Assembly (NCBI GenBank): GCA_030524745.1
Contig: JAUNGC010000012.1
Location: 38,535 to 102,534, forward strand
Direction of reading: 5' to 3'
Length of the DNA stretch: 64,000 bases
DNA from: Eubacteriales bacterium
GTDB taxonomy: Bacteria > Bacillota > Clostridia > Lachnospirales > Lachnospiraceae
Below the pieces are notes generated by a model. That model ran no database searches. It saw only the letters and a list, made by a program, of their open reading frames with translations, and was not told the origin of the DNA. A program made the position numbers and the translations under genes. Below are positions 1 through 64,000 of this stretch, one piece after another (the stretch's first letter is position 1; each line of letters opens with the position of its first letter).

Positions 1-2
1 GA

Positions 3-1112
3 GGCGCAGCCATCGCGGCAGGCAGCGCAGACGCGGTTTTACAGAACCTGAGTCAAAGCATGGGAAGAGAACTGGACAGTGAAGGTGTGGATGCCGTGCT
101 TCGGGAGGTTCCCGATGAAAAAGATCTGAAAATGGGCGTGACGGGTACGGCGCTGTTTCAGATCATGATAAATTCCATTCAGGTACCCTACGGCGTTTGG
201 CGCATGAAGCAGTTGAAGCAGTGGTGCGCGTCGGAGACCTGCCGGCAGACATTTCCGACCGTTTACTATGGGACGCGCTCCGGATTCGGCCTGGAAGATG
301 CGGATGATGGCGCGGCGCTGTATGAACAGTTCCGGGAAATGTGGGAAAAAAACAGGAAACGGGCGCTTGCTCTTCTGCATGCCGCGGCGGACTGCGGAAA
401 TATGCGCGCCAATACCCGGCTGGGCCGGTATTACTTAAACGGTATGGACGGCCTGAGAAAGGATGCGCACAATGGCCTGCTGCTTCTGCGGACGGCGGCA
501 TTGGCAGGTGATCCCGAAGCCTGGTACATACTGGCGGGGTGTTTTGAAACGGGATGCGGCAGTTTACTGCCGCAGGATTCGGAGCGTTCAGCCTGGCTGT
601 ACTGTCTGGCGGCGTCTTCCGGCTACGGAGAGGGCGGCGACGGGAATTTAAGGCAGCTGCCTGCGATCAGTCCCAAAAGCATGGAGAGCCTGATGAACTG
701 GTTTACCGAAAATTTTTATGGAGGTCCTGCCATTTTCAATGAACTGGCGCCGGCGGAGGGATTGAATTCCGATTGCTGTCCCGATATCGACGCCCTGCGG
801 ACCTGGCTCTGGATTCCCGGAAATGAGACTGTCTATATGACAGAGTTCGATATGGAGCAAAACGGGGGATTTTGCAGGGCAATTGCGATTGCAGCGACCG
901 GCATTTATGTATTTGACGGTCAGGGACTGCCGTTTCGCCTGCCCTGGAAAAAGTTGAAAAGCTGCAGGATAGACGCGCGGAAAAAAGGGGAGAGAGTTAC
1001 CCTGTTTCTGAATGAAAAGCCTCTTTGCAGCTACAACGCAAAACCGCCTGAACGTGCGGTAGGCGTCATGCTGGTTAAGATCAGAAAGATTCTGAACCCA
1101 CAGAAATCATAG
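3..1112 (+). CDS. Sel1-like repeat protein, 5' end outside the window
   Basis: The frame is open to the left edge, so the true start probably lies upstream; 369 residues are visible and the first internal ATG is at 60. The middle (about residues 120-205) has helical repeats of Sel1/TPR type, with the patterns RLGRYYLNG and AALAGDPEAWYILAGC typical of alpha-solenoid scaffolds. The last 80 residues look beta-rich (IAATGIYVFDG, PFRLPWKKLKSC) and could be a PH-like or other small beta domain. Sel1 repeats normally mediate protein-protein contacts. It is the first visible gene of a one-direction run reaching 11765 and ends 24 nt before the next gene. Its function is unknown; a scaffold or adaptor role for the Hsp70/AAA+ proteins downstream is inference. 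Confidence 0.7.
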   Translation, partial: GAAIAAGSADAVLQNLSQSMGRELDSEGVDAVLREVPDEKDLKMGVTGTALFQIMINSIQVPYGVWRMKQLKQWCASETCRQTFPTVYYGTRSGFGLEDADDGAALYEQFREMWEKNRKRALALLHAAADCGNMRANTRLGRYYLNGMDGLRKDAHNGLLLLRTAALAGDPEAWYILAGCFETGCGSLLPQDSERSAWLYCLAASSGYGEGGDGNLRQLPAISPKSMESLMNWFTENFYGGPAIFNELAPAEGLNSDCCPDIDALRTWLWIPGNETVYMTEFDMEQNGGFCRAIAIAATGIYVFDGQGLPFRLPWKKLKSCRIDARKKGERVTLFLNEKPLCSYNAKPPERAVGVMLVKIRKILNPQKS

Positions 1113-1136
1113 ATATGATACAGGAGGGGATATGTT

Positions 1137-1532
1137 ATGGATAGCAATTTTATGATCGCCACATTAACTGCGGCGGCAGCGGTCGGCGTTTTTGCGGCGG
1201 TGAAGAACGGACGGAAAAAGAAAACAGACTGGGCCGCCATACAAATTGTAGTCGAGGTATTTGGCGCGGCGCAGGCAAAAGACTGGTTTGAAGAAAAAAC
1301 AGGAGGAGAGACGAAGGGCATGCGCCTGCTGACGGCTTATCTGACCCCTGAAATTCTTCGGGAATTGTCTGTCGACAGGGAAATTCCGGATCCGGCGCAC
1401 TATCTTGTGCTGGGCGTTCTGGATGAAAGGAATCAGGTTCTGGACTATCAGTTTGTGAATTTTGAGCGATTGGAAGAAGGCTTCCGGAAGCTGCTGGACG
1501 ATAACGGCGGAAGAGTCGTGATTACCTATTGA
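1137..1532 (+). CDS. Small membrane-anchored protein, family unknown
   Basis: 131 residues. AGGAGGGG sits 7-8 nt before the ATG. Residues 5-22 are hydrophobic and Ala-rich, followed by a basic stretch (KNGRKKK), which suggests a single N-terminal membrane anchor with the rest in the cytoplasm. The C-terminal half has alternating hydrophobic residues (YLVLGVLDERNQVLDYQFV). The same pattern occurs in the protein at 2422-2772 (LLFGIDEKGEIKDIEFV), so the two are probably paralogous subunits. I recognise no family. It lies between the Sel1-like gene and a small helical protein in the same operon. Confidence 0.65.
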   Translation: MDSNFMIATLTAAAAVGVFAAVKNGRKKKTDWAAIQIVVEVFGAAQAKDWFEEKTGGETKGMRLLTAYLTPEILRELSVDREIPDPAHYLVLGVLDERNQVLDYQFVNFERLEEGFRKLLDDNGGRVVITY

Positions 1533-1603
1533 TGAATGCGAAAGAACGGCTGCGGAAGTTTATATTCTGATTTTTATGGAGAAGCAAAAAGGAGGCGGCA
1601 AAT

Positions 1604-1966
1604 ATGGGTACCACATTGGAGGTCGCTGTGCAGTTGGTTTCCGCTGTGATCGAAGAAGGAAAAAAGGAACTGGAATTTATTGAAAACACAGTGGTGCCAA
1701 AGCTGCGGGCAAAAGTTGCCGGATGTCTGAATCGAAGCAATATCGGCCGGGCTGTACTGCAGGTTATCCGGAAGGCCAAAATCAAACTCAAAGAAGACCG
1801 GCTGAAGCTGGCGATACAGGAAATGGTGGACCTGGAAGGCGTTCCGGTTATCACAGTGGATGTGCTGGACGAAATGATGGATGAGATTCAGCTTGAAATT
1901 GAACTGGAATGCGAACAGGTCGGCCCGGATCTGCGGCCGGGTGATATCATTTATGAACAGGTGTAA
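1604..1966 (+). CDS. Small helical protein, family unknown
   Basis: 120 residues, start supported by AAAAAGGAGG 8 nt upstream. It appears almost wholly helical and charged, with no signal peptide or membrane segment. The C-terminus is acidic (DEMMDEIQLEIELE) and ends in a short PGDIIYEQV tail. A 71-nt gap separates it from the gene before and 20 nt from the chosen start of the gene after. I do not recognise a family. Given its size and position it may be a structural or adaptor subunit of the Hsp70/AAA+ cluster; that is inference. Confidence 0.6.
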   Translation: MGTTLEVAVQLVSAVIEEGKKELEFIENTVVPKLRAKVAGCLNRSNIGRAVLQVIRKAKIKLKEDRLKLAIQEMVDLEGVPVITVDVLDEMMDEIQLEIELECEQVGPDLRPGDIIYEQV

Positions 1967-1986
1967 ATTGGTCGGGGAGGATGTCA

Positions 1987-2391
1987 ATGATATACGATTT
2001 TGAGTCGGGCTATTCAGAAAAGACAGAAAAACCTCAAATTGTCAGGAAGGACAGCGCCCTGGATGCGATACAGCGGAAACTCTATGAGGCGTTGGAAAAG
2101 GAGAAATCCGTCAGGGTATTTACGATGCAGGACGCAAAGTTGTATTTTTTGCAGATGCGGGAAAAAAATCCGGCGGCATATAAGTGTCTGGTGCATATTG
2201 AAAGCAGCGGGCAAGGGCATGAGATCATCCAGATTCTGCTGGGGGAAAGCGGAGAACCTTTGTATTCTACCAGCAAGGAAGTTTATGGACGAAAGCTTCG
2301 CGCCGATGCATTGGAACAGGCGGTTGTCGACCGCCTGGCGGGCAGAACCGGCTTTATTATGGAATGCGGGAAGCCGGAAGAAGCTTTGTAA
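1987..2391 (+). CDS. Small soluble protein, family unknown
   Basis: 134 residues from the ATG at 1987. An in-frame ATG at 1981 abuts the GGGGAGG box with no spacing, so 1987, six bases downstream, is the likelier start. The protein is mixed alpha/beta with no membrane segment. A central stretch (IIQILLGESGEPLYS) loosely resembles the hydrophobic-plus-acidic-turn pattern in the proteins at 1137-1532 and 2422-2772, but too weakly to claim homology. Function unknown. Confidence 0.6.
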   Translation: MIYDFESGYSEKTEKPQIVRKDSALDAIQRKLYEALEKEKSVRVFTMQDAKLYFLQMREKNPAAYKCLVHIESSGQGHEIIQILLGESGEPLYSTSKEVYGRKLRADALEQAVVDRLAGRTGFIMECGKPEEAL

Positions 2392-2421
2392 ATTACATTC
2401 AGAGATAAAGGAGAGAAAATT

Positions 2422-2772
2422 ATGGATCCGATTACATGGGGGCTGTTTCTCATCGCAATAGCGGCTGCGGCGTACGGGATTACAAAACTGGTTATTCTTA
2501 CGGCGACCTGGCTTAAAACAAAGCTGAAAAAAATTCTGAGCGGAAAGAAAGAGGTTGTCGGCATTAACGGCGATAAACTCAAAAGCATTCTTGCGGACAT
2601 TGCCGAGGAAACGGAAGCGATTTCCGTAGATGATCTGGATATGCTGCTGTTTGGGATCGACGAGAAGGGTGAAATCAAAGATATCGAATTTGTGGAAGCT
2701 GAAGAGGGGCTGGATTCGGCCGCCGCTGCATTTATGGACAGAAATAATAATATCATCCGCATTTGCAGCTGA
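2422..2772 (+). CDS. Small membrane-anchored protein, related to the one at 1137
   Basis: 116 residues with AAAGGAG upstream. Residues about 4-30 form one hydrophobic segment (WGLFLIAIAAAAYGITKLVI), followed by a Lys-rich stretch and an acidic C-terminal domain. That domain carries LLFGIDEKGEIKDIEFVEAE, which parallels LVLGVLDERNQVLDYQFVNF in the 131-residue protein at 1137-1532, and both have an N-terminal anchor followed by basic residues. I infer a common origin. It ends 14 nt before the AAA+ ATPase gene. Function unknown; a membrane docking subunit is plausible. Confidence 0.6.
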   Translation: MDPITWGLFLIAIAAAAYGITKLVILTATWLKTKLKKILSGKKEVVGINGDKLKSILADIAEETEAISVDDLDMLLFGIDEKGEIKDIEFVEAEEGLDSAAAAFMDRNNNIIRICS

Positions 2773-2786
2773 AAGGAGTGCAGAAT

Positions 2787-4094
2787 ATGAAACTTGCAGT
2801 GCTTTTTTCCGCGTCCAGCCGGCCTTTGTCCGGCGGCAGCGATTGGGAAACGATCCGTGATGCAGTGAAAGAGTGTTTTATTCAGGCATACGGCACAGAT
2901 TCTGATCTGCAAATCGGATTTGGAGAGGCGAATGCGCCCGGGTACGACGTAGTGCTTGCCTTTGACGCATACCCGAATATCGGCTTTAACCCCATCCAGA
3001 AGCGCAACCAGTTCCGGGACGGGGTAGCCCGGCGGCTGTATGAACTGCTGCCCCGGGAATCCGGCTATGCAGGCAGAGTGGCTGTCTGCCTGGAAAAAGA
3101 GATCAGACGTGCGGCCCCGCAGTCTGCCGGTACGGCAAAGCCTTCGCAGGAGCCGGGCCCGCAGGAAGAATACCGCAGTTTCGCCCGGGAATTTACGGCG
3201 GAGGAACCGAAATTTACCTTTGACCGCCTTGTTCTGGCAGAGGATGTGCGACAGCGCATCCTGGAACAGATCTGCATCCTGGAAAACCGGGATAAGCTGT
3301 TTCGGGAATGGGGGCTTGCCGCCATTGCCAGTCCTTCCGTGCTTCTGAATCTTTACGGCGATTCCGGAACCGGCAAATCCATGGCGGCAGAGGCGATAGC
3401 GAACCGCCTGGGCAAAAAGATTCTGCGGGTTTCTTATGCGGACATTGAGAGCAAATATCATGGGGAAGGCCCAAAGCGTCTGAAGGGGATTTTCCTGGCG
3501 GCCACTGAGCAGGACGCCGTGCTGTTCATCGATGAGGCGGACTCCCTGCTTTCCGCGCGCCTGAGCAATGTCACGCAGGGTTCCGAACAGGCGATCAATT
3601 CCATGCGCAGCCAGCTGCTCATCAGCCTGGAAAATCACGACGGTATTGTAATTTTTGCCACGAATCTGATTGAGAATTATGATAAGGCTTTTCGCACCCG
3701 TCTGCTCAGCGTGGAGATGAAGCGTCCGGACGCCGCCCAGCGACGGCAGATCTGGTACAATCATTTGTATCCTGTGGGAGAGGGCCGCATCCGGCTGAAT
3801 ATTCCGCTGGCGCAGGACATAGATCTGGAAAAACTGGCCGGCTTTGATTTTTGCGGCCGGGATATCCGCAACGCGGTGAAGCAGGCGTGTGTCGCGGTAG
3901 TGGTCCGGGGCGGGAATATTGTCTGCCAGGAGGATCTGATGTGCGCCTGTGAACGCATTGAAGCGGAACTAAAGGCATTGGCCCGCGCCTCTGCAAAAGT
4001 CAATCCCGGGATCAGGCCTCTGGCGGAAGAGGAGGAAAATAAGATTACGCAGCAGCTTAAGCAGAAGCTGGCGGGAAAGAAAGCGGAATTATAG
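2787..4094 (+). CDS. AAA+ ATPase, classic AAA clade
   Basis: 435 residues. The ATG at 2787 follows GAAAGGAG; a TTG at 2763 in the same frame is upstream of that box and is rejected. The N-terminal ~125 residues are a domain I do not recognise. The AAA module follows, with Walker A GDSGTGKS (191-198), an aromatic pore-loop-like SKYHGEG, Walker B VLFIDEAD (D249, E250), sensor-1 IFATN, an arginine-finger region DKAFRTRL and a sensor-2-like GRDIRNAVKQA. These are hallmarks of hexameric ATPases that thread or remodel proteins. No protease or second ATPase domain is present, so it is probably an unfoldase or disassembly factor. It is the first of two AAA+ proteins in the operon. Confidence 0.85.
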   Translation: MKLAVLFSASSRPLSGGSDWETIRDAVKECFIQAYGTDSDLQIGFGEANAPGYDVVLAFDAYPNIGFNPIQKRNQFRDGVARRLYELLPRESGYAGRVAVCLEKEIRRAAPQSAGTAKPSQEPGPQEEYRSFAREFTAEEPKFTFDRLVLAEDVRQRILEQICILENRDKLFREWGLAAIASPSVLLNLYGDSGTGKSMAAEAIANRLGKKILRVSYADIESKYHGEGPKRLKGIFLAATEQDAVLFIDEADSLLSARLSNVTQGSEQAINSMRSQLLISLENHDGIVIFATNLIENYDKAFRTRLLSVEMKRPDAAQRRQIWYNHLYPVGEGRIRLNIPLAQDIDLEKLAGFDFCGRDIRNAVKQACVAVVVRGGNIVCQEDLMCACERIEAELKALARASAKVNPGIRPLAEEEENKITQQLKQKLAGKKAEL

Positions 4095-4123
4095 TTTTTC
4101 TTTCGATAAAAGGAGGAAACGGT

Positions 4124-5281
4124 ATGATGGAATTTACAGAGGAGCAAAGAACTCTGTTGATAGAACAGGCCCGGCAATGTCTGGAACAGGCAGAACAGGG
4201 ACAATCAACCCGCGATATTATGGCCCGGATTTATATGGACGGACTGGATCATAAGACGTTGGAACAGGGACAGATGATGGCGGAAGCCATTCTGGAAGGT
4301 GTAAACGCATTTGACAGCAATTTCGCCGCGGCGAAGGATGATCTGGAACGCTGGCTGGACAAAACCCTTTCCAAAATGGCGGCCGGCAAATCGCCCCGGG
4401 AGCGCTGTGCCTGTTGGTTAAAGGTTACCGCCGCTGTCAATGCGGTATCGGCTTTGGATAATTTGCAGCTTGACGAAGCGGAGAAAGACAGGATACTGGC
4501 AGAATTGGATGCGATTACGATCAGCGAAGAGGAAGCCACCCCTGAACTGGAGTCAGAGCTTTATAAGGGGGTAAAAGCTGCTCTGGAAAACTCCGGCGTG
4601 ATGTTCTGTGCGCTGGTTGGCCAGCAGGAGTTATTTCGGGGGATGGAAAATATAAGCGACGCCGCTGAGGTGCTGCTGGATTTCGGCAGCCGGGAGATCA
4701 ATTTCCGCGCGGTGGCATCCATGATCGCTTATACCAATGTCAAGAACGGTACTTTTGATAATATTCCGGCGGACATGAAACCGGAACAGATCACCGTCAT
4801 GGTATGCGCGCAGATCGAACAGATGCGGATAATGGATGCGGTCAGAAGAAAGCAAATGACGATGGAAACCGCAGCGCTGCTTTTGAAAATTCTGGGCGCT
4901 GTCTCTATGACCGTGCTGGCGTTAGAGACTTCAGCGCTGATCGGCATATTGGCGATGAAGCTGCAGTTTGGCATTCTTTCCATTCCGATCGCCCTGTTTA
5001 TGGGATTGGCTTTCGGCCATTTTCTGACCGGCGGTTTTGAAGAATGGTGCAGAGCGAGCGACGAAGCGGTGGATTTCTGCAGTGTTCCTGTTCAGGCGCT
5101 GGTTGTTGCGGCGGACAATCTGGCCGACTATATGCGGGAAAATGTCTGGCCGGAGTTTTGCCGGATCGTCAGTTCCGTAGGGGACCGTCTGAAGCAGTAT
5201 GCCGCAGGAATTGCCGGCAGAAAGACAGAACCGATGGAAGAAAGCGCTGTCGGGATGACATTGGAGCCGATTCCGGATTAA
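4124..5281 (+). CDS. Helical protein with C-terminal membrane hairpin, unknown
   Basis: 385 residues. AAAAGGAGG lies 7 nt before the first of two adjacent ATGs. Residues 1-240 are helical and charged with no recognised motif. Two hydrophobic stretches follow at about 248-268 (AALLLKILGAVSMTVLALET) and 272-298 (IPIALFMGLAFGHFLTGG) with almost no loop between them, so they would form a membrane hairpin. The last ~80 residues are again helical. The Hsp70-like protein at 7657 also ends with a tight double membrane segment followed by a helical tail, which suggests both reach the same membrane surface. Family and function unknown. Confidence 0.65.
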   Translation: MMEFTEEQRTLLIEQARQCLEQAEQGQSTRDIMARIYMDGLDHKTLEQGQMMAEAILEGVNAFDSNFAAAKDDLERWLDKTLSKMAAGKSPRERCACWLKVTAAVNAVSALDNLQLDEAEKDRILAELDAITISEEEATPELESELYKGVKAALENSGVMFCALVGQQELFRGMENISDAAEVLLDFGSREINFRAVASMIAYTNVKNGTFDNIPADMKPEQITVMVCAQIEQMRIMDAVRRKQMTMETAALLLKILGAVSMTVLALETSALIGILAMKLQFGILSIPIALFMGLAFGHFLTGGFEEWCRASDEAVDFCSVPVQALVVAADNLADYMRENVWPEFCRIVSSVGDRLKQYAAGIAGRKTEPMEESAVGMTLEPIPD

Positions 5282-5305
5282 GTTGTGACAAAAAGGAAGA
5301 TGGAT

Positions 5306-6703
5306 ATGCAAAAACTCCATATTTTAAAAATAAACGGCCATGCGGTGCTGAATTTTCTGGATCTGCAGGAACATTTCTCGCCCTGGGCGATCTGGGAACA
5401 GCAGGAAGCTTACGCTTCCTTTGTACGGGTGCACAGTTTGCCTCTGACGGTCTGGCAGGTCAGAGAAAACGGCGTGCTCCAGCCGCTTCAATATGCGGGT
5501 AAGGAATTCTGGATGGATTTACTGGAAAAAAATCTGTGCGGCGCGGCATTTCCTGCCGGAAGAGACGCGTCGGAATGTCTGGATGCTTTGCTCCGCGGGA
5601 AATACAAAGATGAACTTCTCAAAGAGAACGCATCCGGACTTCTGGAGCAGGAACGTCTGGCGCAGCGGATTGATGAGAAACTTCGGTATATTATGTCCGG
5701 CGCCAGACTGAAGGAGACTCCGGAGGATATCAAAACGGCCATTTTGCTGCTGGCAATCTGTCAATTGGCTGAGATGGATGCTGAAAAGCAGGATTTCCAG
5801 AGATGGACAGAGACGCTGCAGAGCGATACAACAAAAACTGCGTCCGGGGAGAAGGAGGAAAAAAGTCAGGATCATTCTGTCTCCGGGACCGCAAGCCGGA
5901 CGGAGACAGCAGCGGCGGAGCAGGACATTAATGATTTCCCGCAGGCGGACAGAGTTGCCCTGAAGGCGCGGACGCAGCCCTATTGCTATTGGTATCATAC
6001 CGAAGACAGGCTGACCGGTAAAAAGATCAGGACTGTTCGGATAGAGGCGATATCCGGCGAACAGGGCGACGGGCGGGTCACGCTTTTGTTTTACCGTCCG
6101 GACGGAAGTCAGGCGCAGAAAGTGGAATTACTGGCGGGAGAATACCGGGACTGCACGGTATCCGGGGGCAGGCTGATCGGTTTTCTTCCGACTATGAGCA
6201 TCAGCGAAACGTTGTGTATGGCGCGCAGTAACTACCATTCTTCGGAAATCCGAATTATTCCCCGCAACGCCAGCGAGTGGATTCTTAATGCAGACGCGGA
6301 AACCGCCCGCAAGATCACCAGCTTTTCTGCCGGCGACAATACCAGAGACGGATTCTTATATATCCGAAATGGCAGGCTGATAAAAGCTTACTATAAGCCT
6401 GCTGAAAACTACACCATCCGCCAGAAGCTGGATTTGATCGATGACCGGCTTGTGGAGGTTCGTCTGATACCGGAGGGCTATATCCTGCTGACAGAGTATG
6501 GCGAGGTTATTTCAAGCGATCCTGAATGGAACGGCCGTACCGGCGTGATAACCCTGTATCCCCGGAATAAAGCGGCGTGGCCGGCCAGTCTGGAAGCTGA
6601 TCCGGAAAATATGCGGGAGTTTGCCCGGGATGAGAGCGGCGGGAATTTTGCGGTTCGGACTGCGGACGACAGGGTGCTTTGCTGCTGGCAGAAAGGAGAG
6701 TAA
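5306..6703 (+). CDS. Beta-rich protein of the Hsp70/AAA+ cluster, unknown
   Basis: 465 residues from the ATG at 5306, seven bases after AAGGAA; in-frame GTG 5285 and ATG 5300 are less well placed. The N-terminal ~190 residues are helical, followed by an acidic, low-complexity linker (about 170-205, rich in Glu, Ser and Thr). The rest is beta-rich with repeated short strands such as GFLYIRNGRLIKAYY and EGYILLTEYGEVISSD, resembling blades or sandwiches, perhaps a propeller. No catalytic motif, signal peptide or membrane segment is seen. It ends one base before the next start codon. Function unknown. Confidence 0.6.
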   Translation: MQKLHILKINGHAVLNFLDLQEHFSPWAIWEQQEAYASFVRVHSLPLTVWQVRENGVLQPLQYAGKEFWMDLLEKNLCGAAFPAGRDASECLDALLRGKYKDELLKENASGLLEQERLAQRIDEKLRYIMSGARLKETPEDIKTAILLLAICQLAEMDAEKQDFQRWTETLQSDTTKTASGEKEEKSQDHSVSGTASRTETAAAEQDINDFPQADRVALKARTQPYCYWYHTEDRLTGKKIRTVRIEAISGEQGDGRVTLLFYRPDGSQAQKVELLAGEYRDCTVSGGRLIGFLPTMSISETLCMARSNYHSSEIRIIPRNASEWILNADAETARKITSFSAGDNTRDGFLYIRNGRLIKAYYKPAENYTIRQKLDLIDDRLVEVRLIPEGYILLTEYGEVISSDPEWNGRTGVITLYPRNKAAWPASLEADPENMREFARDESGGNFAVRTADDRVLCCWQKGE

Positions 6704-6704
6704 T

Positions 6705-7616
6705 ATGGAGAAATATTCATTTCGGCATCAGGGGGATCAGGGGCAGAGAGGGCAGAATGTTTCGTCCGGAGCCGTAACGGCTTCCTCTCAATTCAATCAG
6801 AGAGATGTTTTGCTGAGACGTAAGAAAGAAGTCTCCAAAATGATAAAAGGATTGGATGCAGCCCAGGAAAAAAACATGGCGGATTACAGGTATGCGTTGA
6901 GAAGCTGCAGTGCGCAGTGGAAAGAACTGCGTTGCTGTCAGCCGGAGTATAAAAAACAAAATCTGGTGCTGGAAGCTTATTACCAGAGAGGAAAGCTGAT
7001 GGATTATCTGGAAGAGGTCGTGAAATACGCTTATGCGGACGTCCGTCCCGCAGATACGGCGGAAAAGCTGGCTGTGAAGGGTTACAGCAATTACCTTTTC
7101 GTTCTGAAAAGCCTCTTTGATGGACTGCGGGAAAAATATGACGCTTTTGAAGAACCCGGGGAACAGGAAGATAAAACGCCGATTCAAAGCTTTCTGATGA
7201 ATGAGTGCAGAAGCAATCCTTTTTATGACGAGTGGTTCGCGCTCACAGACAGGATACGGGAGTTGCTTGAAAAGGGGAAAATACGTCCCTTAAGCGCCCA
7301 GGAGTGCGCGCCGGTTTTCGGAGAACTGGATGTGACGGAATATACGCTGAGACGGGATCACGAAAAACTGACCGTATATCTTCGGGAAAAACAGCGCGCC
7401 ATCCGTAACAGGATCGTAAAAATGAAGCAGGAGAGCGAACGCGGAAAAGCGCTGTATGAAGCCCTTTTACAGGTATTGACGCCGGAATTGTTTGATAAGA
7501 TGGATCCGGATACGCTCGAAGCGGAGCAAATGAGCATAGAACAGATCCGGGACCAATACCGTGCTCTTGCAGACCGGATCAATGAAACAATTCTGCTCCG
7601 GTTTCCCAGAGCATAA
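6705..7616 (+). CDS. Helical, coiled-coil-prone protein, unknown
   Basis: 303 residues. GAAAGGAGAG precedes the ATG at 6705, which is one base after the previous stop codon, so translation is probably coupled. The same frame continues upstream but lacks a supported start. The first ~35 residues are polar and probably disordered; the rest is strongly charged and helical (for example REKQRAIRNRIVKMKQE). It has no membrane segment or recognised catalytic motif. It sits directly before the Hsp70-like gene, the position often taken by an Hsp70 partner, but it has no J-domain HPD motif. Confidence 0.6.
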   Translation: MEKYSFRHQGDQGQRGQNVSSGAVTASSQFNQRDVLLRRKKEVSKMIKGLDAAQEKNMADYRYALRSCSAQWKELRCCQPEYKKQNLVLEAYYQRGKLMDYLEEVVKYAYADVRPADTAEKLAVKGYSNYLFVLKSLFDGLREKYDAFEEPGEQEDKTPIQSFLMNECRSNPFYDEWFALTDRIRELLEKGKIRPLSAQECAPVFGELDVTEYTLRRDHEKLTVYLREKQRAIRNRIVKMKQESERGKALYEALLQVLTPELFDKMDPDTLEAEQMSIEQIRDQYRALADRINETILLRFPRA

Positions 7617-7656
7617 CGTCGGAAAGCACAGATAGAAAAGGCAGGAGGTAATTATC

Positions 7657-9639
7657 ATGCAAAAAACATTGGGGCTGGATTTTGGACACTGCGAAGTAGC
7701 CATGTCTTTGACAATGGAGGGAAAGAAACCGGAAAATCTGATCCTTGACGGCAATAAAGAAAAAGTGATACCTGCGCAGATTGCTTTGACAGATGCTCAG
7801 ATTCATATGTTGGCTGAGGGAAAATGGGACTGCCAGACGTTGGAAAAACTGGGCGAGATCGCAATTGGTAATGAGGCTGATCCGAAAAACGATGAGAATA
7901 TGGATTCCTGCACCTTTATGTACTTCAAAAAAGCCCCGGCGTTTTTTCAGGAGATTTTTGAGAACAAGGTGCCGCGCGGCGCGTTGATGGCGGCTTATCT
8001 TTATCAGTTGATGAAACAGGTATTTGACTATAATCCTGATTATCTCGATCCGGAAGACCGCGGGAATATCAGCCTGGTGGTTGGATGTCCCACAACACGG
8101 GAATGGACCGGCGAGGAGGAAATGAGACAATATAAGGATCTGATCTGCAGCGCCGTCGGGATTTCCAACGTCAGCATTATTCCGGAGTCCCGTGCCGCCA
8201 TGTTCAGCAGCATTGAAAGCACCCAGTCCTGCATTTCGGCCGGCAACGGCGCGGTGGTTTTCGACTTTGGTTCCTCCACTGCCGACTGTACTTACATGCT
8301 TGCCGGACGCCGGTGCATTGAATATAGCTGGCGTTTGGGCGCGCAGGAAATTGAGTCCCAGATGGCAAACGTTGCATTTGAAGGGCAGAAACCCTCGCTT
8401 CGTTCCCGGATTTATGTCACCAGCCAGTTGCGCAGACAGAAAGAATTATATTATAACGGTTCCTTCGGTCCGAAAGGACAGCGCCTTTTTTATGATACGG
8501 TAGATCGGGACGGACAGGATATCGAGGCATATATCCGTGTCAATGACGAGCAGATGGGGCAGGTCGTCAACGGAGAGGAACATGAGATCGGGATTCTCTG
8601 TGACAGCGATCAATTCCGGGCAGGCACCTGGATGCAGCTATGCCGTGAATTTTTCCGGACGGCAAAGGAGATCATGGACGAGGAAGAACTTCCCTGCGCC
8701 AATATCGTTCTTACCGGCGGAGCCAGCAAGATGGCGTTTGTCCGGAATTTGTGCCGCGAAATTTTCGGGGAGAACGTTAAGATCCATGTGGAAAAAAATC
8801 CGAGTTTCAGCGTCGCCAACGGCTTAGGGTGGGTCAGCGCCATTGATGCGCGGGTGCCCGCCATAGCGGGCAAGACAGAGACGGAAATTTTGTCAAACCG
8901 TAATATTGCGGTGGAAAGTCTGGTGCAGAACATCGCTGCGGAACTGCAGAAGGTGGTGGCGGAAGTTATTTCCCAGACAGCAGATAAATGGGCGGCAGAA
9001 CCGGGTGAACATTCCGTGTCCGAACTGATTGAAATGGCGAAGGCGGAGATGGATACCGGGGAGAGAAGAGAGCAAATTAAGAAGATCATAGACAGTCAAC
9101 TCAATTCCTGGCGGAATTCTTTCCAGGAGGCGGTGCAGAAATGCGTGAATGCAAACAGCGGCGAACTGATGACGGATAAGATTGCTGAGGGCGTCGTTTT
9201 GACGAAGGATGTCTGGAAATATATCAGCGACGATTCGCTTTACGGCAGCGTCAGCCTGGACGACCTTTTAAAAGGCATTAATATGAACGGTCTGCTGAAC
9301 AAGACGCTTCAGGTGGTAGCCGGATACCTCACGATGTGCATCCTTCTTGTGGCCCTGCCGGGTATCGGTCTCTTTGCCTTGCTGGCCGCCTGGCTTGCGG
9401 GAAAACTCACAGGCGACTTTTTAAATCGCCGGAGTATCACGCAGCTTAGGGATCAGGCGCACCGCGAAAGCATGAAGCCCAAGATCAAGAGTTCCGTCAG
9501 CAACGGGAAAGTCCTGAAAGAACTGACGAAATCCGTTTCCGAGCAGTTTAAAGAAATGGAGAAAAACTATTCTGAAATGGTCGGCAATACTGTTCGGATC
9601 GCTTATGAGGTCGTGACCCTGAAGCATTTTCAAATATGA
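7657..9639 (+). CDS. Hsp70/actin-like ATPase with C-terminal membrane hairpin
   Basis: 660 residues, start supported by GCAGGAGG. The N-terminal ~385 residues match the Hsp70/actin ATPase fold: phosphate-1 loop LGLDFGHCEV near residue 5, phosphate-2 VVFDFGSSTAD around 200-210 and the adenosine-binding NIVLTGGASKM at 349-359. No DnaK-type beta-sandwich substrate domain or EEVD-like tail is visible. Instead there is a long helical region (about 400-545), a hydrophobic pair at about 550-585 (GYLTMCILLVALPGIGLFAL) and a charged helical tail. This predicts an Hsp70-like ATPase tethered to the membrane. It overlaps no gene and lies 11 nt before the second AAA+ gene. Its role is unknown; ATP-driven chaperone or filament-like activity is inferred from the fold. 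Confidence 0.8.
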   Translation: MQKTLGLDFGHCEVAMSLTMEGKKPENLILDGNKEKVIPAQIALTDAQIHMLAEGKWDCQTLEKLGEIAIGNEADPKNDENMDSCTFMYFKKAPAFFQEIFENKVPRGALMAAYLYQLMKQVFDYNPDYLDPEDRGNISLVVGCPTTREWTGEEEMRQYKDLICSAVGISNVSIIPESRAAMFSSIESTQSCISAGNGAVVFDFGSSTADCTYMLAGRRCIEYSWRLGAQEIESQMANVAFEGQKPSLRSRIYVTSQLRRQKELYYNGSFGPKGQRLFYDTVDRDGQDIEAYIRVNDEQMGQVVNGEEHEIGILCDSDQFRAGTWMQLCREFFRTAKEIMDEEELPCANIVLTGGASKMAFVRNLCREIFGENVKIHVEKNPSFSVANGLGWVSAIDARVPAIAGKTETEILSNRNIAVESLVQNIAAELQKVVAEVISQTADKWAAEPGEHSVSELIEMAKAEMDTGERREQIKKIIDSQLNSWRNSFQEAVQKCVNANSGELMTDKIAEGVVLTKDVWKYISDDSLYGSVSLDDLLKGINMNGLLNKTLQVVAGYLTMCILLVALPGIGLFALLAAWLAGKLTGDFLNRRSITQLRDQAHRESMKPKIKSSVSNGKVLKELTKSVSEQFKEMEKNYSEMVGNTVRIAYEVVTLKHFQI

Positions 9640-9650
9640 GGTGAGAGTTT

Positions 9651-11462
9651 ATGGCACAAAATGTGGTGGAAAAGGTGCTGCGGCGCTGTGAAAGCGCCCT
9701 GCGTGCCCGCATTCCGATCATTTATATTAAGACGGATTCTGACAGGCTGATTCAGCAGATCGTGGATTCCGACCGGCTGGTGCTGCGCATCCGCAAATTC
9801 GGCGCCATGGGAAAACGTCCGGAACGTGAATACCGGACGGATGAAAACTATGTCAGAGAAAAGCCGGCGAATCATCTGACGGAGGACATTGGTCTGAAAA
9901 AGTCCTGGCTGCTCTGGGATTATCCGCGGATTTGTACATACAAGGTGCCGAAGGAGTGGAAAAATCAGGAAGGCTATGAAGCTTATATTATGGCCCATGA
10001 GGATCCGTGCAGCCGGCAATATGAGATTTTGCAGAACAGCGTAGTTATTCTCTATTCCTCCCAGGTACAACTGTCACCCATGATGCAGGCATATACAGAG
10101 ATCATCGAGGTGGATTATCCCGGCGCGGAAGAAATCCGCAACCTGATTCTGAATATGGCGAAGCTTTTCGGTGACGATTATCTGGAAATAGACGAGATGT
10201 ATCAGAGCCGTCTTTGCAGCGAATTTTCCGGACTGACCACGGATGAGATCGACGTTACCATGCGCAGAATCCTTTCTGTGCCCACGCAGACGCCGTCGGC
10301 TTCTCCGCTGCTTGACGAGGCGGCAGTGATGGACATCATCCGCCGGCGGAAGGAGCAGAAGATGGAAACCAGCGTGCTGGAACTGTGCAAACAGCCCGGC
10401 AGCAGCATCGGCGGGATGGATAAACTCCGCAATTGGCTCAGCGCACAGAAATCCGCGCTGGAAAACGCGGAAATACTGCGCCGCAGGAAAGGCATTCTTC
10501 CGCCCAAGGGCGTGCTGCTGTGCGGTATTCCGGGCTGCGGAAAGTCCGAAGCCGCCAAGCTTACCGCCCAGGAATTCGGCCTGCCGCTTCTGAAAATGGA
10601 CATGGGAAGGCTGATGGATAAATATCAGGGAGAATCAGAGCGGAATATGACGGAAGCCCTGCGCATGGCGGAAGCTATGTCTCCGTGCGTGTTGTGGATT
10701 GATGAATTGGAAAAGGGGTTTGGCGGAGCCGGAACCGACAATGACTCTTCCTCTTTCAAGCGGATGTTTGCCACAATGCTGGGCTGGATGCAGGACAATA
10801 CCAGGCCGGTATTCATTTTTGCAACGGCAAATAACATTGGAGGACTGCCGAAAGAGTTTTTCAGGAGCGGCCGGTTTGACGCTCTTTTTGCGGTGTATCT
10901 TCCGCTGATGCAGGAGTGTGTGCAGATTTTTAAAGCATGTATGAACCGTTATAAATTGGAGAGCGGAGAATCCCTGTTTGAACCCGGTTGCGATGACGAT
11001 GACCTTTTGGAGTATGTGATCGATACCTGCCTGGTATCCCCGAAACGTCCCCGTATTGTTGTCGGGGCGGATATTCAGAAGATCGTGAATATTACTGTCC
11101 GTGGGCTGGGCGGCCAGGAACGGATCAGCCGGAAGCAGTGGCGAACCGCTTTGATCCGCACATGCAGCGATCCTGATGTAGGGGTATACGGGGACGGGGA
11201 AGAAAATGTGGACAGCATTGCCGTCAGTTATTGCAGAATGCTGCGAAAGGGTTTGCAGTCAACCTCCGATCGGGTCTTGTTTTCCACAGAGGATTATCAG
11301 CCCCGGAATGCGAAAGATAAGAAGAATATTCTGGTGAAGTCTGACTCCGACAGCTTTACCAATGCCTATGACAGAGCGGTGTATGATATGCTGCTGGAAC
11401 GGATCAACGAGATGGCCCCGGAAGTGGAGGAAATGGAACGCAGACAGGTGCTGATGAGGTGA
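9651..11462 (+). CDS. AAA+ ATPase, FtsH/Cdc48-like module
   Basis: 603 residues, start at ATG 9651 after GAGGTGAG. The N-terminal ~230 residues look like a RecA/AAA-related fold without a clear Walker A (IIYIKTDSDRLIQQI, SVVILYSSQVQLSP). The AAA module has Walker A GIPGCGKS (292-299), pore-loop region LMDKYQGESERN, Walker B VLWIDELEKG (D351, E352), sensor-1 IFATAN and the FFRSGRFD arginine-finger segment. A C-terminal ~150-residue extension follows. The domain order resembles ATPases with a degenerate D1 and active D2. It is unlike the AAA+ protein at 2787, so the operon encodes two separate motors. Substrate unknown. Confidence 0.85.
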   Translation: MAQNVVEKVLRRCESALRARIPIIYIKTDSDRLIQQIVDSDRLVLRIRKFGAMGKRPEREYRTDENYVREKPANHLTEDIGLKKSWLLWDYPRICTYKVPKEWKNQEGYEAYIMAHEDPCSRQYEILQNSVVILYSSQVQLSPMMQAYTEIIEVDYPGAEEIRNLILNMAKLFGDDYLEIDEMYQSRLCSEFSGLTTDEIDVTMRRILSVPTQTPSASPLLDEAAVMDIIRRRKEQKMETSVLELCKQPGSSIGGMDKLRNWLSAQKSALENAEILRRRKGILPPKGVLLCGIPGCGKSEAAKLTAQEFGLPLLKMDMGRLMDKYQGESERNMTEALRMAEAMSPCVLWIDELEKGFGGAGTDNDSSSFKRMFATMLGWMQDNTRPVFIFATANNIGGLPKEFFRSGRFDALFAVYLPLMQECVQIFKACMNRYKLESGESLFEPGCDDDDLLEYVIDTCLVSPKRPRIVVGADIQKIVNITVRGLGGQERISRKQWRTALIRTCSDPDVGVYGDGEENVDSIAVSYCRMLRKGLQSTSDRVLFSTEDYQPRNAKDKKNILVKSDSDSFTNAYDRAVYDMLLERINEMAPEVEEMERRQVLMR

Positions 11463-11480
11463 TAATATTATGTTAGTGAA

Positions 11481-11765
11481 ATGAAAAATCTGAGCCCCAA
11501 GGTGCGCAGGTGGGTCATGGACTGGTATTTCGGCGCCGGATATCCTGCAGATATCATAGAAGGCGTAACCGTGCAAATGCTTGTGGAAGAAGCAGGGTTA
11601 AAGCCGATGAATGCCTTTATTGCGATGGATTGGCTGATGAAGGATCCGGAAGCGGCGAAGTTTGCGCTGACCCATGTGAAATCCTCTGCAATAGAGGAGG
11701 CGGAAAACACAACGGACATACTCCCGGAAGACTCCGTTCCGGATGAGGCGATTGAGGATGTTTGA
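11481..11765 (+). CDS. Short protein ending the Hsp70/AAA+ operon
   Basis: 94 residues. The ATG at 11481 overlaps (ATGA) the stop of a four-codon open frame that starts at 11470, and the only good ribosome-binding site (GAGGTGAT, 11455-11462) precedes 11470. Initiation here may therefore be by coupling to that minicistron. Residues 1-65 look helical (RRWVMDWYFGAGYPADI) and the tail is acidic. No family recognised. It is the last gene before the terminator at 11878. Confidence 0.5.
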   Translation: MKNLSPKVRRWVMDWYFGAGYPADIIEGVTVQMLVEEAGLKPMNAFIAMDWLMKDPEAAKFALTHVKSSAIEEAENTTDILPEDSVPDEAIEDV

Positions 11766-11877
11766 CAGGGGTTTTGCCGATGATCAGAGGAATTCTACGC
11801 GGCGGGCAAGTATGATATTGAACCGAAGAAAAGATTCATTGACCAAAAGGAACATAAACAGATGCAGTTACATCAGG

Positions 11878-11901
11878 AAGGCCGCGTTAGCGGTCTTTTT
11901 T
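11878..11901 (+). terminator. Rho-independent terminator of the Hsp70/AAA+ operon
   Basis: An 8-bp stem AAGGCCGC/GCGGTCTT (one G-U pair) with a GTTA loop is followed by a T run. It lies about 110 nt after the last gene. The stretch 11766-12097 otherwise holds a promoter candidate at 11911 and a short start-less open frame (11783-11905) that I do not count as a gene. Confidence 0.75.
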
Positions 11902-11910
11902 AATTAAAAC

Positions 11911-11938
11911 TTGTATTTTGCCCGGAAACTGATATACT
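11911..11938 (+). promoter_or_regulatory. Promoter candidate for the Rpn-like gene
   Basis: TTGTAT and TATACT are separated by 16 nt, just after the terminator and about 160 nt before the gene at 12098. Confidence 0.45.
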
Positions 11939-12097
11939 GATTTTAATACCTGTTTTACAGGATGGAATCTGAATCTTTGGAAATTCTGTTACGCCGGAAA
12001 TCATGACATGATCTAATTCCGCGCTTCGTTGATCTTCACCGGGCATTCACCCGTATTTCCAATTCGTTCAGGAAAAATTCAATAAGGAGGGCGATGA

Positions 12098-13099
12098 ATG
12101 GGGAAGAAGAACAATGTTCTTGCCTGGTATCTGAACAAGCCGTCGGTATTTGCGGACTTTTGTAATGGCTGTTTATATGAAGGAGAGAAAACGGTGCTGC
12201 CGGAAGAACTGGCGGAAGTTCAAAAGGCAAATGACGAGGTAATGCGTGACCGGAACGGTAGGCTGTTGAAAAAGGGGCGCGAGAGGGATGTCGTAAAACT
12301 GCTGCGTAAAAATCATCATTTTGTGATGATTGCAGTGGAAAATCAGGACAAGATCAATTACTGTATGCCGCTGCGGTGTATGGAGTACGATGTTGCGGAT
12401 TTCGTAAAACAGCTTCGGAGACTTAAGAACCGCCATAAGGAGGAGGGTGGTCTGGAAACGGCGGAGGAATATTTATCGGGAATGAAAGAGACGGACAGGC
12501 TGATCCCGATTGTGACGATTCTTTTTTATCATGGAAAAGGAAAATGGAACGCGGCCATGCGGTTGAAAGATATGCTGGATCCGATTGGTATGGACCAGAG
12601 ACTGCGGCGGCTTGCGACGGATTACCGGATGAGGGTAGTGAATCTGGAGGATCTGAAAGAAGAATACTTTGAAACGGGCCTACGGGAACTGATCGGAATG
12701 ATGAAGCGCAGGGAAAGTAAGGAAGAAATGAGGAAGTATTATGAGAATAACAGGGAACGTTTTTGTAATATGGACGAAGATACTTACGATTTACTTTGTA
12801 CCATGCTGGATCTCAGGTCGTTGTCGGGGAAAAAGAAAATATACAGAGATGCAGAGAAGGAGACGGTGGATATGTGTAAAGCATTTGACGATTTGGTAAA
12901 AGAAAGCGAAATGCGTGGAGAGGAGCGCGGAAAAAGGCTTGGAGAAAAGCAAGGGGAAAAACGAGGGGAAAAGCGTGGTGAGGAGAAACTCGCCAGCCTG
13001 ATAGAAAAATTAGTGCAGGACGGCAGAATGGCCGATATTTTAGCTGTATCCCAAAATGCGCAGAAGCGTAAAAAAATGTATCAGGAATATGGAATCTGA
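12098..13099 (+). CDS. Rpn-family (PD-(D/E)XK) nuclease/transposase-like protein
   Basis: 333 residues; AAGGAGG lies 7 nt before the ATG. The N-terminal part fits the Rpn/YhgA-like family: a conserved opening (LNKPSVFADFCNGCLYEG), the core HHFVMIAVENQDKINYCMPL, and then LIPIVTILFYHGKG, where such proteins carry the nuclease-fold strands. Members are recombination-promoting nucleases or putative transposases; here the catalytic residues cannot be confirmed by eye. The C-terminus has a charged tandem pattern (GEKQGEKRGEKRGEEK) and a short helical end, as is usual for this family. It is a single gene with its own promoter candidate. A second member is at 26002. Confidence 0.75.
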   Translation: MGKKNNVLAWYLNKPSVFADFCNGCLYEGEKTVLPEELAEVQKANDEVMRDRNGRLLKKGRERDVVKLLRKNHHFVMIAVENQDKINYCMPLRCMEYDVADFVKQLRRLKNRHKEEGGLETAEEYLSGMKETDRLIPIVTILFYHGKGKWNAAMRLKDMLDPIGMDQRLRRLATDYRMRVVNLEDLKEEYFETGLRELIGMMKRRESKEEMRKYYENNRERFCNMDEDTYDLLCTMLDLRSLSGKKKIYRDAEKETVDMCKAFDDLVKESEMRGEERGKRLGEKQGEKRGEKRGEEKLASLIEKLVQDGRMADILAVSQNAQKRKKMYQEYGI

Positions 13100-13296
13100 A
13101 GTATGAGAAGGGGAAGATATTCGGATACCGGCGTTTAGGCTGAAACGGAATCTCGAAACGGAGATAAGCGCTCTTGGCATTTGTTTATGGCAATCGAGGG
13201 TACTTTATGTTATACTCATTACAGAGCCGGCGCACAGCCATAAATAGCCCTGCAAAATCATATACTTAGTAAGATGGAACGAATAAGGAATATGAT

Positions 13297-14631
13297 ATGC
13301 AGTTGGTAAACAGGGTGGTGCAGATACTGTGCGATTTTTTGTGGAGTTTCCCCATGCTCGTGCTTTTGATGGGAACGCATTTGTACTTTACGATTCGTCT
13401 CGGATTCATCCAGAGAAAAGTGCCGCAGGGAATCCGGATGAGTTTTTCAAAAGAGAACAGGGACGGCGAAGGATTTTCGCCATATGCGGCGCTGGCGACG
13501 GCGTTGGCCGCCACGATCGGAACCGGAAATATCGTCGGTATTTCCACGGCGATTGCCATTGGCGGGCCGGGCGCTTTGTTCTGGTGCTGGATCAGCGGAC
13601 TTTTCGGAATGGCGACCTGCTATGCGGAATGCTTTCTGTCGGCAAAGTATCGGGTGCGCGGACCGCAGGGAATGCTGAGCGGGGGTCCGATGTATGTGAT
13701 GGAGCATGTGCTGCACCGGAAGGGCATGGCGGTTCTGTTTGCATTTTTCGCGGTGGTCGCAGCGCTCAGTGTGGGAAGCAGCGTGCAGGCCCATGCGCTG
13801 ACTGCGGCGGTGACAGAGCATATTGACGTATCTCCTCATCTGGTGGGGATTCTGGCAGCGATGCTCGCAGGGAGCGTACTGGTGGGCGGCGCGAAGAAGA
13901 CGGCAAAGGTGTGTACTTATCTGGTGCCTGTCATGAGCCTGATTTATCTGGGCGGCTGCTTTTATGTGATTGTGAAAAATGTTTCATATCTGCCGCAGAC
14001 TTTTCTGGCGATTCTGGGATCGGCTTTTTCTTCCCGATCCTTCATCGGTGGCGTGGCCGGAACGGCGGTAATGACCGGCATACGGGTGGGAATGGCGAAG
14101 GGACTGTTCACCAATGAAGCGGGCATGGGTTCCATGCCGATGACTGCGGCGGCAGCGGACGCGGCTTCTCCGGTGAAGCAGGGCGTTGTTTCCATGACAG
14201 GGATTTTCTGGGACACCATCGTGATGTGCGCGATCACGGGCATTGCAATTTTAAGCGATATGATCCGGAATCCGGCGCCGTACCGCTATGCGTCTGCGGA
14301 TGAATACTGCTTTGTGGCTTTTATGGGACTGCCTTTCGCGGGGGATAAGATGCTTTCCGTCTGTCTGGTGCTGTTTGCGTTTGCGACCATCATCGGATGG
14401 AGTTTTTATGGGGAATGTGCGGCGCGCTATTTGTGGGGAGAGAGAGGAACCAGAGTCTTTGAAGTGGTCTATATGGTTTTTGTGTATCTGGGCTCGGTGC
14501 TGTCCCTGCAACTGGTCTGGAATCTGTCGGATCTGGCAAACGCCTGTATGGCCATACCCAACCTCATTTGTCTGTGGATGCTTCGCAAGGTGATCACGGC
14601 GCAGACCCGCGGGAGTGATAAAATAAAGTGA
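13297..14631 (+). CDS. Sodium:alanine/glycine symporter (AGCS family)
   Basis: 444 residues, multi-pass inner-membrane protein that imports alanine or glycine with Na+. Family signatures are visible: ALATALAATIGTGNIVGIST near residue 65, GPGALFWCWISGLFGM soon after, and KGLFTNEAGMGSMPM in the middle, plus about ten hydrophobic segments. The ATG at 13297 is preceded by AAGGAA. A terminator overlaps its stop codon, so it is monocistronic. A second AGCS gene (51590-53077, minus) is longer and only distantly similar. Confidence 0.9.
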   Translation: MQLVNRVVQILCDFLWSFPMLVLLMGTHLYFTIRLGFIQRKVPQGIRMSFSKENRDGEGFSPYAALATALAATIGTGNIVGISTAIAIGGPGALFWCWISGLFGMATCYAECFLSAKYRVRGPQGMLSGGPMYVMEHVLHRKGMAVLFAFFAVVAALSVGSSVQAHALTAAVTEHIDVSPHLVGILAAMLAGSVLVGGAKKTAKVCTYLVPVMSLIYLGGCFYVIVKNVSYLPQTFLAILGSAFSSRSFIGGVAGTAVMTGIRVGMAKGLFTNEAGMGSMPMTAAAADAASPVKQGVVSMTGIFWDTIVMCAITGIAILSDMIRNPAPYRYASADEYCFVAFMGLPFAGDKMLSVCLVLFAFATIIGWSFYGECAARYLWGERGTRVFEVVYMVFVYLGSVLSLQLVWNLSDLANACMAIPNLICLWMLRKVITAQTRGSDKIK

Positions 14632-14646
14632 AAAGCTTTATTTTTT
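14621..14646 (+). terminator. A/T-rich terminator overlapping the AGCS stop codon
   Basis: AAATAAAG and CTTTATTT form an 8-bp stem with a 7-nt loop, followed by more T residues. The stop codon TGA (14629-14631) lies in the loop. Confidence 0.65.
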
Positions 14647-14692
14647 CGGAAAAATGGTAACGATAAGAAAAAAGATAAAGGAGAGAAAAATT

Positions 14693-15001
14693 ATGGCAAA
14701 ACAATTTACGGCAGCAAATTTTGAAACAGAGGTATTACAGGCGGCGGGGCCTGTATTGGTGGACTTCTGGGCAACCTGGTGTATGCCCTGCAGGATGCAG
14801 GGGCCTGCGATCGATAAGCTTGCGGCGGAAGGCTACAACGTCGGGAAAGTGAATGTGGATGAAGAAAATGAATTGGCGGCTCAGTTTCATGTTATGAACA
14901 TTCCGACTCTGATCATCTTCAAGGGCGGCAAAGAGGTTGACCGCATGGTGGGCACGCAGAGCAGGGATGTTCTGGCGCAGAAGCTGGACAGTTATAAGTA
15001 A
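14693..15001 (+). CDS. Thioredoxin with a WCMPC active site
   Basis: 102 residues, the usual thioredoxin length. The ATG at 14693 follows AAAGGAGAG; the upstream ATG at 14654 lacks a ribosome-binding site. The redox motif is WCMPC (C30, C33) in the context VLVDFWATWCMPCR, and the cis-proline is in MNIPTLIIF. Canonical thioredoxins have WCGPC; Met in place of Gly should shift the redox potential or partner choice. It reduces protein disulfides in the cytoplasm. It is followed after 45 nt by the CbiG-like gene. Confidence 0.9.
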   Translation: MAKQFTAANFETEVLQAAGPVLVDFWATWCMPCRMQGPAIDKLAAEGYNVGKVNVDEENELAAQFHVMNIPTLIIFKGGKEVDRMVGTQSRDVLAQKLDSYK

Positions 15002-15046
15002 AAGTAAAACGGGAAGATAAAGGCGGTTGCAGCGGGGGATTCGGAC

Positions 15047-16078
15047 ATGAAAATCAGCGTCATTTCATTCACAAGAGCCGGTGCTGTCAAAAATCTGGAA
15101 CTTGTCAGAATTTTGCAGGAGAATCATCACCAGGCGGTGAGTTATAGCTGGCATAAATATACGGGAAGAAGGTTGATCCCGTTTAAGTCACTGAAGCTTT
15201 TGTTTCAGGACCTTTGGGAGAATCAGGAAGTCTTTCTGTTTTTATGGGATATGGAGCATGTAGCCGGCGCCGTGATGCCGTGGCTGAAGGAAAAGGGGCA
15301 GGGACCTGCGGTTTTTGTGATGGACGAGGACGGTAAGTTTGTGATCCCCTTTTCCATGGGAAAAACGGAAGGAATGCAGGAATGGTGTACCTGGTTTGCC
15401 CGTCTCGTGAATGCGGCCGCCGTTATTACTTCGCCCCTTCAAAGGGAGGAACGCTTTCTGGCGGATGTGTTTGCGCGGAAAAATCAGCTTCATATACAGG
15501 ATATTTTCCGGATCCGCACGATCGCAGAGAAACTTTTTTTAAAAGAACCCGTGGGCATTTACAGCGATTATCCGATTGACGGCGTACTGCCGGAAGGGCT
15601 GGTCGGAGTGGGTTCTGTGATGAATGGGGATAAGCCGGGGATAACGCCGGATTTGGAAGTCGGAATTTCCATCACGGACGATTGGGAAGCACCTCATTTT
15701 GCAAAGGAATGCAGGATGTTTCCCTGCAATCTGGTGCTGGGAATTGTCTGTCCGGAAGATGTAGAAGTTCAGAACCTGCAGCGTTTTGCGGTCAGCGTGC
15801 TGGCGCAAAATCACCTGTCAAAGGAGCGGGTCTGCGGTCTGTTTTCGGTTCGGGAATTAGCGGATGAAAAAGGACTTCGGATGCTGGCGGACCGGTTGGA
15901 TATTCCCTTTTTTACATATAAAAAGGAACAAATGTCTTCAGAAAAGCAGGAGTTGTCAGAAATGTGCGAAAGCTGCGCTTCTCTGGGAAGCGGCCGGGGA
16001 AAGAAGCTTGTGGGATGCCGGGAACAGGACGGCGTCTATCTGGCTGTATACGAAAAGGATGCAAAACTCAGCTTCTGA
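15047..16078 (+). CDS. cbiG: CbiG-like (cobalt-precorrin 5A hydrolase family) protein
   Basis: 343 residues. The N-terminus (MKISVISFTRAGAVKNLEL), the central segment (GIYSDYPIDGVLPEG) and the C-terminal domain (VLGIVCPEDVEVQNLQ, then LADRLDIPFFTYKKEQM) match the three-part layout of CbiG, which opens the delta-lactone ring of cobalt-precorrin 5A in anaerobic B12 synthesis. The usual C-terminal glycine-rich opening is altered here (LGIVC instead of an LGIGC-type motif). No other cobalamin gene lies in the window, so it may be a stray copy, a diverged paralogue or an incompletely assembled pathway. Family assignment is fairly sure, activity is not. Confidence 0.65.
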   Translation: MKISVISFTRAGAVKNLELVRILQENHHQAVSYSWHKYTGRRLIPFKSLKLLFQDLWENQEVFLFLWDMEHVAGAVMPWLKEKGQGPAVFVMDEDGKFVIPFSMGKTEGMQEWCTWFARLVNAAAVITSPLQREERFLADVFARKNQLHIQDIFRIRTIAEKLFLKEPVGIYSDYPIDGVLPEGLVGVGSVMNGDKPGITPDLEVGISITDDWEAPHFAKECRMFPCNLVLGIVCPEDVEVQNLQRFAVSVLAQNHLSKERVCGLFSVRELADEKGLRMLADRLDIPFFTYKKEQMSSEKQELSEMCESCASLGSGRGKKLVGCREQDGVYLAVYEKDAKLSF

Positions 16079-16135
16079 GAAATACAGGAAAGGAACGGGG
16101 CGGAAAGCGGCGGCTGTTCTGCCTGCGGTAATGAT

Positions 16136-17032
16136 ATGACAAAACTGGGAATCAATACGGATTTTGCAGGAGAGTTTGAGAAAATCGAAGATATCAGGCG
16201 GTGTCTGGGGCAGATCGCAAACGCCGGTTTTTCCCATATGCACTGGTGTTTTGAGTGGGACGGCGATTACCTGTATGCGGTGTCCGAAATGCAGCAGATC
16301 AGGGAATGGATGGAAGAGTATGGCCTGAAGGCGAAGTCTCTGCATGCCAGCAAAGGCAGCCGCCGAAAGGAGGTCTGCAGGATTGCGTCGCATTACCGGA
16401 AAGACTATACTTCTGCGATAGAGTATAACAGAATCGCGGGCGTGGAACTGATTAAAAACCGGATAGAACTGGCAAATGTGCTGCGGGCCACGGAAATTGT
16501 GCTGCATATGTATCTGCCTTACCTTGATTTTGCGAAGTTCCCGGATGCGAAAGAGACTTTTTACGGGCAGGTTTACCGTTCGCTGGATGAACTTTGCGAT
16601 TTTTGCAGGGAGAAAAATGTCCGCATTTGTATCGAAAATCTTTTTGAAGCGCCGGGAGAATTGCAGATCGAACAATTTGACAGGCTTTTTTTGCGTTATC
16701 CCGCAGATTTTCTGGGATTGTGTCTGGATACCGGACATGCAAATCTTGTCGGCGGAGACGCTTTTTTAGCGGAACTGACCGGGCGGTTTCAGAGCAGGCT
16801 GTATTCCATTCATATGCACGACAACAATGGATGGGGCGTAGAGCATGGCTGCAACGATGCTCATATGCTGCCGGGCGAGGGAAGCATTGACTGGCCTGCG
16901 CTGATGAAAAGACTGCGCGGTTCGGCCTATGAAGCGCCCTGGGTGCTGGAAGTCAACAAGCCTGCGGACGAGGATGCGGAAAGCTTTTTGAGACGGGCGC
17001 ATCAGGCGGGAGAGTGGATGGCCGGTTTGTGA
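16136..17032 (+). CDS. TIM-barrel sugar phosphate isomerase/epimerase
   Basis: 298 residues of the AP-endonuclease-2/xylose-isomerase-like barrel family. Candidate metal ligands are the Glu in RICIENLFE, the Asp-His in [11 protein letters not shown], the His in [10 protein letters not shown] and the Glu in WVLEVNKP. Such enzymes isomerise or epimerise sugars or cyclitols with a divalent metal. The start ATG at 16136 has no strong ribosome-binding site. It lies 57 nt after the CbiG-like gene and 19 nt before the nucleoside phosphorylase, suggesting co-transcription. The substrate cannot be told from sequence. Confidence 0.8.
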
Positions 17033-17051
17033 CGGCAGAAACGAGGCAAAA

Positions 17052-17819
17052 ATGAAATATGCAGAAGAAGGAATGCAGTACCATTTGCAGATTCGCAATG
17101 GAGAAGTGGGGAAGTATGTGATCCTGCCCGGAGATCCGAAACGATGTGAAAAGATCGCGCGGTATTTTGACGATCCGGTTCTGGTTGCCGACAGCAGGGA
17201 ATTTATCACTTATAACGGTTATCTGGAAGGGGTAAAGGTCAGCGTGACCTCCACCGGAATCGGCGGCCCTTCCGCGGCCATCGCAATGGAAGAACTGGTG
17301 AAGGCGGGCGCGCATACCTTTATCCGGGTGGGAACCTGCGGCGGCATGGATACCGAAGTCAAAAGCGGGGATTTAGTCATTGCCACCGGCGCGATCCGTG
17401 CGGAAGGAACCAGCAGGGAATATGCCCCCATCGAGTTTCCGGCGGTGGCAGATCCTGATCTGGTGATCGCGCTGCGGAATGCGGCACAGAAACTGGGTGC
17501 GCCCTGTCATGTGGGAATCGTGCAGTGCAAAGATTCCTTTTACGGGCAGCACGAACCGGAGATTATGCCGGTGGATTACGATTTAAAACAGAAATGGAGC
17601 GCCTGGATGCGGCTTGGCTGCAAAGCTTCCGAAATGGAATCGGCCGCGCTGTTCGTGGTGGCCAGTTATCTTCGCGTGCGTTGCGGCAGCGTTTTTCTGG
17701 CGGTTGCCAATCAGGAGAGGGAAAAGGCCGGTCTTTTTAATCCCGTGGTCCACGATACGGACCTGGCAATCCGCACAGGCGTGGAAGCGCTCAAAGAGCT
17801 GATCCGAAAGGAAAAATAA
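17052..17819 (+). CDS. udp: Uridine phosphorylase-type nucleoside phosphorylase
   Basis: 255 residues. It belongs to the PNP/UDP phosphorylase family: [14 protein letters not shown] near residue 22, the family motif [16 protein letters not shown], the phosphate-site FIRVGTCGG and the ribose-binding [10 protein letters not shown]. The enzyme cleaves uridine (or a related nucleoside) with phosphate to base and ribose-1-phosphate. GAGG precedes the start. It ends four bases before addB. Substrate preference (uridine versus purine) is inferred from overall similarity to Udp. Confidence 0.85.
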
Positions 17820-17823
17820 AAAG

Positions 17824-20800
17824 ATGTCTCTGCGTTTTATCATCGGTGCGTCCGGCGCCGGAAAAAGCACTTATATTTATCGGGAAATCATAGAGCGGTC
17901 CATAAAAGAGCCGTCCGGGAAATATTTTATCATTGTGCCGGATCAGTTCACGATGCAGACGCAGATGGATCTGGTGACGATGCATGAAAAAAAGGGCATT
18001 ATGAACATCGACGTCTTAAGTTTCGGACGTCTGACGCACCGGATCTTTGAAGAACTGGGCGGCGCAGAGCGGCCTATGCTGGACGATACGGGAAAGAGCC
18101 TCATCATCCGCAAGGTGGCGGCAGGATTGAAAGAGGAAATGCCCCTGATCGGCGGAAACTTAAGCAAAACCGGCTATGTGCATGAGGTGAAGTCCGCCCT
18201 GTCGGAATTCATGCAGTATGGCGTAGGCCTTGCGGAACTGGAAGAACTGGCCGATTTTTCCCAAAAACGCGGACAGCTTTATCAGAAGCTGAAGGATCTG
18301 CAGGTGATTTACGGCGGCTTTCTGGATTATATCCATGACAAATTCCTGACGGTGGAGGAATCTTTGGAGGTCCTTTCTTCGATTTTGCCCAAATCTGCCC
18401 TGATGAAAGACAGCGTGATCGTATTCGACGGATTTACCGGATTTACGCCGGTTCAGAATAAGGTGATCGAAAGGCTGCTGGGCCTTGCAAAAGAAGTGAT
18501 CGTGACGATCACGGCGGACGGGAGAGCCTTTCCGGAAGGAAAAGCAGAAAATCCAAAACGCCCGGTCAACGAACAGGATCTGTTCGCCATGAGCTCCAAA
18601 ATGATTTTTTCCCTCTGTAAACTGGCCGAAGAAGCGCAGACGCAGCGGGGAGAGGACGTTGTTCTGGCGCCGAAGCGGATACCCCGTTTTGCAAAATCGT
18701 CCGCACTGGCGCATCTGGAACGGTATTTATTCCGCTATCCGGCGAAGGCGTTTGACGGTGAGACGAAACAGCTGCGGATTCTGGAAGCATCCACCCAGCG
18801 GGAGGAAGTGCGGCAGATCTGTATTGCGATCCGCCGTCTGGTGCGCGAGGAAGGTTATTGCTACCGGGACATCGCCGTGATCTGTGGGGATTTCAACGCT
18901 TATGCAAGCTGCATGGAGCAGGAATTTTCGGCATATGACATTCCGGTTTATATGGACCGGACACGGGGAATCGTGCTGAATCCCTTCATTGAATATATCA
19001 AGAGCGCGCTGCAGGTGCGGGTGCAGAATTACAGCTATGAGGCGGTTTTTCACTATTTGAGAAGCGGCTTGGCGGATTTTGTGCCGGAGGATGTGGACAG
19101 GCTGGAGGTGTATGTCCGCTCGCTGGGTATCCGGGGAAGGAAAAAGTGGGAGACCATGTTCGTCTACCGCTTGGAGGATATGACGGATCCGGTAAAAGAA
19201 CTGGAAGAGCTCAACGCTCTGCGGGAAAAGCTGGTGGCCCAGATGGAACCGCTGTACGGCAATTACAAAAAGACGGAGGAATTTGCCGCTGGGCTTTACC
19301 GCTTTATCGCCGAAAATCAGGTGCAGCAAAAACTCAAGCGATTTGAAGAGAACTTTGAGGCGACAAACGACCCGGTGCGCGCCCGGGAGTATGCGCAGAT
19401 TTACCGGCTGGTCATGGATCTTCTGGATCAGATCGTCAGCCTGATCGGAGAGGAAGCGTCAAAGCCGGAAGAGTTTGCCAAAATACTGGAAGCGGGTTTT
19501 GAAGAAATCCAGGTCGGCACGATTCCCCAGAATGTGGACCGGGTCGTGGTGGGAGATATGGAGCGCACCCGCTTAAAGCAGGTGAAGGCCCTGTTTTTTG
19601 CGGGGGTGAACGACAGCTATATTCCCAAAAACGCGGGAAAAGGCGGCATCATTTCCGATCTGGACCGGGAATTTTTATCCGGTTCGGGGAAAGAACTTGC
19701 GCCAACGCCCAGACAGCAGATGTACATTCAGAAATTTTATCTGTATTTGAATATGACCAAGCCCTCCGAAGGGCTTGTGCTTTCCTATGCCCGCATGAGC
19801 GCGGAAGGCAAGGCGATGCGTCAAAGCTTTCTGATCGGCCAGATGCAGCGGCTGTTTCCTGCGCTTTTTGTGGAACAGCCGGAAAAGGAGCCGGTTCTTT
19901 CCCAAATGCAGTCCTTAAAGGACGGGCGGGAATATCTGGTATCCTCTCTGCGCAGCTATGCGGATACGACGCTGCCGAAAGAAGAAGAACGGACGTTTTT
20001 TACCCTGTATCATCTGTATCACAGGGACGATGTGTACAGGGTGTGGTCGGGAAAGCTGACGGACACCGCATTTTTCCGTTATCGGGAGTCGTCTCTGGGA
20101 CGGGCGGTGGCGCTGGCTTTGTACGGGCAGACGCTGCAGGGGAGCGTGAGCCGCTTAGAGCAGTACGCGGCGTGCGCTTACGCTCATTTTCTGCGCTACG
20201 GACTGAAACTGAAGGAGCAGGGAGAGTTCAGCTTTGAAGCGGTAGACCTGGGAAATATTTTTCACGGCGTGCTGGAAATTTTTGCGGAAAAGCTGAAGGA
20301 AAATCATTATACTTGGTTTGACTTTCCAAAGGAAGAGGGGGAGCGGCTGATCGAAGAAGCGGTGGACGCTTACGCCGTGACCTATCACAATACGGTGCTT
20401 TTTGACAGCGCCCGCAACGCCTATATGATTACGCGGATCAAGCGGATTTTAAAGCGCACCGTGGAGACGATGCAGTATCAGTTAAAGAAGGGCAGCTTTG
20501 TGCCGGAGCAGTTTGAAGTATCTTTTTCGGTACTGGAGGAACTGGACAGCGTCAACATCGCGCTGTCGGAACATGAAAAAATGCGGCTTCGGGGCAGGAT
20601 CGACCGGATGGATGTGAAAGAGGATGAAAAGCACGTTTATGTGAAGGTCATGGATTATAAGTCGGGAAGTAAGGATTTTTCCCTGGCGGCCCTGTATTAT
20701 GGGCTGCAGTTGCAGCTGGTGGTATATCTGAACGCGGCCATGGAGATTGCGGCAAAAAAACATCCGGACAAGGAGATCGTGCCCGCCGCTATGTTGTATT

Positions 20801-21282
20801 ACCGGGTGCAGGACCCGGTGATCGAAGCTGTGTCTGAGGAAGCGGGGCCGGAAGAAATCAACCGGCAGATTTTAAAGGCGCTGCGCACTACGGGCGTGGT
20901 GAATGCGTCGGAAAATGTGGTGCAGGGGCTGGATGCCGCGTTTACGGACCGGTCCGACGTGGTGCCCGTGGAGCGTAAAAAAGACGGCAGCTACAGCGCC
21001 CGCGCCAGCGTCATGACAGAAGAGGATTTTAAAACGGTTTCCGACTATGTCAATCAGAAGATCCGGCAGTCCGGAAGACAGATTTTAGACGGAAGGATCG
21101 CGCTGGATCCTTATACGCAGGGCAATCAGAGCGCCTGTGATTTTTGCGCCTACAAAAAGGTCTGCGGATTTGATAAAAAGATCGACGGTTTTGCTTTGCG
21201 GGAACTGGAAAATCTGCCGGATGACGAAGCGATTTCGCGCATCAGAGAGGAGGTAGCCCATGGCGATGAAGTTCACACCTGA
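17824..21282 (+). CDS. addB: ATP-dependent helicase/deoxyribonuclease subunit AddB
   Basis: 1152 residues, the usual AddB size. It has a Walker A near the N-terminus (GASGAGKST, 8-16) and a C-terminal RecB-type nuclease with D944 and K946 in VMDYKSG. Four cysteines, C784, C1105, C1108 and C1114, have the spacing of the AddB 4Fe-4S staple. With AddA it resects double-strand breaks and recognises Chi-like sites for RecA-dependent repair. AAAGGA lies about 12 nt upstream. The 3' end overlaps addA by 23 nt, so the subunits are translationally coupled. Confidence 0.97.
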   Translation: MSLRFIIGASGAGKSTYIYREIIERSIKEPSGKYFIIVPDQFTMQTQMDLVTMHEKKGIMNIDVLSFGRLTHRIFEELGGAERPMLDDTGKSLIIRKVAAGLKEEMPLIGGNLSKTGYVHEVKSALSEFMQYGVGLAELEELADFSQKRGQLYQKLKDLQVIYGGFLDYIHDKFLTVEESLEVLSSILPKSALMKDSVIVFDGFTGFTPVQNKVIERLLGLAKEVIVTITADGRAFPEGKAENPKRPVNEQDLFAMSSKMIFSLCKLAEEAQTQRGEDVVLAPKRIPRFAKSSALAHLERYLFRYPAKAFDGETKQLRILEASTQREEVRQICIAIRRLVREEGYCYRDIAVICGDFNAYASCMEQEFSAYDIPVYMDRTRGIVLNPFIEYIKSALQVRVQNYSYEAVFHYLRSGLADFVPEDVDRLEVYVRSLGIRGRKKWETMFVYRLEDMTDPVKELEELNALREKLVAQMEPLYGNYKKTEEFAAGLYRFIAENQVQQKLKRFEENFEATNDPVRAREYAQIYRLVMDLLDQIVSLIGEEASKPEEFAKILEAGFEEIQVGTIPQNVDRVVVGDMERTRLKQVKALFFAGVNDSYIPKNAGKGGIISDLDREFLSGSGKELAPTPRQQMYIQKFYLYLNMTKPSEGLVLSYARMSAEGKAMRQSFLIGQMQRLFPALFVEQPEKEPVLSQMQSLKDGREYLVSSLRSYADTTLPKEEERTFFTLYHLYHRDDVYRVWSGKLTDTAFFRYRESSLGRAVALALYGQTLQGSVSRLEQYAACAYAHFLRYGLKLKEQGEFSFEAVDLGNIFHGVLEIFAEKLKENHYTWFDFPKEEGERLIEEAVDAYAVTYHNTVLFDSARNAYMITRIKRILKRTVETMQYQLKKGSFVPEQFEVSFSVLEELDSVNIALSEHEKMRLRGRIDRMDVKEDEKHVYVKVMDYKSGSKDFSLAALYYGLQLQLVVYLNAAMEIAAKKHPDKEIVPAAMLYYRVQDPVIEAVSEEAGPEEINRQILKALRTTGVVNASENVVQGLDAAFTDRSDVVPVERKKDGSYSARASVMTEEDFKTVSDYVNQKIRQSGRQILDGRIALDPYTQGNQSACDFCAYKKVCGFDKKIDGFALRELENLPDDEAISRIREEVAHGDEVHT

Positions 21283-24200
21283 CCAGCAGCGGGTTATCGA
21301 TCTGAGAAACTGCAATATTCTGGTATCGGCTGCAGCCGGCTCCGGCAAAACCGCGGTGCTGGTGGAACGGATTACCGAATTGGTGAGCGCCCCCGAAAAC
21401 CGGACGGATATCGACAAATTGCTGGTGGTGACCTTTACCAACGCCGCGGCTGCTCAGATGCGGGAAAGGCTGGCAAAGGCGCTGTCTGAAAGGGCGGAAC
21501 TGGACCCGGAAAACCAGCATTTGCAGCGGCAGCTCACCTTGATTCACAATGCCCAGATTACAACGATAGACAGTTTTTGTATGTATCTGATCCGGAATCA
21601 TTTCAACGACATCGGGCTGGATCCGGATTTTCGGACGGCGGATGAAGGGGAAATGAAGCTTTTATTCCAGGATGTTTTAAAACAGCTTCTGGAAGAAAAA
21701 TTCGAGCAGAAAGACCCGGATTTTTTACATTGCGTGGAATGCTTTGTGCCCGGCGGCAGGGAGAGCAGGCTGGAAGAACTGATTTTGCAGATTCATGCGT
21801 TTTCCATGAGTTATCCCTGGCCGAAGGAGTGGCTGAACCGCCATCGGGCGGATTATGATATCGCTTCCGTGGAAGAACTGGAACAGACGGAATGGTTTGA
21901 AGGCATGAAAGAGACGGTAGCGGGGGTGCTTTGCGAGTGCGGGCAGCAGTTAAGGAAGACGCTGCAGCTGTGCGCACAGCCTGACGGCCCTTACATGTAT
22001 GCGGCGGCGCTGGAAGCGGATCTGGAACTGACAGAGCAGCTTGAAAAGGCCGCCGGACAGGCACAGGACGGCTGGGCGGAGACGCTTTATGCCCGGCTTT
22101 CGGCGCTTTCCTTCCCGAAGCTGGGCGTAAAAAAGGACCCGTCTGTTTCAGCAGAGAAGCGGGAGCAGGCGAAGAAGGAGCGGGAGCGGGTCAAAACCAT
22201 GCTCACAGCGCTGAAAGAGAAGTATTTTTACGCCCCGCCTCAAAAGTGGGTGGAAGAAATGCAGAAAGCCGCGCCTGCGCTGCACGCGCTGGTGGATCTG
22301 GCGCTTTTGTTTCAGGAAAAGCTGGCGGAAAAGAAGCGGGAAAAAAATCTCCTGGACTTTTCGGATATGGAACATATGGCGCTGCAGATTTTGCTGAACT
22401 TCGATGAGGACGGCAATCCGGTTCCGTCAAAGACGGCGCTGGAATACAGGGAGCAGTTTGGGGAAATTCTGATCGACGAATATCAGGACTCCAATCTGGT
22501 ACAGGAACTTTTGTTACAGAGCATTTCCGGCGAGGATGACAAAAAGTTCAACCGCTTTATGGTGGGGGATGTGAAGCAGAGCATTTACAAATTCCGGCTG
22601 GCGCGTCCGGAACTTTTCATGGAAAAATTTGACTGCTATGAGAAGGAGGACGGCGATTGCGTCCGGGTGGATTTGAAGCAGAACTTCAGAAGCCGCCGGG
22701 AAGTGACGGACTGCGTCAACGATGTCTTCTTACAGGTGATGCATAAGGGTCTGGGCGGCGTGGAATATGACAGCGACGCCGCGCTCTATCCCGCGGCTGA
22801 ATTCCCGCAGCAGGAGAAAGCTGGCGAAGAAATGAGAACGTCCGGGGAAGCCGCCGGAGAAGCGCCGCAGCCAGAGAACGCGGATGTGTCCCCTTACGAG
22901 CCGGAATTTCTGATTGCTTTAGAGGACGGCAGGGAGAGCGGCAAAGAACTGGAAGCGCGCATGATCGCGGACCGGATCCGCAGTCTGGTGGGAACGCTGC
23001 AGGTCCGGGACCCTGAAACGAAAGAAATGCGGCCTGCTTCTTATCGGGATATCGTCATTTTGCTGCGCACCACTTCCGGATGGGACGAAACCTTTAAAAA
23101 AATTCTGGAGGAAGCCGGGATTCCTGTCCATGTGACTTCCCGGACCGGCTATTTCGCGGCCACCGAGGTGCAGAATGTGTTGAATTTCCTGCGGGTTTTA
23201 AACAATCCGCTGCAGGACATTCCGCTGTTTGGCGTGCTGCATTCCGGCATCGGAGATTTTTCGGATGAGGAAATCGCGGCGCTTCGGGCCATGGATGAAA
23301 ACGGAAAAAGAAAGCTCTACGACTGCATGAAGCTGGCGGCGCAGAAAGAAGAGAATGCGGAAACAGAGGAGAATGCGCAAACAGAGGTGAAAGCGCAGAA
23401 AGAGGAGAAGGCGCCGGGCGCAAAGTGCCGGGTCTTTCTGGATTTTTTGCAGCGCTTCCGGGAATATGCGGTATATCTGCCGATCCATGATCTGATCGGA
23501 CGTTTCCTGGAGGAAACGGGATATTTGTATACAGTGAGCGCGCTGCCGGGAGGCGGCCAGCGCAGGGCCAATGTGGAAATGCTTCTGGCAAGGGCGGAAA
23601 GCTTTGAAAAAACCAGCTATTCCGGCCTGTTCCATTTCATCCGCTATATCGAGCAGATGGAAAAGTATGATGTGGACTATGGGGAAAGCGGCACAATGGA
23701 TGAAAACGCGGACGTGGTGCGCATTATGAGCATTCATAAAAGCAAGGGGCTGGAGTTTCCGATCTGCTTTGTGTCGGGGCTTTCCAAGCGGTTTAACCGT
23801 CAGGATACGGTGCAGCCTGTTATCATGGACATGGATATGGGGCTGGCGCTGGATTGTGTGGACCCTGTGGCCCGCACGAAGCGGACGACGCTGAAAAAGA
23901 ATGTGTTGGCCCGCAAGCTTTTAGCCGACAGTATGGGAGAGGAACTGCGGGTGCTGTATGTGGCGATGACGAGAGCGGAGGAAAAACTCATCCTGACCGC
24001 GTCCTGCAAGACGGAAAAAGCACCGGAGCAGGAAAAATTACCGGACAGTGCAGAACTGCCGGCGGTGTCCCCCGTCCGTCTGATGGAGGCGTCCTGCTTT
24101 TATGATATCCTGCTTCCGGCCTGGCAGACGGCAAAAAGACAGGTGCGCTGTGTGGGAGTAGAGGATTTTGCGGCACAGGAACTGACGCAGCTTGCCGCAC

Positions 24201-24985
24201 AGGGAAATTTAAGACAGCGTCTGGAAGTTTCCGATCCGGCAGAATATCTGGATACGGACGCCTGCCGCGCCCTGCTGGGACGCATCCAAAGCAGCTATGC
24301 CCATGAAAATCTGGCGGAACTGTTTGTGAAGACGACGGTTTCGGAACTGAAAAAGGCAGGCATGCAGGAGACGGAGGAAAACAGCGCGCATCTGTTTGAG
24401 GAAGAGGAGATCATTCCCTATCTGCCCCGGTTCGTGCAAAAAGAAGAGGGAAACGTGACCGGTACGACGAGAGGCAGCGCCTATCACCGTCTGCTGGAAC
24501 TGTTTCCGATTGAAAAGAAGGAAAACACCGCAGACTGGACGGCGGAAGAAGTCCGGGATATCATTGCCAAAAAAAGAGAGAGTAAAGAACTGACGGAAGA
24601 ATATGCCGCGGTGATCAACCCGCACAAAATTGCAGTATTTTTGCGTTCTGCGCTGGCAGGGCGCATGCGGCGGGCGCAGCTTGGCGGGAGGTTAAGACGA
24701 GAGCAGCCCTTTGTGCTGGGAATACCGGCCAGTCAGTTAAAACCATCGCTGCCAAAGGAGGAGACGGTGCTGATTCAGGGAATTATTGACGTTTTCTTTG
24801 AGGAGGACGGCGCTCTGGTGGTGGCGGATTACAAGACGGACGCCGTGAAAGAGGCGCAGGAACTGGTGCGCCGCTATCAGGTGCAGTTGGATTATTATGC
24901 GCAGGCGCTGGAAAGGCTGACAGGGAAGGATGTGAAGGAAAAGATCATCTATTCCTTTGCGCTGGAGCAGGAAATTGTGTTGTAA
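21260..24985 (+). CDS. addA: ATP-dependent helicase/nuclease subunit AddA
   Basis: 1241 residues. UvrD-like SF1 helicase: Walker A AAAGSGKT (24-31), motif LVVTFTNAAAAQM, motif II LIDEYQDSN (D406, E407) and motif V-like IMSIHKSKGLEFP. It ends with a RecB-family nuclease (D1190, K1192 in VADYKTD). The region around residues 690-715 has a repetitive Glu/Lys/Ala/Thr linker (EENAETEENAQTEVKAQKEE) of low complexity. The start overlaps the end of addB and GAGGAGG lies just upstream. The stop codon is followed immediately by the long hairpin at 24986. Confidence 0.97.
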   Translation: MAMKFTPDQQRVIDLRNCNILVSAAAGSGKTAVLVERITELVSAPENRTDIDKLLVVTFTNAAAAQMRERLAKALSERAELDPENQHLQRQLTLIHNAQITTIDSFCMYLIRNHFNDIGLDPDFRTADEGEMKLLFQDVLKQLLEEKFEQKDPDFLHCVECFVPGGRESRLEELILQIHAFSMSYPWPKEWLNRHRADYDIASVEELEQTEWFEGMKETVAGVLCECGQQLRKTLQLCAQPDGPYMYAAALEADLELTEQLEKAAGQAQDGWAETLYARLSALSFPKLGVKKDPSVSAEKREQAKKERERVKTMLTALKEKYFYAPPQKWVEEMQKAAPALHALVDLALLFQEKLAEKKREKNLLDFSDMEHMALQILLNFDEDGNPVPSKTALEYREQFGEILIDEYQDSNLVQELLLQSISGEDDKKFNRFMVGDVKQSIYKFRLARPELFMEKFDCYEKEDGDCVRVDLKQNFRSRREVTDCVNDVFLQVMHKGLGGVEYDSDAALYPAAEFPQQEKAGEEMRTSGEAAGEAPQPENADVSPYEPEFLIALEDGRESGKELEARMIADRIRSLVGTLQVRDPETKEMRPASYRDIVILLRTTSGWDETFKKILEEAGIPVHVTSRTGYFAATEVQNVLNFLRVLNNPLQDIPLFGVLHSGIGDFSDEEIAALRAMDENGKRKLYDCMKLAAQKEENAETEENAQTEVKAQKEEKAPGAKCRVFLDFLQRFREYAVYLPIHDLIGRFLEETGYLYTVSALPGGGQRRANVEMLLARAESFEKTSYSGLFHFIRYIEQMEKYDVDYGESGTMDENADVVRIMSIHKSKGLEFPICFVSGLSKRFNRQDTVQPVIMDMDMGLALDCVDPVARTKRTTLKKNVLARKLLADSMGEELRVLYVAMTRAEEKLILTASCKTEKAPEQEKLPDSAELPAVSPVRLMEASCFYDILLPAWQTAKRQVRCVGVEDFAAQELTQLAAQGNLRQRLEVSDPAEYLDTDACRALLGRIQSSYAHENLAELFVKTTVSELKKAGMQETEENSAHLFEEEEIIPYLPRFVQKEEGNVTGTTRGSAYHRLLELFPIEKKENTADWTAEEVRDIIAKKRESKELTEEYAAVINPHKIAVFLRSALAGRMRRAQLGGRLRREQPFVLGIPASQLKPSLPKEETVLIQGIIDVFFEEDGALVVADYKTDAVKEAQELVRRYQVQLDYYAQALERLTGKDVKEKIIYSFALEQEIVL

Positions 24986-25100
24986 GCGCGGACCTGTCCG
25001 GCACCCTTTCGGCGGGGATACTGTTCCTTCCCTGTCCCGTCGGCGGCGGGACAGGGAAGGAACGGTATCCCCGCCGAAAGGGTGCCGGACAGGTCTGCGC
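24986..25100 (+). repeat. 56-bp-stem perfect hairpin directly after addA
   Basis: The two arms (24986-25041 and 25045-25100) pair over their whole length with a three-base loop. The only imperfections, three in number, are G-U pairs in the plus-strand RNA and would be C-A mismatches in a minus-strand RNA. No T run follows, so it is not a standard intrinsic terminator. It begins at the base after the addA stop codon. The rest of the stretch to 25206 shows no gene. Confidence 0.9.
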
Positions 25101-25206
25101 CAGGGGAGGTTGTGGATGCCTGCCGGGAAAAGGAAAGGGTTGGCAGCTTGACCGGAAATGGGAGAATGGAGGAAAGCAATATAGGAACTTTTTTAGAATA
25201 GAAAAT

Positions 25207-25643
25207 ATGTCTTCTGCTTCTATTTTCAAAGGCATGTTATTAAACTTCCATCATTATCAGGTCATTCATCAAAAGTACACGAATATAAATGGCAGATGGA
25301 AAATTACAAATGTACATGAATTGCGGGAGTGGAATGCTGAAAAAAGAATATGGATTACAAAATATCTTTGCGAGCAGATCGCGCGCGGCGGTTCGCTTGT
25401 TGGAGCATATTTCTGCTTTTTGTAGATGATGAATGGAAGAGAAAAGGTGTGGGAAAGGCATTATTTGAAGCGATATGTAAATGTGCATTCGTGAATGGCG
25501 CTGATAAACTTTTCATTTCTGCGATTCCATCTGTTGAAACAATTGCATTTTATTTCAGCATGGGTTGTACAGATGCTGAAGAAATTATTACAGATTATAT
25601 TGATACGGAAAATGATAGATATCTTGAGTACAGACTAAGATGA
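25207..25643 (+). pseudogene. Broken GNAT-family N-acetyltransferase gene
   Basis: Two frames carry consecutive parts of one GNAT protein. 25207-25425 encodes the N-terminal part (FHHYQVIHQKYTNINGRW, then IARGGSLVGAY). The second frame, to 25643, encodes the acetyl-CoA motif A (VDDEWKRKGVGKALFE) and the C-terminal SAIPSVETIAFYFSMGC. The strands that should link GGSLVGAY and VDDEWK, about 30 residues, are missing, so a deletion and frameshift have removed them. No ribosome-binding site precedes 25207. The broken gene sits between two inverted-repeat elements. Confidence 0.75.
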
Positions 25644-25658
25644 ATCATTTTTTAATCG

Positions 25659-25731
25659 TAACAGCTTAGACGGCAATGACAGTTCGTTGCGGCTGCCCGC
25701 GCCTCAACGAATTGTCATTGCCGTCTGAACT
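25659..25731. repeat. Inverted repeat with ~30-bp arms
   Basis: The arm around CAGACGGCAATGACA recurs inverted (TGTCATTGCCGTCT) across a ~14-nt GC-rich loop, with a few G-U or single mismatches. There is no T run. It follows the GNAT remnant by about 16 nt. The remainder of 25732-26001 has no gene I can support. Confidence 0.75.
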
Positions 25732-26001
25732 GCTACTTTTAATCATTCCTGCGCATTTCAAAACAGTTGAAAAGGGATTGTATCCGGAAAACTTTCGTGG
25801 TAAGATAATGGCAGGCATAAATTTTCGAAGAATCCAGGTCACAGACCGTCTTATAATGGCAATAGAAAGCGCTTATATCGTGTTTTCGGTTGTATCTATC
25901 ATTCACTTCAGAAACTCTATGCTTAAAATTCACTTTTATCAGGCAGGAGTTGCTGAGAAAAAGCGGCTTCCTGCTCACAATTGCAGAAAGGAGCGCTTTT
26001 T

Positions 26002-26907
26002 ATGGAAGAAAAACGGAAAGTAGTGCGCAATTATAAGGATACGGTTTTCCGCATGCTGTATCGGGACAAGAAGGAACTGTTGGCATTGTATAATGCTCTG
26101 AACGGGACGGATTATCAGAATCCGGAGGAACTGGAAACGTATACGCTGGAAAATGCAATTTACATGGCGGTAAAGAACGATGTTTCTTTTCTACTGGGAT
26201 CTGAATTAAATCTTTATGAACATCAGGCTTCCTTCAATCCGAATATGGCGCTTCGGGATCTGCTTTATATCTCCCGGCAGTTGGAAAAATACATACGGGA
26301 AGGAAGTTTGTATTCCGGCAGCCTGACAAGGATTCCCGTTCCGAGATTTGTTGTATTTTATAATGGGAACTGTAAACAGCCGGAACGACAGATATTAAAG
26401 CTGTCAGATGCGTTTGAGAAGCGTGTGGAAGATCCGGAACTGGAACTGAAAGTGTTGATGCTGAACATTAATGTGGGCAACAACAATGAGTTGATGGAAA
26501 AATGCAGGACTCTGAAAGAATACAGTGAATATGTAGCCTGCGTTCGGGAACATGCGAGTAAAGAAAAAATTGAGGATGCGGTAGAGCATGCCGTTACGGA
26601 ATGTATTCAGAAAGGAATCCTTTCCGATTTCCTGACGGCGCAGCGATCGGAGGTAGTGGCAATGTCAATTTTTGAATACAATGAAGAAGAGGAAATGCGC
26701 AAGATCCGCAAAGCTGAATACGAATGTGGATTGGAAGAAGGAAGAGCAAAGGATATTCTTCTTTTGCTGGAAGATCTCGGCAACATTTCCAAAGAACTTC
26801 ATGACCGGATTATGCAGACGAGAGATCAGGAGTTGCTTGGCAAATGGCTGAAACTGGCTGCAAGGGCGAAATCGATAGAAGATTTTGCGGAAGCTGTCGG
26901 GAAATAA
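26002..26907 (+). CDS. Rpn-family (PD-(D/E)XK) nuclease/transposase-like protein
   Basis: 301 residues from ATG 26002, with AGAAAGGAG upstream; the frame's earlier codons from 25981 lack support. It starts with the family opening RNYKDTVFRMLYRDKKELLALYNALNG-type sequence, then LENAIYMAVKNDVSFLL and the core ELNLYEHQASFNPNMALR, where D and E residues fit the PD-(D/E)XK nuclease fold (D in KNDVSF; E/Q in YEHQAS). RFVVFYNG follows. The C-terminus is helical. These proteins are often multicopy in Clostridia. It is more canonical than the relative at 12098. Confidence 0.8.
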   Translation: MEEKRKVVRNYKDTVFRMLYRDKKELLALYNALNGTDYQNPEELETYTLENAIYMAVKNDVSFLLGSELNLYEHQASFNPNMALRDLLYISRQLEKYIREGSLYSGSLTRIPVPRFVVFYNGNCKQPERQILKLSDAFEKRVEDPELELKVLMLNINVGNNNELMEKCRTLKEYSEYVACVREHASKEKIEDAVEHAVTECIQKGILSDFLTAQRSEVVAMSIFEYNEEEEMRKIRKAEYECGLEEGRAKDILLLLEDLGNISKELHDRIMQTRDQELLGKWLKLAARAKSIEDFAEAVGK

Positions 26908-26909
26908 TA

Positions 26910-26938
26910 TTGCAAAATACATCAGAATTCGCTATATT
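26910..26938 (+). promoter_or_regulatory. Promoter candidate for the ECF transporter operon
   Basis: TTGCAA and TATATT separated by 17 nt. It begins at the end of the Rpn gene and gives a ~95-nt leader before the S-component start. Confidence 0.5.
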
Positions 26939-26953
26939 TGATTGTGGAAGTAT

Positions 26954-27036
26954 AAATCCTCATTAATTCTTATGAGATGGGGTAAATGCGTTGCCGCTCA
27001 CAGGATGGGCAGTAACGAAAATACAAAGGAGGATTT
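26954..27036 (+). promoter_or_regulatory. Structured leader able to mask the S-component ribosome-binding site
   Basis: AAATCCTC (26954-26961) is exactly complementary to GAGGATTT (27029-27036), which contains part of the AAAGGAGG box of the gene at 27041. The ~67 nt enclosed can form an inner stem (CGTTGCC with GGC-AACG). This is the architecture of a translational OFF riboswitch. I recognise no known class; a TPP or THF type was considered but does not fit. Confidence 0.4.
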
Positions 27037-27040
27037 CAAA

Positions 27041-27592
27041 ATGAAGAAATTTTCAGTGAAGACTATCGTAGCGATTGGTATCGGCGCAGCGCTGTTCTTT
27101 GTGCTGGCAAGCTATGTAGCCATTCCCACACCGATTCCGAACACGAAGATCAGCGTGCAGTACCCTGTTCTGGCGGTTCTTTCCATGCTGTTCGGGCCGG
27201 TGGCGGGCCTTCTGATCGGCCTGATCGGACATTTTCTGACCGACCTGGCAGGCGGCTGGGGCGTATGGTGGAGCTGGGTTGCAGGTTCCGCATTCTTCGG
27301 CCTTGTGATGGGCTTTGTCGGCAAGAAGATTCGCCTGGATGAAGGCGAATTCGGCGTGAAGGGCGCAGTGATTTTCAATATCGCCCATATCATCACGCAT
27401 CTGATCGCATGGGGACTGATCGCTCCCGGTCTGGATATTCTGATCTACGATGAACCGATGGAGAAAATTTTCCTGCAGGGCGCAGTCGGCAGCATCGGAA
27501 ATATCGTTTCCACAGCGATTGTCGGAACGCTGCTGTGCATCGCTTACGTTGCGGCGCGTCCGAAGAAGGGATCCCTTCAGAAAGAGGACTAA
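27041..27592 (+). CDS. ECF transporter S component, UPF0397 family
   Basis: 183 residues from ATG 27041, eight bases after AAAGGAGG. The opening VKTIVAIGIGAALFFVLASY and IPTPIPNTKISVQYPVLAVL are typical of UPF0397 (often annotated as riboflavin-type S components), followed by five to six hydrophobic segments (LFGPVAGLLIGLIGHFLTDL, GGWGVWWSWV). S components bind the vitamin or metabolite in the membrane and dock on the EcfAA'T module encoded just downstream. The true ligand is not clear. It is separated from the ATPase gene by a terminator, so it can be made in excess. Confidence 0.85.
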   Translation: MKKFSVKTIVAIGIGAALFFVLASYVAIPTPIPNTKISVQYPVLAVLSMLFGPVAGLLIGLIGHFLTDLAGGWGVWWSWVAGSAFFGLVMGFVGKKIRLDEGEFGVKGAVIFNIAHIITHLIAWGLIAPGLDILIYDEPMEKIFLQGAVGSIGNIVSTAIVGTLLCIAYVAARPKKGSLQKED

Positions 27593-27601
27593 AACAGTCG
27601 G

Positions 27602-27640
27602 AGGGCTGTTGCAAAAGATGCTTTGCAGCGGCCCTTTTAT
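27602..27640 (+). terminator. Terminator between S component and ATPase genes
   Basis: A 14-bp stem (AGGGCTGTTGCAAA with TTTGCAGCGGCCCT, two G-U pairs) with a six-base loop is followed by TTTTATTG. It probably causes partial termination, leaving the A and T components at lower dose than the S component. Confidence 0.7.
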
Positions 27641-27672
27641 TGTGTACCTTAAACAGAAAGGTGTTTGACGGC

Positions 27673-29382
27673 ATGAAGGAAGCTATCATAAAGTTCCATA
27701 ACTATGGATTTCAGTATCATACCCAGGCGGAGCCAACCTTGCGGGAGATTAATCTGGAAATTTATCCGGGAGAAAAGGTGCTGATTGCCGGACCTTCCGG
27801 ATGCGGGAAATCCACGCTGGCCAACTGCATTAACGGTCTGATTCCCTTTTCTTATAAAGGAAAACAGACCGGAAGTCTCGTCATCGGCCAAAAAGAGACA
27901 AAGGATCAGAGCATTTTTGAACTCTCCAGGCAGGTGGGAACGGTTCTACAGGATCCGGACGGGCAGTTTATCGGTCTGAGCGTGGCGGAGGACATTGCAT
28001 TTTCCCTGGAAAATGACTGCATTCCCCAAAGCGAGATGTTTCAGCGCGTAAGGGAAGCGGCCCAAAAGGTTGGGATCGAAAATCACCTGGAGCATGCGCC
28101 GGATGAACTTTCCGGCGGACAGAAGCAGCGGGTTTCCATGGCGGGGGTCATCATCAACAACGTCAATGTGCTTTTATTTGACGAACCGCTGGCAAACCTG
28201 GATCCGGCCACCGGAAAGCAGGCAATCGAACTGATCGACCGGATTCAGAAGGAACTGGGAGCGACGGTGGTGATCATCGAGCATCGTCTGGAAGACGTTT
28301 TGTGGAGAGACGTGGACCGCATCATTCTGATGCATGAGGGAAGGATTGTTTCCGATTCCACGCCGGATAAACTGCTCTCTTCCGGTCTGCTTTCGGAAAA
28401 CGGGATTCGGGAACCGCTTTATCTGACGGCGCTGAAATATGCGGGTGTTCCGGTCCGGCCGGATATGCAGCCGCAGAGCATCCGCACCATTTTGCTGTCC
28501 GATGAAGAGAAAAGCAGGGTGCGGACCTGGTATCAGGAACATGCGGAGGCAAAAGAAGAAAACAGCGCGCCCGCCCTTTTGGAAGCGGAAGGGATAGATT
28601 TTACCTATGAAAACGGCTTTCATGCCTTAAAGGGCGTCAGCGCTACGGTGAAAAAGGGAGAACTGCTCGCAATCGTCGGAACGAACGGAGCGGGAAAATC
28701 CACATTCTCCAAGGTGGTCTGCGGATTTGAAAAGCAACAAAAGGGAACGATAAAATTTTCCGGAGAAGATATGGCGGATTTAAGCATAAAGGAGCGGGCT
28801 GACCGGATCGGATATGTCATGCAGAATCCGAATCAGATGATCTCCAAATCCTTTATTTTCGACGAGGTGGCGCTGGGGCTTCGGCTGCGCGGCGTGCCGG
28901 AGGAGGAAGTGAGGCGGCGTGTGGAAGAAACGCTGAAAGTGTGCGGACTTTATCCTTTCCGGAAATGGCCTGTTTCCGCGCTGAGTTTCGGACAGAAAAA
29001 GCGCGTGACAATCGCTTCCATACTCGTATTGAACCCGGAAATGCTTATTCTGGACGAGCCCACTGCGGGACAGGATTTCAGACACTATACGGAGATCATG
29101 GAATTTTTGCTTTCCCTTCATGATAAAGGAATTACAGTAATCATGATTACTCATGATATGCATCTGATGCTGGAATATGCACAGCGTGCGGTCGTTTTTT
29201 CAAACGGACAGATCATCGCGGACGATACTTCCGCCAATATTCTGACGAATCCGGAGATCATCCGGCAGGCCAGTCTGAAAGAAACTTCTCTTTATGATCT
29301 GGCGCTGTTGTGCGGAATCGATGATCCGGGACGTTTTGTACAGCATTTCATCGATTATGACAGGGAGGAACGGGAGAAATGA
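27673..29382 (+). CDS. ECF transporter ATPase with two fused ABC domains
   Basis: 569 residues from ATG 27673 (AAAGGTG about 10 nt upstream). Two complete ABC domains in tandem: Walker A GPSGCGKST with signature LSGGQKQRVS in the first, and GTNGAGKST with LSFGQKKRVT in the second, each with a Walker B (LLFDEPLANLD; LILDEPTAGQD). This fused EcfA-EcfA' layout (YkoD-like) powers vitamin uptake with EcfT and an S component. The stop overlaps the T-component start (ATGA), so the two are coupled. Confidence 0.93.
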   Translation: MKEAIIKFHNYGFQYHTQAEPTLREINLEIYPGEKVLIAGPSGCGKSTLANCINGLIPFSYKGKQTGSLVIGQKETKDQSIFELSRQVGTVLQDPDGQFIGLSVAEDIAFSLENDCIPQSEMFQRVREAAQKVGIENHLEHAPDELSGGQKQRVSMAGVIINNVNVLLFDEPLANLDPATGKQAIELIDRIQKELGATVVIIEHRLEDVLWRDVDRIILMHEGRIVSDSTPDKLLSSGLLSENGIREPLYLTALKYAGVPVRPDMQPQSIRTILLSDEEKSRVRTWYQEHAEAKEENSAPALLEAEGIDFTYENGFHALKGVSATVKKGELLAIVGTNGAGKSTFSKVVCGFEKQQKGTIKFSGEDMADLSIKERADRIGYVMQNPNQMISKSFIFDEVALGLRLRGVPEEEVRRRVEETLKVCGLYPFRKWPVSALSFGQKKRVTIASILVLNPEMLILDEPTAGQDFRHYTEIMEFLLSLHDKGITVIMITHDMHLMLEYAQRAVVFSNGQIIADDTSANILTNPEIIRQASLKETSLYDLALLCGIDDPGRFVQHFIDYDREEREK

Positions 29383-30212
29383 TTCAATTATTTAACTATA
29401 TCGATCGCCCTTCCATTGTGCATCGCCTGACGGGAGCGGCGAAACTGGCGTGTATGCTGTGCTGGACGCTGGCGGCGATGATCACATTTGATACCCGTTA
29501 TCTGGCGTTTTTGACGGCGGCCGCTTTTGTGATGTTTCGGGTATCCAAAATACGCCTGCGGGATGTGAAGGTGCTTTTGATTTTCACCTTTGTCTTTCTG
29601 GTGCTCAATAATTTGCTGATTTATCTTTTTTCACCGGAGCATGGCGTAACCATTTACGGTTCAAAGACTGTTTTATTTTCCTTCACGCAGCGTTATACGG
29701 TCACCTGGCAGCAGATTTTATATCATCTGAACGTGATACTGAAATATACGGCGACAATTCCTGTGATTATTCTGTTTGTTTCGACCACGCAGCCGAGTGA
29801 ATTTGCCGCTTCCTTAAATAAGATCGGCGTGAACTACCGGATTTCCTATTCCGTCTCTTTGGCGTTACGCTATATACCGGACGTGTTAAAGGAATTTCAC
29901 GATATCTCGCTGGCGCAGCAGGCGCGGGGCGTCGAGCTTTCCGGAAAGGAAAATCTGGTGAAGCGGCTGAAGGGAACGACGGCGATCCTGATGCCGTTGA
30001 TCCTGTCGAGCATGGACCGGATTGAAACGGTTTCCAACGCGATGGAACTTAGGTGTTTCGGAAAAAAAAGAAAGCGCACCTGGTATCGGGAACGCAAATT
30101 CTCAAAGGGGGATTTTACGGCGCTCCTGCTGGGCTTTTTGCTTGTTGCAGGATCTTTGGGACTGAGCGCGTTAAATGGCGGGAGATATTGGAATCCCTTC
30201 ACAGGAGGTTGA
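29379..30212 (+). CDS. ECF transporter transmembrane component EcfT
   Basis: 277 residues with four to six membrane segments. It carries the two EcfT coupling-helix signatures with an Ala-Arg-Gly core (QQARGVELSG and the ELRCFG motif). It joins the ATPases to the substrate-binding S protein. It starts inside the last codons of the ATPase gene. It ends just before the aldose epimerase gene, six bases away, so the epimerase may be co-transcribed. Confidence 0.93.
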   Translation: MIQLFNYIDRPSIVHRLTGAAKLACMLCWTLAAMITFDTRYLAFLTAAAFVMFRVSKIRLRDVKVLLIFTFVFLVLNNLLIYLFSPEHGVTIYGSKTVLFSFTQRYTVTWQQILYHLNVILKYTATIPVIILFVSTTQPSEFAASLNKIGVNYRISYSVSLALRYIPDVLKEFHDISLAQQARGVELSGKENLVKRLKGTTAILMPLILSSMDRIETVSNAMELRCFGKKRKRTWYRERKFSKGDFTALLLGFLLVAGSLGLSALNGGRYWNPFTGG

Positions 30213-30218
30213 AAAACG

Positions 30219-31094
30219 ATGATTTATACGATTGAAAATGAAAAACTGAAAGCGCAGATTTCCGACAGAGGAGCGGAACTCTGGTCCATACAGACAAAAG
30301 ACGGTACGGAGTATCTCTGGCAGGGAGACAAAAGGTATTGGGGAGACAGGGCGCTGAATCTGTTCCCTTACATAGCCCGGCTGACGCAGAGAAAATACAC
30401 GCTCAACGGACAGACCTATGAAATGACCATTCATGGTTTTGTCAATTACTCTGTGTTGGAAGCGGAAGAAGTGCAAACGGACCGGATTGTGTTTAAGCTG
30501 ACACAGAGCGAAGAGACGAAGAAGATGTATCCCTTTGATTTTGTATACAGAGTGACCTATGCGCTGGAGCAAGACAGGCTGCAGGTGAAATTTTTCGTGG
30601 AAAATCCAAACAGCCGTACGATGTATTTCGGCATCGGCGGGCATCCCGGTTTCAACGTTCCTCTGGAAAAAGATCTGCGGTTTGAGGACTATTATCTGCA
30701 GTTTGACGGATCGGAAAATCCGGTCAGAGTCGGATTCTCTCCCACTTGCTTTTTAAACGGGGACGACCGGGAATATTCTCTTTCGGAAGGCAACAGTATC
30801 CGGCTGTCTCATGACCTGTTTGATGCTGATGCGATTGTGCTGACAAAAATGGCGAAGGCTGTAACGCTTAAATCAGACAAATCGGAGCGGGCGGTCAGAG
30901 TAGAATATCCCCAGATGGATTATGTGGGCTTCTGGCATATGCCTCATACGGATGCGCCTTATATCTGCATAGAACCCTGGTCTTCCCTGCCTTCCAGACA
31001 GGACGTGGTGGAAGATCTGGCGGTGCAGCCGGGACTGATTCATCTGGAAGCGGGCCAAACCTATGAAAATAACTGGTCGATTCAGATTTTTTAA
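30219..31094 (+). CDS. Aldose 1-epimerase family protein
   Basis: 291 residues; AGGAGG lies about 9 nt before the ATG. It belongs to the galactose mutarotase-like fold. IHGFVNYSV carries a family His, and YFGIGGHPGFNVP carries the second catalytic-site His. The C-terminus has YICIEPWSSLPS, where a Glu serves as base in this family. It interconverts sugar anomers or acts on phosphosugars. It lies between ecfT and an oxidoreductase gene; there is no evidence of a functional link beyond proximity. Confidence 0.85.
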   Translation: MIYTIENEKLKAQISDRGAELWSIQTKDGTEYLWQGDKRYWGDRALNLFPYIARLTQRKYTLNGQTYEMTIHGFVNYSVLEAEEVQTDRIVFKLTQSEETKKMYPFDFVYRVTYALEQDRLQVKFFVENPNSRTMYFGIGGHPGFNVPLEKDLRFEDYYLQFDGSENPVRVGFSPTCFLNGDDREYSLSEGNSIRLSHDLFDADAIVLTKMAKAVTLKSDKSERAVRVEYPQMDYVGFWHMPHTDAPYICIEPWSSLPSRQDVVEDLAVQPGLIHLEAGQTYENNWSIQIF

Positions 31095-31109
31095 CCGGAG
31101 AGGAATGTG

Positions 31110-32360
31110 ATGAAGAAAATAACGGCGATCGTACTGGGAGCGGGTTCCCGGGGACATGCTTATGCGGATTACAGCTTAAGCTGTCCGGAAGAACTGGAAA
31201 TTGTCGGCGTTGCGGAACCGGACGAAAAGAAAAGGACGCTTTTTGCCGACCAATATCATATACCGGTGGAAAGATGTTTTGCCGACTGGCAGGAGATTTT
31301 ACAGCAGCCTCAAATGGCGGACGCCGCTTTTGTGTGCACGCTGGATCATATGCATACGCAGCCTGCGATTCAGGCTTTAAAAAAAGGGTATCATGTGCTG
31401 TTGGAAAAGCCGATGAGCAATAAAAAAGAGGAATGTCTGGCGATTGCGCAGGCGGCAGAGGAATCCGGGAAAGTGCTGACGGTTTGTCATGTGTTGCGCT
31501 ATACTTCCTTTTATCAGACCATCAAAAAGCTGATTGAAACGGATGCCGTAGGGGAAGTCGTTACCGTCGATCAGATTGAAAACGTGGGCTATTGGCATCA
31601 GGCGCACAGCTTTGTCAGGGGCAACTGGCGCAACAGCGACCAGACCAGCATCATGATATTGCAGAAAAGCTGTCATGATTTGGACATTATTTCCTGGCTG
31701 ATCGATAAGCCCTGTACATGGGTATCCAGTTTCGGGCGTTTAAGCCATTTTACAAAGGAAAACTGGCCGCAGGGAGCGCCGGATAACTGTATGAAGGGCT
31801 GTCCTTACAGCGAAGAATGCCTTTACTATGCGCCGAAGATTTATCTGACCGGAAAGAAAACCTGGCCGGTGGACGTCATCACGACGGATCTGACGGAAGA
31901 AGGCATAAAAAAAGCGCTGCAGGAAGGACCTTACGGCAGATGCGTCTATGCCTGTGATAATAATGTGGTGGATCATCAGGTAGTGAACCTGGAATATGAG
32001 GGCGGCGCGACGGCCACCTTTACGATGACTGCATTTGGCGCGGATATTACAAGGCAGTTAAAGATCATGGGAACAAAAGGACAGATTATGGGCGATCTGG
32101 ATAAGGAGCAAATCTGTCTGCAGCGGTTCGGTGAAAAGGAGCCGGAGCAGATTGTGCCGGAACGGGGAATTGCCGATCAGTTCGGACACGGCGGCGGAGA
32201 CTATGGGATCGTGAAAAACTTTATCGGACTGGTGAATGGAAACGGCGATAACCTGACGAGTGCAAAAGCATCGCTGCAAAGTCATCTGATGTGCTTTGCG
32301 GCAGAGCAGTCCAGACTGGAGCATCGGGCGATCCCGATGAGCGAGATGGAAGGGGAATGA
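31110..32360 (+). CDS. Gfo/Idh/MocA-family oxidoreductase
   Basis: 416 residues from ATG 31110 (GGAGAGG upstream; GTG 31107 is closer to the box and less likely). The N-terminal Rossmann domain has VLGAGSRGHAYADY and GVAEPDEKKR; the NAD(P) enzymes' active-site helix has HVLLEKPMSNKKEE. The C-terminal domain has the catalytic-type GGGDYG. A cysteine cluster (NCMKGCPYSEECLYYAP) is a subgroup feature, perhaps metal-binding or structural. The family oxidises or reduces sugars, inositols or related compounds with NAD(P). Substrate unknown. Confidence 0.9.
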   Translation: MKKITAIVLGAGSRGHAYADYSLSCPEELEIVGVAEPDEKKRTLFADQYHIPVERCFADWQEILQQPQMADAAFVCTLDHMHTQPAIQALKKGYHVLLEKPMSNKKEECLAIAQAAEESGKVLTVCHVLRYTSFYQTIKKLIETDAVGEVVTVDQIENVGYWHQAHSFVRGNWRNSDQTSIMILQKSCHDLDIISWLIDKPCTWVSSFGRLSHFTKENWPQGAPDNCMKGCPYSEECLYYAPKIYLTGKKTWPVDVITTDLTEEGIKKALQEGPYGRCVYACDNNVVDHQVVNLEYEGGATATFTMTAFGADITRQLKIMGTKGQIMGDLDKEQICLQRFGEKEPEQIVPERGIADQFGHGGGDYGIVKNFIGLVNGNGDNLTSAKASLQSHLMCFAAEQSRLEHRAIPMSEMEGE

Positions 32361-32408
32361 AAAAATGCCGCCCTTTTGCAGGGCAGACGAAAATGGAATA
32401 GAGAGAAG

Positions 32409-32455
32409 CAGCGTAAGGCCGCGTTCCGGATGAAAAGGAGCGCGGCCTTTCGCTG
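32409..32455. terminator. Hairpin between convergent genes, likely bidirectional terminator
   Basis: CAGCG and AAGGCCGCG pair with CGCGGCCTT and CGCTG across a 17-nt loop. It lies between the oxidoreductase and the convergent XRE regulator gene. The flanking T tract is weak on the plus strand. Confidence 0.6.
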
Positions 32456-32458
32456 TAT

Positions 32459-32752
32459 TTATATGCTTTTTCCCTTTAAAGAACTTATCAGTGTCTGCAA
32501 CGCTTCGATATCTTTCCTGGAAAGACCGTCCGTATTGAGCCTGTCCTCATGCTCCAGGCCGAGCAGATAATCGGTGGATACCTTGAATACAGAAGCGATT
32601 GTGATCAGGTTTTCCAATGTGGGAGTGCGTGCGCCCGTTTCATAAGAAGAAATCACGCTTGGACTTAAATTGGTACGCTGCCCCATTTGAAGCTGGGATA
32701 GATTATTCTTTAAACGAAGTTCCTGCAGTCTCTTGGCCAAAATGGAAATCAT
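32459..32752 (-). CDS. XRE-family helix-turn-helix regulator
   Basis: 97 residues. Residues 5-62 form a Cro/C1-type helix-turn-helix: AKRLQELRLKNNLSQLQMGQ, SPSVISSYETGARTP as the recognition region and LENLITIASVFKVSTDYLLG. This layout matches SinR-like small DNA-binding regulators. The C-terminal ~25 residues are a helical tail (RKDIEALQTLISSLKG), perhaps for dimerisation. The start has AAAGGA nine bases upstream. It is divergent from the cassette promoter at 32926, which it could control, but this is inference. Confidence 0.9.
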   Translation of the reverse strand: MISILAKRLQELRLKNNLSQLQMGQRTNLSPSVISSYETGARTPTLENLITIASVFKVSTDYLLGLEHEDRLNTDGLSRKDIEALQTLISSLKGKSI

Positions 32753-32925
32753 ATCTGCTCGTCCTTTCTGTTCTCTATTATTTTTTCTTATATGTTTTAA
32801 ACTATTCCTGCATCTCCACTCATTGTAAAGAAAAAAACGCGTCTTATGGTGTTAAAAAAACACTTATAGTTGAAAATGGGAAGTAAAAATAATATAATGA
32901 AAAAAGAAAAATTTTAAAAAATTTC

Positions 32926-32958
32926 TGCAACTTTTTGCATGAAATACCACCCTATAAA
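32926..32958 (+). promoter_or_regulatory. ECF-sigma-type promoter candidate before the cassette
   Basis: TGCAACTTTTT (32926-32936), 13 nt, then CCCT running into TATAAA. The AAC core resembles ECF sigma -35 elements. The same -35 text and the same 13-nt spacing to CCCT recur at 37215, upstream of the ECF-like sigma gene. Confidence 0.5.
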
Positions 32959-32984
32959 GGTAAAGGGGGCAGAAAGAAGCGGTT

Positions 32985-33554
32985 ATGATTCAGAATATCA
33001 GAAGAAAAATACAAGTGCAGGGAGAAGAAAGGTATGAGATTTGCCTGATCCCTACCGGAAAGATCGGAGAATACCGGATGGGATTGCAGGAAAAGCAAAG
33101 CGGAAGAATGCTGCTGGTTCCCCGGTATTGCAATATTGCGGAGGATATGGTGCGGCTGGCTGGCGGAAAAAATCATCTTCTTTTCCACACTACAAGAGAA
33201 GACGGGAGACAATATCTGCATGGCTGTTATGAAGCCGGACATGGCTGGCTGGCGGGTGGAGAGCATCTCCATCTGGAACGAATTATGATCTCCGGAAAGA
33301 GAAAAGAGCAGGAGAAAGCGATTTGTTTCTGGGTGTATGACAGGAGCAAAAAGGAACAGTATTCTTACCGGCATGTTCTTTATGACAAAGAAGGGAGAGA
33401 GTTGGGGAGCTTTGCCACTGCTCATGCGGGAAAGGAACCGTATGAAGAAATTGAGTATTTAGTCGGGGAAAATGAACTGCGTTTTTTCAGTAATGGAAAA
33501 CAGATTTATATTTTAAAGAAGATATATGAGGAAAAAGGAGAGAGGAAATTATGA
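32985..33554 (+). CDS. Cassette protein A, copy 1, unknown
   Basis: 189 residues. The ATG at 32985 follows a weak AGAAAG box. The sequence is basic and beta-rich with many aromatic residues (QEKQSGRMLLVPRYC, KQIYILKKIY) and no signal peptide or membrane segment. I do not recognise a family. A shortened copy is at 34413-34744 and a decayed third at 37272. Its stop overlaps the start of the lipoprotein-like gene (ATGA), so the two are coupled. It lies behind the ECF-type promoter candidate. Confidence 0.6.
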   Translation: MIQNIRRKIQVQGEERYEICLIPTGKIGEYRMGLQEKQSGRMLLVPRYCNIAEDMVRLAGGKNHLLFHTTREDGRQYLHGCYEAGHGWLAGGEHLHLERIMISGKRKEQEKAICFWVYDRSKKEQYSYRHVLYDKEGRELGSFATAHAGKEPYEEIEYLVGENELRFFSNGKQIYILKKIYEEKGERKL

Positions 33555-34339
33555 GGATCAGAAGTTTGGAGAAGAACTTGCAGAAAGACGGGAAGATGAA
33601 AAGAAAGAGTTTGTATATCCTGGCGATTGCGGTCTGCCTGTCCGTTATGCCGGCGTGCGGGCAGCAGACGGAAACGGCCGCTGTGGTTGCAGAAGCAGAA
33701 ACTTTTTCGGAAACGGAATCCTCTGCGGAAGAAGAAACGCTGATCAGAGAAGAGACCGCACCGGTTGAAGAGACAGAGGAACCGGAATCCATTGAGCCGG
33801 AAACTGTCACCGAGGAAGCCGGGGAAACAGAACTGTATACGATCGAACCAATGGAAAAGGTGATGTATACGACGACAGCGTGCAACATCCGCCAGATGCC
33901 GACGACGGAGAGTGAAATCATAGGGGGCGCGGGCTATGGAGCAGAAATTACGGTGACGGGAAAGACTACATATAACGGCAAGGACTGGTATAAGGTGTCC
34001 GTCACGGGAGCGGAGGAAGAGTTTATCAGCGCATCCTTATTATCCGATAGCAAACCTGTTCCGCAATCGGCGCAGGGAATGTCCGATGATCAATCCGATA
34101 TTGTGGTGACTCAATATGGAGTCGGTCGCAGAACCGCTGACGGGATAGTGTATACAGACCCGGAAACGGGAAAAACATCTGTGGATAACAGTCCGGCGGC
34201 GATGAATCCTGAAAGTATTCCTGAGCACAAGTCCGGAGAAGTGATTGGAACCATAACATTTGATGATGGTACAACAGTCACAGCAAGTTGGGGCACCGAA
34301 CTGGAAGACCGGACATCTGCCAGTCTTTTTGGGGATTGA
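33551..34339 (+). CDS. Cassette protein B, copy 1: exported SH3-like protein
   Basis: 262 residues. The ATG at 33551 follows GGAGAGAGG; an alternative ATG at 33596 would remove a basic leader. A signal peptide (KRKSLYILAIAVCLSVMPAC) ends in MPAC, a poor lipobox, so it may be a lipoprotein. A Glu/Thr-rich linker follows. A bacterial SH3-like domain (TTACNIRQMPTTESEIIGG, then GKDWYKVSVTGAEEEFIS) suggests binding to cell-wall peptides. The C-terminal region is unassigned. Its first 60 residues closely resemble those of the protein at 34737, but the mature domains differ. Confidence 0.7.
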   Translation: MRIRSLEKNLQKDGKMKRKSLYILAIAVCLSVMPACGQQTETAAVVAEAETFSETESSAEEETLIREETAPVEETEEPESIEPETVTEEAGETELYTIEPMEKVMYTTTACNIRQMPTTESEIIGGAGYGAEITVTGKTTYNGKDWYKVSVTGAEEEFISASLLSDSKPVPQSAQGMSDDQSDIVVTQYGVGRRTADGIVYTDPETGKTSVDNSPAAMNPESIPEHKSGEVIGTITFDDGTTVTASWGTELEDRTSASLFGD

Positions 34340-34412
34340 TGGAAAATTAGCTGTTAAAGCACAGTTGAAATAATCAGCCTATCGTAGGCCGTCATCGAAT
34401 TTCAACAGGTAT

Positions 34413-34744
34413 AGCGGAGAATATGGTGCGGCAGGCTGGCGGGTGGAGAGTGTCTCCATCTGGAGCGAATTATGATCTCCGGAAAAAGAAAAGAGCAGGA
34501 AAATGCGATTTGTTTCTGGGCGTATGACAGGAGCAAAAAGGAACAGGGTTTTTACCGGCATATTCTTTACGGCAGAGAAGGGAGGGAGTTGGGAAGTTTT
34601 GTCACTGCTCACGAGGGCAGGGAACCATACGAAGAAATTGCCGATTTGATCGGAGAAGATGAACTGCGTTTTTCAGAAATGGAAAACAGATTTATGTACA
34701 AAAGAAAATATACGAGGAAAAAGGAGAGAAGAAATTATGATTAA
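34413..34744 (+). pseudogene. Cassette protein A, copy 2, 5'-truncated and internally deleted
   Basis: The sequence matches the 3' half of copy 1 (MISGKRKEQENAICFWAYDR, GRELGSF) but lacks the promoter and N-terminal part. Just upstream, the segment GCGGAGAATATGGTGCGG jumps straight to GGTGGAGAG. In copy 1 these two points are separated by about 90 nt flanked by GGCTGGCGG repeats, so a deletion between short repeats explains it. The only ATG in frame is internal (34472). It ends overlapping the next gene. Confidence 0.75.
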
Positions 34745-35603
34745 CAGAAGTTTGGAGAAGGATTTGCAGAGAACCGGAGTGATGAAAAGAAGGGGGTTGT
34801 GTGTTCTGGCAATTGCAGCCTGCCTGTCCGCTATGTCAGCGTGCGGGCAGCAGAAGGAAACGGACGCTGTCGTTGCAGAAGCAGAAACATTTACGGAAAC
34901 AGTATCCTTTGCGGAAGAAGAATCGCTGCCTGGTGAAGAAACAGAAGAAAGCGCACAGGAGGAAAAACTCATAGAAACGGAGACCGAAACGGAAACAGAA
35001 ACAGAGGTAATGATCGCCTATATGGATCAGATCGGCGCAATTTTTGATCTGGAACCAGAGAAATCCTTTGTCCTTCATACATTCAACAGCGATACGGAAG
35101 CGGCCCGGGAAAGGCAGGATTTTGAGACGGATTTCATCGATGTGGCAAAATTCTATGAAGGGGATGGTTTCGCCGGGGTGGAGGACTATCACTATGAGAC
35201 GGTCACCTTTTTCATTCACGGAAATGAATCCGGGCAGGGGGTAAATTTCAACGCATATGTTTGTGATTATTACACAGGAACCATCCTCCACTTTGAGGGA
35301 TCCCAGGATGTGTCGGATGAAATGCGGCAGGCTTTGGAGGATAGCTCTTTTGTTGTTACGGCAAATGGAGAGGAATATTCCGTTACCGGCATTTCTGATT
35401 TTCAGAGAATTGATGATGGTTGGAAACTGACATTTACGACGCTGGTACCGGATGGTTATGACGGAATCTGTTATGGAATAGGAAGTTCCGTAATAGATGA
35501 AGAAAAAGGGGAAGCGGATGAAGAGACCGGAGAAGAGACTCTGATTACGGATAGCGATTTCCGGTTTAAACCTGAAACCTGGCATTTTTACAGATTTGAG
35601 TAG
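34737..35603 (+). CDS. Cassette protein B, copy 2: exported protein, different domain
   Basis: 288 residues from ATG 34737 (AAAGGAGAG upstream). The signal peptide (KRRGLCVLAIAACLSAMSAC) and Glu-rich linker (ETETETETETE at about 75-90) are close to those of copy 1. The mature part, however, has no SH3 domain. It has a beta-rich region (VTFFIHGNESGQG, NAYVCDYYTGTILHFEG) of unknown family. The end has a Glu-rich segment (EEKGEADEETGEE). It is presumably surface-exposed, and followed by a palindromic element. Confidence 0.7.
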   Translation: MINRSLEKDLQRTGVMKRRGLCVLAIAACLSAMSACGQQKETDAVVAEAETFTETVSFAEEESLPGEETEESAQEEKLIETETETETETEVMIAYMDQIGAIFDLEPEKSFVLHTFNSDTEAARERQDFETDFIDVAKFYEGDGFAGVEDYHYETVTFFIHGNESGQGVNFNAYVCDYYTGTILHFEGSQDVSDEMRQALEDSSFVVTANGEEYSVTGISDFQRIDDGWKLTFTTLVPDGYDGICYGIGSSVIDEEKGEADEETGEETLITDSDFRFKPETWHFYRFE

Positions 35604-35636
35604 TGCAGTGTGATGCTGTTGTGTATTTTAAGGCCG

Positions 35637-35689
35637 TACCCTCAGTGTACAAGGGGACTCGCGTGTGTTCCCTTGTACACTCGAGGGTA
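35637..35689. repeat. Palindromic hairpin, CCCTCAGTGTACAAGG family
   Basis: A 19-bp stem (one bulge) with the arm TACCCTCAGTGTACAAGGG. A 16-nt stretch, CCCTCAGTGTACAAGG (35639-35654), is found exactly inverted at 42944-42959. It follows cassette copy 2 and may act as a weak terminator (T run ...TATTTATAAG). Confidence 0.75.
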
Positions 35690-35736
35690 TTTATAAGAAA
35701 GAAAACGTAAAAAGATAGGAAAGGAAGAATTTCATT

Positions 35737-37140
35737 ATGTCAGTCCACCTGTCCGGGATGTTTCGGAAGGATTTTGTCGTATGCATGATATTCTGGATAT
35801 TGCTTCTGCTTGCATGGATGCCGGCTTATATCGCCCTGTATCCGGGAACTTTCGGTTATGATACGCCGATTCAAATGGAAGAATATTTTGGGTATCGTCC
35901 GTTGGATTCCCATCATCCGCTGCTTCATACCTTTATCCTGGGAACCTTTATGAAACTTGGCGATGCGGTATTTCAAAGTTACAGCAAGGGACTGGCGATG
36001 TTTACTTTCGTTCAGGGGCTGGTTGTGACGAATGGACTTGCCTGCTTGCTCCTTTTCCTGAAAAAAAGGGGACTGCCGAAGGTGTTTTTGGCGCTGTCCC
36101 TTCTATGGCTTATGTTTCATCCTTTTTTGCAGGTTCTGACATTTAATTCGACAAAAGATATTTTGTTTGGCGCTGCCTTTCTACATTTCATGATTGCTTT
36201 TTCTGAAATGATTGGGCGGAAAGGGGAGGAAGAACCGGAGCATATCGGGCAGAAAGTGTATCTGCTGACGTCCGCTGTTCTCATGTGCCTGCTTCGGAAT
36301 CAGGGGATATACATTTTATTGATTACGACTTTGATGTGTATATTTTTGCGGATCAGGAAAAGAGGCATATATAAGAGCCTGTACGGAGCGATTTTTATCA
36401 GCGTAATGTATTTTTTGTTCTGCACGTATGTGCTGCAGATACCGAAGGGCGATATGCGTGAAATGTTAAGTCTTCCCATGCAGCAGATCGCCAGGGTTTG
36501 TTCGGAATCCCTTACCGGAGATCTTGAAAAGGAAATGCCACCTAAATGGCTGGAAATTGCGGAAGAAATTATTCCGGAGAAAAATATTCTCGCTTATCAG
36601 CCGAACAGTGCGGATGCGGTTAAAGATGGGTTTTTGACGGATATTTTGCGGGAAAATCCCTGTCGTTATATTTCACTGTATCTATCTTTGGGGATTCGCT
36701 ATCCGGCCCTGTATGCACAGGCGGCCGGCGACATGATTTTGCCCTATCTGGATATGCGGCAAAATGAATATCGAGGACTCATGTTTCTATATACGTTTCC
36801 GCAAATCGATCATTGGGGAATCCTGCAGCATCGGAAATTGCCGGAATACAGAACGTATCTTGAAAATATGGTGCTTTACGATGCGCCCAGGCTTTTTGAT
36901 CCCGGCTGCTGTATCTGGATCATGGCCCTGACAATGGTAACATCCATCCTGCGAAAAAGAAAGGATATCTTGCCTGGAATGCTGCCGGCCGTACTGTTTT
37001 TGGGAACGAACCTGTTGGGGCCCGTAGCGTTATTGCGCTATAGCTATCCGCTTATGCTGATTACCCCATTGCTGGCCGGGATGCTTTTGAGAACGGCGGG
37101 ATATCACGTCAGATTGAATCATAAGAAAATGGAGAAATAA
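35737..37140 (+). CDS. DUF6020-type multi-pass membrane protein
   Basis: 467 residues, about ten hydrophobic segments. The N-terminal ALYPGTFGYDTPIQ signature followed by HHPLLHTFILG is typical of the DUF6020 family, seen in Clostridia, which resembles integral-membrane glycosyltransferases (GT-C-like) in topology. An acidic residue early in a loop (GYDTP) could serve such a role. The start has AAGGAAG nearby. A terminator follows the stop. It stands alone, flanked by the cassette and the sigma locus. Function unproven. Confidence 0.75.
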   Translation: MSVHLSGMFRKDFVVCMIFWILLLLAWMPAYIALYPGTFGYDTPIQMEEYFGYRPLDSHHPLLHTFILGTFMKLGDAVFQSYSKGLAMFTFVQGLVVTNGLACLLLFLKKRGLPKVFLALSLLWLMFHPFLQVLTFNSTKDILFGAAFLHFMIAFSEMIGRKGEEEPEHIGQKVYLLTSAVLMCLLRNQGIYILLITTLMCIFLRIRKRGIYKSLYGAIFISVMYFLFCTYVLQIPKGDMREMLSLPMQQIARVCSESLTGDLEKEMPPKWLEIAEEIIPEKNILAYQPNSADAVKDGFLTDILRENPCRYISLYLSLGIRYPALYAQAAGDMILPYLDMRQNEYRGLMFLYTFPQIDHWGILQHRKLPEYRTYLENMVLYDAPRLFDPGCCIWIMALTMVTSILRKRKDILPGMLPAVLFLGTNLLGPVALLRYSYPLMLITPLLAGMLLRTAGYHVRLNHKKMEK

Positions 37141-37150
37141 CGCAGATCGG

Positions 37151-37192
37151 CTGTCACATAGAAGATTCATTCTTTGAAGTGACAGTTTTTTT
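37151..37192 (+). terminator. Terminator after the DUF6020 gene
   Basis: CTGTCAC pairs with GTGACAG across a 21-nt loop and is followed by TTTTTTT. Confidence 0.75.
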
Positions 37193-37214
37193 GCATAAAA
37201 AAATTTAAAATATC

Positions 37215-37249
37215 TGCAACTTTTTTCTCAAAAAGCGGCCCTCTATAAA
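37215..37249 (+). promoter_or_regulatory. ECF-sigma-type promoter candidate upstream of the sigma gene
   Basis: TGCAACTTTTT (37215-37225), 13 nt, CCCT, then TATAAA (37244-37249). The layout matches 32926-32958 apart from a 2-nt shift in TATAAA. It would drive the sigma gene at 37736 and suggests autoregulation. Confidence 0.5.
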
Positions 37250-37271
37250 TAGAAACGCGAAGATAACGGTC

Positions 37272-37697
37272 ATGGACCGGAAAATCAGAAGAAAAATATG
37301 CGGAGAGATAAAGATGGCTATGAAATATCTGTGGGACTATTTACAGGATATCGTGACAATGGCGGCGATACGGCAATATTGTGCAGTGGCTTCGGAGAGA
37401 TTGAAACGGGGATTTCTCTGCTGTGCGGACTGGCGCTGGGTACATTGTCCTGTATTTTTTATAAGTATGTAATGATTGTGCTGACTGCCGTCCAGGGTGG
37501 AATTTTTTGTTGCAGATGACGGCGCAATCGACTATTCTTTGAATGGAAGCATATATCGGTATCGGGCTGGACAGACAGAAATCATTGAAGAAAGAGAATA
37601 CAGTAAATATGAAATGGAGCCGCATCTGCTGACGGACAGGGCCGATTATACAGCGACTGATAACGGAATCTGGGGCGGAACGGAAACGGTACGCTAA
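37272..37697 (+). pseudogene. Decayed third copy of cassette protein A (probable)
   Basis: The upstream region and the first codons (RKIRRKICGEI) echo the start of copy 1 (QNIRRKIQVQGE), but the frame shifts: the next frame continues DGYEISVGLFTGYRDNGG. A downstream piece, 37497-37697, ends with LNGSIYRYRAGQTEIIEERE. No intact gene spans 37272-37735. The similarity is patchy, so the call is tentative. Confidence 0.45.
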
Positions 37698-37735
37698 AAA
37701 AGGAAGAATCACAGGAAACAGGAAGGAAAAAAGGT

Positions 37736-39913
37736 ATGACAGAAGAACAAAGCAGTCTTTTGCAGGCGGTTCATGACTTTCAACAGGGAAAAGAAAAGGC
37801 TTTTACAGAAATTTATAACCGGACAAATAAGTATGTTTATTACACAATCTATAAGAGCGTAAAGGACGCCGCGATTGCGGAAGATGTGATGCAGGAGACC
37901 TATCTGGAAGTATACAGAAGTCTTTCCTCTTTAAAGAGCGGGGAAGCTGTCAAAAGCTGGATTGCCAAAATCGCACACCATCGGATCTATCAGTATTTGA
38001 AGAAGAATCCGGATCAGCTTTTAAAAGAAGAAGAACAGGAGGCTGTGTTTGAACAGCTCGAGCAGACGGATGAAGCGCTCATGCCGGAGGATGTGATGGA
38101 TAATCGGGAAACGCAGCGTCTGATCGGGGAAATTATCAATAGCTTATCGGAAGAACAGCGATTGAGTATAGTTGCGTTCTATTTTAACCAAATGTCGATC
38201 AAAGAAATTGCGGAGGCATACGGCATTCCCGAAAATACGGTGAAGAGCCATTTGAGCAGAGGGAAAAAGAAGATTAAAGACGGCGTGCTGGAACTGGAGA
38301 AGAAACATGGAACAAAACTCTACGCGACCGGAATTGCAGCGATTCTTTTCTTTGTGCTGGATAAAGAGGCAAGCGCCTGCGAGATTTCTTCCGGACTGAC
38401 CGTGAAGGTGCTCGAATCGGCAGCAGCGCAGGCTTCAGGAACAGCGGCGGCAGACGGTGCGGCGGCTGGAAGCGCAGGAGCCGCAGCTTCGGGAGCAGCC
38501 GCAGGAGGAGCAGGCCTGAGTCTGGGCGCGAAAATTGCCATTGCTGTGGCAGGAGTTGTGCTTGCCGGAGGCGTGGCGGCAGCCGGCATGACGATGGCAG
38601 AGAAAGCTGAACAGAGCAGGCAGGAAGCCGCTATGGAGACTGCGGCGGATGAGGCGCCAAAATCGGGAACGGAAAACAGGCTGATCGGGAAAACCGTTGA
38701 GGAGAGCGGCGGTTCTCCGGCAAACGGAGCACAGACGGCGGATGAAAGCGTACCGGAGAATATGGCCGGGGCAGAAGAGAACGCATGGATGTTGAAATCG
38801 GATGTTCTTACGGAACTTGCCGGGGAAGGCTACGGCACGCCCCGTGGGAATGTAATGCCAGTGAAAAGAAACGGTTTATGGGGCGCGGTCAACTATGAAG
38901 GCGAAGAAATCGTGCCGTGTATATACAGCAGCTTTGCGGCAGCGCCCAATGAATACGGACAGTTTGTGCTGGGAGACGGAGAATGGGAATGTGCCTTTGA
39001 CAAGGAAGGAAATCTGCTCGGTCAGGCGACGGATATTGTGTCCGTCTGCGGGGAATTTATCGTGAAAAAACAGGCGGATTGGGTTGATGAGTGGGGCTAT
39101 GTTCATTATGTGGGGACCGTGGAGAAACTGGATGGAACCGTGCTTTTGAAACTGGAACAGGGAGACGGGGACGACTTCGGGATAGTAGGATTCGGGGACG
39201 GCAGCACAGCGTGGGCAGGTAACGGAAACACCGGGGTCAGCGTGGATAAAAACGGCAATATAGAGGAAGAACAGGCGGACTTCTGGATGTTTTTGCCGAA
39301 GGCCGCGCCTTGCGGCGGCTATTATGTAGCCGGCTGGGGAGATGTCGCGGATTATACATTGAACGGCGCTGACAGCTATAGTTTTACACCGGAATTTATT
39401 GCGCTGCAGGCGCTGGAAACGGACGATACTTTTTGGTTATCCCACACATGGGCGTTTTGCAGTTTCCTTCAAAACGGCTGCTGGTCTTACAACAACGGAA
39501 CCCGCGTCGGCTATAAAATAATAGAGGGATCGACAGGCGCGGAAGAGAAAGCGATACTGATAGATGCAGCGAAGGTTCCGGAAACGTTGGAAGAAATGGA
39601 CCGGTGTGTGCTGGGCGTTTTTGACAGCCTGTTGATGAGCGACGAAAGATACTGGCTGATCGGACAGGACGGCAGGCGCGGGTATATCGATCATGACGGC
39701 AATGTGCTCTGCATGTATGATGACGCCGCAGAGTTTGAAAACGGATATGCGGTCATCAAAGAAAACGGCGGTCTGTATCTGATCGATGAAAGCTTTGAAA
39801 AACTCGCCGCGCTTCCGGAAGGCGATAGGGGAGCGATCCGGGGCGATATGCTCATTATTGAGAAGAATGATGCGAGCGATTTCTATCGGTTTTTGCCGGA
39901 GAAATTACAATAA
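37736..39913 (+). CDS. ECF-like sigma factor fused to membrane segment and WG-like sensor
   Basis: 725 residues. Residues ~1-90 are sigma region 2 (FTEIYNRTNKYVYYTIYKS, AEDVMQETYLEVYRSL) and ~130-185 are region 4 (LSEEQRLSIVAFYFNQM, IPENTVKSHLSRGKKKIK). An Ala/Gly-rich linker (~225-262) leads to a membrane segment (KIAIAVAGVVLAGGVAAAG, ~265-286). The remaining ~440 residues are outside and have WG-like repeats (PVKRNGLWGAVNYEGEEIVP; RRGYIDHDGNVLCMYDDAAE). This makes one protein both sigma factor and membrane sensor, so an external signal may control sigma release or activity. AAGGAAAAAAGG precedes the start. Confidence 0.8.
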   Translation: MTEEQSSLLQAVHDFQQGKEKAFTEIYNRTNKYVYYTIYKSVKDAAIAEDVMQETYLEVYRSLSSLKSGEAVKSWIAKIAHHRIYQYLKKNPDQLLKEEEQEAVFEQLEQTDEALMPEDVMDNRETQRLIGEIINSLSEEQRLSIVAFYFNQMSIKEIAEAYGIPENTVKSHLSRGKKKIKDGVLELEKKHGTKLYATGIAAILFFVLDKEASACEISSGLTVKVLESAAAQASGTAAADGAAAGSAGAAASGAAAGGAGLSLGAKIAIAVAGVVLAGGVAAAGMTMAEKAEQSRQEAAMETAADEAPKSGTENRLIGKTVEESGGSPANGAQTADESVPENMAGAEENAWMLKSDVLTELAGEGYGTPRGNVMPVKRNGLWGAVNYEGEEIVPCIYSSFAAAPNEYGQFVLGDGEWECAFDKEGNLLGQATDIVSVCGEFIVKKQADWVDEWGYVHYVGTVEKLDGTVLLKLEQGDGDDFGIVGFGDGSTAWAGNGNTGVSVDKNGNIEEEQADFWMFLPKAAPCGGYYVAGWGDVADYTLNGADSYSFTPEFIALQALETDDTFWLSHTWAFCSFLQNGCWSYNNGTRVGYKIIEGSTGAEEKAILIDAAKVPETLEEMDRCVLGVFDSLLMSDERYWLIGQDGRRGYIDHDGNVLCMYDDAAEFENGYAVIKENGGLYLIDESFEKLAALPEGDRGAIRGDMLIIEKNDASDFYRFLPEKLQ

Positions 39914-39935
39914 AGGGGAGCAGGAGAAAAAAGAT

Positions 39936-40250
39936 ATGGCGGAAGAAGAGGATTTCAGGTTTCTTTGCAAAATTGTGGACAGCCTTTCGGGAGAGCAGAG
40001 AAGATGTATTGTGGCGTTTTATTATAATCAGATGAGCCTGGAAGAAATTGCCGGAGCGTATCGGATGCAGGAAAAAGAGGTGGCGCGTCAATTGGAGAGC
40101 GCGAAACAGCAGATTTGCAGACTGCAGCAGGGACAGGAGAAAAGCTTCAGCCTGGGGGCGCTGGCGGCCCAACTGTTTCTGGCATTCGGAGAAGAAGCGC
40201 TGACAGTAGCGGCCTGCGGTTTAACGGCGGGAATTCCGGAAAGGGAATAG
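39936..40250 (+). CDS. Lone sigma region 4-like protein
   Basis: 104 residues from ATG 39936 (AGGGGAG and AGGAG upstream). The N-terminal half (IVDSLSGEQRRCIVAFYYNQ, MSLEEIAGAYRMQEKEVARQ) parallels region 4 of the sigma factor encoded just upstream (INSLSEEQRLSIVAFYFNQM). There is no region 2, so it cannot be a full sigma factor. The C-terminal half is hydrophobic (ALAAQLFLAFGEEALTVAAC), perhaps a membrane or dimer helix. It could modulate the upstream sigma. It lies 22 nt after that gene and is followed by a strong terminator. Confidence 0.65.
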   Translation: MAEEEDFRFLCKIVDSLSGEQRRCIVAFYYNQMSLEEIAGAYRMQEKEVARQLESAKQQICRLQQGQEKSFSLGALAAQLFLAFGEEALTVAACGLTAGIPERE

Positions 40251-40279
40251 CGGGAAAACAATATCAAAGAAGAAATGGG

Positions 40280-40325
40280 AAAGGGGCCGTTGCAGCGGCC
40301 CCTTTTTACTGCGCCCGCCGGGCGC
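40280..40325. terminator. Strong terminator between convergent sigma locus and thiT
   Basis: AAGGGGCCG/CGGCCCCTT with a six-base loop and a T run ends the plus-strand transcript. A second small stem (GCGCCCGCCGGGCGC) next to it, read on the minus strand, follows the thiT stop. Confidence 0.85.
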
Positions 40326-40329
40326 AGTT

Positions 40330-41010
40330 TTAACCTTTCACAGCCATATTTTTCAGTTGTACCATGGCTCTTTTCATCGGCGGAAGGCAGAGAATGATGA
40401 TCGTGATGACAGCCTCCGCGGAAAGGTATGCGCCGTTATAAACAAGAGAATATACCGGTGCGGACATTCCGTAATCAGCAGCATAAATGCCGAAGAAGAT
40501 CATGCCGGAAAGAAAAGAGAAGAAATAGCGTCCGAGCACGCCCGCCAGGTAGCCCTTTATCAGTCCGTTTTTCGATTGAGAGAACAGACCGGACATCCCC
40601 AGCGCTCCGAAAGCGAAGATGTAGTCCACCAGCATCTGAGGAAAGCTGATGATATAGGGATCGCTGATTAACTGCAGGAAACCATAGGCGACAGCGGTCA
40701 TCAGACCGGCGCGCAGTCCGTACCAGTAACCGATCAGGCAGATAAAAAGCATGGAAAGCAGCGTGACGGAGCCGCCCATCGGCAGTTTAAACAGCTTGAT
40801 ATAAGAAGTAACCATGGCCAGGGCGATGGCGATCGCTGAGAACGCAAGCTGTCTGGCGGAAAAATGCGGCTTGCTCAGGCTGTTTCCCAAAAAGCAGGCT
40901 AACAGAAGGATCGCCAGCATGATGAGCACCAACGCGGTGTAACCGGCAGTGGTGAGTTGGTAAGTGGTACCCCATTCGTCTGTGATGGGGATGGCAAAAA
41001 AATGGAACAT
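40330..41010 (-). CDS. thiT: Thiamine transporter ThiT (ECF S component)
   Basis: 226 residues. The ATG (complement of 41008-41010) follows AAGGAGG; an upstream frame extension to 41088 runs into the leader and is rejected. Six hydrophobic segments and the family pieces LAFSAIAIALAMVTSYIKLF, LPMGGSVTLLSMLFICLIGY, DYIFAFGALGMSGLF identify ThiT, which binds thiamine and couples to an EcfAA'T module (one is at 27673-30212). A TPP riboswitch lies directly upstream, so it is repressed by thiamine pyrophosphate. Confidence 0.93.
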   Translation of the reverse strand: MFHFFAIPITDEWGTTYQLTTAGYTALVLIMLAILLLACFLGNSLSKPHFSARQLAFSAIAIALAMVTSYIKLFKLPMGGSVTLLSMLFICLIGYWYGLRAGLMTAVAYGFLQLISDPYIISFPQMLVDYIFAFGALGMSGLFSQSKNGLIKGYLAGVLGRYFFSFLSGMIFFGIYAADYGMSAPVYSLVYNGAYLSAEAVITIIILCLPPMKRAMVQLKNMAVKG

Positions 41011-41017
41011 AAAAAAA

Positions 41018-41040
41018 CCTCCTTGTGTGCACAGGAGGGG
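41018..41040 (-). promoter_or_regulatory. RBS-sequestering hairpin before thiT
   Basis: In the transcript, CCTCCTGTG pairs with CACAAGGAGG, closing over the ribosome-binding site of thiT. With the TPP aptamer upstream it forms a translational off-switch. Confidence 0.65.
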
Positions 41041-41093
41041 TATATCGCCTTTTGCAAATACAAAAAGCGAAGTGATCTGTATTCGCAAAATAT

Positions 41094-41203
41094 GCCTCCC
41101 TACGCCGGTATTATCCGGGTCAGGTAGTGAGGGTTAGAATCCTGCCGCGCATCGCCTGATGCAATGTTGCAATGATTCAATCTCAGCAATAGCTCCCCTG
41201 GCG
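41094..41203 (-). ncRNA. TPP (thi-box) riboswitch
   Basis: The reverse complement contains the aptamer core: GGGG..GCTGAGATTG on the 5' side, ACCC mid-way, then CCTGACCCGGATAATACCGG and CGTAGGGAGGC. The P3 arm is longer than the minimal form. It lies 84 nt before the thiT start. Confidence 0.95.
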
Positions 41204-41222
41204 TTTTATGTAATTCGCTTTA

Positions 41223-41252
41223 ACTATATTCCCGGCCATAAGGTTTTGTCAA
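41223..41252 (-). promoter_or_regulatory. Promoter of the thiT transcript
   Basis: On the minus strand, TTGACA and TATAGT separated by 18 nt, just upstream of the TPP aptamer. The plus gene at 41346 has no promoter I trust. Confidence 0.7.
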
Positions 41253-41345
41253 TCTCTTTTTCATAAAAATTTCATAGCAGGTATATGATTTTTCTGATAT
41301 GATAATAGTGTTACTGACTGATATATAATAAAACGAGGTGAGAGG

Positions 41346-42902
41346 ATGTATTCCTATATATTGTTTGATCTGGATGGAACGATCAGCGACCCGAAGACCG
41401 GCATCTGCGGCAGCGTGCAATATGCTTTAAAAAGCTTTGGCATTGAAGAACCTGATATGGACAAGCTTGCGCCTTTTATCGGACCGCCGCTTCGGGACAG
41501 CTTTATGACATATTACGGATTTACGCCGGAACAGGCAGAAATTGCAGTTGCGAAGTACCGGGAGCGTTTTAACGCGACGGGCAAATACGAGAATGTGCTG
41601 TATCCGGGCATGGCGGAACTGCTGCACGACCTTTCGGCGGCGGGCGCTCATCTGGCGATTGCTTCCAGCAAGCCGACGGTGTTTGTGGAAGATATTCTGC
41701 GGTATTTTGGAATCCGGCAATATTTTGAAGTAGTGGTGGGAAGCGAACTGGACGGAAGCCGCGAGAAGAAAGAAGACATTGTGGCGGAAGTGCTGCGGCA
41801 GTTTGCGCAGCGGGGCGCCGCCGATCCTTCCGATGTGGTGATGATCGGAGACCGGAAATATGATATTGAAGGCGCGGTTGCTGCCGGCGCTCACAATATC
41901 GGAGTGCGTTATGGCTATGCGGCTTTGGGAGAACTGGAGGAAGCGGGAGCGGAGGTTATTGTAAAGGATGTGGAAGGGCTGCGGCGCGTCTTGCTGGGCT
42001 CATACCAGGGACAGCCGTTACAGCAGAATTATGGTCCGGTTTATTCAGGAGCCGGGGGGCAGGAGAGGAATCAGGGCGTATACAACAGTTATGCGGCCCG
42101 GTACCGTCAGCCGAAGCCGGAGACGAAGGGAAAGCGGATTGGAAAAGCGGTTGGAAGCAGCCTGCTGGCAGTGCTTGTCTATTACGTCGTCGCAATTGTG
42201 GTAGCCACGATCATAACGCTGCTTGGAATGATGATTTTTGCAGGGAACGTTTATCTGGAGTCGGAATATTATTTCTGGCTCAATCTGGGAAACGGCGTGA
42301 GCATGATCGCAGGATTTGTGGCGTGTTTTGGTATCTGGCATAAAGAGATCCGGGTACGTCCGGTAAAGAAGCTGCAGGCATTATCCCTGATACCGATGAT
42401 TATTCTGGCGGCAGCGCTGGCGACGGGCATGAACGGACTTTTGAGCATCATCGAACTTTATAAATATTCTCCTAAATTTCAGGAAGTATCCCAGATTCAG
42501 ATGGATATTCCGGTATGGATGGGAATTGTGGTCTATGGTATATTGGCTCCTTTGGGTGAAGAAACGGTGTTTCGGGGGGTTGTGTATGGACAGTTGAAGA
42601 AGATAAGCAATGTACCTGTTGCAATTGTGCTTTCGGGCCTGGCGTTTGGCCTGTTTCATGGAAATCTTGTGCAGGCAGTATATGCTACAGCGCTCGGTAT
42701 CGTGCTGGCGCTGGTGTACGAAATCTATGACAGTATTCTGGCCGCAATGCTGTTTCACGGCGTCGCAAATCTGTTCGTTTATGTGTTGCTGGATTTGACG
42801 GATTTCGGGGGAATTTTTGTGATGCCGTTCTCCTGTGCCTTTTTCCTGATGATTTCCGCCATAGCGCTGGCGCTGATGGTGAAATGGCAGAAGAACGAAT
42901 GA
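41346..42902 (+). CDS. Fusion of HAD phosphatase and CPBP-type membrane protease
   Basis: 518 residues; GAGGTGAGAGG precedes the ATG. Residues ~1-215 are a HAD hydrolase: LFDLDGTISDP (nucleophile Asp), the SSKP motif and MIGDRKYDIEGA, close to phosphoglycolate-phosphatase-like enzymes. A ~65-residue polar linker rich in Gln, Tyr and Pro leads to a multi-pass domain with CPBP (Abi) signatures: GEETVFRG, FGLFHGN and FHGVANLF, the glutamate/histidine motifs of the Rce1-like intramembrane protease family. The frame is unbroken, so it is one protein. The two parts are usually separate. Substrates unknown. Confidence 0.85.
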   Translation: MYSYILFDLDGTISDPKTGICGSVQYALKSFGIEEPDMDKLAPFIGPPLRDSFMTYYGFTPEQAEIAVAKYRERFNATGKYENVLYPGMAELLHDLSAAGAHLAIASSKPTVFVEDILRYFGIRQYFEVVVGSELDGSREKKEDIVAEVLRQFAQRGAADPSDVVMIGDRKYDIEGAVAAGAHNIGVRYGYAALGELEEAGAEVIVKDVEGLRRVLLGSYQGQPLQQNYGPVYSGAGGQERNQGVYNSYAARYRQPKPETKGKRIGKAVGSSLLAVLVYYVVAIVVATIITLLGMMIFAGNVYLESEYYFWLNLGNGVSMIAGFVACFGIWHKEIRVRPVKKLQALSLIPMIILAAALATGMNGLLSIIELYKYSPKFQEVSQIQMDIPVWMGIVVYGILAPLGEETVFRGVVYGQLKKISNVPVAIVLSGLAFGLFHGNLVQAVYATALGIVLALVYEIYDSILAAMLFHGVANLFVYVLLDLTDFGGIFVMPFSCAFFLMISAIALALMVKWQKNE

Positions 42903-42931
42903 TAAAGGCGTTGTTTTCAGGGCCTCTATTC

Positions 42932-42959
42932 CCCTCAGTGTCTCCTTGTACACTGAGGG
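42932..42959. repeat. Palindromic hairpin, CCCTCAGTGTACAAGG family
   Basis: CCCTCAGTGT and ACACTGAGGG flank an 8-nt loop. The 16 bases 42944-42959 are the exact reverse complement of 35639-35654. It stands between the HAD-CPBP gene and the next terminator. Confidence 0.75.
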
Positions 42960-42976
42960 ATGGTTTGCAGAAGAAA

Positions 42977-43029
42977 CAAAAAGGGAGCGGTGGCTTCAGA
43001 CTGAGAGGTCTGGAGCCGCCGCTCCTTTT
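42977..43029. terminator. Terminator between the HAD-CPBP gene and asnA
   Basis: An 18-bp stem, GGAGCGGTGGCTTCAGAC with GTCTGGAGCCGCCGCTCC (two G-U pairs in plus RNA), six-base loop, then TTTTG. It is bidirectional, as A residues flank the other side. Confidence 0.8.
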
Positions 43030-43052
43030 GAAAGGATATAACCGTTGCCGCT

Positions 43053-44063
43053 TTACAACAGTTGAACGCCGTTTGCCATCGCTTCTTTCCGGACTTTTTC
43101 AGGCCAGATGGAGCACTGCACTTCTCCGATGTGGGCTTTGCGCAGGAAGAACATACAGATACGGGACTGGCCGATGCCGCCGCCGATTGTGTAAGGAAGT
43201 TCTTCATTAATGATCGCTTTCTGGAAGGGAAGATCGGCGCGCTCCGGGCAGCCGGCCTTTTCCAACTGAGAAAGCAGAGCGTCCCGGTCCACGCGGATGC
43301 CCATGGAAGAAAGCTCCAGAGCGATATCCAGAACCGGATAATATACAAAAATGTCCGCATTCAGCGCCCAGTCGTCATAGTCGGGCGCGCGGCCGTCATG
43401 GGGTTCGCCGTTTTCAAGCGCGTCTCCTATCTGCATGATGCAGACGGCTCCTTTGGCCTTTGTGATGAAATATTCCCGTTCCTTCGGGGTGTAATCAGGG
43501 AACATATCGGCGAGTTCCTGGCTGGTGATGAAGAAAATCTCTTTCGGAAGTATTTCTTCGATATAATCATACTGGATCGCCATGTACATTTCCGTCTTGC
43601 GAAGCGTTTTGTACACATCGCGCACGGTCGCCTTGAGCGTTTCCAGATTGCGTTCTTCTTTGGAAATGATCTTTTCCCAGTCCCACTGATCCACAAAAAT
43701 GGAATGAATGTTGTCCGTCGTTTCGTCGCGGCGGATGGCGTTCATGTCCGTGTACAGTCCTTCCCCGTTGGAAAAGCCGTATTCTTTGAGCGCATGGCGT
43801 TTCCATTTCGCAAGAGAGTGCACAACCTCCGCTTCATAGTCGTTCTGCTCCTTGATGCCGAAGGAAACGGGCCGCTCATAACCGTTCAGATTATCGTTCA
43901 TGCCGGAAGCCGGATCCACAAACAGCGGAGCGGATACGCGCAGCAGGTTCAATTGTTTAACCAGAAGGCTCTGAAAAAAGTCCTTCACGGTTTTGATGCC
44001 GATCTGCGTGTCGTGCAGATTCAGCGCGGATGAATAGTCTTTGGGAATAATCAGGTTTTCCAT
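43053..44063 (-). CDS. asnA: Aspartate-ammonia ligase
   Basis: 336 residues, usual length. AsnA is class II aminoacyl-tRNA-synthetase-like and makes asparagine from aspartate, ammonia and ATP. Characteristic pieces are LNLLRVSAPLFVDPASGMND, RPVSFGIKEQND, HSLAKWKRHALKEYGF, IHSIFVDQWDWE and the terminal ELPYTIGGGIGQSRICMFFL. No T-box leader is seen. A promoter lies at 44208-44236 on the same strand. It is the only asparagine synthetase in the window. Confidence 0.97.
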   Translation of the reverse strand: MENLIIPKDYSSALNLHDTQIGIKTVKDFFQSLLVKQLNLLRVSAPLFVDPASGMNDNLNGYERPVSFGIKEQNDYEAEVVHSLAKWKRHALKEYGFSNGEGLYTDMNAIRRDETTDNIHSIFVDQWDWEKIISKEERNLETLKATVRDVYKTLRKTEMYMAIQYDYIEEILPKEIFFITSQELADMFPDYTPKEREYFITKAKGAVCIMQIGDALENGEPHDGRAPDYDDWALNADIFVYYPVLDIALELSSMGIRVDRDALLSQLEKAGCPERADLPFQKAIINEELPYTIGGGIGQSRICMFFLRKAHIGEVQCSIWPEKVRKEAMANGVQLL

Positions 44064-44207
44064 ATGTCCTCTTTCTGTTGCCTGGCAGGGATAGAAGAAT
44101 AGCCGCTATACGGCGGAAGAATATGATTTCTCCATACCTGTGGCAAAATCGATATAATCAATGCAACAGTCCGGCAAAGCCAAACCGTTACGGGCAAATC
44201 CTACATT

Positions 44208-44236
44208 ATCTTAATACCGTGATAAAGTGCTGTCAA
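44208..44236 (-). promoter_or_regulatory. Promoter of asnA
   Basis: Minus strand TTGACA, 17 nt, TAAGAT. It gives a ~140-nt leader that contains a short hairpin but no recognised riboswitch or T-box. Confidence 0.7.
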
Positions 44237-44257
44237 GAAAAAAAGCATAACGACGGT

Positions 44258-46777
44258 TCAGCGCTTTTTGCGCGCCGTTTGCAGGAAGAGAAAAGCCGCA
44301 AGGCTCAAAATGCTGATGAAAAACCCGGCTTTTAATCCTGCAGGGAAAAAGCGAAGTTCGATCGTGTGCTCCCCGGCGGAAAGGTCGGTGGAGATGAACA
44401 TTTCATCGTAAGGATCAATTTCGGTTTTCTCACCGTCTACCCACAGACTCCATCCGGGTTCGTAGGCGATGGAAAGAATCAGCTTGCCGGGCGTTGTTAC
44501 CGTCACGTGACCGCTGACATAACCGGAATCGTGAGAGTCCACCACGAAGGGCTGTTCTCCGATTCTGCCGAGCGTTTCGGAAAGCGCATCCGTATTGAGA
44601 CGCGCGGCTATTGCGTCCAGGGCGCCGCCGTCTTCATTTTTCAATGTGATCTGATCTCCGGCTTCATGCCAGCCAAGGTCCAGAATATAATCGTATTTTA
44701 CTTTCTTAAAGGTTTTATTCAGGATGTAGGAACTGACGCTCACATTATCGGCTTTGCTGTTTTGACAGTATGCGTAGTAGTGGCCGGAAACGTCGGCCGT
44801 AAACTGTGCTTCATCGTTAAATTCCAGCAATTCAACCGCCTCAAACAGGCTGCCGCTTCCGACGGAAGCAGCCATCCGGTTTTGCAGGTCGAAGGGATCG
44901 GAAGCGGAGATCTCGCAGATTGCAGAAGAGAGATTCCAACGATCCGATAAAATGAACCCGGCGGGCAGCGTGTAATTGTTCCGGTACAGATAAACGCCGT
45001 TTTCTTCATCGATCAGCGTATAGAGTGAAGGATCTTCCTGATCGCTTCTGGAAAACATGTAGCGCACGTTTAAAAGAGCGGAAGACAGAGGCGTCTGCCC
45101 GTCAAAACAATAGAAAACCTTGCTTTCGCTCATGCCCATACGGTCATACCAGGCTTCCACATTGGCGTTTGCCGTGGAAGAAAAGAGCGAGGCGGTAGGA
45201 TAGCCGACCAGCGTGCCGTCATTTTTTGTCACACGGCTGAATTTTTCAAAGCGGTAAAAATCCGGATCGGCCTTTTGAATGCGTTCGGCGAGCGCTTTAT
45301 AGTCGGGCAGACTTTCCAGATATTTGCTTCGGCTTGTGGTTGAAACGCTGGTATAAGCCATGTTGAAGGTCGCTTCGAAGGTGACGAGAGCCAGGGCGGC
45401 AATTGCAACCATACGAATGAGAGCAGAATGGGCATGTTTTGTCCTGTAAACATAGAGCAGGAGCGCATAAACGCAGACAAAAGCGGCGCTCAACAGAAAG
45501 ATCCCGGTGGAAAAAGCGTCGTCTTCCACCAGTTTTTCCGAAAGCAGAAGGAAGAACAGGCCAAAAGCCATACACCTGAGCACCTGGGCGGCCGAAAAAC
45601 CTTTCCATTTATAGACTCCTTCAAAGCACATTACGAGCACAAGAAAAATATAAAGAAAAGATTGCCGGGCGGGGAGCGAATCCGGATAGTTAAAGCCGTG
45701 CCAGATGAAATTCAGCACGTTGGTGGAAAAACTGACAATCAGGAAAGCGCATAAAAGCAATCTGCCGGTCTTTTCCCGGTTTTTGATATTTCCGTTTATC
45801 ATGTAAAGGGGAATCAGGAAAAATACGGCGCTGGAGCAGAAAATGTTGGGCCAGTGATCCAGTCCGGTTTCCGTTGTGACGCCGGTCGCGTGTCTTGCCA
45901 GCACATCCAAAAAAGAGAAGTAGTAAGTCACCTTTTCGGGAAAAGCGGATTCGGAAAACTCGGTGAAGAAAATGGCGCTCAGTTCCGGAAGTAAAAGCAC
46001 GGCCGCCATTCCGCCGGCCAGGAGCGAATACAGGGCGAAACGTCCGACGGCAGATCCGACATTTTTCAGAGTTGTCCGGAAATTTTCCCCGGCGGCAATT
46101 TCCGGCAGAAGAACCAGAAAATACAGACACAGAAAAATACAGATCATGATGGAAATATAATAATTGGAAAGGATGGAGAGCGCGAGCGTAACGCAATAAA
46201 GACCGCACTTTCTGTCTTTTACCAGCCGTTCCAGCCCCAACAGGATCAGCGGCGCAAGAAAAAGACAGTCCATCCACATGACATTCCAGTTATAGGCGGC
46301 GACGAAACCGGACATCGCATAAAAAAGAGAAAAAAACAAAATCAGATAGTGCGCGGTACGAAAACGCTCTTTTAAATAATATGCGAAAGTAAAGCCGCAC
46401 AGTCCGATTTTAAATATCACCATATAACTCATGAATTCAATGAGATACTGGGTGGGTACGAGCAGCATCAGCCAGTTAAACGGGCTGGCGCTGTAATATA
46501 CATAGAGGGCCAGATAGTTGGAACCCATACCGATGTTCCAGGAGTAAAAAAGGGGCTCTCCGGCCTGAACCTTGCGAATGAATTCCTCCAGAAACGGCAC
46601 ATATTGATGATACATATCCGAATGCATGAAACTTTCGTCCCCAAACGGATAAATGCCGTTACCGATGAAAATTGCCAGCATGGAGAGAAAGGGCAGTAAA
46701 AAGGAAAAAAAACAGATTTTGTTTTCAACGGCCCAGCGGCATATCCGCTTTTGGGCCATGGACAATTTTTTTTTCAT
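44258..46777 (-). CDS. YfhO-family membrane protein
   Basis: 839 residues from the ATG at 46777, preceded by GAGGAG; a second ATG at 46789 overlaps the stop of the upstream gene. It has about twelve membrane segments followed by a C-terminal beta-rich extracytoplasmic domain. YMVIFKIGLCGFTFAYYLKE, GSNYLALYVYYSASPFNWLM and FGDESFMHSDMYHQYVP are typical of YfhO, which is implicated in glycosylating teichoic acids or related lipids. It is encoded behind an LtaS-like gene, matching a role in cell-envelope polymers. Confidence 0.88.
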   Translation of the reverse strand: MKKKLSMAQKRICRWAVENKICFFSFLLPFLSMLAIFIGNGIYPFGDESFMHSDMYHQYVPFLEEFIRKVQAGEPLFYSWNIGMGSNYLALYVYYSASPFNWLMLLVPTQYLIEFMSYMVIFKIGLCGFTFAYYLKERFRTAHYLILFFSLFYAMSGFVAAYNWNVMWMDCLFLAPLILLGLERLVKDRKCGLYCVTLALSILSNYYISIMICIFLCLYFLVLLPEIAAGENFRTTLKNVGSAVGRFALYSLLAGGMAAVLLLPELSAIFFTEFSESAFPEKVTYYFSFLDVLARHATGVTTETGLDHWPNIFCSSAVFFLIPLYMINGNIKNREKTGRLLLCAFLIVSFSTNVLNFIWHGFNYPDSLPARQSFLYIFLVLVMCFEGVYKWKGFSAAQVLRCMAFGLFFLLLSEKLVEDDAFSTGIFLLSAAFVCVYALLLYVYRTKHAHSALIRMVAIAALALVTFEATFNMAYTSVSTTSRSKYLESLPDYKALAERIQKADPDFYRFEKFSRVTKNDGTLVGYPTASLFSSTANANVEAWYDRMGMSESKVFYCFDGQTPLSSALLNVRYMFSRSDQEDPSLYTLIDEENGVYLYRNNYTLPAGFILSDRWNLSSAICEISASDPFDLQNRMAASVGSGSLFEAVELLEFNDEAQFTADVSGHYYAYCQNSKADNVSVSSYILNKTFKKVKYDYILDLGWHEAGDQITLKNEDGGALDAIAARLNTDALSETLGRIGEQPFVVDSHDSGYVSGHVTVTTPGKLILSIAYEPGWSLWVDGEKTEIDPYDEMFISTDLSAGEHTIELRFFPAGLKAGFFISILSLAAFLFLQTARKKR

Positions 46778-46785
46778 AAAACTCC

Positions 46786-48621
46786 TCATTGATCGAATAA
46801 GAGATAATATTGAATCGTCTGGTAGTCGTTTAACAGTTCCTTTTGATTTTTGACGAAACTGAAGGTTCCGTCAGAGAGCAGTACATGACTGGCAGAAATG
46901 ACGGGAACTTCTGCCTGAAGATCCGTCAGGTACCGGAAGTAAGGAGGAAGCGGAAGCCCCGCGGCCTGCAGCGTTTTCGCAGCGAGATAATTGGCGCTCG
47001 TCTCCACATTTTGTTCCTCTTCCAACGCAAAGTTCGCCCAGATAAAAAACGGAACTTTATAACGCAGCGCTTCTTCCTGACTGGATAAATCGCTGCAGCT
47101 TCTGCCATGAAGTTTCAACACAGGATTGACCACAGAGTCCGTAGGCTGGTGATCGCCGAAAAAGACGATCAGCGTATCTTCCTGCTGCGCGGCGAAATAT
47201 TCCACCAGTTCTTCAATGGCTTCATCCGACAGCTTCATCAGGGAAAGATAGGCGGAAAGAAGTTTGGAATCGGAATCGTTCACAGTGATATCGGGCGTGA
47301 AGTTGTCATAATCCGCCCAGTCGCTGTAGGAAGAGTGATTCTGCATCGTTACGTTGAATAAGAATAATGGTTCGCCGGCCGGCTTGTTTTCATAAACCTG
47401 GATGATTTTTTCGTAGTCGCCCCGGTCGCTGACATATTTGCGGACGATTTCGGAATCCTGGAAAAATTCCAGAAAATGCATTTCTTCAAATCCAAAGTTG
47501 GGATACACCGTGTCGCGGTCCCAGCCTGCCGAACGGTAAGGGTGCATCGCCACCGTATGATAGCCAAGAGACGCCAGGTGGGAGGCCATGGAAGGCAGTT
47601 CGTCCCTGATATACTGCTGATAGGGAATGCTTCCGTAGGGCAGAAATGCCATCGTATTTCCGGTCAGATATTCAAATTCCGTATTGGCGGTATTTCCGCC
47701 TTTGACGGAAACATTCAGATATCCGGAAACGGTGTTGTCCTGACCTTTCAGAAGGCTGTGTACAAAAGGCATATAGTCTTCATTGGTGGAAAATTCGCCC
47801 AGCACGGCGGGATCGGAAAAGGCTTCGTTCATGATAACGATAATATTGGGTTTGCGCTCCGGTTCCGTTTCGGCAGCCGCATAAGGTTCCAGAAGCTGCT
47901 GCGCGCGTTCCGCGCTGTAATCCTCGGGCTTGTCCACGGCAACATATTGCAGTTCCATGAGGAAAGCGGTCAGCGTGCCGTTTTTATACTGGATCGTGGT
48001 CGGCGTGAACAGCTTGTCATACAGTTTCAGCTTCGTTTCCACGAACTGCTCGTCGTGAAGCATTCTGGTGTATCCAAAGATGAGCAAACCGGAAAAAACG
48101 CCGAGCATAAGGCGCGTCAAACAGGGACGGAAATGAAACTTCCGGCGTGCGGCGTCCGATTCGGTGTCTGCGCCGGCGGCAGGAATCTTTTTTCTTCCAA
48201 TCCGGTATCTGAGAAAAAATTCCAGAATCAGCAGGGCAAGAAAGCACAGCAGCACGATGACGGCCGCAGAATCCAGCTTATACTCATAGTTATCGGCGAC
48301 GCTGGCCGCGGTATCCAGGGAGAGAATATCCCAGGGCTGAATCGGCGCGCCGCGGAATTCCAGAACGAAATAACCGGCCAGTCCGTAGACTGCGCAGAAA
48401 ACTGTCTGGAGCATCAGGGCGACGTTGACCCGCCCCGTGAGCGCGAATAGAAACAGCGCAATGAATTCAAACAGCAGAATGTTCATAACCTGAACGTAGG
48501 GCTTCATCGTGGTAAACGGGTTATGCGTATACCATTCCAGCAGATAAAAATTGAAAATCGGAATGAGAAACAGACCAATAAAAGGACTGTATTTTTTCAG
48601 CCATCCGGCACTTTTTTTCAT
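46786..48621 (-). CDS. LTA synthase-family phosphoglycerol transferase/sulfatase-fold enzyme
   Basis: 611 residues: five N-terminal membrane segments, then an extracellular sulfatase-fold domain. The catalytic threonine is T311 in GGNTANTEFEYLTGN; IIVIMNEAFSD holds a metal ligand and FFGDHQPTDS another. LtaS-type enzymes transfer glycerol phosphate from phosphatidylglycerol to build lipoteichoic-acid-type polymers. The start ATG at 48621 follows AAAGGAAAGAAGG. It shares a 4-nt overlap with the YfhO frame, so the two are likely one operon. Confidence 0.92.
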   Translation of the reverse strand: MKKSAGWLKKYSPFIGLFLIPIFNFYLLEWYTHNPFTTMKPYVQVMNILLFEFIALFLFALTGRVNVALMLQTVFCAVYGLAGYFVLEFRGAPIQPWDILSLDTAASVADNYEYKLDSAAVIVLLCFLALLILEFFLRYRIGRKKIPAAGADTESDAARRKFHFRPCLTRLMLGVFSGLLIFGYTRMLHDEQFVETKLKLYDKLFTPTTIQYKNGTLTAFLMELQYVAVDKPEDYSAERAQQLLEPYAAAETEPERKPNIIVIMNEAFSDPAVLGEFSTNEDYMPFVHSLLKGQDNTVSGYLNVSVKGGNTANTEFEYLTGNTMAFLPYGSIPYQQYIRDELPSMASHLASLGYHTVAMHPYRSAGWDRDTVYPNFGFEEMHFLEFFQDSEIVRKYVSDRGDYEKIIQVYENKPAGEPLFLFNVTMQNHSSYSDWADYDNFTPDITVNDSDSKLLSAYLSLMKLSDEAIEELVEYFAAQQEDTLIVFFGDHQPTDSVVNPVLKLHGRSCSDLSSQEEALRYKVPFFIWANFALEEEQNVETSANYLAAKTLQAAGLPLPPYFRYLTDLQAEVPVISASHVLLSDGTFSFVKNQKELLNDYQTIQYYLLFDQ

Positions 48622-48651
48622 AAAAAACCTTCTTTCCTTTGTTCTTGTTTC

Positions 48652-48680
48652 ATCATAGTGACCGGCAAAGAAATTGTCAA
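48652..48680 (-). promoter_or_regulatory. Promoter of the LtaS-YfhO operon
   Basis: Minus strand TTGACA, 17 nt, TATGAT, about 30 nt before the start of the LtaS-like gene. Confidence 0.75.
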
Positions 48681-48861
48681 GTTAGAAACTTCAGCCGGCG
48701 GTGCATGAAGGATGATTTTTTCACATATATTGGAAAAAAGAAAGTTACCGCAGCGTATAACCGGTAACGACAGAAGTTGGTCTTTCGTTTTTCTTAAGAA
48801 ATATGCTATGGGAAAAAGAAGGGGCGCATGATAAAATAAATACAGGAAGGAGTTGAGAAGA

Positions 48862-49893
48862 ATGGATGATAAGAAAAGAGATATGATTCCGATTGCGGCG
48901 ATTGCGGTATTTCTTGTGATTATTATTATCCTTTGTGTTGCGAGACTGAGCGGGAGAAAGAATAAGGAAGCGGAAAATGAATCGCCTGTTACCCAGGAGA
49001 GCATAGAAATGCTCAACAGCAGCGAGATGGAGCAGGAGACGGAAAGCGAGACCGCGACTGAGACGGAACCGGCAGCGTCCTTACAGACAAAAGGCGAGGA
49101 AGCGGAGCCGGAAAGCGCGGTCGAGAACGAACTGCCCTCAGGAAAGTCAAAGACAGAGACGAAGAACGATGTGGCAGGAAAGACGATCAGCGGAAACGAT
49201 CCCTTTGCCGCCGCTTCAGGCGTGAATAAGACGAACGAAGAAATGCTGTTGGAGATGGCCGGCTATTGGGAAGAGGACAATCTGGAAGCGGTGGAGGATC
49301 TGGCGCATCTGGCCTGGTTCATGAAAATGTCGGCGAGCATCATAGATGAGAATACTTTCTATTATTACGGAGAACGTAATTCATCAGGACAGCCGGAGGG
49401 TACCGGAATCGCCTGCTATGCTGATAATACCTATTACTATGGTCAGTGGTCCGGAGGCAAGAGAGAAGGACAGGGAGAATGGATCCGCTACTATGTCTAT
49501 TATGACGATGACGTTACATCTGACAGAGCCTATACCATGCACATGTATATCGGCGAATGGGCAAACGATATGCCAAACGGAGACGGGCAGGAGCATTACG
49601 AACTGGATATGAGCCAGGCTGCAAAAAATGAAAATGAACGCTATCTTCAGAATGTGATCGGAACCTTCCAGGATGGCCTTTACAGCGGAGAAATGTATCT
49701 GACCACGCTGAATGTGGACGGGAATCAGGAAGAGTGGAACGGATTTGCGGAGGAAGGAATCTGGAGCCCCTATGGAGCGGCCACCAATAAGAAAGAAATT
49801 CCGATCTGCCAGGATGTGGACGATGACAACAATTATCTCTGGATCACGGTAAAGAGCAACAAAGACCGGGGAATCTCCGAACTGATGCCATAA
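48862..49893 (+). CDS. Membrane-anchored MORN-repeat protein
   Basis: 343 residues from ATG 48862 (AGGAAGGAG upstream; the earlier TTG at 48853 is rejected). Residues ~7-28 are a single membrane segment (IPIAAIAVFLVIIIILCVAR). A long Glu/Thr/Ser-rich linker follows. The C-terminal part has MORN-like repeats (GERNSSGQPEGTGIACYADN, YYGQWSGGKREGQGEW, YIGEWANDMPNGDGQEHY), which often bind membranes or partners. The first anchor residues point outward or inward; topology uncertain. The last 26 nt are duplicated just after the stop. Confidence 0.75.
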   Translation: MDDKKRDMIPIAAIAVFLVIIIILCVARLSGRKNKEAENESPVTQESIEMLNSSEMEQETESETATETEPAASLQTKGEEAEPESAVENELPSGKSKTETKNDVAGKTISGNDPFAAASGVNKTNEEMLLEMAGYWEEDNLEAVEDLAHLAWFMKMSASIIDENTFYYYGERNSSGQPEGTGIACYADNTYYYGQWSGGKREGQGEWIRYYVYYDDDVTSDRAYTMHMYIGEWANDMPNGDGQEHYELDMSQAAKNENERYLQNVIGTFQDGLYSGEMYLTTLNVDGNQEEWNGFAEEGIWSPYGAATNKKEIPICQDVDDDNNYLWITVKSNKDRGISELMP

Positions 49894-49918
49894 AGAAATC
49901 TCCGGGCTGATGCTATAA
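49867..49918. repeat. Imperfect 26-nt tandem duplication across a stop codon
   Basis: GGAATCTCCGAACTGATGCC with ATAAAG at 49867-49892 is repeated with four or five changes at 49893-49918. The first unit contains the stop codon of the MORN gene. Confidence 0.7.
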
Positions 49919-49927
49919 GGAAACTGC

Positions 49928-49957
49928 TTGACAGATAGTCTTTTTCTTGCGTATACT
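49928..49957 (+). promoter_or_regulatory. Promoter of tRNA-Leu
   Basis: TTGACA and TATACT separated by 18 nt, about 80 nt before the tRNA. A 12-bp hairpin (ATTCCGGCGGCC/GGCCGCCGGAAT, loop GGTT, around 49980-50010) lies in the pre-tRNA leader. Confidence 0.75.
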
Positions 49958-50037
49958 TAAGATTGGCTGGGATGAATCAGAAATTCCGGCGGCCGGTTGG
50001 CCGCCGGAATATTTGGGATATCAGCAAATAGCAGTAA

Positions 50038-50119
50038 GCGGATATGGCGGAATTGGCAGACGCGCAGGATTTAGGTTCCTGTGCCGCAAGGCGTATGGGT
50101 TCAAGTCCCACTATCCGCA
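50038..50119 (+). tRNA. tRNA-Leu(UAG)
   Basis: 82 nt. The acceptor arms GCGGATA and TATCCGC pair exactly with discriminator A. The anticodon loop is TTTAGGT with anticodon TAG. The D arm has GGCGGAATTGGCAGACGC, and a variable arm and T arm (GGGTTCAAGTCCC) follow. CCA is not encoded. A long variable arm is expected for leucine. Confidence 0.97.
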
Positions 50120-50217
50120 TTCAGGGCATGAAGCGGCCTGTTTGAGAACGCGGGAAGAAAGCTGCGTCCGCGTCGGGAGAGCGCCGGACGCAGGGGTATA
50201 ACAAAGGAGACAAAAAT

Positions 50218-51417
50218 ATGGAACGATTGGTAGGAACTGTATCCAGAGGCATCAGAGGACCGATCATCCGGCAGGGGGATGATCTCGCGGCGATTGTGGT
50301 GGATTCCGTGCTGGCGGCGGCGAAGAGCGAGGGCTTTGAACTGCGCGACAGAGACGTTGTGGCTGTGACGGAAGCCGTTGTGGCGCGTGCCCAGGGAAAC
50401 TATGCCGGAATTGATCAGATTGCGAAGGATGTACAAAGCAAATTCGGCGACGACACGGTGGGCGTGTTGTTTCCGATCTTGAGCCGCAATCGTTTTGCGA
50501 TCTGTCTGAAAGGGATTGCAAAGGGCTGTAAGAAGATCGTGCTGATGCTGAGTTACCCTTCCGACGAGGTGGGCAATCACCTGATCGATGAAGAAGAGAT
50601 GGACGAGAAGGGCGTCAATCCCTGGCAGGATGTATTGACAGAGGAAAAATACAGGGAACTGTTCGGCTATAAGAAGCATGTTTTCACCGGCGTGGATTAC
50701 GTGGAATACTATAAGCAGTTGATTCAGGATGCGGGCGCAGAGGTGGAGATCATTTTTGCAAACCATCCCAGGGCAATTCTTTCCTATACGAAATCCGTTC
50801 TGACCTGCGACATTCACAGCAGATTCAGAACAAAGAACACATTGTTAAAGAACGGCGCCGAGAAGGTATACGCGCTGGACGACATTCTCACAGCAAGCGT
50901 GGACGGCAGCGGCTATAATGACAGATTTGGTCTGCTCGGTTCCAACAAGGCGACGGAAGAAACGGTGAAGCTGTTCCCGATTCATTGTCAGGAGATGGTG
51001 GACCGCATTCAGAAATCGCTGATTGAGAAGACCGGCAAACAGATCGAAGTGATGATTTACGGCGACGGCGCATTTAAAGATCCCGTAGGGAAAATCTGGG
51101 AACTGGCGGATCCGGTGGTTTCTCCGGCCTATACGAAGGGACTTGAAGGAACGCCTAACGAAGTGAAGTTAAAATATCTGGCGGACAACGATTTCGCGGA
51201 TCTGTCCGGCAATGCGTTACAGGAAGCGATTTCCCAATATATCCGGGAAAAGGACGAGAAGGCGGCAAGCCTGGTGGGAACTATGGTGACGCAGGGAACT
51301 ACGCCGAGAAGGCTGACCGATCTGATCGGTTCGCTCTGCGACCTGACCAGCGGCAGCGGCGATAAGGGAACGCCGATTATTCTGGTACAGGGCTATTTTG
51401 ATAATTATACAAAATGA
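50218..51417 (+). CDS. Coenzyme F420-0:L-glutamate ligase-like protein
   Basis: 399 residues. AAAGGAG precedes the ATG. The N-terminal half (TVSRGIRGPIIRQGDDL, RDRDVVAVTEAVVARAQGNY) has the motif pattern of the CofE-type gamma-glutamyl ligase domain. The family is found in many Clostridia that show no other F420 genes, and none are visible here. An undetermined gamma-glutamylation or another amidation is plausible. A leader hairpin CTGCGTCCG/CGGACGCAG (50163-50193) precedes it. It ends before a bidirectional terminator. Confidence 0.75.
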   Translation: MERLVGTVSRGIRGPIIRQGDDLAAIVVDSVLAAAKSEGFELRDRDVVAVTEAVVARAQGNYAGIDQIAKDVQSKFGDDTVGVLFPILSRNRFAICLKGIAKGCKKIVLMLSYPSDEVGNHLIDEEEMDEKGVNPWQDVLTEEKYRELFGYKKHVFTGVDYVEYYKQLIQDAGAEVEIIFANHPRAILSYTKSVLTCDIHSRFRTKNTLLKNGAEKVYALDDILTASVDGSGYNDRFGLLGSNKATEETVKLFPIHCQEMVDRIQKSLIEKTGKQIEVMIYGDGAFKDPVGKIWELADPVVSPAYTKGLEGTPNEVKLKYLADNDFADLSGNALQEAISQYIREKDEKAASLVGTMVTQGTTPRRLTDLIGSLCDLTSGSGDKGTPIILVQGYFDNYTK

Positions 51418-51477
51418 TGACAGGAGTAATCCGATAAAAACGGCATACGTCTTTTTCCGGCATACAATATGAATGAA

Positions 51478-51523
51478 AATTCCCCGCCAACCCCGTATTT
51501 TACAGGGCTGGCGGGGAATTATT
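51478..51523. terminator. Bidirectional terminator
   Basis: AATTCCCCGCCA pairs with TGGCGGGGAATT, with CCC/GGG inside, and flanking A and T residues on both sides. It separates the convergent F420-ligase-like and AGCS genes. Confidence 0.85.
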
Positions 51524-51589
51524 TATGTAGCGTTAATACCTTCCAAAATGGTTTGTCCGTAAGTAAATCACCGGTGTAAACGGATGAAC

Positions 51590-53077
51590 TTACATTTCTC
51601 CGCGTTTCACGGCTTCAGCCTGTTCCTTCTGAATATCGGGATCTGCGGAAAGAATCGGTTCCACATTCTGACCTTTCAGAATACGGCTGACATAGTTTTT
51701 GGTGATCTTCAGTACGATCGGGCTTAACGTGATGACGCCGATTAAGTTGGGAATGGACATCAGTCCGTTAAAGGTATCGGAGATATCCCATGCCAGGCTC
51801 AGGCTCATGGTTGCGCCCACAAGAATGAAAAGAACGAAGATCACTTTGTAAATCATGATCGCTTTCGTGCCGAACAGATACTCCCAGGCTTTGGTGCCGT
51901 AGTAACTCCAACCCAGAACTGTGGAAAACGCGAACAGCAGAATCGCAATTGCGACAAAGGCGGAACCCGCATAGCCGAATACATTGGAGAACGCCTGGGC
52001 AACTAAAACGGAATCTTTTGCCTGCGTGAGCATTTCTCCGGTTTCCAGATTGACCAGACCGGAGGTGAGAACTACCAGAGCGGTCAGTGTACAAACCACG
52101 ATGGTATCCGCAAATACTTCAAAGATACCCCACATGCCCTGACGGACAGGCTCTTTTACGTTGGAAGCGGAATGCACCATAACGGAGGAGCCGAGGCCTG
52201 CTTCATTGGAGAAGACGCCGCGCTTGAAGCCCCAGGTCACAGCGGATTTAACCGCCACGCCGATGGCAGCGCCGCCGACTGCCCGGAAGCCGAAGGCGAA
52301 GGAAAAGATGGAAGTGAACGCCGGGATGATATTGCCCGCATGTGAGATAACGATGACCAGCGCGCCCACGATATAAATTACGACCATAAAGGGAACGATT
52401 TTTTCCGTTACGGATGCGATTCTCTTAATGCCGCCTACGATGACCAGTCCGGCCAGAACCATCAGTGCAATGCCGCATACCCATGTGGGAATGGAAAAGG
52501 CAGATTCCATATTGGATGCGATGGTATTTACCTGGCTGGCATTGCCGATGCCGAAGGAAGCCATGACTGCAAAAACGGAAAACAGCAGAGCCAGAATTTT
52601 GCCGATCTGTTTGCAGCCCTTATAGCTGCCGAGACCGTCGCGCAGATAGTACATTGCGCCGCCGGCCCATTCGCCTTCCGCATTTCTTCTTCTGTAATAA
52701 ATGCCGAGCACGTTTTCGGAATAGTTGGTCATGCTGCCGAAAATGGCCGCCAGCCACATCCAGAAAATAGCGCCGGGGCCGCCGGAAACAATGGCGGTCG
52801 CCACACCTGCGATATTGCCCACGCCGACTGTAGCGGCAAGCGCGGTACAAAGGGACTGAAACTGGGAAATGGCGCCTTTTTCCTCAACATGTCCGGATAC
52901 ATGCTTCTTAAAAATGCTTCCGATCGTGTTTTTCATCCAGTGTGCAAAATGGGAAAACTGAAAGCCTTTGGTCAGCAGCGTCATGAGAACTCCTGTTGCG
53001 ATCAATAAAGTGAGCACGGGAATTCCCCAGACAAAACCGTTAATGACGCCGTTAATGTCTGCAATTTTTTCTAACAT
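51590..53077 (-). CDS. Sodium:alanine/glycine symporter (AGCS family), second copy
   Basis: 495 residues from the ATG at 53077 (GAGGAGGAGAG upstream; the frame continues to 53161 without a supported start). The family motif ALAATVGVGNIAGVATAIVS and GPGAIFWMWLAAIFGSMTNY are clear, as is KRGVFSNEAGLGSSVMVHSA. It is longer than the 444-residue copy at 13297 and has an extended N-terminus with ISQFQSLCTALAATVG. It imports alanine or a similar amino acid with Na+. The leader (53078-53326) has two terminator-like hairpins. Confidence 0.93.
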   Translation of the reverse strand: MLEKIADINGVINGFVWGIPVLTLLIATGVLMTLLTKGFQFSHFAHWMKNTIGSIFKKHVSGHVEEKGAISQFQSLCTALAATVGVGNIAGVATAIVSGGPGAIFWMWLAAIFGSMTNYSENVLGIYYRRRNAEGEWAGGAMYYLRDGLGSYKGCKQIGKILALLFSVFAVMASFGIGNASQVNTIASNMESAFSIPTWVCGIALMVLAGLVIVGGIKRIASVTEKIVPFMVVIYIVGALVIVISHAGNIIPAFTSIFSFAFGFRAVGGAAIGVAVKSAVTWGFKRGVFSNEAGLGSSVMVHSASNVKEPVRQGMWGIFEVFADTIVVCTLTALVVLTSGLVNLETGEMLTQAKDSVLVAQAFSNVFGYAGSAFVAIAILLFAFSTVLGWSYYGTKAWEYLFGTKAIMIYKVIFVLFILVGATMSLSLAWDISDTFNGLMSIPNLIGVITLSPIVLKITKNYVSRILKGQNVEPILSADPDIQKEQAEAVKRGEM

Positions 53078-53157
53078 AACTCTCTCCTCCTCAAGTAAAA
53101 TGGGTCCGGCATAATCATACAGATCGGCGGGGCTTTGGCAGAGGCCAGGCGGATATG

Positions 53158-53187
53158 GCAAAAAAATAGATCTGCCCAGGCAGATCC
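53158..53187 (-). terminator. Terminator-like hairpin 2 in the AGCS leader
   Basis: GATCTGCC and GGCAGATC form an 8-bp stem with a TG loop, followed on the minus strand by ATTTTTTT. It lies 80 nt before the AGCS start, so it must be bypassed for expression. Confidence 0.7.
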
Positions 53188-53193
53188 TTCCAT

Positions 53194-53236
53194 AAAAAAT
53201 GACAAAGACGCTGCATGTTATCAGGACGCCTTTGTC
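53194..53236 (-). terminator. Terminator-like hairpin 1 in the AGCS leader
   Basis: GACAAAGGCG pairs with CGTCTTTGTC (one G-U), followed on the minus strand by ATTTTTT. It is the first of the two tandem hairpins; together they suggest attenuation. The motif TGATAACAT occurs twice in the leader. Confidence 0.65.
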
Positions 53237-53326
53237 CCCTGCAAATAAGCCGCAAAAACGAATGTTATCACCGATAAAACCGTAAGATTAGCCTTTTCTG
53301 CGCGGCAGCTGCCGCACATTTTTCTC

Positions 53327-53355
53327 ATTATAGCGTGCTAAAGCATTAAAATCAA
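53327..53355 (-). promoter_or_regulatory. Promoter of the AGCS leader transcript
   Basis: Minus strand TTGATT, 17 nt, TATAAT. It gives a leader of about 245 nt. Confidence 0.75.
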
Positions 53356-53440
53356 GTCTTTTTTTGCAAAAAAGTTCCCGGAAAATTGTTTGCGGCCATG
53401 TGCGACGGTTACGACCCGGACAAATTTCGATCACCGGCGC

Positions 53441-53468
53441 TTGACAAAACCGTAAAAAAGAGTATAAT
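53441..53468 (+). promoter_or_regulatory. Promoter of the flotillin-like gene
   Basis: TTGACA, 16 nt, TATAAT. It gives a ~365-nt leader that holds the riboswitch at 53508. Confidence 0.85.
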
Positions 53469-53507
53469 CTTATACAACAGCAGGAAATATGTTTACCTGT
53501 TGTCAAG

Positions 53508-53640
53508 AATAAAAGGGAGTAGCCGGCATCGCAAGGTGTGTCGAATCCGTCATATCGAGGGAAGCGTGTATCGGACAGTATTCTGTTGCAGGCCAATACA
53601 GCTTTCATCCGTAACGAATTAAACGCGCGAGACTTTTATT
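53508..53640 (+). ncRNA. yybP-ykoY (Mn2+) riboswitch before a flotillin-like gene
   Basis: P1 pairs AATAAAAG with CTTTTATT. The 5' junction has GGGAGTAGC and the 3' side CGCGAGA, the conserved residues of this Mn2+-sensing class. Downstream, a 9-bp hairpin (53637-53659) shares the 3' P1 strand and a T run starts near 53676. The coupling to a flotillin-like gene is unusual. Confidence 0.8.
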
Positions 53641-53838
53641 GTAGCAGTTATGTTGCAATGGAAATGATCGGGTGTTTTTTTTATACATAAGATTTCCGAT
53701 CACAAAACCGGCCGGTCGACGGAAACGGATGGGTTTGGAACCTTCCTTGCAGCATGGCATAACTTCAGCGCAAGGCGCTGCGGACGAAACAGGTCCGTCA
53801 CATTTTATTCCACAAAAAGTGGGGAAAAGGAGAGAGGT

Positions 53839-55395
53839 ATGTTATTGGAACACATCGGAGTTGTCATTGCAGTGATCGCGGTCATCGTATTGCTGGGCAT
53901 TATCGCGTCGGGGTATGTGAAGGCTCCGCCGGATACGGCTTTTATCATTTCCGGTCTGAGGAAGAAAATCATCATCGGAAAATCCAGCGTTAAGATTCCG
54001 TTTCTGGAACGGCTGGATAAACTGAGCCTGAAGCTGATCCCGATCGATGTAAAGACCGAAGCGGCAGTGCCCACCGCCGACTACATCAACATTCAGGTGG
54101 ATGCGGCGGTTAACGTGAAGGTATCGAGCGAGCCCGACAAGCTGGCGCAGGCGGCACAGAACTTCCTGAATCAGAACACGCAGTATATTGCGCAGGTGGC
54201 GCGGGAAGTGCTGGAAGGCAATATGCGTGAGATCGTAGGCCGGATGCGGCTGGAGGAGATGGTCAGCGACCGGCAGAAATTTGCGGAACTGGTCAAAGAA
54301 AATGCGGAACCGGACCTGGCGGCCATGGGCCTGGACGTGGTGAGCTTCAATGTTCAGAATTTCACCGACTCCAACGGTGTGATCGACGATCTGGGTATCG
54401 ACAATATTTCCCAGATTAAGAAAAAGGCGGCTATCGCAAAGGCAGAGGCGGAAAAGGAAATTGCCGTGGCCAAGGCGGACGCCGACAGACAGGCAAACGA
54501 TGCGAGAATCAATTCCGAAAGGGAAATTGCGATCAAGAACAACGAACTGGATATTCAGAAGGCGGATCTGCAGAAGAACGCGGATACCAAGCGTGCGGAA
54601 GCGGACGCCGCTTATGAAATTCAGAAGGAAGAGCAGCGCAAAACGATTGAGGTGACCGCTGCGAATGCCAACATCGCAAAGGAAGAGCGTCTCGTGCTGT
54701 TAAAACAGCGGGAGGCGGAAACCATGGAAAAGGCGCTGGATGCGCAGATCAAGAAGAAAGCGGAAGCGGAAAAGTCTGAGCGTCAGCAGAAGGCGGAAGC
54801 GGAGCTGTTTGAACGCCAGCAGAAGGCGGAAGCGGAACTGTTTGAACGTCAGAAGGAAGCGGAAGCGCAGTGCGCCCAGGCGGAAGCGAAAAAGTATGAG
54901 ATCGAGCAGGAGGCGCAGGCGCAGCGCGCAAGGGCCGAGGCGGACCGGTTCTCCAAGGAACAGGAAGCGAAAGGTATCCAGATGGTGGGCGAAGCGGAGG
55001 CGGAAGCGATCCGGGCGAAAGGTATTGCGGAAGCGGAAGCGATGGAAAAGCGTGCGGAAGCATATCAGAAGTACAACAACGCCGCAATGGCGGAAATGCT
55101 CATCAAAGTGCTGCCTGATATTGCCGGCAGGATTGCAGAGCCTCTTACCCAGATCGATAAGATCACCATTATCGGCGGCGCAGAAGGAAACGGCGTGGAT
55201 TCCGTTGCCGGGAATGTGCCTTCCGTCATGGCGAAGCTGTTTGAATCCATGAAGGAAACCGTAGGCATTGATCTTGGCGAGATTGTGAAGGCGGGCACCT
55301 ATGATGCGAAAGTCAACCGCAATATTACGATCAGCGGGGACGGCGCGGAGGCGATCGCAAAGGCTGCGAAGAACGCGGAGACTGTAGAAGAATAA
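53839..55395 (+). CDS. Flotillin/SPFH-family membrane protein
   Basis: 518 residues; GGAGAGAGG precedes the ATG. An N-terminal membrane hairpin (GVVIAVIAVIVLLGIIASGY) leads into an SPFH domain (PPDTAFIISGLRKKIIIGKS, then VAREVLEGNMREIVGRMRLE). A long coiled coil of Glu/Ala/Lys repeats follows (about 200-430, with tandem copies such as KAEAELFERQQ), then a C-terminal domain. It resembles YqiK/FloT scaffolds of functional membrane microdomains. The Mn2+ riboswitch upstream suggests control by manganese. Confidence 0.9.
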   Translation: MLLEHIGVVIAVIAVIVLLGIIASGYVKAPPDTAFIISGLRKKIIIGKSSVKIPFLERLDKLSLKLIPIDVKTEAAVPTADYINIQVDAAVNVKVSSEPDKLAQAAQNFLNQNTQYIAQVAREVLEGNMREIVGRMRLEEMVSDRQKFAELVKENAEPDLAAMGLDVVSFNVQNFTDSNGVIDDLGIDNISQIKKKAAIAKAEAEKEIAVAKADADRQANDARINSEREIAIKNNELDIQKADLQKNADTKRAEADAAYEIQKEEQRKTIEVTAANANIAKEERLVLLKQREAETMEKALDAQIKKKAEAEKSERQQKAEAELFERQQKAEAELFERQKEAEAQCAQAEAKKYEIEQEAQAQRARAEADRFSKEQEAKGIQMVGEAEAEAIRAKGIAEAEAMEKRAEAYQKYNNAAMAEMLIKVLPDIAGRIAEPLTQIDKITIIGGAEGNGVDSVAGNVPSVMAKLFESMKETVGIDLGEIVKAGTYDAKVNRNITISGDGAEAIAKAAKNAETVEE

Positions 55396-55399
55396 AAAT

Positions 55400-55783
55400 A
55401 TGGAAAAAGAGGCGGCAGGTCCTGCCGTCTCTTTTAACGGACGGCAGAGCGTGTTTGACCTGTTATATGAGAATTTGTCCCCCGATATTGTGATGGAATT
55501 TGACAGCGGAAACTGTATAGAAGGAGGAGAAGATCCTGTCCGGATTTTACAAAAGTATGCGGATCGTAAAATTCTGCTTCATCTGAAGCCCTATTCTTAT
55601 GAAGGAGGATTTGATGTGGTGCTGGGAGATGCGGCGGATGCCAATGACTGGCACAGCATTTTAAATGGAACGGAAGCCTCTTTTGAATGGCTGCTGGTGG
55701 AAAGCGAGAATCGTCTCCTGCCGGAAATGGAGAATGTGCGGCTTTGCCTGGAAAATCTCAAAAAACTGCTGGGCGAATGCTGA
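55400..55783 (+). pseudogene. C-terminal remnant of a TIM-barrel isomerase/epimerase
   Basis: 127 residues starting five bases after the flotillin stop. The text DIVMEFDSGNCIEGGEDPVR, HLKPYSYE and VRLCLENLKKLLGEC matches the C-terminal half of the sugar phosphate isomerase/epimerase family (compare 16136-17032), including the Asp-Thr/Gly-Asn metal segment. The N-terminal half is missing, and the ATG lacks a ribosome-binding site. It is probably a fragment, though a short protein cannot be excluded. Confidence 0.65.
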
Positions 55784-55928
55784 TAAAGCGGGAAACTGTA
55801 TTGCGGGAAGAGAGGCTTGCGGACAATGATAGGGATGTGGTAAGCTTTACTCATAAAGAATGAGCCGGAACTATACAGAAGAAAGGAGTCCGGCAGCAAA
55901 AAAGGGGTTTGAAGGGAGAGAATGTATT

Positions 55929-57218
55929 ATGATGCAGGATTGGTTTCGGAAGGCAAAACTCGGTATTTTCATTCATTACGGCATTTATGCGGTAGGCGAT
56001 GTTTCAGAGTCCTGGTCCTTCCATAACGGGAACATTTCCTATGAAGATTACATGAAGCAGTGCGGGGGCTTTACCGCATCGAAGTTTGACGCGAAGGCCT
56101 GGGCGGATCTGTTTAAAAGAGCAGGCGCGCAGTACGTGGTGCTGACTTCCAAACATCATGACGGCGTGGCGCTGTTTGACACGCAATATTCCGATTTGAG
56201 CGTCGTCAAAAAGACGCCGGCGGGAAGAGATTTGATTAAAGAATATACGGAAGCCGTCAGAGACGCGGGCATGAAGGTTGGCATTTATTTTTCCCTGATC
56301 GACTGGTCCGATCCCCGTTACCGGACGGTTTATCCGGAGGGGGAGAGCGTGCAGGATCACCTGAAGGATGTGTTTGCAACGCCTGCGGGCGGACCGGAGG
56401 ATCCTGAAAAATGGCAGGAATTTCTGGAGTTTAACAACAATCAGATAAGGGAACTGATGACCAACTACGGGACGGTCGACCTTTTGTGGTTTGACGGCGA
56501 CTGGGAGAGAAGCGCAAAACAGTGGAAGGCGAAGGAATTCAAGGCATATCTGGAATCCTTAAATCCCAATGTGGTTGTCAATTCCAGACTGGCAGGCTAC
56601 GGAGATTATGAGACGCCGGAACAGGGTATCCCGCTTTATGGTCCGGAAGGGGTGTGGGAATTTTGCACCACGATCAACGGCTCCTGGGGCTATCGTCCTT
56701 CCGACAACGATTATAAGACGAGCCGCCAGGTGATCCGCATGTTCTGCGATTGTCTGACTTTGGGCGGAAAGCTGCTTCTGGATGTGGGACCGAAGGAGGA
56801 CGGCACGCTGGACGAGCGGCAGGTAAAGGTTTTAGAGGATCTGGGCGCCTTTATTCACGACAACGAAGAGGCGATCTATGAAACGGAGAAGGGCTTAAGC
56901 TACAGCCAGTTTCTGGGCGGTTCCACGCTGTCGGCGGATAAAAAGACGATCTATCTTTTTGTCTATGATAAGCCGGCGGAGCATCTGTGCGTGAAAGGCG
57001 TTAAGACGCCTGTGAAACGGGTGAGCGTTCTGCATACCGGGGAGGAACTGTCCTACAGTTACACCGGATCCCTGCCCTGGAGCGGCATACCGGGCACGCT
57101 TTGGATCCGTGCGGATAAGATGCAGATGCATCCTCTTGTAACGGTTCTGAAGGTGGAACTGGAAGGCGAGATCACTTACAATCTGGGACACGGAGAAGTG
57201 GTAACAAATAACGATTAG
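55929..57218 (+). CDS. Alpha-L-fucosidase (GH29)
   Basis: 429 residues from ATG 55929 (GGGAGAG upstream; a frame extension to 55860 lacks a box). The N-terminus (AKLGIFIHYGIYAVGDVSES) and FVHYG-type segment, ASKFDAKAWADLFKRAGAQY and the nucleophile region VDLLWFDGDWE (D189) are GH29 hallmarks. SGGRPSD-like NDYKTSRQVIRMFCDC and GKLLLDVGPKEDG follow. It removes fucose from host or plant glycans. No signal peptide, so it is probably cytoplasmic, acting on imported sugars. It ends with a 4-nt overlap with the convergent AraC gene. Confidence 0.92.
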   Translation: MMQDWFRKAKLGIFIHYGIYAVGDVSESWSFHNGNISYEDYMKQCGGFTASKFDAKAWADLFKRAGAQYVVLTSKHHDGVALFDTQYSDLSVVKKTPAGRDLIKEYTEAVRDAGMKVGIYFSLIDWSDPRYRTVYPEGESVQDHLKDVFATPAGGPEDPEKWQEFLEFNNNQIRELMTNYGTVDLLWFDGDWERSAKQWKAKEFKAYLESLNPNVVVNSRLAGYGDYETPEQGIPLYGPEGVWEFCTTINGSWGYRPSDNDYKTSRQVIRMFCDCLTLGGKLLLDVGPKEDGTLDERQVKVLEDLGAFIHDNEEAIYETEKGLSYSQFLGGSTLSADKKTIYLFVYDKPAEHLCVKGVKTPVKRVSVLHTGEELSYSYTGSLPWSGIPGTLWIRADKMQMHPLVTVLKVELEGEITYNLGHGEVVTNND

Positions 57219-58051
57219 GCCTTCTTTTCCTTCCGGATCGCGGTGGGAGTGCCGCCGTATGTGTCGCGGAACATGCGGGAAAAAACTTTATAATTGGTAA
57301 AGCCGTTGCGCGCAAGAATTTCCGTGACAGTGTCCTGGGTGGAAAGGAGTTCTTCGTAAATATGCGTCAGGCGCACCTGATTGACATATTCCAGAAAGGT
57401 AATGCCGGTGTACTTTTTGAAAATCCGGCAGAAATATTCCGGATTTAAGGCTGCCGCCTCCGCCGCTTTGCGCAGCGTCACCGGCTCTTTATAATGCTGC
57501 TCGATGAAAGAGAGAATCTCTCTTAACCGGGCAGTATTTTTTTGCCCTTTGCTGCCGGCGGATGAGCGCGTGGAAAAATGGAGATACAGGGTGTGCAGAA
57601 AATCGTGAAGCCGCGCGTTGAAAGCGAGTTCATAGCCGTCGCTTTTTTCATAAAAAAGACCGGCCAGCGCAAAAAGCTGCCTCTGCATATCGAGAAAGGA
57701 AGGGTCGTTGGATAGCGCTTTTGAGGAGAAGTATTCCGAAAAGCGGACGGAGGAAAAATCCCGGATATATTGTTCGATGTAATGCCAGGGAATCTGTAGC
57801 AAGAGGATTCTGGAATAACCGGAAGTCTGGGTGCTGTGGATATCGCTGGAGTTTACAAGGAAGATATCGTTCGGGAACAAAAAATAGTCCTGCTCGTGGA
57901 TATTAAAATGCAAAGTTCCCTCCAATATCATCACAATCTCAATATGCTCATGCCAGTGGCTGGGCACAAGCGAGGAATCTGTTTCATAGACGCTGAAGTA
58001 GACCGGAAGCTGGGGAAGGGGCGCAATCAACTCGTGGGTAGAATTCTGCAT
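57215..58051 (-). CDS. AraC-family regulator of the glycosidase locus
   Basis: 278 residues from the ATG at 58051 (CAGGAGA upstream; the frame runs on to 58150 without support). The N-terminal cupin-like sensor has the pattern HWHEHIEIVMILEGTLHFNI; the C-terminal has two AraC helix-turn-helix units (LREILSFIEQHYKEPVTLRK, AAALNPEYFCRIFKKYTGIT, TEILARNGFTNYKVFSRMF). It probably senses a sugar and controls the divergent GH3 gene at 58303 and perhaps GH29. The promoters of both lie back to back at 58112-58201. Confidence 0.93.
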   Translation of the reverse strand: MQNSTHELIAPLPQLPVYFSVYETDSSLVPSHWHEHIEIVMILEGTLHFNIHEQDYFLFPNDIFLVNSSDIHSTQTSGYSRILLLQIPWHYIEQYIRDFSSVRFSEYFSSKALSNDPSFLDMQRQLFALAGLFYEKSDGYELAFNARLHDFLHTLYLHFSTRSSAGSKGQKNTARLREILSFIEQHYKEPVTLRKAAEAAALNPEYFCRIFKKYTGITFLEYVNQVRLTHIYEELLSTQDTVTEILARNGFTNYKVFSRMFRDTYGGTPTAIRKEKKA

Positions 58052-58111
58052 GGAAATATTCTCCTGATCGAAAAAGTCAGAAACCGGATTGTTCCGGTCC
58101 GATGTCAGATG

Positions 58112-58140
58112 CAGAATAGCATGGACGGGTAAAAAAGTCA
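58112..58140 (-). promoter_or_regulatory. Promoter of the AraC-family gene
   Basis: Minus strand TTGACT, 17 nt, TATTCT, about 60 nt before the start codon. Confidence 0.65.
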
Positions 58141-58172
58141 ATATCGACATAATAGAAAGTCAAAAAACCAAA

Positions 58173-58201
58173 TTGTCATATGGACGGTCAGACAGTAAAA
58201 T
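58173..58201 (+). promoter_or_regulatory. Promoter of the GH3 gene
   Basis: TTGTCA, 17 nt, TAAAAT. A hairpin (GCCGGCGC/GCGCCGGC, 58239-58262) lies in the leader. Confidence 0.6.
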
Positions 58202-58302
58202 AACGATATGAGTTAACGTCCGGCCGGGCGGATTTTATGCCGGCGCAGAATGCAGCGCCGGCAGAGCGGGCCGGAACACAAGGTACAGGAGGGTAAAACA
58301 AA

Positions 58303-60726
58303 ATGGAGAAATGGACGCGCGTTTTATATCAGCCGGTGCTTCCTCTGGGGGAAAACGGAGAGAGACTGACAGGATCAAAGCGGCATATCGAACTGTCAAA
58401 AGAGGCGGCGAAGGAAGGAATGGTGCTGTTAAAAAATGACGGACACATTTTGCCGCTGGCGAAGGGGACAAAGGTGGCGCTGTTCGGAAAGGGCACCTTT
58501 GATTATGTAAAAGGCGGCGGCGGAAGCGGCGACGTTACGGTTGCTTATGTCCGCAGCCTGTATGAAGGCCTGAAACTGCAAAAAGACAAAATCAGCATAT
58601 TTGAGCCGTTGTGCGAATATTACCGGAAGGATGTGGAAAGGCAGTATGAGCAGGGAGAAGCGCCGGGAATGACGGTGGAGCCCGAAGTGCCCGGAGAACT
58701 GCTTGCACAGGCAAAGGCTTACACGGATACGGCGATCATTTCCATCAGCCGTTTTTCCGGTGAGGGCTGGGACAGAAAGAGCGTGATCGATCAGGAGAAT
58801 AAAAATCTTTGGGACAGCGAACGGGTGATGGCGGAACGTTCCGCTAAGATTTTTGCAAACGGCGACTTTTGCCTTTCGAAAGAGGAAGAGGCGATGGTGG
58901 AGGCTGTGAAGCGGAATTTTTCCAAAGTGATCGTCGTCATGAATGTGGGCGGCATGGTGGACACTTCATGGTTTGTGAAGGAAGATTCCATCGGCGCGGT
59001 GCTGATGGCATGGCAGGGCGGCATGGAAGGCGGACTGGCAGCGGCGGAACTGCTCGTGGGAAAAGGAAACCCTTCCGGAAAGCTTTCCGATACCTTCGCA
59101 AAAACGCTGGAAGATTATCCATCCACGGCCAATTTCCATGAATCCAGAGATTATGTGGACTATACGGAAGACATTTATGTGGGCTACCGTTATTTTGAAA
59201 CAATACCCCAGGCGGCCGAAAAGGTGAACTATCCGTTCGGCTACGGCCTTTCTTATACGACCTTTGCCGTTCATCCCATATCGGCCGGGGAACAGGAGGG
59301 CAAAGTCTGCGTTGCAGTACAGGTGACCAATACGGGAAGCGTGCCCGGCAAGGAAGTAGTGCAGGTCTATTTCGGCGCGCCCCAGGGGAGGCTGGGAAAG
59401 CCCTGTAAGCAATTGATCGCTTTTGCAAAAACGAGAGAATTAATGCCCGGGGAAACCCAGACGCTGCTTCTGGATTTTGAAGTGAACGATATGGCTTCCT
59501 ACGATGATCTCGGAAAAGTGCGGAAGTCCGCCTATGTGCTGGAAAAGGGAGACTATGTTTTCTATGTGGGAACCTCCGTGCGGGATGTTGCGCAGCTTGA
59601 TTTTGTGTATGCAGTTGCAGAAGACATCGTGACAAAACAGATGAAGAGCCGTCTTGCGCCTGCCGCTTTAGAAAAGCGGATGCTGGCGGACGGAAGCTAT
59701 GAAGCGCTGCCCCAGGGCGTGCCAAACGATCCGAATGCGAATGAACTGGAAAGGATGCCTGCAGAACTGACGGAAGGGTATACCCCGGAAGTGCGGCGCA
59801 GAGAACGTTATCAGTTGTGGATGGAGCCTTATAAAAAGGGCGCGCATATTTTGATGGAAGCGGCGGAAGGAAAGATTACCATAGAGGAATTTCTGGCGCA
59901 GTTGACGGATGAGGAAGTAGCGCATCTGCTGGGCGGACAGCCCAATACGGGAGTGGCCAACACCTTCGGATACGGAAATCTGCCGGAATACGGCGTTCCT
60001 TCCATCATGACCGCGGACGGCCCCGCAGGACTCCGGATCGCGCCCTGCTGCGGTGTGAATACGACATGCTGGCCCTGCTCCACCCTGCTTGCCTGCACCT
60101 GGAATGCGAAACTGGTGGAAGCCGTGGGCGCGGCAGGCGGCGCAGAGGTGAAGGAGAACAACATTGCCATGTGGCTGACGCCGGCGGTCAATATCCACAG
60201 AAGCCCGCTGTGCGGACGGAATTTTGAATATTATTCGGAAGACCCTTTCCTGACAGGTAAGCTGGCGGGAGCGATGGTGCGGGGAATTCAGTCCAACCAT
60301 GTGGGCGCAACCGTGAAGCATTTTGCCCTGAACAATAAGGAGAGCAACCGCAAAAACAGCGATTCCAGAGTGTCGGAGCGCGCTGCAAGGGAAATCTACT
60401 TAAAGGCCTTTGAGATGATCGTGAAAGAGGCGGATCCCTGGTCGATCATGACTTCCTATAATATCATCAACGGACACCGGGCTTCCGAAAACGCGGATTT
60501 GCTCAACGGCATCCTGCGGGAAGAGTGGGGCTATGAAGGCTGCGTGACGACGGACTGGTGGACCTGCGGCGAGCATTATAAAGAAGTAAAGGCAGGGAAC
60601 GACGTAAAGATGGGCTGCGGCTTCCCCGAACGTCTCATGGAGGCGCTTGAAAAGGGCTGCCTGACCAGAGCGGAAATGGACGCCTGTGCAAAGAGAATCC
60701 TGAATCTGATCTTAAAGATCGATTAA
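58303..60726 (+). CDS. Beta-glucosidase (GH3) with inverted domain order
   Basis: 807 residues. The N-terminal ~420 residues are the alpha/beta sandwich and fibronectin-type domains (EGMVLLKNDGHILPLAKGTK, VALFGKGTFDY, GVLMAWQGGMEGG, NYPFGYGLSYTTF), and the catalytic barrel comes last (ASPLCGRNFEYYSEDPFLTG-like text; MTSYNIINGHRASENADLL; nucleophile D751 in GCVTTDWW). Normal GH3 enzymes have the barrel first; this inverted order is known in some ruminal Firmicutes enzymes. No signal peptide, so it is cytoplasmic. It sits divergent to the AraC gene. Confidence 0.9.
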   Translation: MEKWTRVLYQPVLPLGENGERLTGSKRHIELSKEAAKEGMVLLKNDGHILPLAKGTKVALFGKGTFDYVKGGGGSGDVTVAYVRSLYEGLKLQKDKISIFEPLCEYYRKDVERQYEQGEAPGMTVEPEVPGELLAQAKAYTDTAIISISRFSGEGWDRKSVIDQENKNLWDSERVMAERSAKIFANGDFCLSKEEEAMVEAVKRNFSKVIVVMNVGGMVDTSWFVKEDSIGAVLMAWQGGMEGGLAAAELLVGKGNPSGKLSDTFAKTLEDYPSTANFHESRDYVDYTEDIYVGYRYFETIPQAAEKVNYPFGYGLSYTTFAVHPISAGEQEGKVCVAVQVTNTGSVPGKEVVQVYFGAPQGRLGKPCKQLIAFAKTRELMPGETQTLLLDFEVNDMASYDDLGKVRKSAYVLEKGDYVFYVGTSVRDVAQLDFVYAVAEDIVTKQMKSRLAPAALEKRMLADGSYEALPQGVPNDPNANELERMPAELTEGYTPEVRRRERYQLWMEPYKKGAHILMEAAEGKITIEEFLAQLTDEEVAHLLGGQPNTGVANTFGYGNLPEYGVPSIMTADGPAGLRIAPCCGVNTTCWPCSTLLACTWNAKLVEAVGAAGGAEVKENNIAMWLTPAVNIHRSPLCGRNFEYYSEDPFLTGKLAGAMVRGIQSNHVGATVKHFALNNKESNRKNSDSRVSERAAREIYLKAFEMIVKEADPWSIMTSYNIINGHRASENADLLNGILREEWGYEGCVTTDWWTCGEHYKEVKAGNDVKMGCGFPERLMEALEKGCLTRAEMDACAKRILNLILKID

Positions 60727-60739
60727 TCATAGTATATTA

Positions 60740-60791
60740 CGGCGATAAAACAGGTCTGTGCGATTACGGCACAGACCGGTTTTTATCGCCG
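60740..60791. terminator. Bidirectional terminator between GH3 and MATE genes
   Basis: CGGCGATAAAACAGGTCTGTGC pairs with GCACAGACCGG and TTTTTATCGCCG across a 7-nt loop; both sides have T/A runs. It overlaps the last codons of the MATE gene. Confidence 0.85.
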
Positions 60792-62137
60792 CGGTGTTTC
60801 ATCCATCTGCCGCTCTTATAGTACAGAATGAATAAAAGGGAAGTGATCGTCCAGGTGAGCGGGTAGGAAAAGGCCACCGTGGCAACCTCATGCCATACCG
60901 GCACTGCCGCAAAAATCCAGACGATGCGCAGAATGCATACGCCGAAACAGGTCAGCAGCGTTGGGATAAGAGAATCACCGCAGCCGCGGCAGGTGCCGGA
61001 TAAAATTTCGATACAGATGTAGGTGATATAAGCGGGGGAGACCACCCGGATCATGCCCTGGCAAATGGCGATCACCTCCTGGTCCTGGGTAAACAGCAGA
61101 AGAAGCGTTCCGCTGTAGCGTACGACGATGAAGCTTAGAAGCAGGCTGGTGGCGGCGGCCAGTCCCAGACAGACGCGGACGCTTTTTTTGACCCGGTCAT
61201 ATTTGCCCGCGCCGTAATTCTGCCCTGCAAACGTGGTGATGGATACGCCGTAAGCGCCCATAATCATCCAGAAAATACCGTCCAGCTTGCCGTAGGCGGT
61301 CCAGGCCGCTACGGTATCGGTGCCGAAGGAATTGATGGAAGACTGGATGAGCAGATTGGAAACGGCGTACATTGCCGATTGCAGGCCGGCGGGAAGACCA
61401 ATCCGGAGAATATTTATCAGAAGCTGTTTATGGAATCTGATTTTTTGAAGAACCAGACGGTAGGAATCCCGGGCGCGCATCAGGGCGATCACGGTCATGA
61501 GGGCGGAGATCGTCTGGGAGATAATGGTGGCGATCGCCACGCCTGCAACTCCCATTTTTAAAACCGCCACAAAAAACAGATCCAGCCCGATATTGATGAC
61601 GCAGGAAGCGATCAGAAAGTACAGGGGGCGCTTGGAGTCGCCCACCGCGCGCAGAATGCCGGCGCCCATGTTATAAATAATGGATGGAATGATGCCTGCA
61701 AAATAGATCCGCATGTAAGTCAGAGACGGCTCCATGATATCTTCGGGAGTGTGCATGGCTTCGAGAGAAATGCGCGCAACGCCGATGCCGACCGCCATGA
61801 CGATAGCCCCGCCGACGATGGAAAGTGCGATCGAGGTGTGGACAGAATCGCTGACCCGGTCATGATCCTGCGCGCCGTAATGATGGGAAATGATGACGGT
61901 GGCGCCGGAGGAAAGACCGACAAAAAAGCCCACCAGCAGGTTAATGATGGTGGCAGCGGGGCCGCCCACGCTTGCCAGCGCTTCTTTGCCGACAAAATTG
62001 CCGACGATGACCGCGTCGGCAGTGTTGTATAACTGCTGAAAAAAGGTTCCGAACAAAATCGGGAAGAAGAATAATAAAAGCTGTTTCCAGATGACGCCTT
62101 CCGTGATCTGATTTGCAGCCGGTAACTGTTTTTTCAT
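60764..62137 (-). CDS. MATE-family efflux transporter
   Basis: 457 residues with twelve membrane segments, the standard MATE size. KQLLLFFFPILFGTFFQQLY near the start and YNTADAVIVGNFVGKEALAS are the family's N-lobe signatures; GVSITTFAGQNYGAGKYDRV marks the second half. It exports drugs or metabolites with Na+ or H+. The ATG at 62137 has a GAGGG about nine bases upstream; a promoter lies at 62176-62204. Confidence 0.92.
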   Translation of the reverse strand: MKKQLPAANQITEGVIWKQLLLFFFPILFGTFFQQLYNTADAVIVGNFVGKEALASVGGPAATIINLLVGFFVGLSSGATVIISHHYGAQDHDRVSDSVHTSIALSIVGGAIVMAVGIGVARISLEAMHTPEDIMEPSLTYMRIYFAGIIPSIIYNMGAGILRAVGDSKRPLYFLIASCVINIGLDLFFVAVLKMGVAGVAIATIISQTISALMTVIALMRARDSYRLVLQKIRFHKQLLINILRIGLPAGLQSAMYAVSNLLIQSSINSFGTDTVAAWTAYGKLDGIFWMIMGAYGVSITTFAGQNYGAGKYDRVKKSVRVCLGLAAATSLLLSFIVVRYSGTLLLLFTQDQEVIAICQGMIRVVSPAYITYICIEILSGTCRGCGDSLIPTLLTCFGVCILRIVWIFAAVPVWHEVATVAFSYPLTWTITSLLFILYYKSGRWMKHRGDKNRSVP

Positions 62138-62175
62138 ATGTGTAAACCCTCGCCCTTACTGATATTGCAAAGCCT

Positions 62176-62204
62176 ATTATATATGGGAAAGAACAGATAG
62201 ACAA
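62176..62204 (-). promoter_or_regulatory. Promoter of the MATE gene
   Basis: Minus strand TTGTCT, 17 nt, TATAAT. Confidence 0.7.
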
Positions 62205-62251
62205 GCGGAAAAAATGCTGAAAAACAAGCGGAAAATCCGGAAAAAATCCGG

Positions 62252-62280
62252 TTGACAAGGGGGATTTTTTTTGATATTGT
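62252..62280 (+). promoter_or_regulatory. Promoter of the CaCA antiporter
   Basis: TTGACA, 17 nt, TATTGT. It sits just upstream of the riboswitch at 62290. Confidence 0.75.
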
Positions 62281-62289
62281 TTCTTTAAG

Positions 62290-62380
62290 TTAAAAGGGAG
62301 TAGTAATAATGGTGCAGTCAACAATCTCCGGCTCTGGCCGTGGCTGGACACTTCCCGGCGGGGAAGTACGAGACTTTTAG
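62290..62380 (+). ncRNA. yybP-ykoY (Mn2+) riboswitch before a CaCA antiporter
   Basis: P1 pairs TAAAAG with CTTTTA. The conserved GGGAGTAG and ACGAGA flank the arms, which match the yybP-ykoY aptamer. The class senses Mn2+ and commonly precedes cation exporters such as the CaCA gene at 62472. Confidence 0.9.
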
Positions 62381-62415
62381 CGCATAGTACATGGCGCGGA
62401 AGTCTTATTTTTTTT
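62371..62415 (+). terminator. Riboswitch-controlled terminator
   Basis: AGACTT and GCGC pair with GCGC and AAGTCT around an internal loop, followed by TATTTTTTTT. The 5' strand includes the CTTTTA of riboswitch P1, so aptamer folding and terminator are mutually exclusive: bound metal should turn the gene on. Confidence 0.8.
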
Positions 62416-62471
62416 GAAAAGGTTTGCTTTCGGCGCAAGGTGCACATACTTTACCCAAGGAGGAATGAAAA

Positions 62472-63410
62472 ATGGGATTGGCAGTATTGTTATTCATTGT
62501 CGGATTGATTCTGATTTGTCTGGGCGGAGACCGGCTGGTGGATGCGGCCGTGGCGATCGCCAAAAAAGCGGGTATCCCTCAGATCGTGGTAGGAGCGACG
62601 ATTGTCAGTCTGGGAACGACGCTTCCGGAGATTCTGGTTTCCACCACGGCGGCCTTTGACGGATCCGCGGCAATTGCGGCGGGCAACGCCTTCGGCTCCA
62701 TCATTTGCAACACGGCGCTGATTGCCGGACTGACGCAGACGATAAGACCGTCGAAGAAGGTAGAAGCAAAATCGCTGTTGTGGAGAGGCGCTTTCTTTTT
62801 TGCTACGATATTGATTATGATTATCTGTGGCTATGTGACGGGAAGCTTTGGACGGCTGATGGGAATTGCGCTGCTGGCAGGTTTTGTTTTTTATGCGTGG
62901 CTGAATGTGAAGCGTTCCGCTGGAGAGGCGGATGAAGAGGACAAGGAAGAAGATACGGGCGATATTTCCGTGCCGAAGCAACTGGGAATACTCGTGATCT
63001 GTGCGGCGCTCCTTTATGTGGGCGCGAACCTGTTAGTGGATAACGGCATTCTGATTGCGGAGACGATCGGTGTTCCGGAACGTGTCATTGCGGTTACCTT
63101 CATTGCGCTGGGAACTTCTTTGCCGGAACTGGTGACCTCCATCATGTCGCTGGTGAAAGGCTACGGCAATGTGGGCCTGGGCAATGTCATCGGAGCCAAT
63201 ATTCTGAACATGCTTCTGGTGATCGGAATTCCGGCGGCGGTGGCGGGCATTCCGCTGGAAAAACAGACGGTTCTGGTGGATATGCCGCTGGCGCTTTTGG
63301 TGATGGCGGTTTTGATCGTCCCGATCTTATTCCGGAAAAAATCTTCCCGCGTGCAGGGCGTTGTGCTGCTGGGAATCTATGTGATGTATTGCGTTGCTTC
63401 TTTTATTTAA
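62472..63410 (+). CDS. Calcium/sodium (cation) antiporter, CaCA family
   Basis: 312 residues, ten membrane segments; AGGAGG precedes the ATG. The two alpha repeats carry VGATIVSLGTTLPEILVSTT and FIALGTSLPELVTSIMSLVK, and N-rich GNAFGSIICNTALIAG and GNVIGANILNMLL. An Asp/Glu-rich cytoplasmic loop (GEADEEDKEEDTGD) lies between repeats. It exchanges Ca2+, Mn2+ or another cation with Na+ or H+. The Mn2+ riboswitch upstream favours Mn2+ export. The next gene is 16 nt downstream. Confidence 0.93.
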   Translation: MGLAVLLFIVGLILICLGGDRLVDAAVAIAKKAGIPQIVVGATIVSLGTTLPEILVSTTAAFDGSAAIAAGNAFGSIICNTALIAGLTQTIRPSKKVEAKSLLWRGAFFFATILIMIICGYVTGSFGRLMGIALLAGFVFYAWLNVKRSAGEADEEDKEEDTGDISVPKQLGILVICAALLYVGANLLVDNGILIAETIGVPERVIAVTFIALGTSLPELVTSIMSLVKGYGNVGLGNVIGANILNMLLVIGIPAAVAGIPLEKQTVLVDMPLALLVMAVLIVPILFRKKSSRVQGVVLLGIYVMYCVASFI

Positions 63411-63426
63411 GGAACAGGGGGAAGAT

Positions 63427-63903
63427 ATGCAGAGTTATGTGAATTTTGTGGACAATTATCTGTCAGGCATTCTTGCGGCAGGCGCCGTTGTTTTATGCGG
63501 TTTATTGGTTATCAGCTTTCTGGTGGTTCCTTATGTGTTGGCCATGAAAACCTATAAATTACATAAATGGCTGGAACAGAATGGGAAAATCGCGGAGGGA
63601 ACGGTGGTAACGCTGTTTACCAGAATGTCCCGGGCCGGGGCATGGACGGAAAAGGAATATGCGCAGTATTCCTTTTTGACAGAAGAAAACCGCACATTTA
63701 CAGGAGAGTTTTCACAGCGAAGAAAAAATCCTTTTCCACTGGAGAGTAAAGTAAAAGTTTATTATAATCCGCTGAATCCGGAAGAAAACTGCACGCAGGA
63801 TAATATAAAGGAAGAGCACCTGTTCCATATCCTTTTTCTGGCGGGAATTATTTTTATGGCCATCGTGATCGTGGTGACAGCTATCTGTGTGGCTCTGGTA
63901 TAG
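63427..63903 (+). CDS. DUF3592-like two-TM membrane protein
   Basis: 158 residues from ATG 63427 (AGGGGGAAG upstream; a 5' extension to 63394 overlaps the antiporter gene). Two membrane segments (AAGAVVLCGLLVISFLVVPY; LFLAGIIFMAIVIVVTAICV) enclose an extracytoplasmic part containing KVKVYYNPLNPEENC, typical of DUF3592. Function unknown. It is probably co-transcribed with the antiporter. The tail of the window (63904-64000) shows no gene. Confidence 0.7.
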   Translation: MQSYVNFVDNYLSGILAAGAVVLCGLLVISFLVVPYVLAMKTYKLHKWLEQNGKIAEGTVVTLFTRMSRAGAWTEKEYAQYSFLTEENRTFTGEFSQRRKNPFPLESKVKVYYNPLNPEENCTQDNIKEEHLFHILFLAGIIFMAIVIVVTAICVALV

Positions 63904-64000
63904 CGGCCGGAGCAGGATGGAATTGAAAGCGGATCGTTTTTTGGACTGTCAATAACTTTTGAAAATGTCACTTTTTAAGATGGAAATTCACTTGAAAAAA

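What the first reader, a model, noticed from the sequence alone, without database searches (positions are those of the whole stretch)
3..11765. Twelve-gene Hsp70/AAA+ operon of unknown function
Seen: twelve same-direction genes with short gaps encode an Hsp70/actin-like ATPase with a membrane hairpin, two distinct AAA+ motors, a Sel1-like scaffold, two related membrane-anchored small proteins and several families I do not recognise. No toxin, nuclease, phage or conjugation gene is present. Known: Hsp70 and AAA+ proteins cooperate in disaggregation and membrane-protein handling. Inference: this is a membrane-associated chaperone/remodelling machine, perhaps for stress, secretion or defence, that I cannot match to any named system.
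Basis: partly seen in the sequence, partly recalled or inferred. Interest (0 to 1): 0.85.

Follow-up and report, generated by a model that had tools for sequence, protein, structure and literature searches.

The report
Mobile membrane Hsp70, AAA+ and protease operon
A run of bacterial genes encodes an unusual Hsp70 that seems to lack the usual peptide-gripping half, together with membrane proteins, ATP-driven motors and a zinc protease; related sets occur in two bacterial phyla, some on DNA that looks mobile, and match no named system we could find, so what they do is unknown but testable.

Summary
The operon starts upstream of the window: the "Sel1-like scaffold" is the 3' part of an M48 zinc peptidase, preceded by two M48 paralogues without HExxH. 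Direct repeats (349 bp, 92.6%) bracket about 18.3 kb that also holds macro-HTH, vWA, radical-SAM and Cys-peptide genes. A scan with the Hsp70 alone found 23 loci in Clostridia and Bacteroidales (two are the query's own rows); a hexameric-motor gene (AAA+ or HerA) accompanies it in 21 of 23, a SprT-like zincin in 14, the small last gene in 12. Profiles place the ATPase with Hsp70 nucleotide-binding domains, catalytic columns kept; no substrate-binding domain is matched. Four zincin-seeded loci lack Hsp70: small gene in 3, HerA in 2, once beside a P-loop gene. I read a modular, mobile, membrane-associated nucleotide switch coupled to an AAA+/HerA motor and zinc protease, serving envelope proteostasis or conflict with invaders. 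Tested defining features of IetAS, CoCoNuT, GAP1-N2 HSP70, MoxR-vWA and DnaK-ClpB are not met.

The parts
3..1112 (+). C-terminal part of a 550-aa M48 zinc peptidase with a Sel1 repeat (whole gene G000:C63:37994-39646)
   Evidence: M48 32 bits vs cut-off 20.3, Sel1 22.7 vs 30.7; HELAH; two HExxH-less paralogues just upstream, outside the window
1137..1532 (+). 131-aa protein with one predicted N-terminal TM segment (g4)
   Evidence: no Pfam match over cut-off; hydropathy 1.88
1604..1966 (+). 120-aa soluble protein (g5)
   Evidence: no Pfam match over cut-off; no relative in the 30 loci searched
1981..2391 (+). 136-aa soluble protein (g6)
   Evidence: no Pfam match; no relative in the 30 loci searched
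2422..2772 (+). 116-aa protein with one predicted N-terminal TM segment (g7); relation to g4 not significant
2787..4094 (+). AAA1, class AAA ATPase; an orthologue (53% over 279 aa) in another genome lies beside P-loop GTPase-like and HerA genes
   Evidence: Pfam AAA 87.5 bits; PADLOC IetA 3.3e-24
4124..5281 (+). g9, helical protein with a two-segment membrane hairpin
   Evidence: 12-member family, predicted TM in 12 of 12; in 9 of 23 Hsp70-seeded loci
5285..6703 (+). g10, soluble protein of unknown fold
   Evidence: 6-member family; a Bacteroidales counterpart shares an 86-column stretch (hhalign probability 94.8%); no PDB match better than E 0.12
6705..7616 (+). g11, alpha-helical protein
   Evidence: 4-member family; predicted TM in 3 of 4 members, not in the window's
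7657..9639 (+). Hsp70-type ATPase: nucleotide-binding domain plus C-terminal region with a predicted membrane segment; no substrate-binding domain matched
9651..11462 (+). AAA2, class AAA ATPase with an N-terminal region that I recall as Ycf46-like
   Evidence: Pfam AAA 94.5 bits; phrog_8638 3.8e-71; CDC48/AFG2-type chains in PDB; in the neighbourhood of Hsp70 in 11 of 23 loci
11481..11765 (+). g14, 94-aa soluble protein, the small last gene
   Evidence: 14-member family; in 12 of 23 Hsp70-seeded loci
11789..12136 (+). right copy of the direct repeat that brackets the island; left copy at G000:C63:31400-31748
   Evidence: 323 of 349 bases identical
12098..13099 (+). Rpn/YhgA-type (Transposase_31) gene at the right edge; a shortened copy lies at the left edge
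   Evidence: Pfam 31.1 bits vs cut-off 21; second repeat block 81% over 338 bases

Best explanation
A horizontally spread, membrane-associated remodelling machine. Inferred mechanism: the Hsp70-type nucleotide-binding domain, with no substrate-binding domain found and a hydrophobic C-terminal region, acts as an ATP/ADP switch at the membrane together with two-TM partners (g9 here; a '2TM' protein in Bacteroidales). In one nucleotide state it recruits or licenses a hexameric motor (AAA2 here, HerA in other loci), which pulls on or takes apart a membrane or membrane-bound target, and a zinc peptidase (the M48 here, a SprT-like zincin elsewhere) cuts or clears it, with g14 as a small adaptor. Transcription is probably set by the linked regulator (an HTH-like protein in Clostridia, a sigma-70-like gene in some Bacteroidales). 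Shown: gene content, recurrence, active-site motifs, predicted TM segments, flanking repeats. Inferred: physical coupling, substrate, direction of signalling and purpose.
For: Seeding with Hsp70 alone, the neighbours recur: motor gene in 21 of 23 loci (AAA2 11, HerA 12, both in 2; the two without are near contig ends), SprT-like zincin 14, g14 12, 2TM 17 of 17 Bacteroidales, HTH-like 6 of 6 clostridial loci. Seeding with the zincin, 4 of the 10 matching genomes examined: g14 beside it in 3, HerA in 2, AAA2 in 1, Hsp70 in 0. Seeding with g9: the two matching genomes other than G000 carry AAA2 beside g9. Hsp70 NBD profile: best PDB hit 2.9e-24, profile columns 9-369 of 629; D8, G10, E177, D203, G205, D210, G354, G355 in 24 of 24, T208 in 23, K91 in 20. 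Zincin: HExxH invariant in 14 of 14 aligned. Pairwise distances of partners correlate with those of Hsp70 (Mantel r 0.66-0.94, n 10-17). Predicted TM: g9 12 of 12, 2TM 19 of 24, Hsp70 20 of 35.
Against: Predicted TM is missing in 15 of 35 Hsp70 sequences. The window's unit has no SprT-like zincin next to it; the M48 as its stand-in is a guess, and the M48 proteins have no predicted TM. Correlated distances also follow from shared ancestry; for AAA2 within Bacteroidales the correlation is weak (r 0.38, p 0.02, n 6). The HTH-like family also occurs in 16 of 41 genomes, most without this operon. Family profiles were trained on these same loci, and the AAA2 profile is broad: it takes in AAA1, and L068's member is nearer AAA1. 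The GrpE resemblance of the 2TM protein was tested and not supported.
Confidence: 0.5

Rival explanations
1. A conflict (anti-phage or anti-element) system: the nucleotide switch sets a threshold, and the membrane proteins or the peptidase act as effectors that stop or kill an infected cell.
For: Sparse, accessory distribution (Hsp70 4 of 150 family, 16 of 344 order, 2 of 348 phylum genomes; g9 3 of 392); repeats around the unit; the HerA variant on two IMG/VR contigs; AAA1's orthologue and one zincin-g14 pair beside P-loop GTPase-like and HerA genes, recalling the GTPase-, HSP70- and peptidase-based conflict systems of PMC7159879.
Against: No nuclease, toxin or known effector among the products; one member of g9 has only a weak SLATT_4 hit (E 0.0038); most loci were not examined for defence neighbours; the direct repeat is a large duplication rather than a known insertion signature; GC of the island equals that of the flanks.
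Confidence: 0.3
2. A maturation or export complex for a modified peptide: the radical-SAM enzyme and Cys peptide upstream are the product line, the M48 trio removes or handles the leader, the Hsp70/AAA+ part exports it.
For: Radical-SAM gene and 39-aa Cys peptide lie inside the bracketed island just before the M48 genes; unrelated radical-SAM gene plus Cys-rich small ORF also in L053 and L063.
Against: Found in only 2 of 23 other loci; neither of the two peptides tested matches an NCBIfam family; a strong hairpin separates peptide and M48 genes; no transporter in the operon.
Confidence: 0.08
3. The actin-fold protein is a filament former of the FtsA/MreB/ParM kind, and the operon a membrane cytoskeleton.
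For: Single-sequence hits to MreB (23.3 bits, under cut-off 27) and FtsA; MreB matched by 10 of 24 members.
Against: The family profile's best 60 PDB matches are all Hsp70s; HSP70 also matches 10 of 24 members with a far better best E (2e-11 against 5.9e-6).
Confidence: 0.06
4. Unrelated genes that happen to lie together.
For: g4-g7 have no relatives in the 30 loci searched; gene order varies.
Against: Recurrence of g9, g10, Hsp70, AAA2 and g14 in other genera and, for four of these families, in another phylum.
Confidence: 0.02

Closest known systems
GAP1-N2 GTPase-centric conflict systems, HSP70 theme (Kaur et al. 2020, PMC7159879; section 29 read, other passages seen)
   Same: HSP70 genes, some without the peptide-binding domain; membrane links; Firmicutes among the hosts
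   Different: Theirs centre on a GTPase and GAP1 with GrpE; here no GTPase family was hit, GrpE homology was not supported, and AAA2/HerA plus a zinc peptidase and g9/g14 are the partners
CoCoNuT McrBC systems with Hsp70-like NBD/SBD and SpoVK- or HerA-type extensions (PMC11090510; section 10 read, passages seen)
   Same: Hsp70-like protein, CDC48-like AAA+, HerA-like ATPase, vWA genes nearby
   Different: No McrB GTPase, McrC or HEPN here; their CnuD was judged poor at ATP hydrolysis, here the active-site columns are kept
IetAS (PADLOC/NCBIfam IetA)
   Same: AAA1 resembles IetA (PADLOC 3.3e-24; NCBIfam 76.5 bits, far under its cut-off 510)
   Different: No subtilisin partner
DnaK-ClpB type disaggregase (recalled)
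   Same: An Hsp70-type ATPase beside an AAA+ motor
   Different: No SBD matched; single class AAA domain of CDC48 type instead of Clp/Hsp100

Membership tests
Hsp70 | Nucleotide-binding domain with conserved catalytic residues | tested here: met
   Family profile hits Hsp70 NBDs at 2.9e-24; catalytic columns kept, K91 in 20 of 24 (DnaK equivalences recalled). The window protein alone does not hit Pfam HSP70
Hsp70 | Substrate-binding domain after the NBD | tested here: not met
   Profile match ends at column 369 of 629 also for full-length chains (e.g. 6asy, residues 7-378 of 606). Sequence-level test only
Class AAA ATPases | AAA domain over the curated cut-off | tested here: met
   87.5 and 94.5 bits vs 21.2
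M48 peptidases | Domain over cut-off and HExxH | tested here: met
   550-aa protein only: 32 vs 20.3 bits, HELAH; its two paralogues lack HExxH
IetAS defence system | IetS subtilisin beside IetA | tested here: not met
   No subtilase in Pfam over the twelve and no IetS in PADLOC for the 10 scanned
CoCoNuT / McrBC | McrB GTPase and McrC | tested here: not met
   No McrB/McrC family among the Pfam hits of the twelve
GAP1-N2 GTPase systems | TRAFAC GTPase | tested here: not met
   No GTPase family hit among the twelve; GAP1 itself has no model that I searched for by name
GAP1-N2 GTPase systems | GrpE beside HSP70 | tested here: not met
   hhalign of the 2TM family with 12 GrpE sequences: probability 1.4% at best; the window has no 2TM gene
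MoxR-vWA ternary systems | MoxR AAA+ ATPase with vWA co-chaperone | tested here: not met
   AAA1/AAA2 are of CDC48/AFG2 type; a vWA-like gene lies in the island (21.2 bits, under cut-off 26.4)
DnaK-ClpB | Clp/Hsp100 AAA+ and DnaK with SBD | tested here: not met
PRTRC | PRTRC protein D over cut-off | tested here: not met
   19 bits vs 214.8
Anti-phage defence in general | Protection against phage | not testable with these tools
   needs a plaque assay

The most novel reading that the evidence does not exclude
An undescribed, mobile family of prokaryotic conflict systems in which an SBD-less membrane Hsp70 takes the place that a GTPase holds in sister loci: an interchangeable NTPase switch (Hsp70 or GTPase) licenses a hexameric motor (AAA2 or HerA) and a zincin-g14 pair at the membrane.
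Probability: 0.3. Interest if true: 0.82.

Novelty: new variant of a known kind. Interest (0 to 1): 0.62.

Why it matters
If the reading is right, Hsp70 has a branch that dropped its substrate-binding half and became a membrane switch for AAA+/HerA motors and a zinc protease, in a gene set spread across two phyla of common gut and rumen bacteria. It would link two bodies of work, Hsp70 proteostasis and NTPase-gated conflict systems, and four families without a curated match (g9, g10, g14, 2TM) would gain a context. Cultured hosts are among the hits (by record title: Clostridium sp. chh4-2, Phocaeicola faecicola AGMB03916, Bacteroides caecigallinarum ET12), so deletion tests are practical.

Tried and rejected
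GrpE: I first took the 2TM protein for GrpE because of its C-terminal ending; profile comparison gave 1.4% probability at best, so I dropped the name (where several control ORFs were wrong, then with 12 GrpE sequences; the same comparison of two halves of the GrpE set gave 100%). g11 as the 2TM protein's counterpart: hhalign 0.2%. g10's N-terminus in L100: probability 34%, not used. Empty site: nine congeners have the right-hand symporter but neither the Rpn gene nor the left-hand genes in the 7 kb taken, apart from weak partial hits (XRE 60 aa in one, MATE-like in two), so no clean empty site was shown. Composition: island GC 0.51-0.52 against 0.50-0.51 outside, no foreign signal. Promoters: 11 found against 14.0 expected, nothing to build on. 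Plasmids: the two Hsp70 queries each hit one Calothrix record only, whose annotated neighbours name no motor or zincin. AAA2 itself is no marker of the system: 1473 plasmid and 132 phage records hold some relative. PDB profile searches of g9, g10, g14, zincin, 2TM and the HTH-like family gave nothing convincing. Literature: nine searches found no description of this gene set; PMC7159879 and PMC11090510 were read in passages and one section each, PMC7824862 and PMC8195603 in passages, all others as listings; only open-access papers are held.

Caveats on my own steps: two of the 23 loci (L051, L066) are the contigs that supplied two of the three query rows. The genome samples overlap, and G000 is counted in each. 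Of the 10 genomes with a zincin match I examined 4.
Full report
Where it is. The window is G000:C63:38535-102534 of an unnamed 63-contig genome. Twelve ORFs on the + strand fill 3-11765. Reading the contig upstream shows that the first one is cut by the window's edge: whole, it is a 550-aa protein with an M48 peptidase domain and HELAH, and one Sel1 repeat under its cut-off. Two paralogues of 280 and 266 aa, similar to it at E about 1e-7 to 3e-8 but without HExxH, come before it. Further upstream on the same strand lie a 39-aa peptide with two Cys, a radical-SAM/SPASM/PqqD protein, a vWA-like protein (under its Pfam cut-off) and a macro-domain protein with an HTH-like C-terminus.

An island. 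A stretch of 349 bp left of these genes (L002:11400-11748) recurs at window 11789-12136 with 323 identical bases, and a second block of the Rpn gene matches at 81% over 338 bases. Between the copies lie about 18.3 kb (C63 about 32057-50322), holding everything named above plus the twelve genes. I take this as one acquired unit, an inference: GC does not differ from the flanks and nine congeners gave no clean empty site. In the genus the AAA2 search found no close counterpart: the best match outside the operon has E 4.5e-17 at 27% identity, in G000 itself (13 genomes).

The proteins. AAA1 and AAA2 are class AAA ATPases, AAA2 nearest CDC48/AFG2-type chains in the PDB and phrog_8638 (3.8e-71). 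The Hsp70-type protein alone gives only weak MreB/FtsA hits. A profile of 24 family members hits 140 PDB sequences at E up to 0.1; the 60 shown are all Hsp70s, best 2.9e-24, over profile columns 9-369 of 629, and full-length Hsp70 chains are matched over the NBD only. Per member, Pfam HSP70 matches 10 of 24 (best 2e-11), MreB 10 (5.9e-6), FtsA 7. Catalytic columns are kept in 24 of 24, except T208 (23) and K91 (20). A simple hydropathy scan predicts a TM segment in the window's Hsp70 (560-578), two in g9, one each in g4 and g7; across families Hsp70 20 of 35, g9 12 of 12, 2TM 19 of 24, zincin 6 of 15.

Conservation. Hsp70-only scans found matches in 4 of 150 family genomes, 16 of 344 order genomes and 2 of 348 phylum genomes, G000 included. 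A scan of the species-level genome collection gave 23 loci out of 255 candidate stretches: 6 clostridial, 17 Bacteroidales by title and taxonomy. Two of the 23 are the contigs of two query rows. Iterated profiles and the order table give: motor gene in 21 (AAA2 11, HerA 12, both in L065 and L068), zincin 14, g14 12, g9 9, g10 5, g11 2, 2TM 17 of 17 Bacteroidales and 0 of 6 clostridial, HTH-like 6 of 6 clostridial and 0 of 17, sigma-70-like 7 (one on the other strand), M48 in 1. L051 and L060, without a motor, are near contig ends. The Lachnospiraceae locus L048 reads HTH-like, g9, g10, g11, Hsp70, AAA2, zincin, g14, Hsp70. The AAA2 profile is broad, and L068's member is nearer AAA1. Distances between partners correlate with those of Hsp70 (Mantel r 0.66 for AAA2, 0.78 zincin, 0.94 2TM, 0.84 HerA, 0.86 g9, 0.80 g14), which shared descent alone could also give.

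Seeds other than Hsp70. The g9 profile matched 3 of 392 order genomes: G000; G468, whose second contig L099 has AAA2 with three g9-family genes; and G840, whose L100 has two AAA2-type genes with a g9-type gene between and no Hsp70 in 17.8 kb. The zincin profile matched 10 of 150 family genomes. In the 4 examined, g14 is adjacent in 3 (E 4e-11 to 8e-4), HerA present in 2, AAA2 in 1, Hsp70 in none; one HerA locus has an 862-aa P-loop gene in front. G000 itself has a second g14-zincin pair at a contig end (L152). AAA1's orthologue (53%) lies among P-loop GTPase-like genes and a HerA-like gene. The pieces thus look modular: Hsp70 or a P-loop NTPase, with AAA2 or HerA, with zincin and g14. Two IMG/VR contigs carry 2TM, Hsp70, HerA, zincin, g14 in this order, with one further ORF between in L126.

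Peptide genes. Radical-SAM plus a Cys-rich small ORF also occur in L053 and L063, 2 of 23; their radical-SAM proteins are related to each other and not detectably to the window genome's. The best NCBIfam matches are far under cut-off and the two peptides tested match nothing. I treat this as an optional cargo.

What it is and how it may work. Best reading (0.5): a membrane-associated nucleotide switch of Hsp70 type that works with an AAA+/HerA motor and a zinc peptidase. Purpose is open between envelope proteostasis and conflict with invaders (0.3 as a separate rival). The closest published kinds are the NTPase- and chaperone-gated conflict systems of PMC7159879 and the CoCoNuTs of PMC11090510; tested defining features of both are not met. 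Hence 'new variant of a known kind', the kind being NTPase/chaperone-gated multi-gene systems, with the specific gene set undescribed in what I could search (nine paper searches).

Limits. The HTH-like family is not specific (16 of 41 genomes). No experiment bears on function.

Noticed in passing
L002:16270-16400 (G000:C63:36270-36400), just upstream of the window: Strong RNA hairpin between the Cys peptide gene and the first M48 gene (-62.6 kcal/mol, z -5.5), without a T-run; perhaps an attenuator or processing site.
   Followed up: partly
L053:16459-16707 and L063:17626-17841: Cys-rich small ORFs beside radical-SAM genes inside or next to Hsp70-HerA loci; unmatched in NCBIfam for the one tested.
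   Followed up: partly
L152:7666-9488 (G000:C52, contig end): A second g14-zincin pair in the window's own genome, zincin with HEGRH and a long low-complexity tail.
   Followed up: partly
L137 (G112:C57:15001-35000): Run of P-loop GTPase-like genes, several ending in glycine-rich hydrophobic tails, with an AAA1 orthologue and a HerA-like gene.
   Followed up: partly
L053, L055, L063: MORN-repeat-like genes directly behind HerA in these loci.
   Followed up: no
L128 (Calothrix plasmid AP018209.1): A lone relative of the Hsp70 on a cyanobacterial plasmid between two integrase genes.
   Followed up: no
window 2283-3764, - strand: 493-aa open frame antisense to AAA1; looks like a shadow of the coding strand, not tested.
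   Followed up: no
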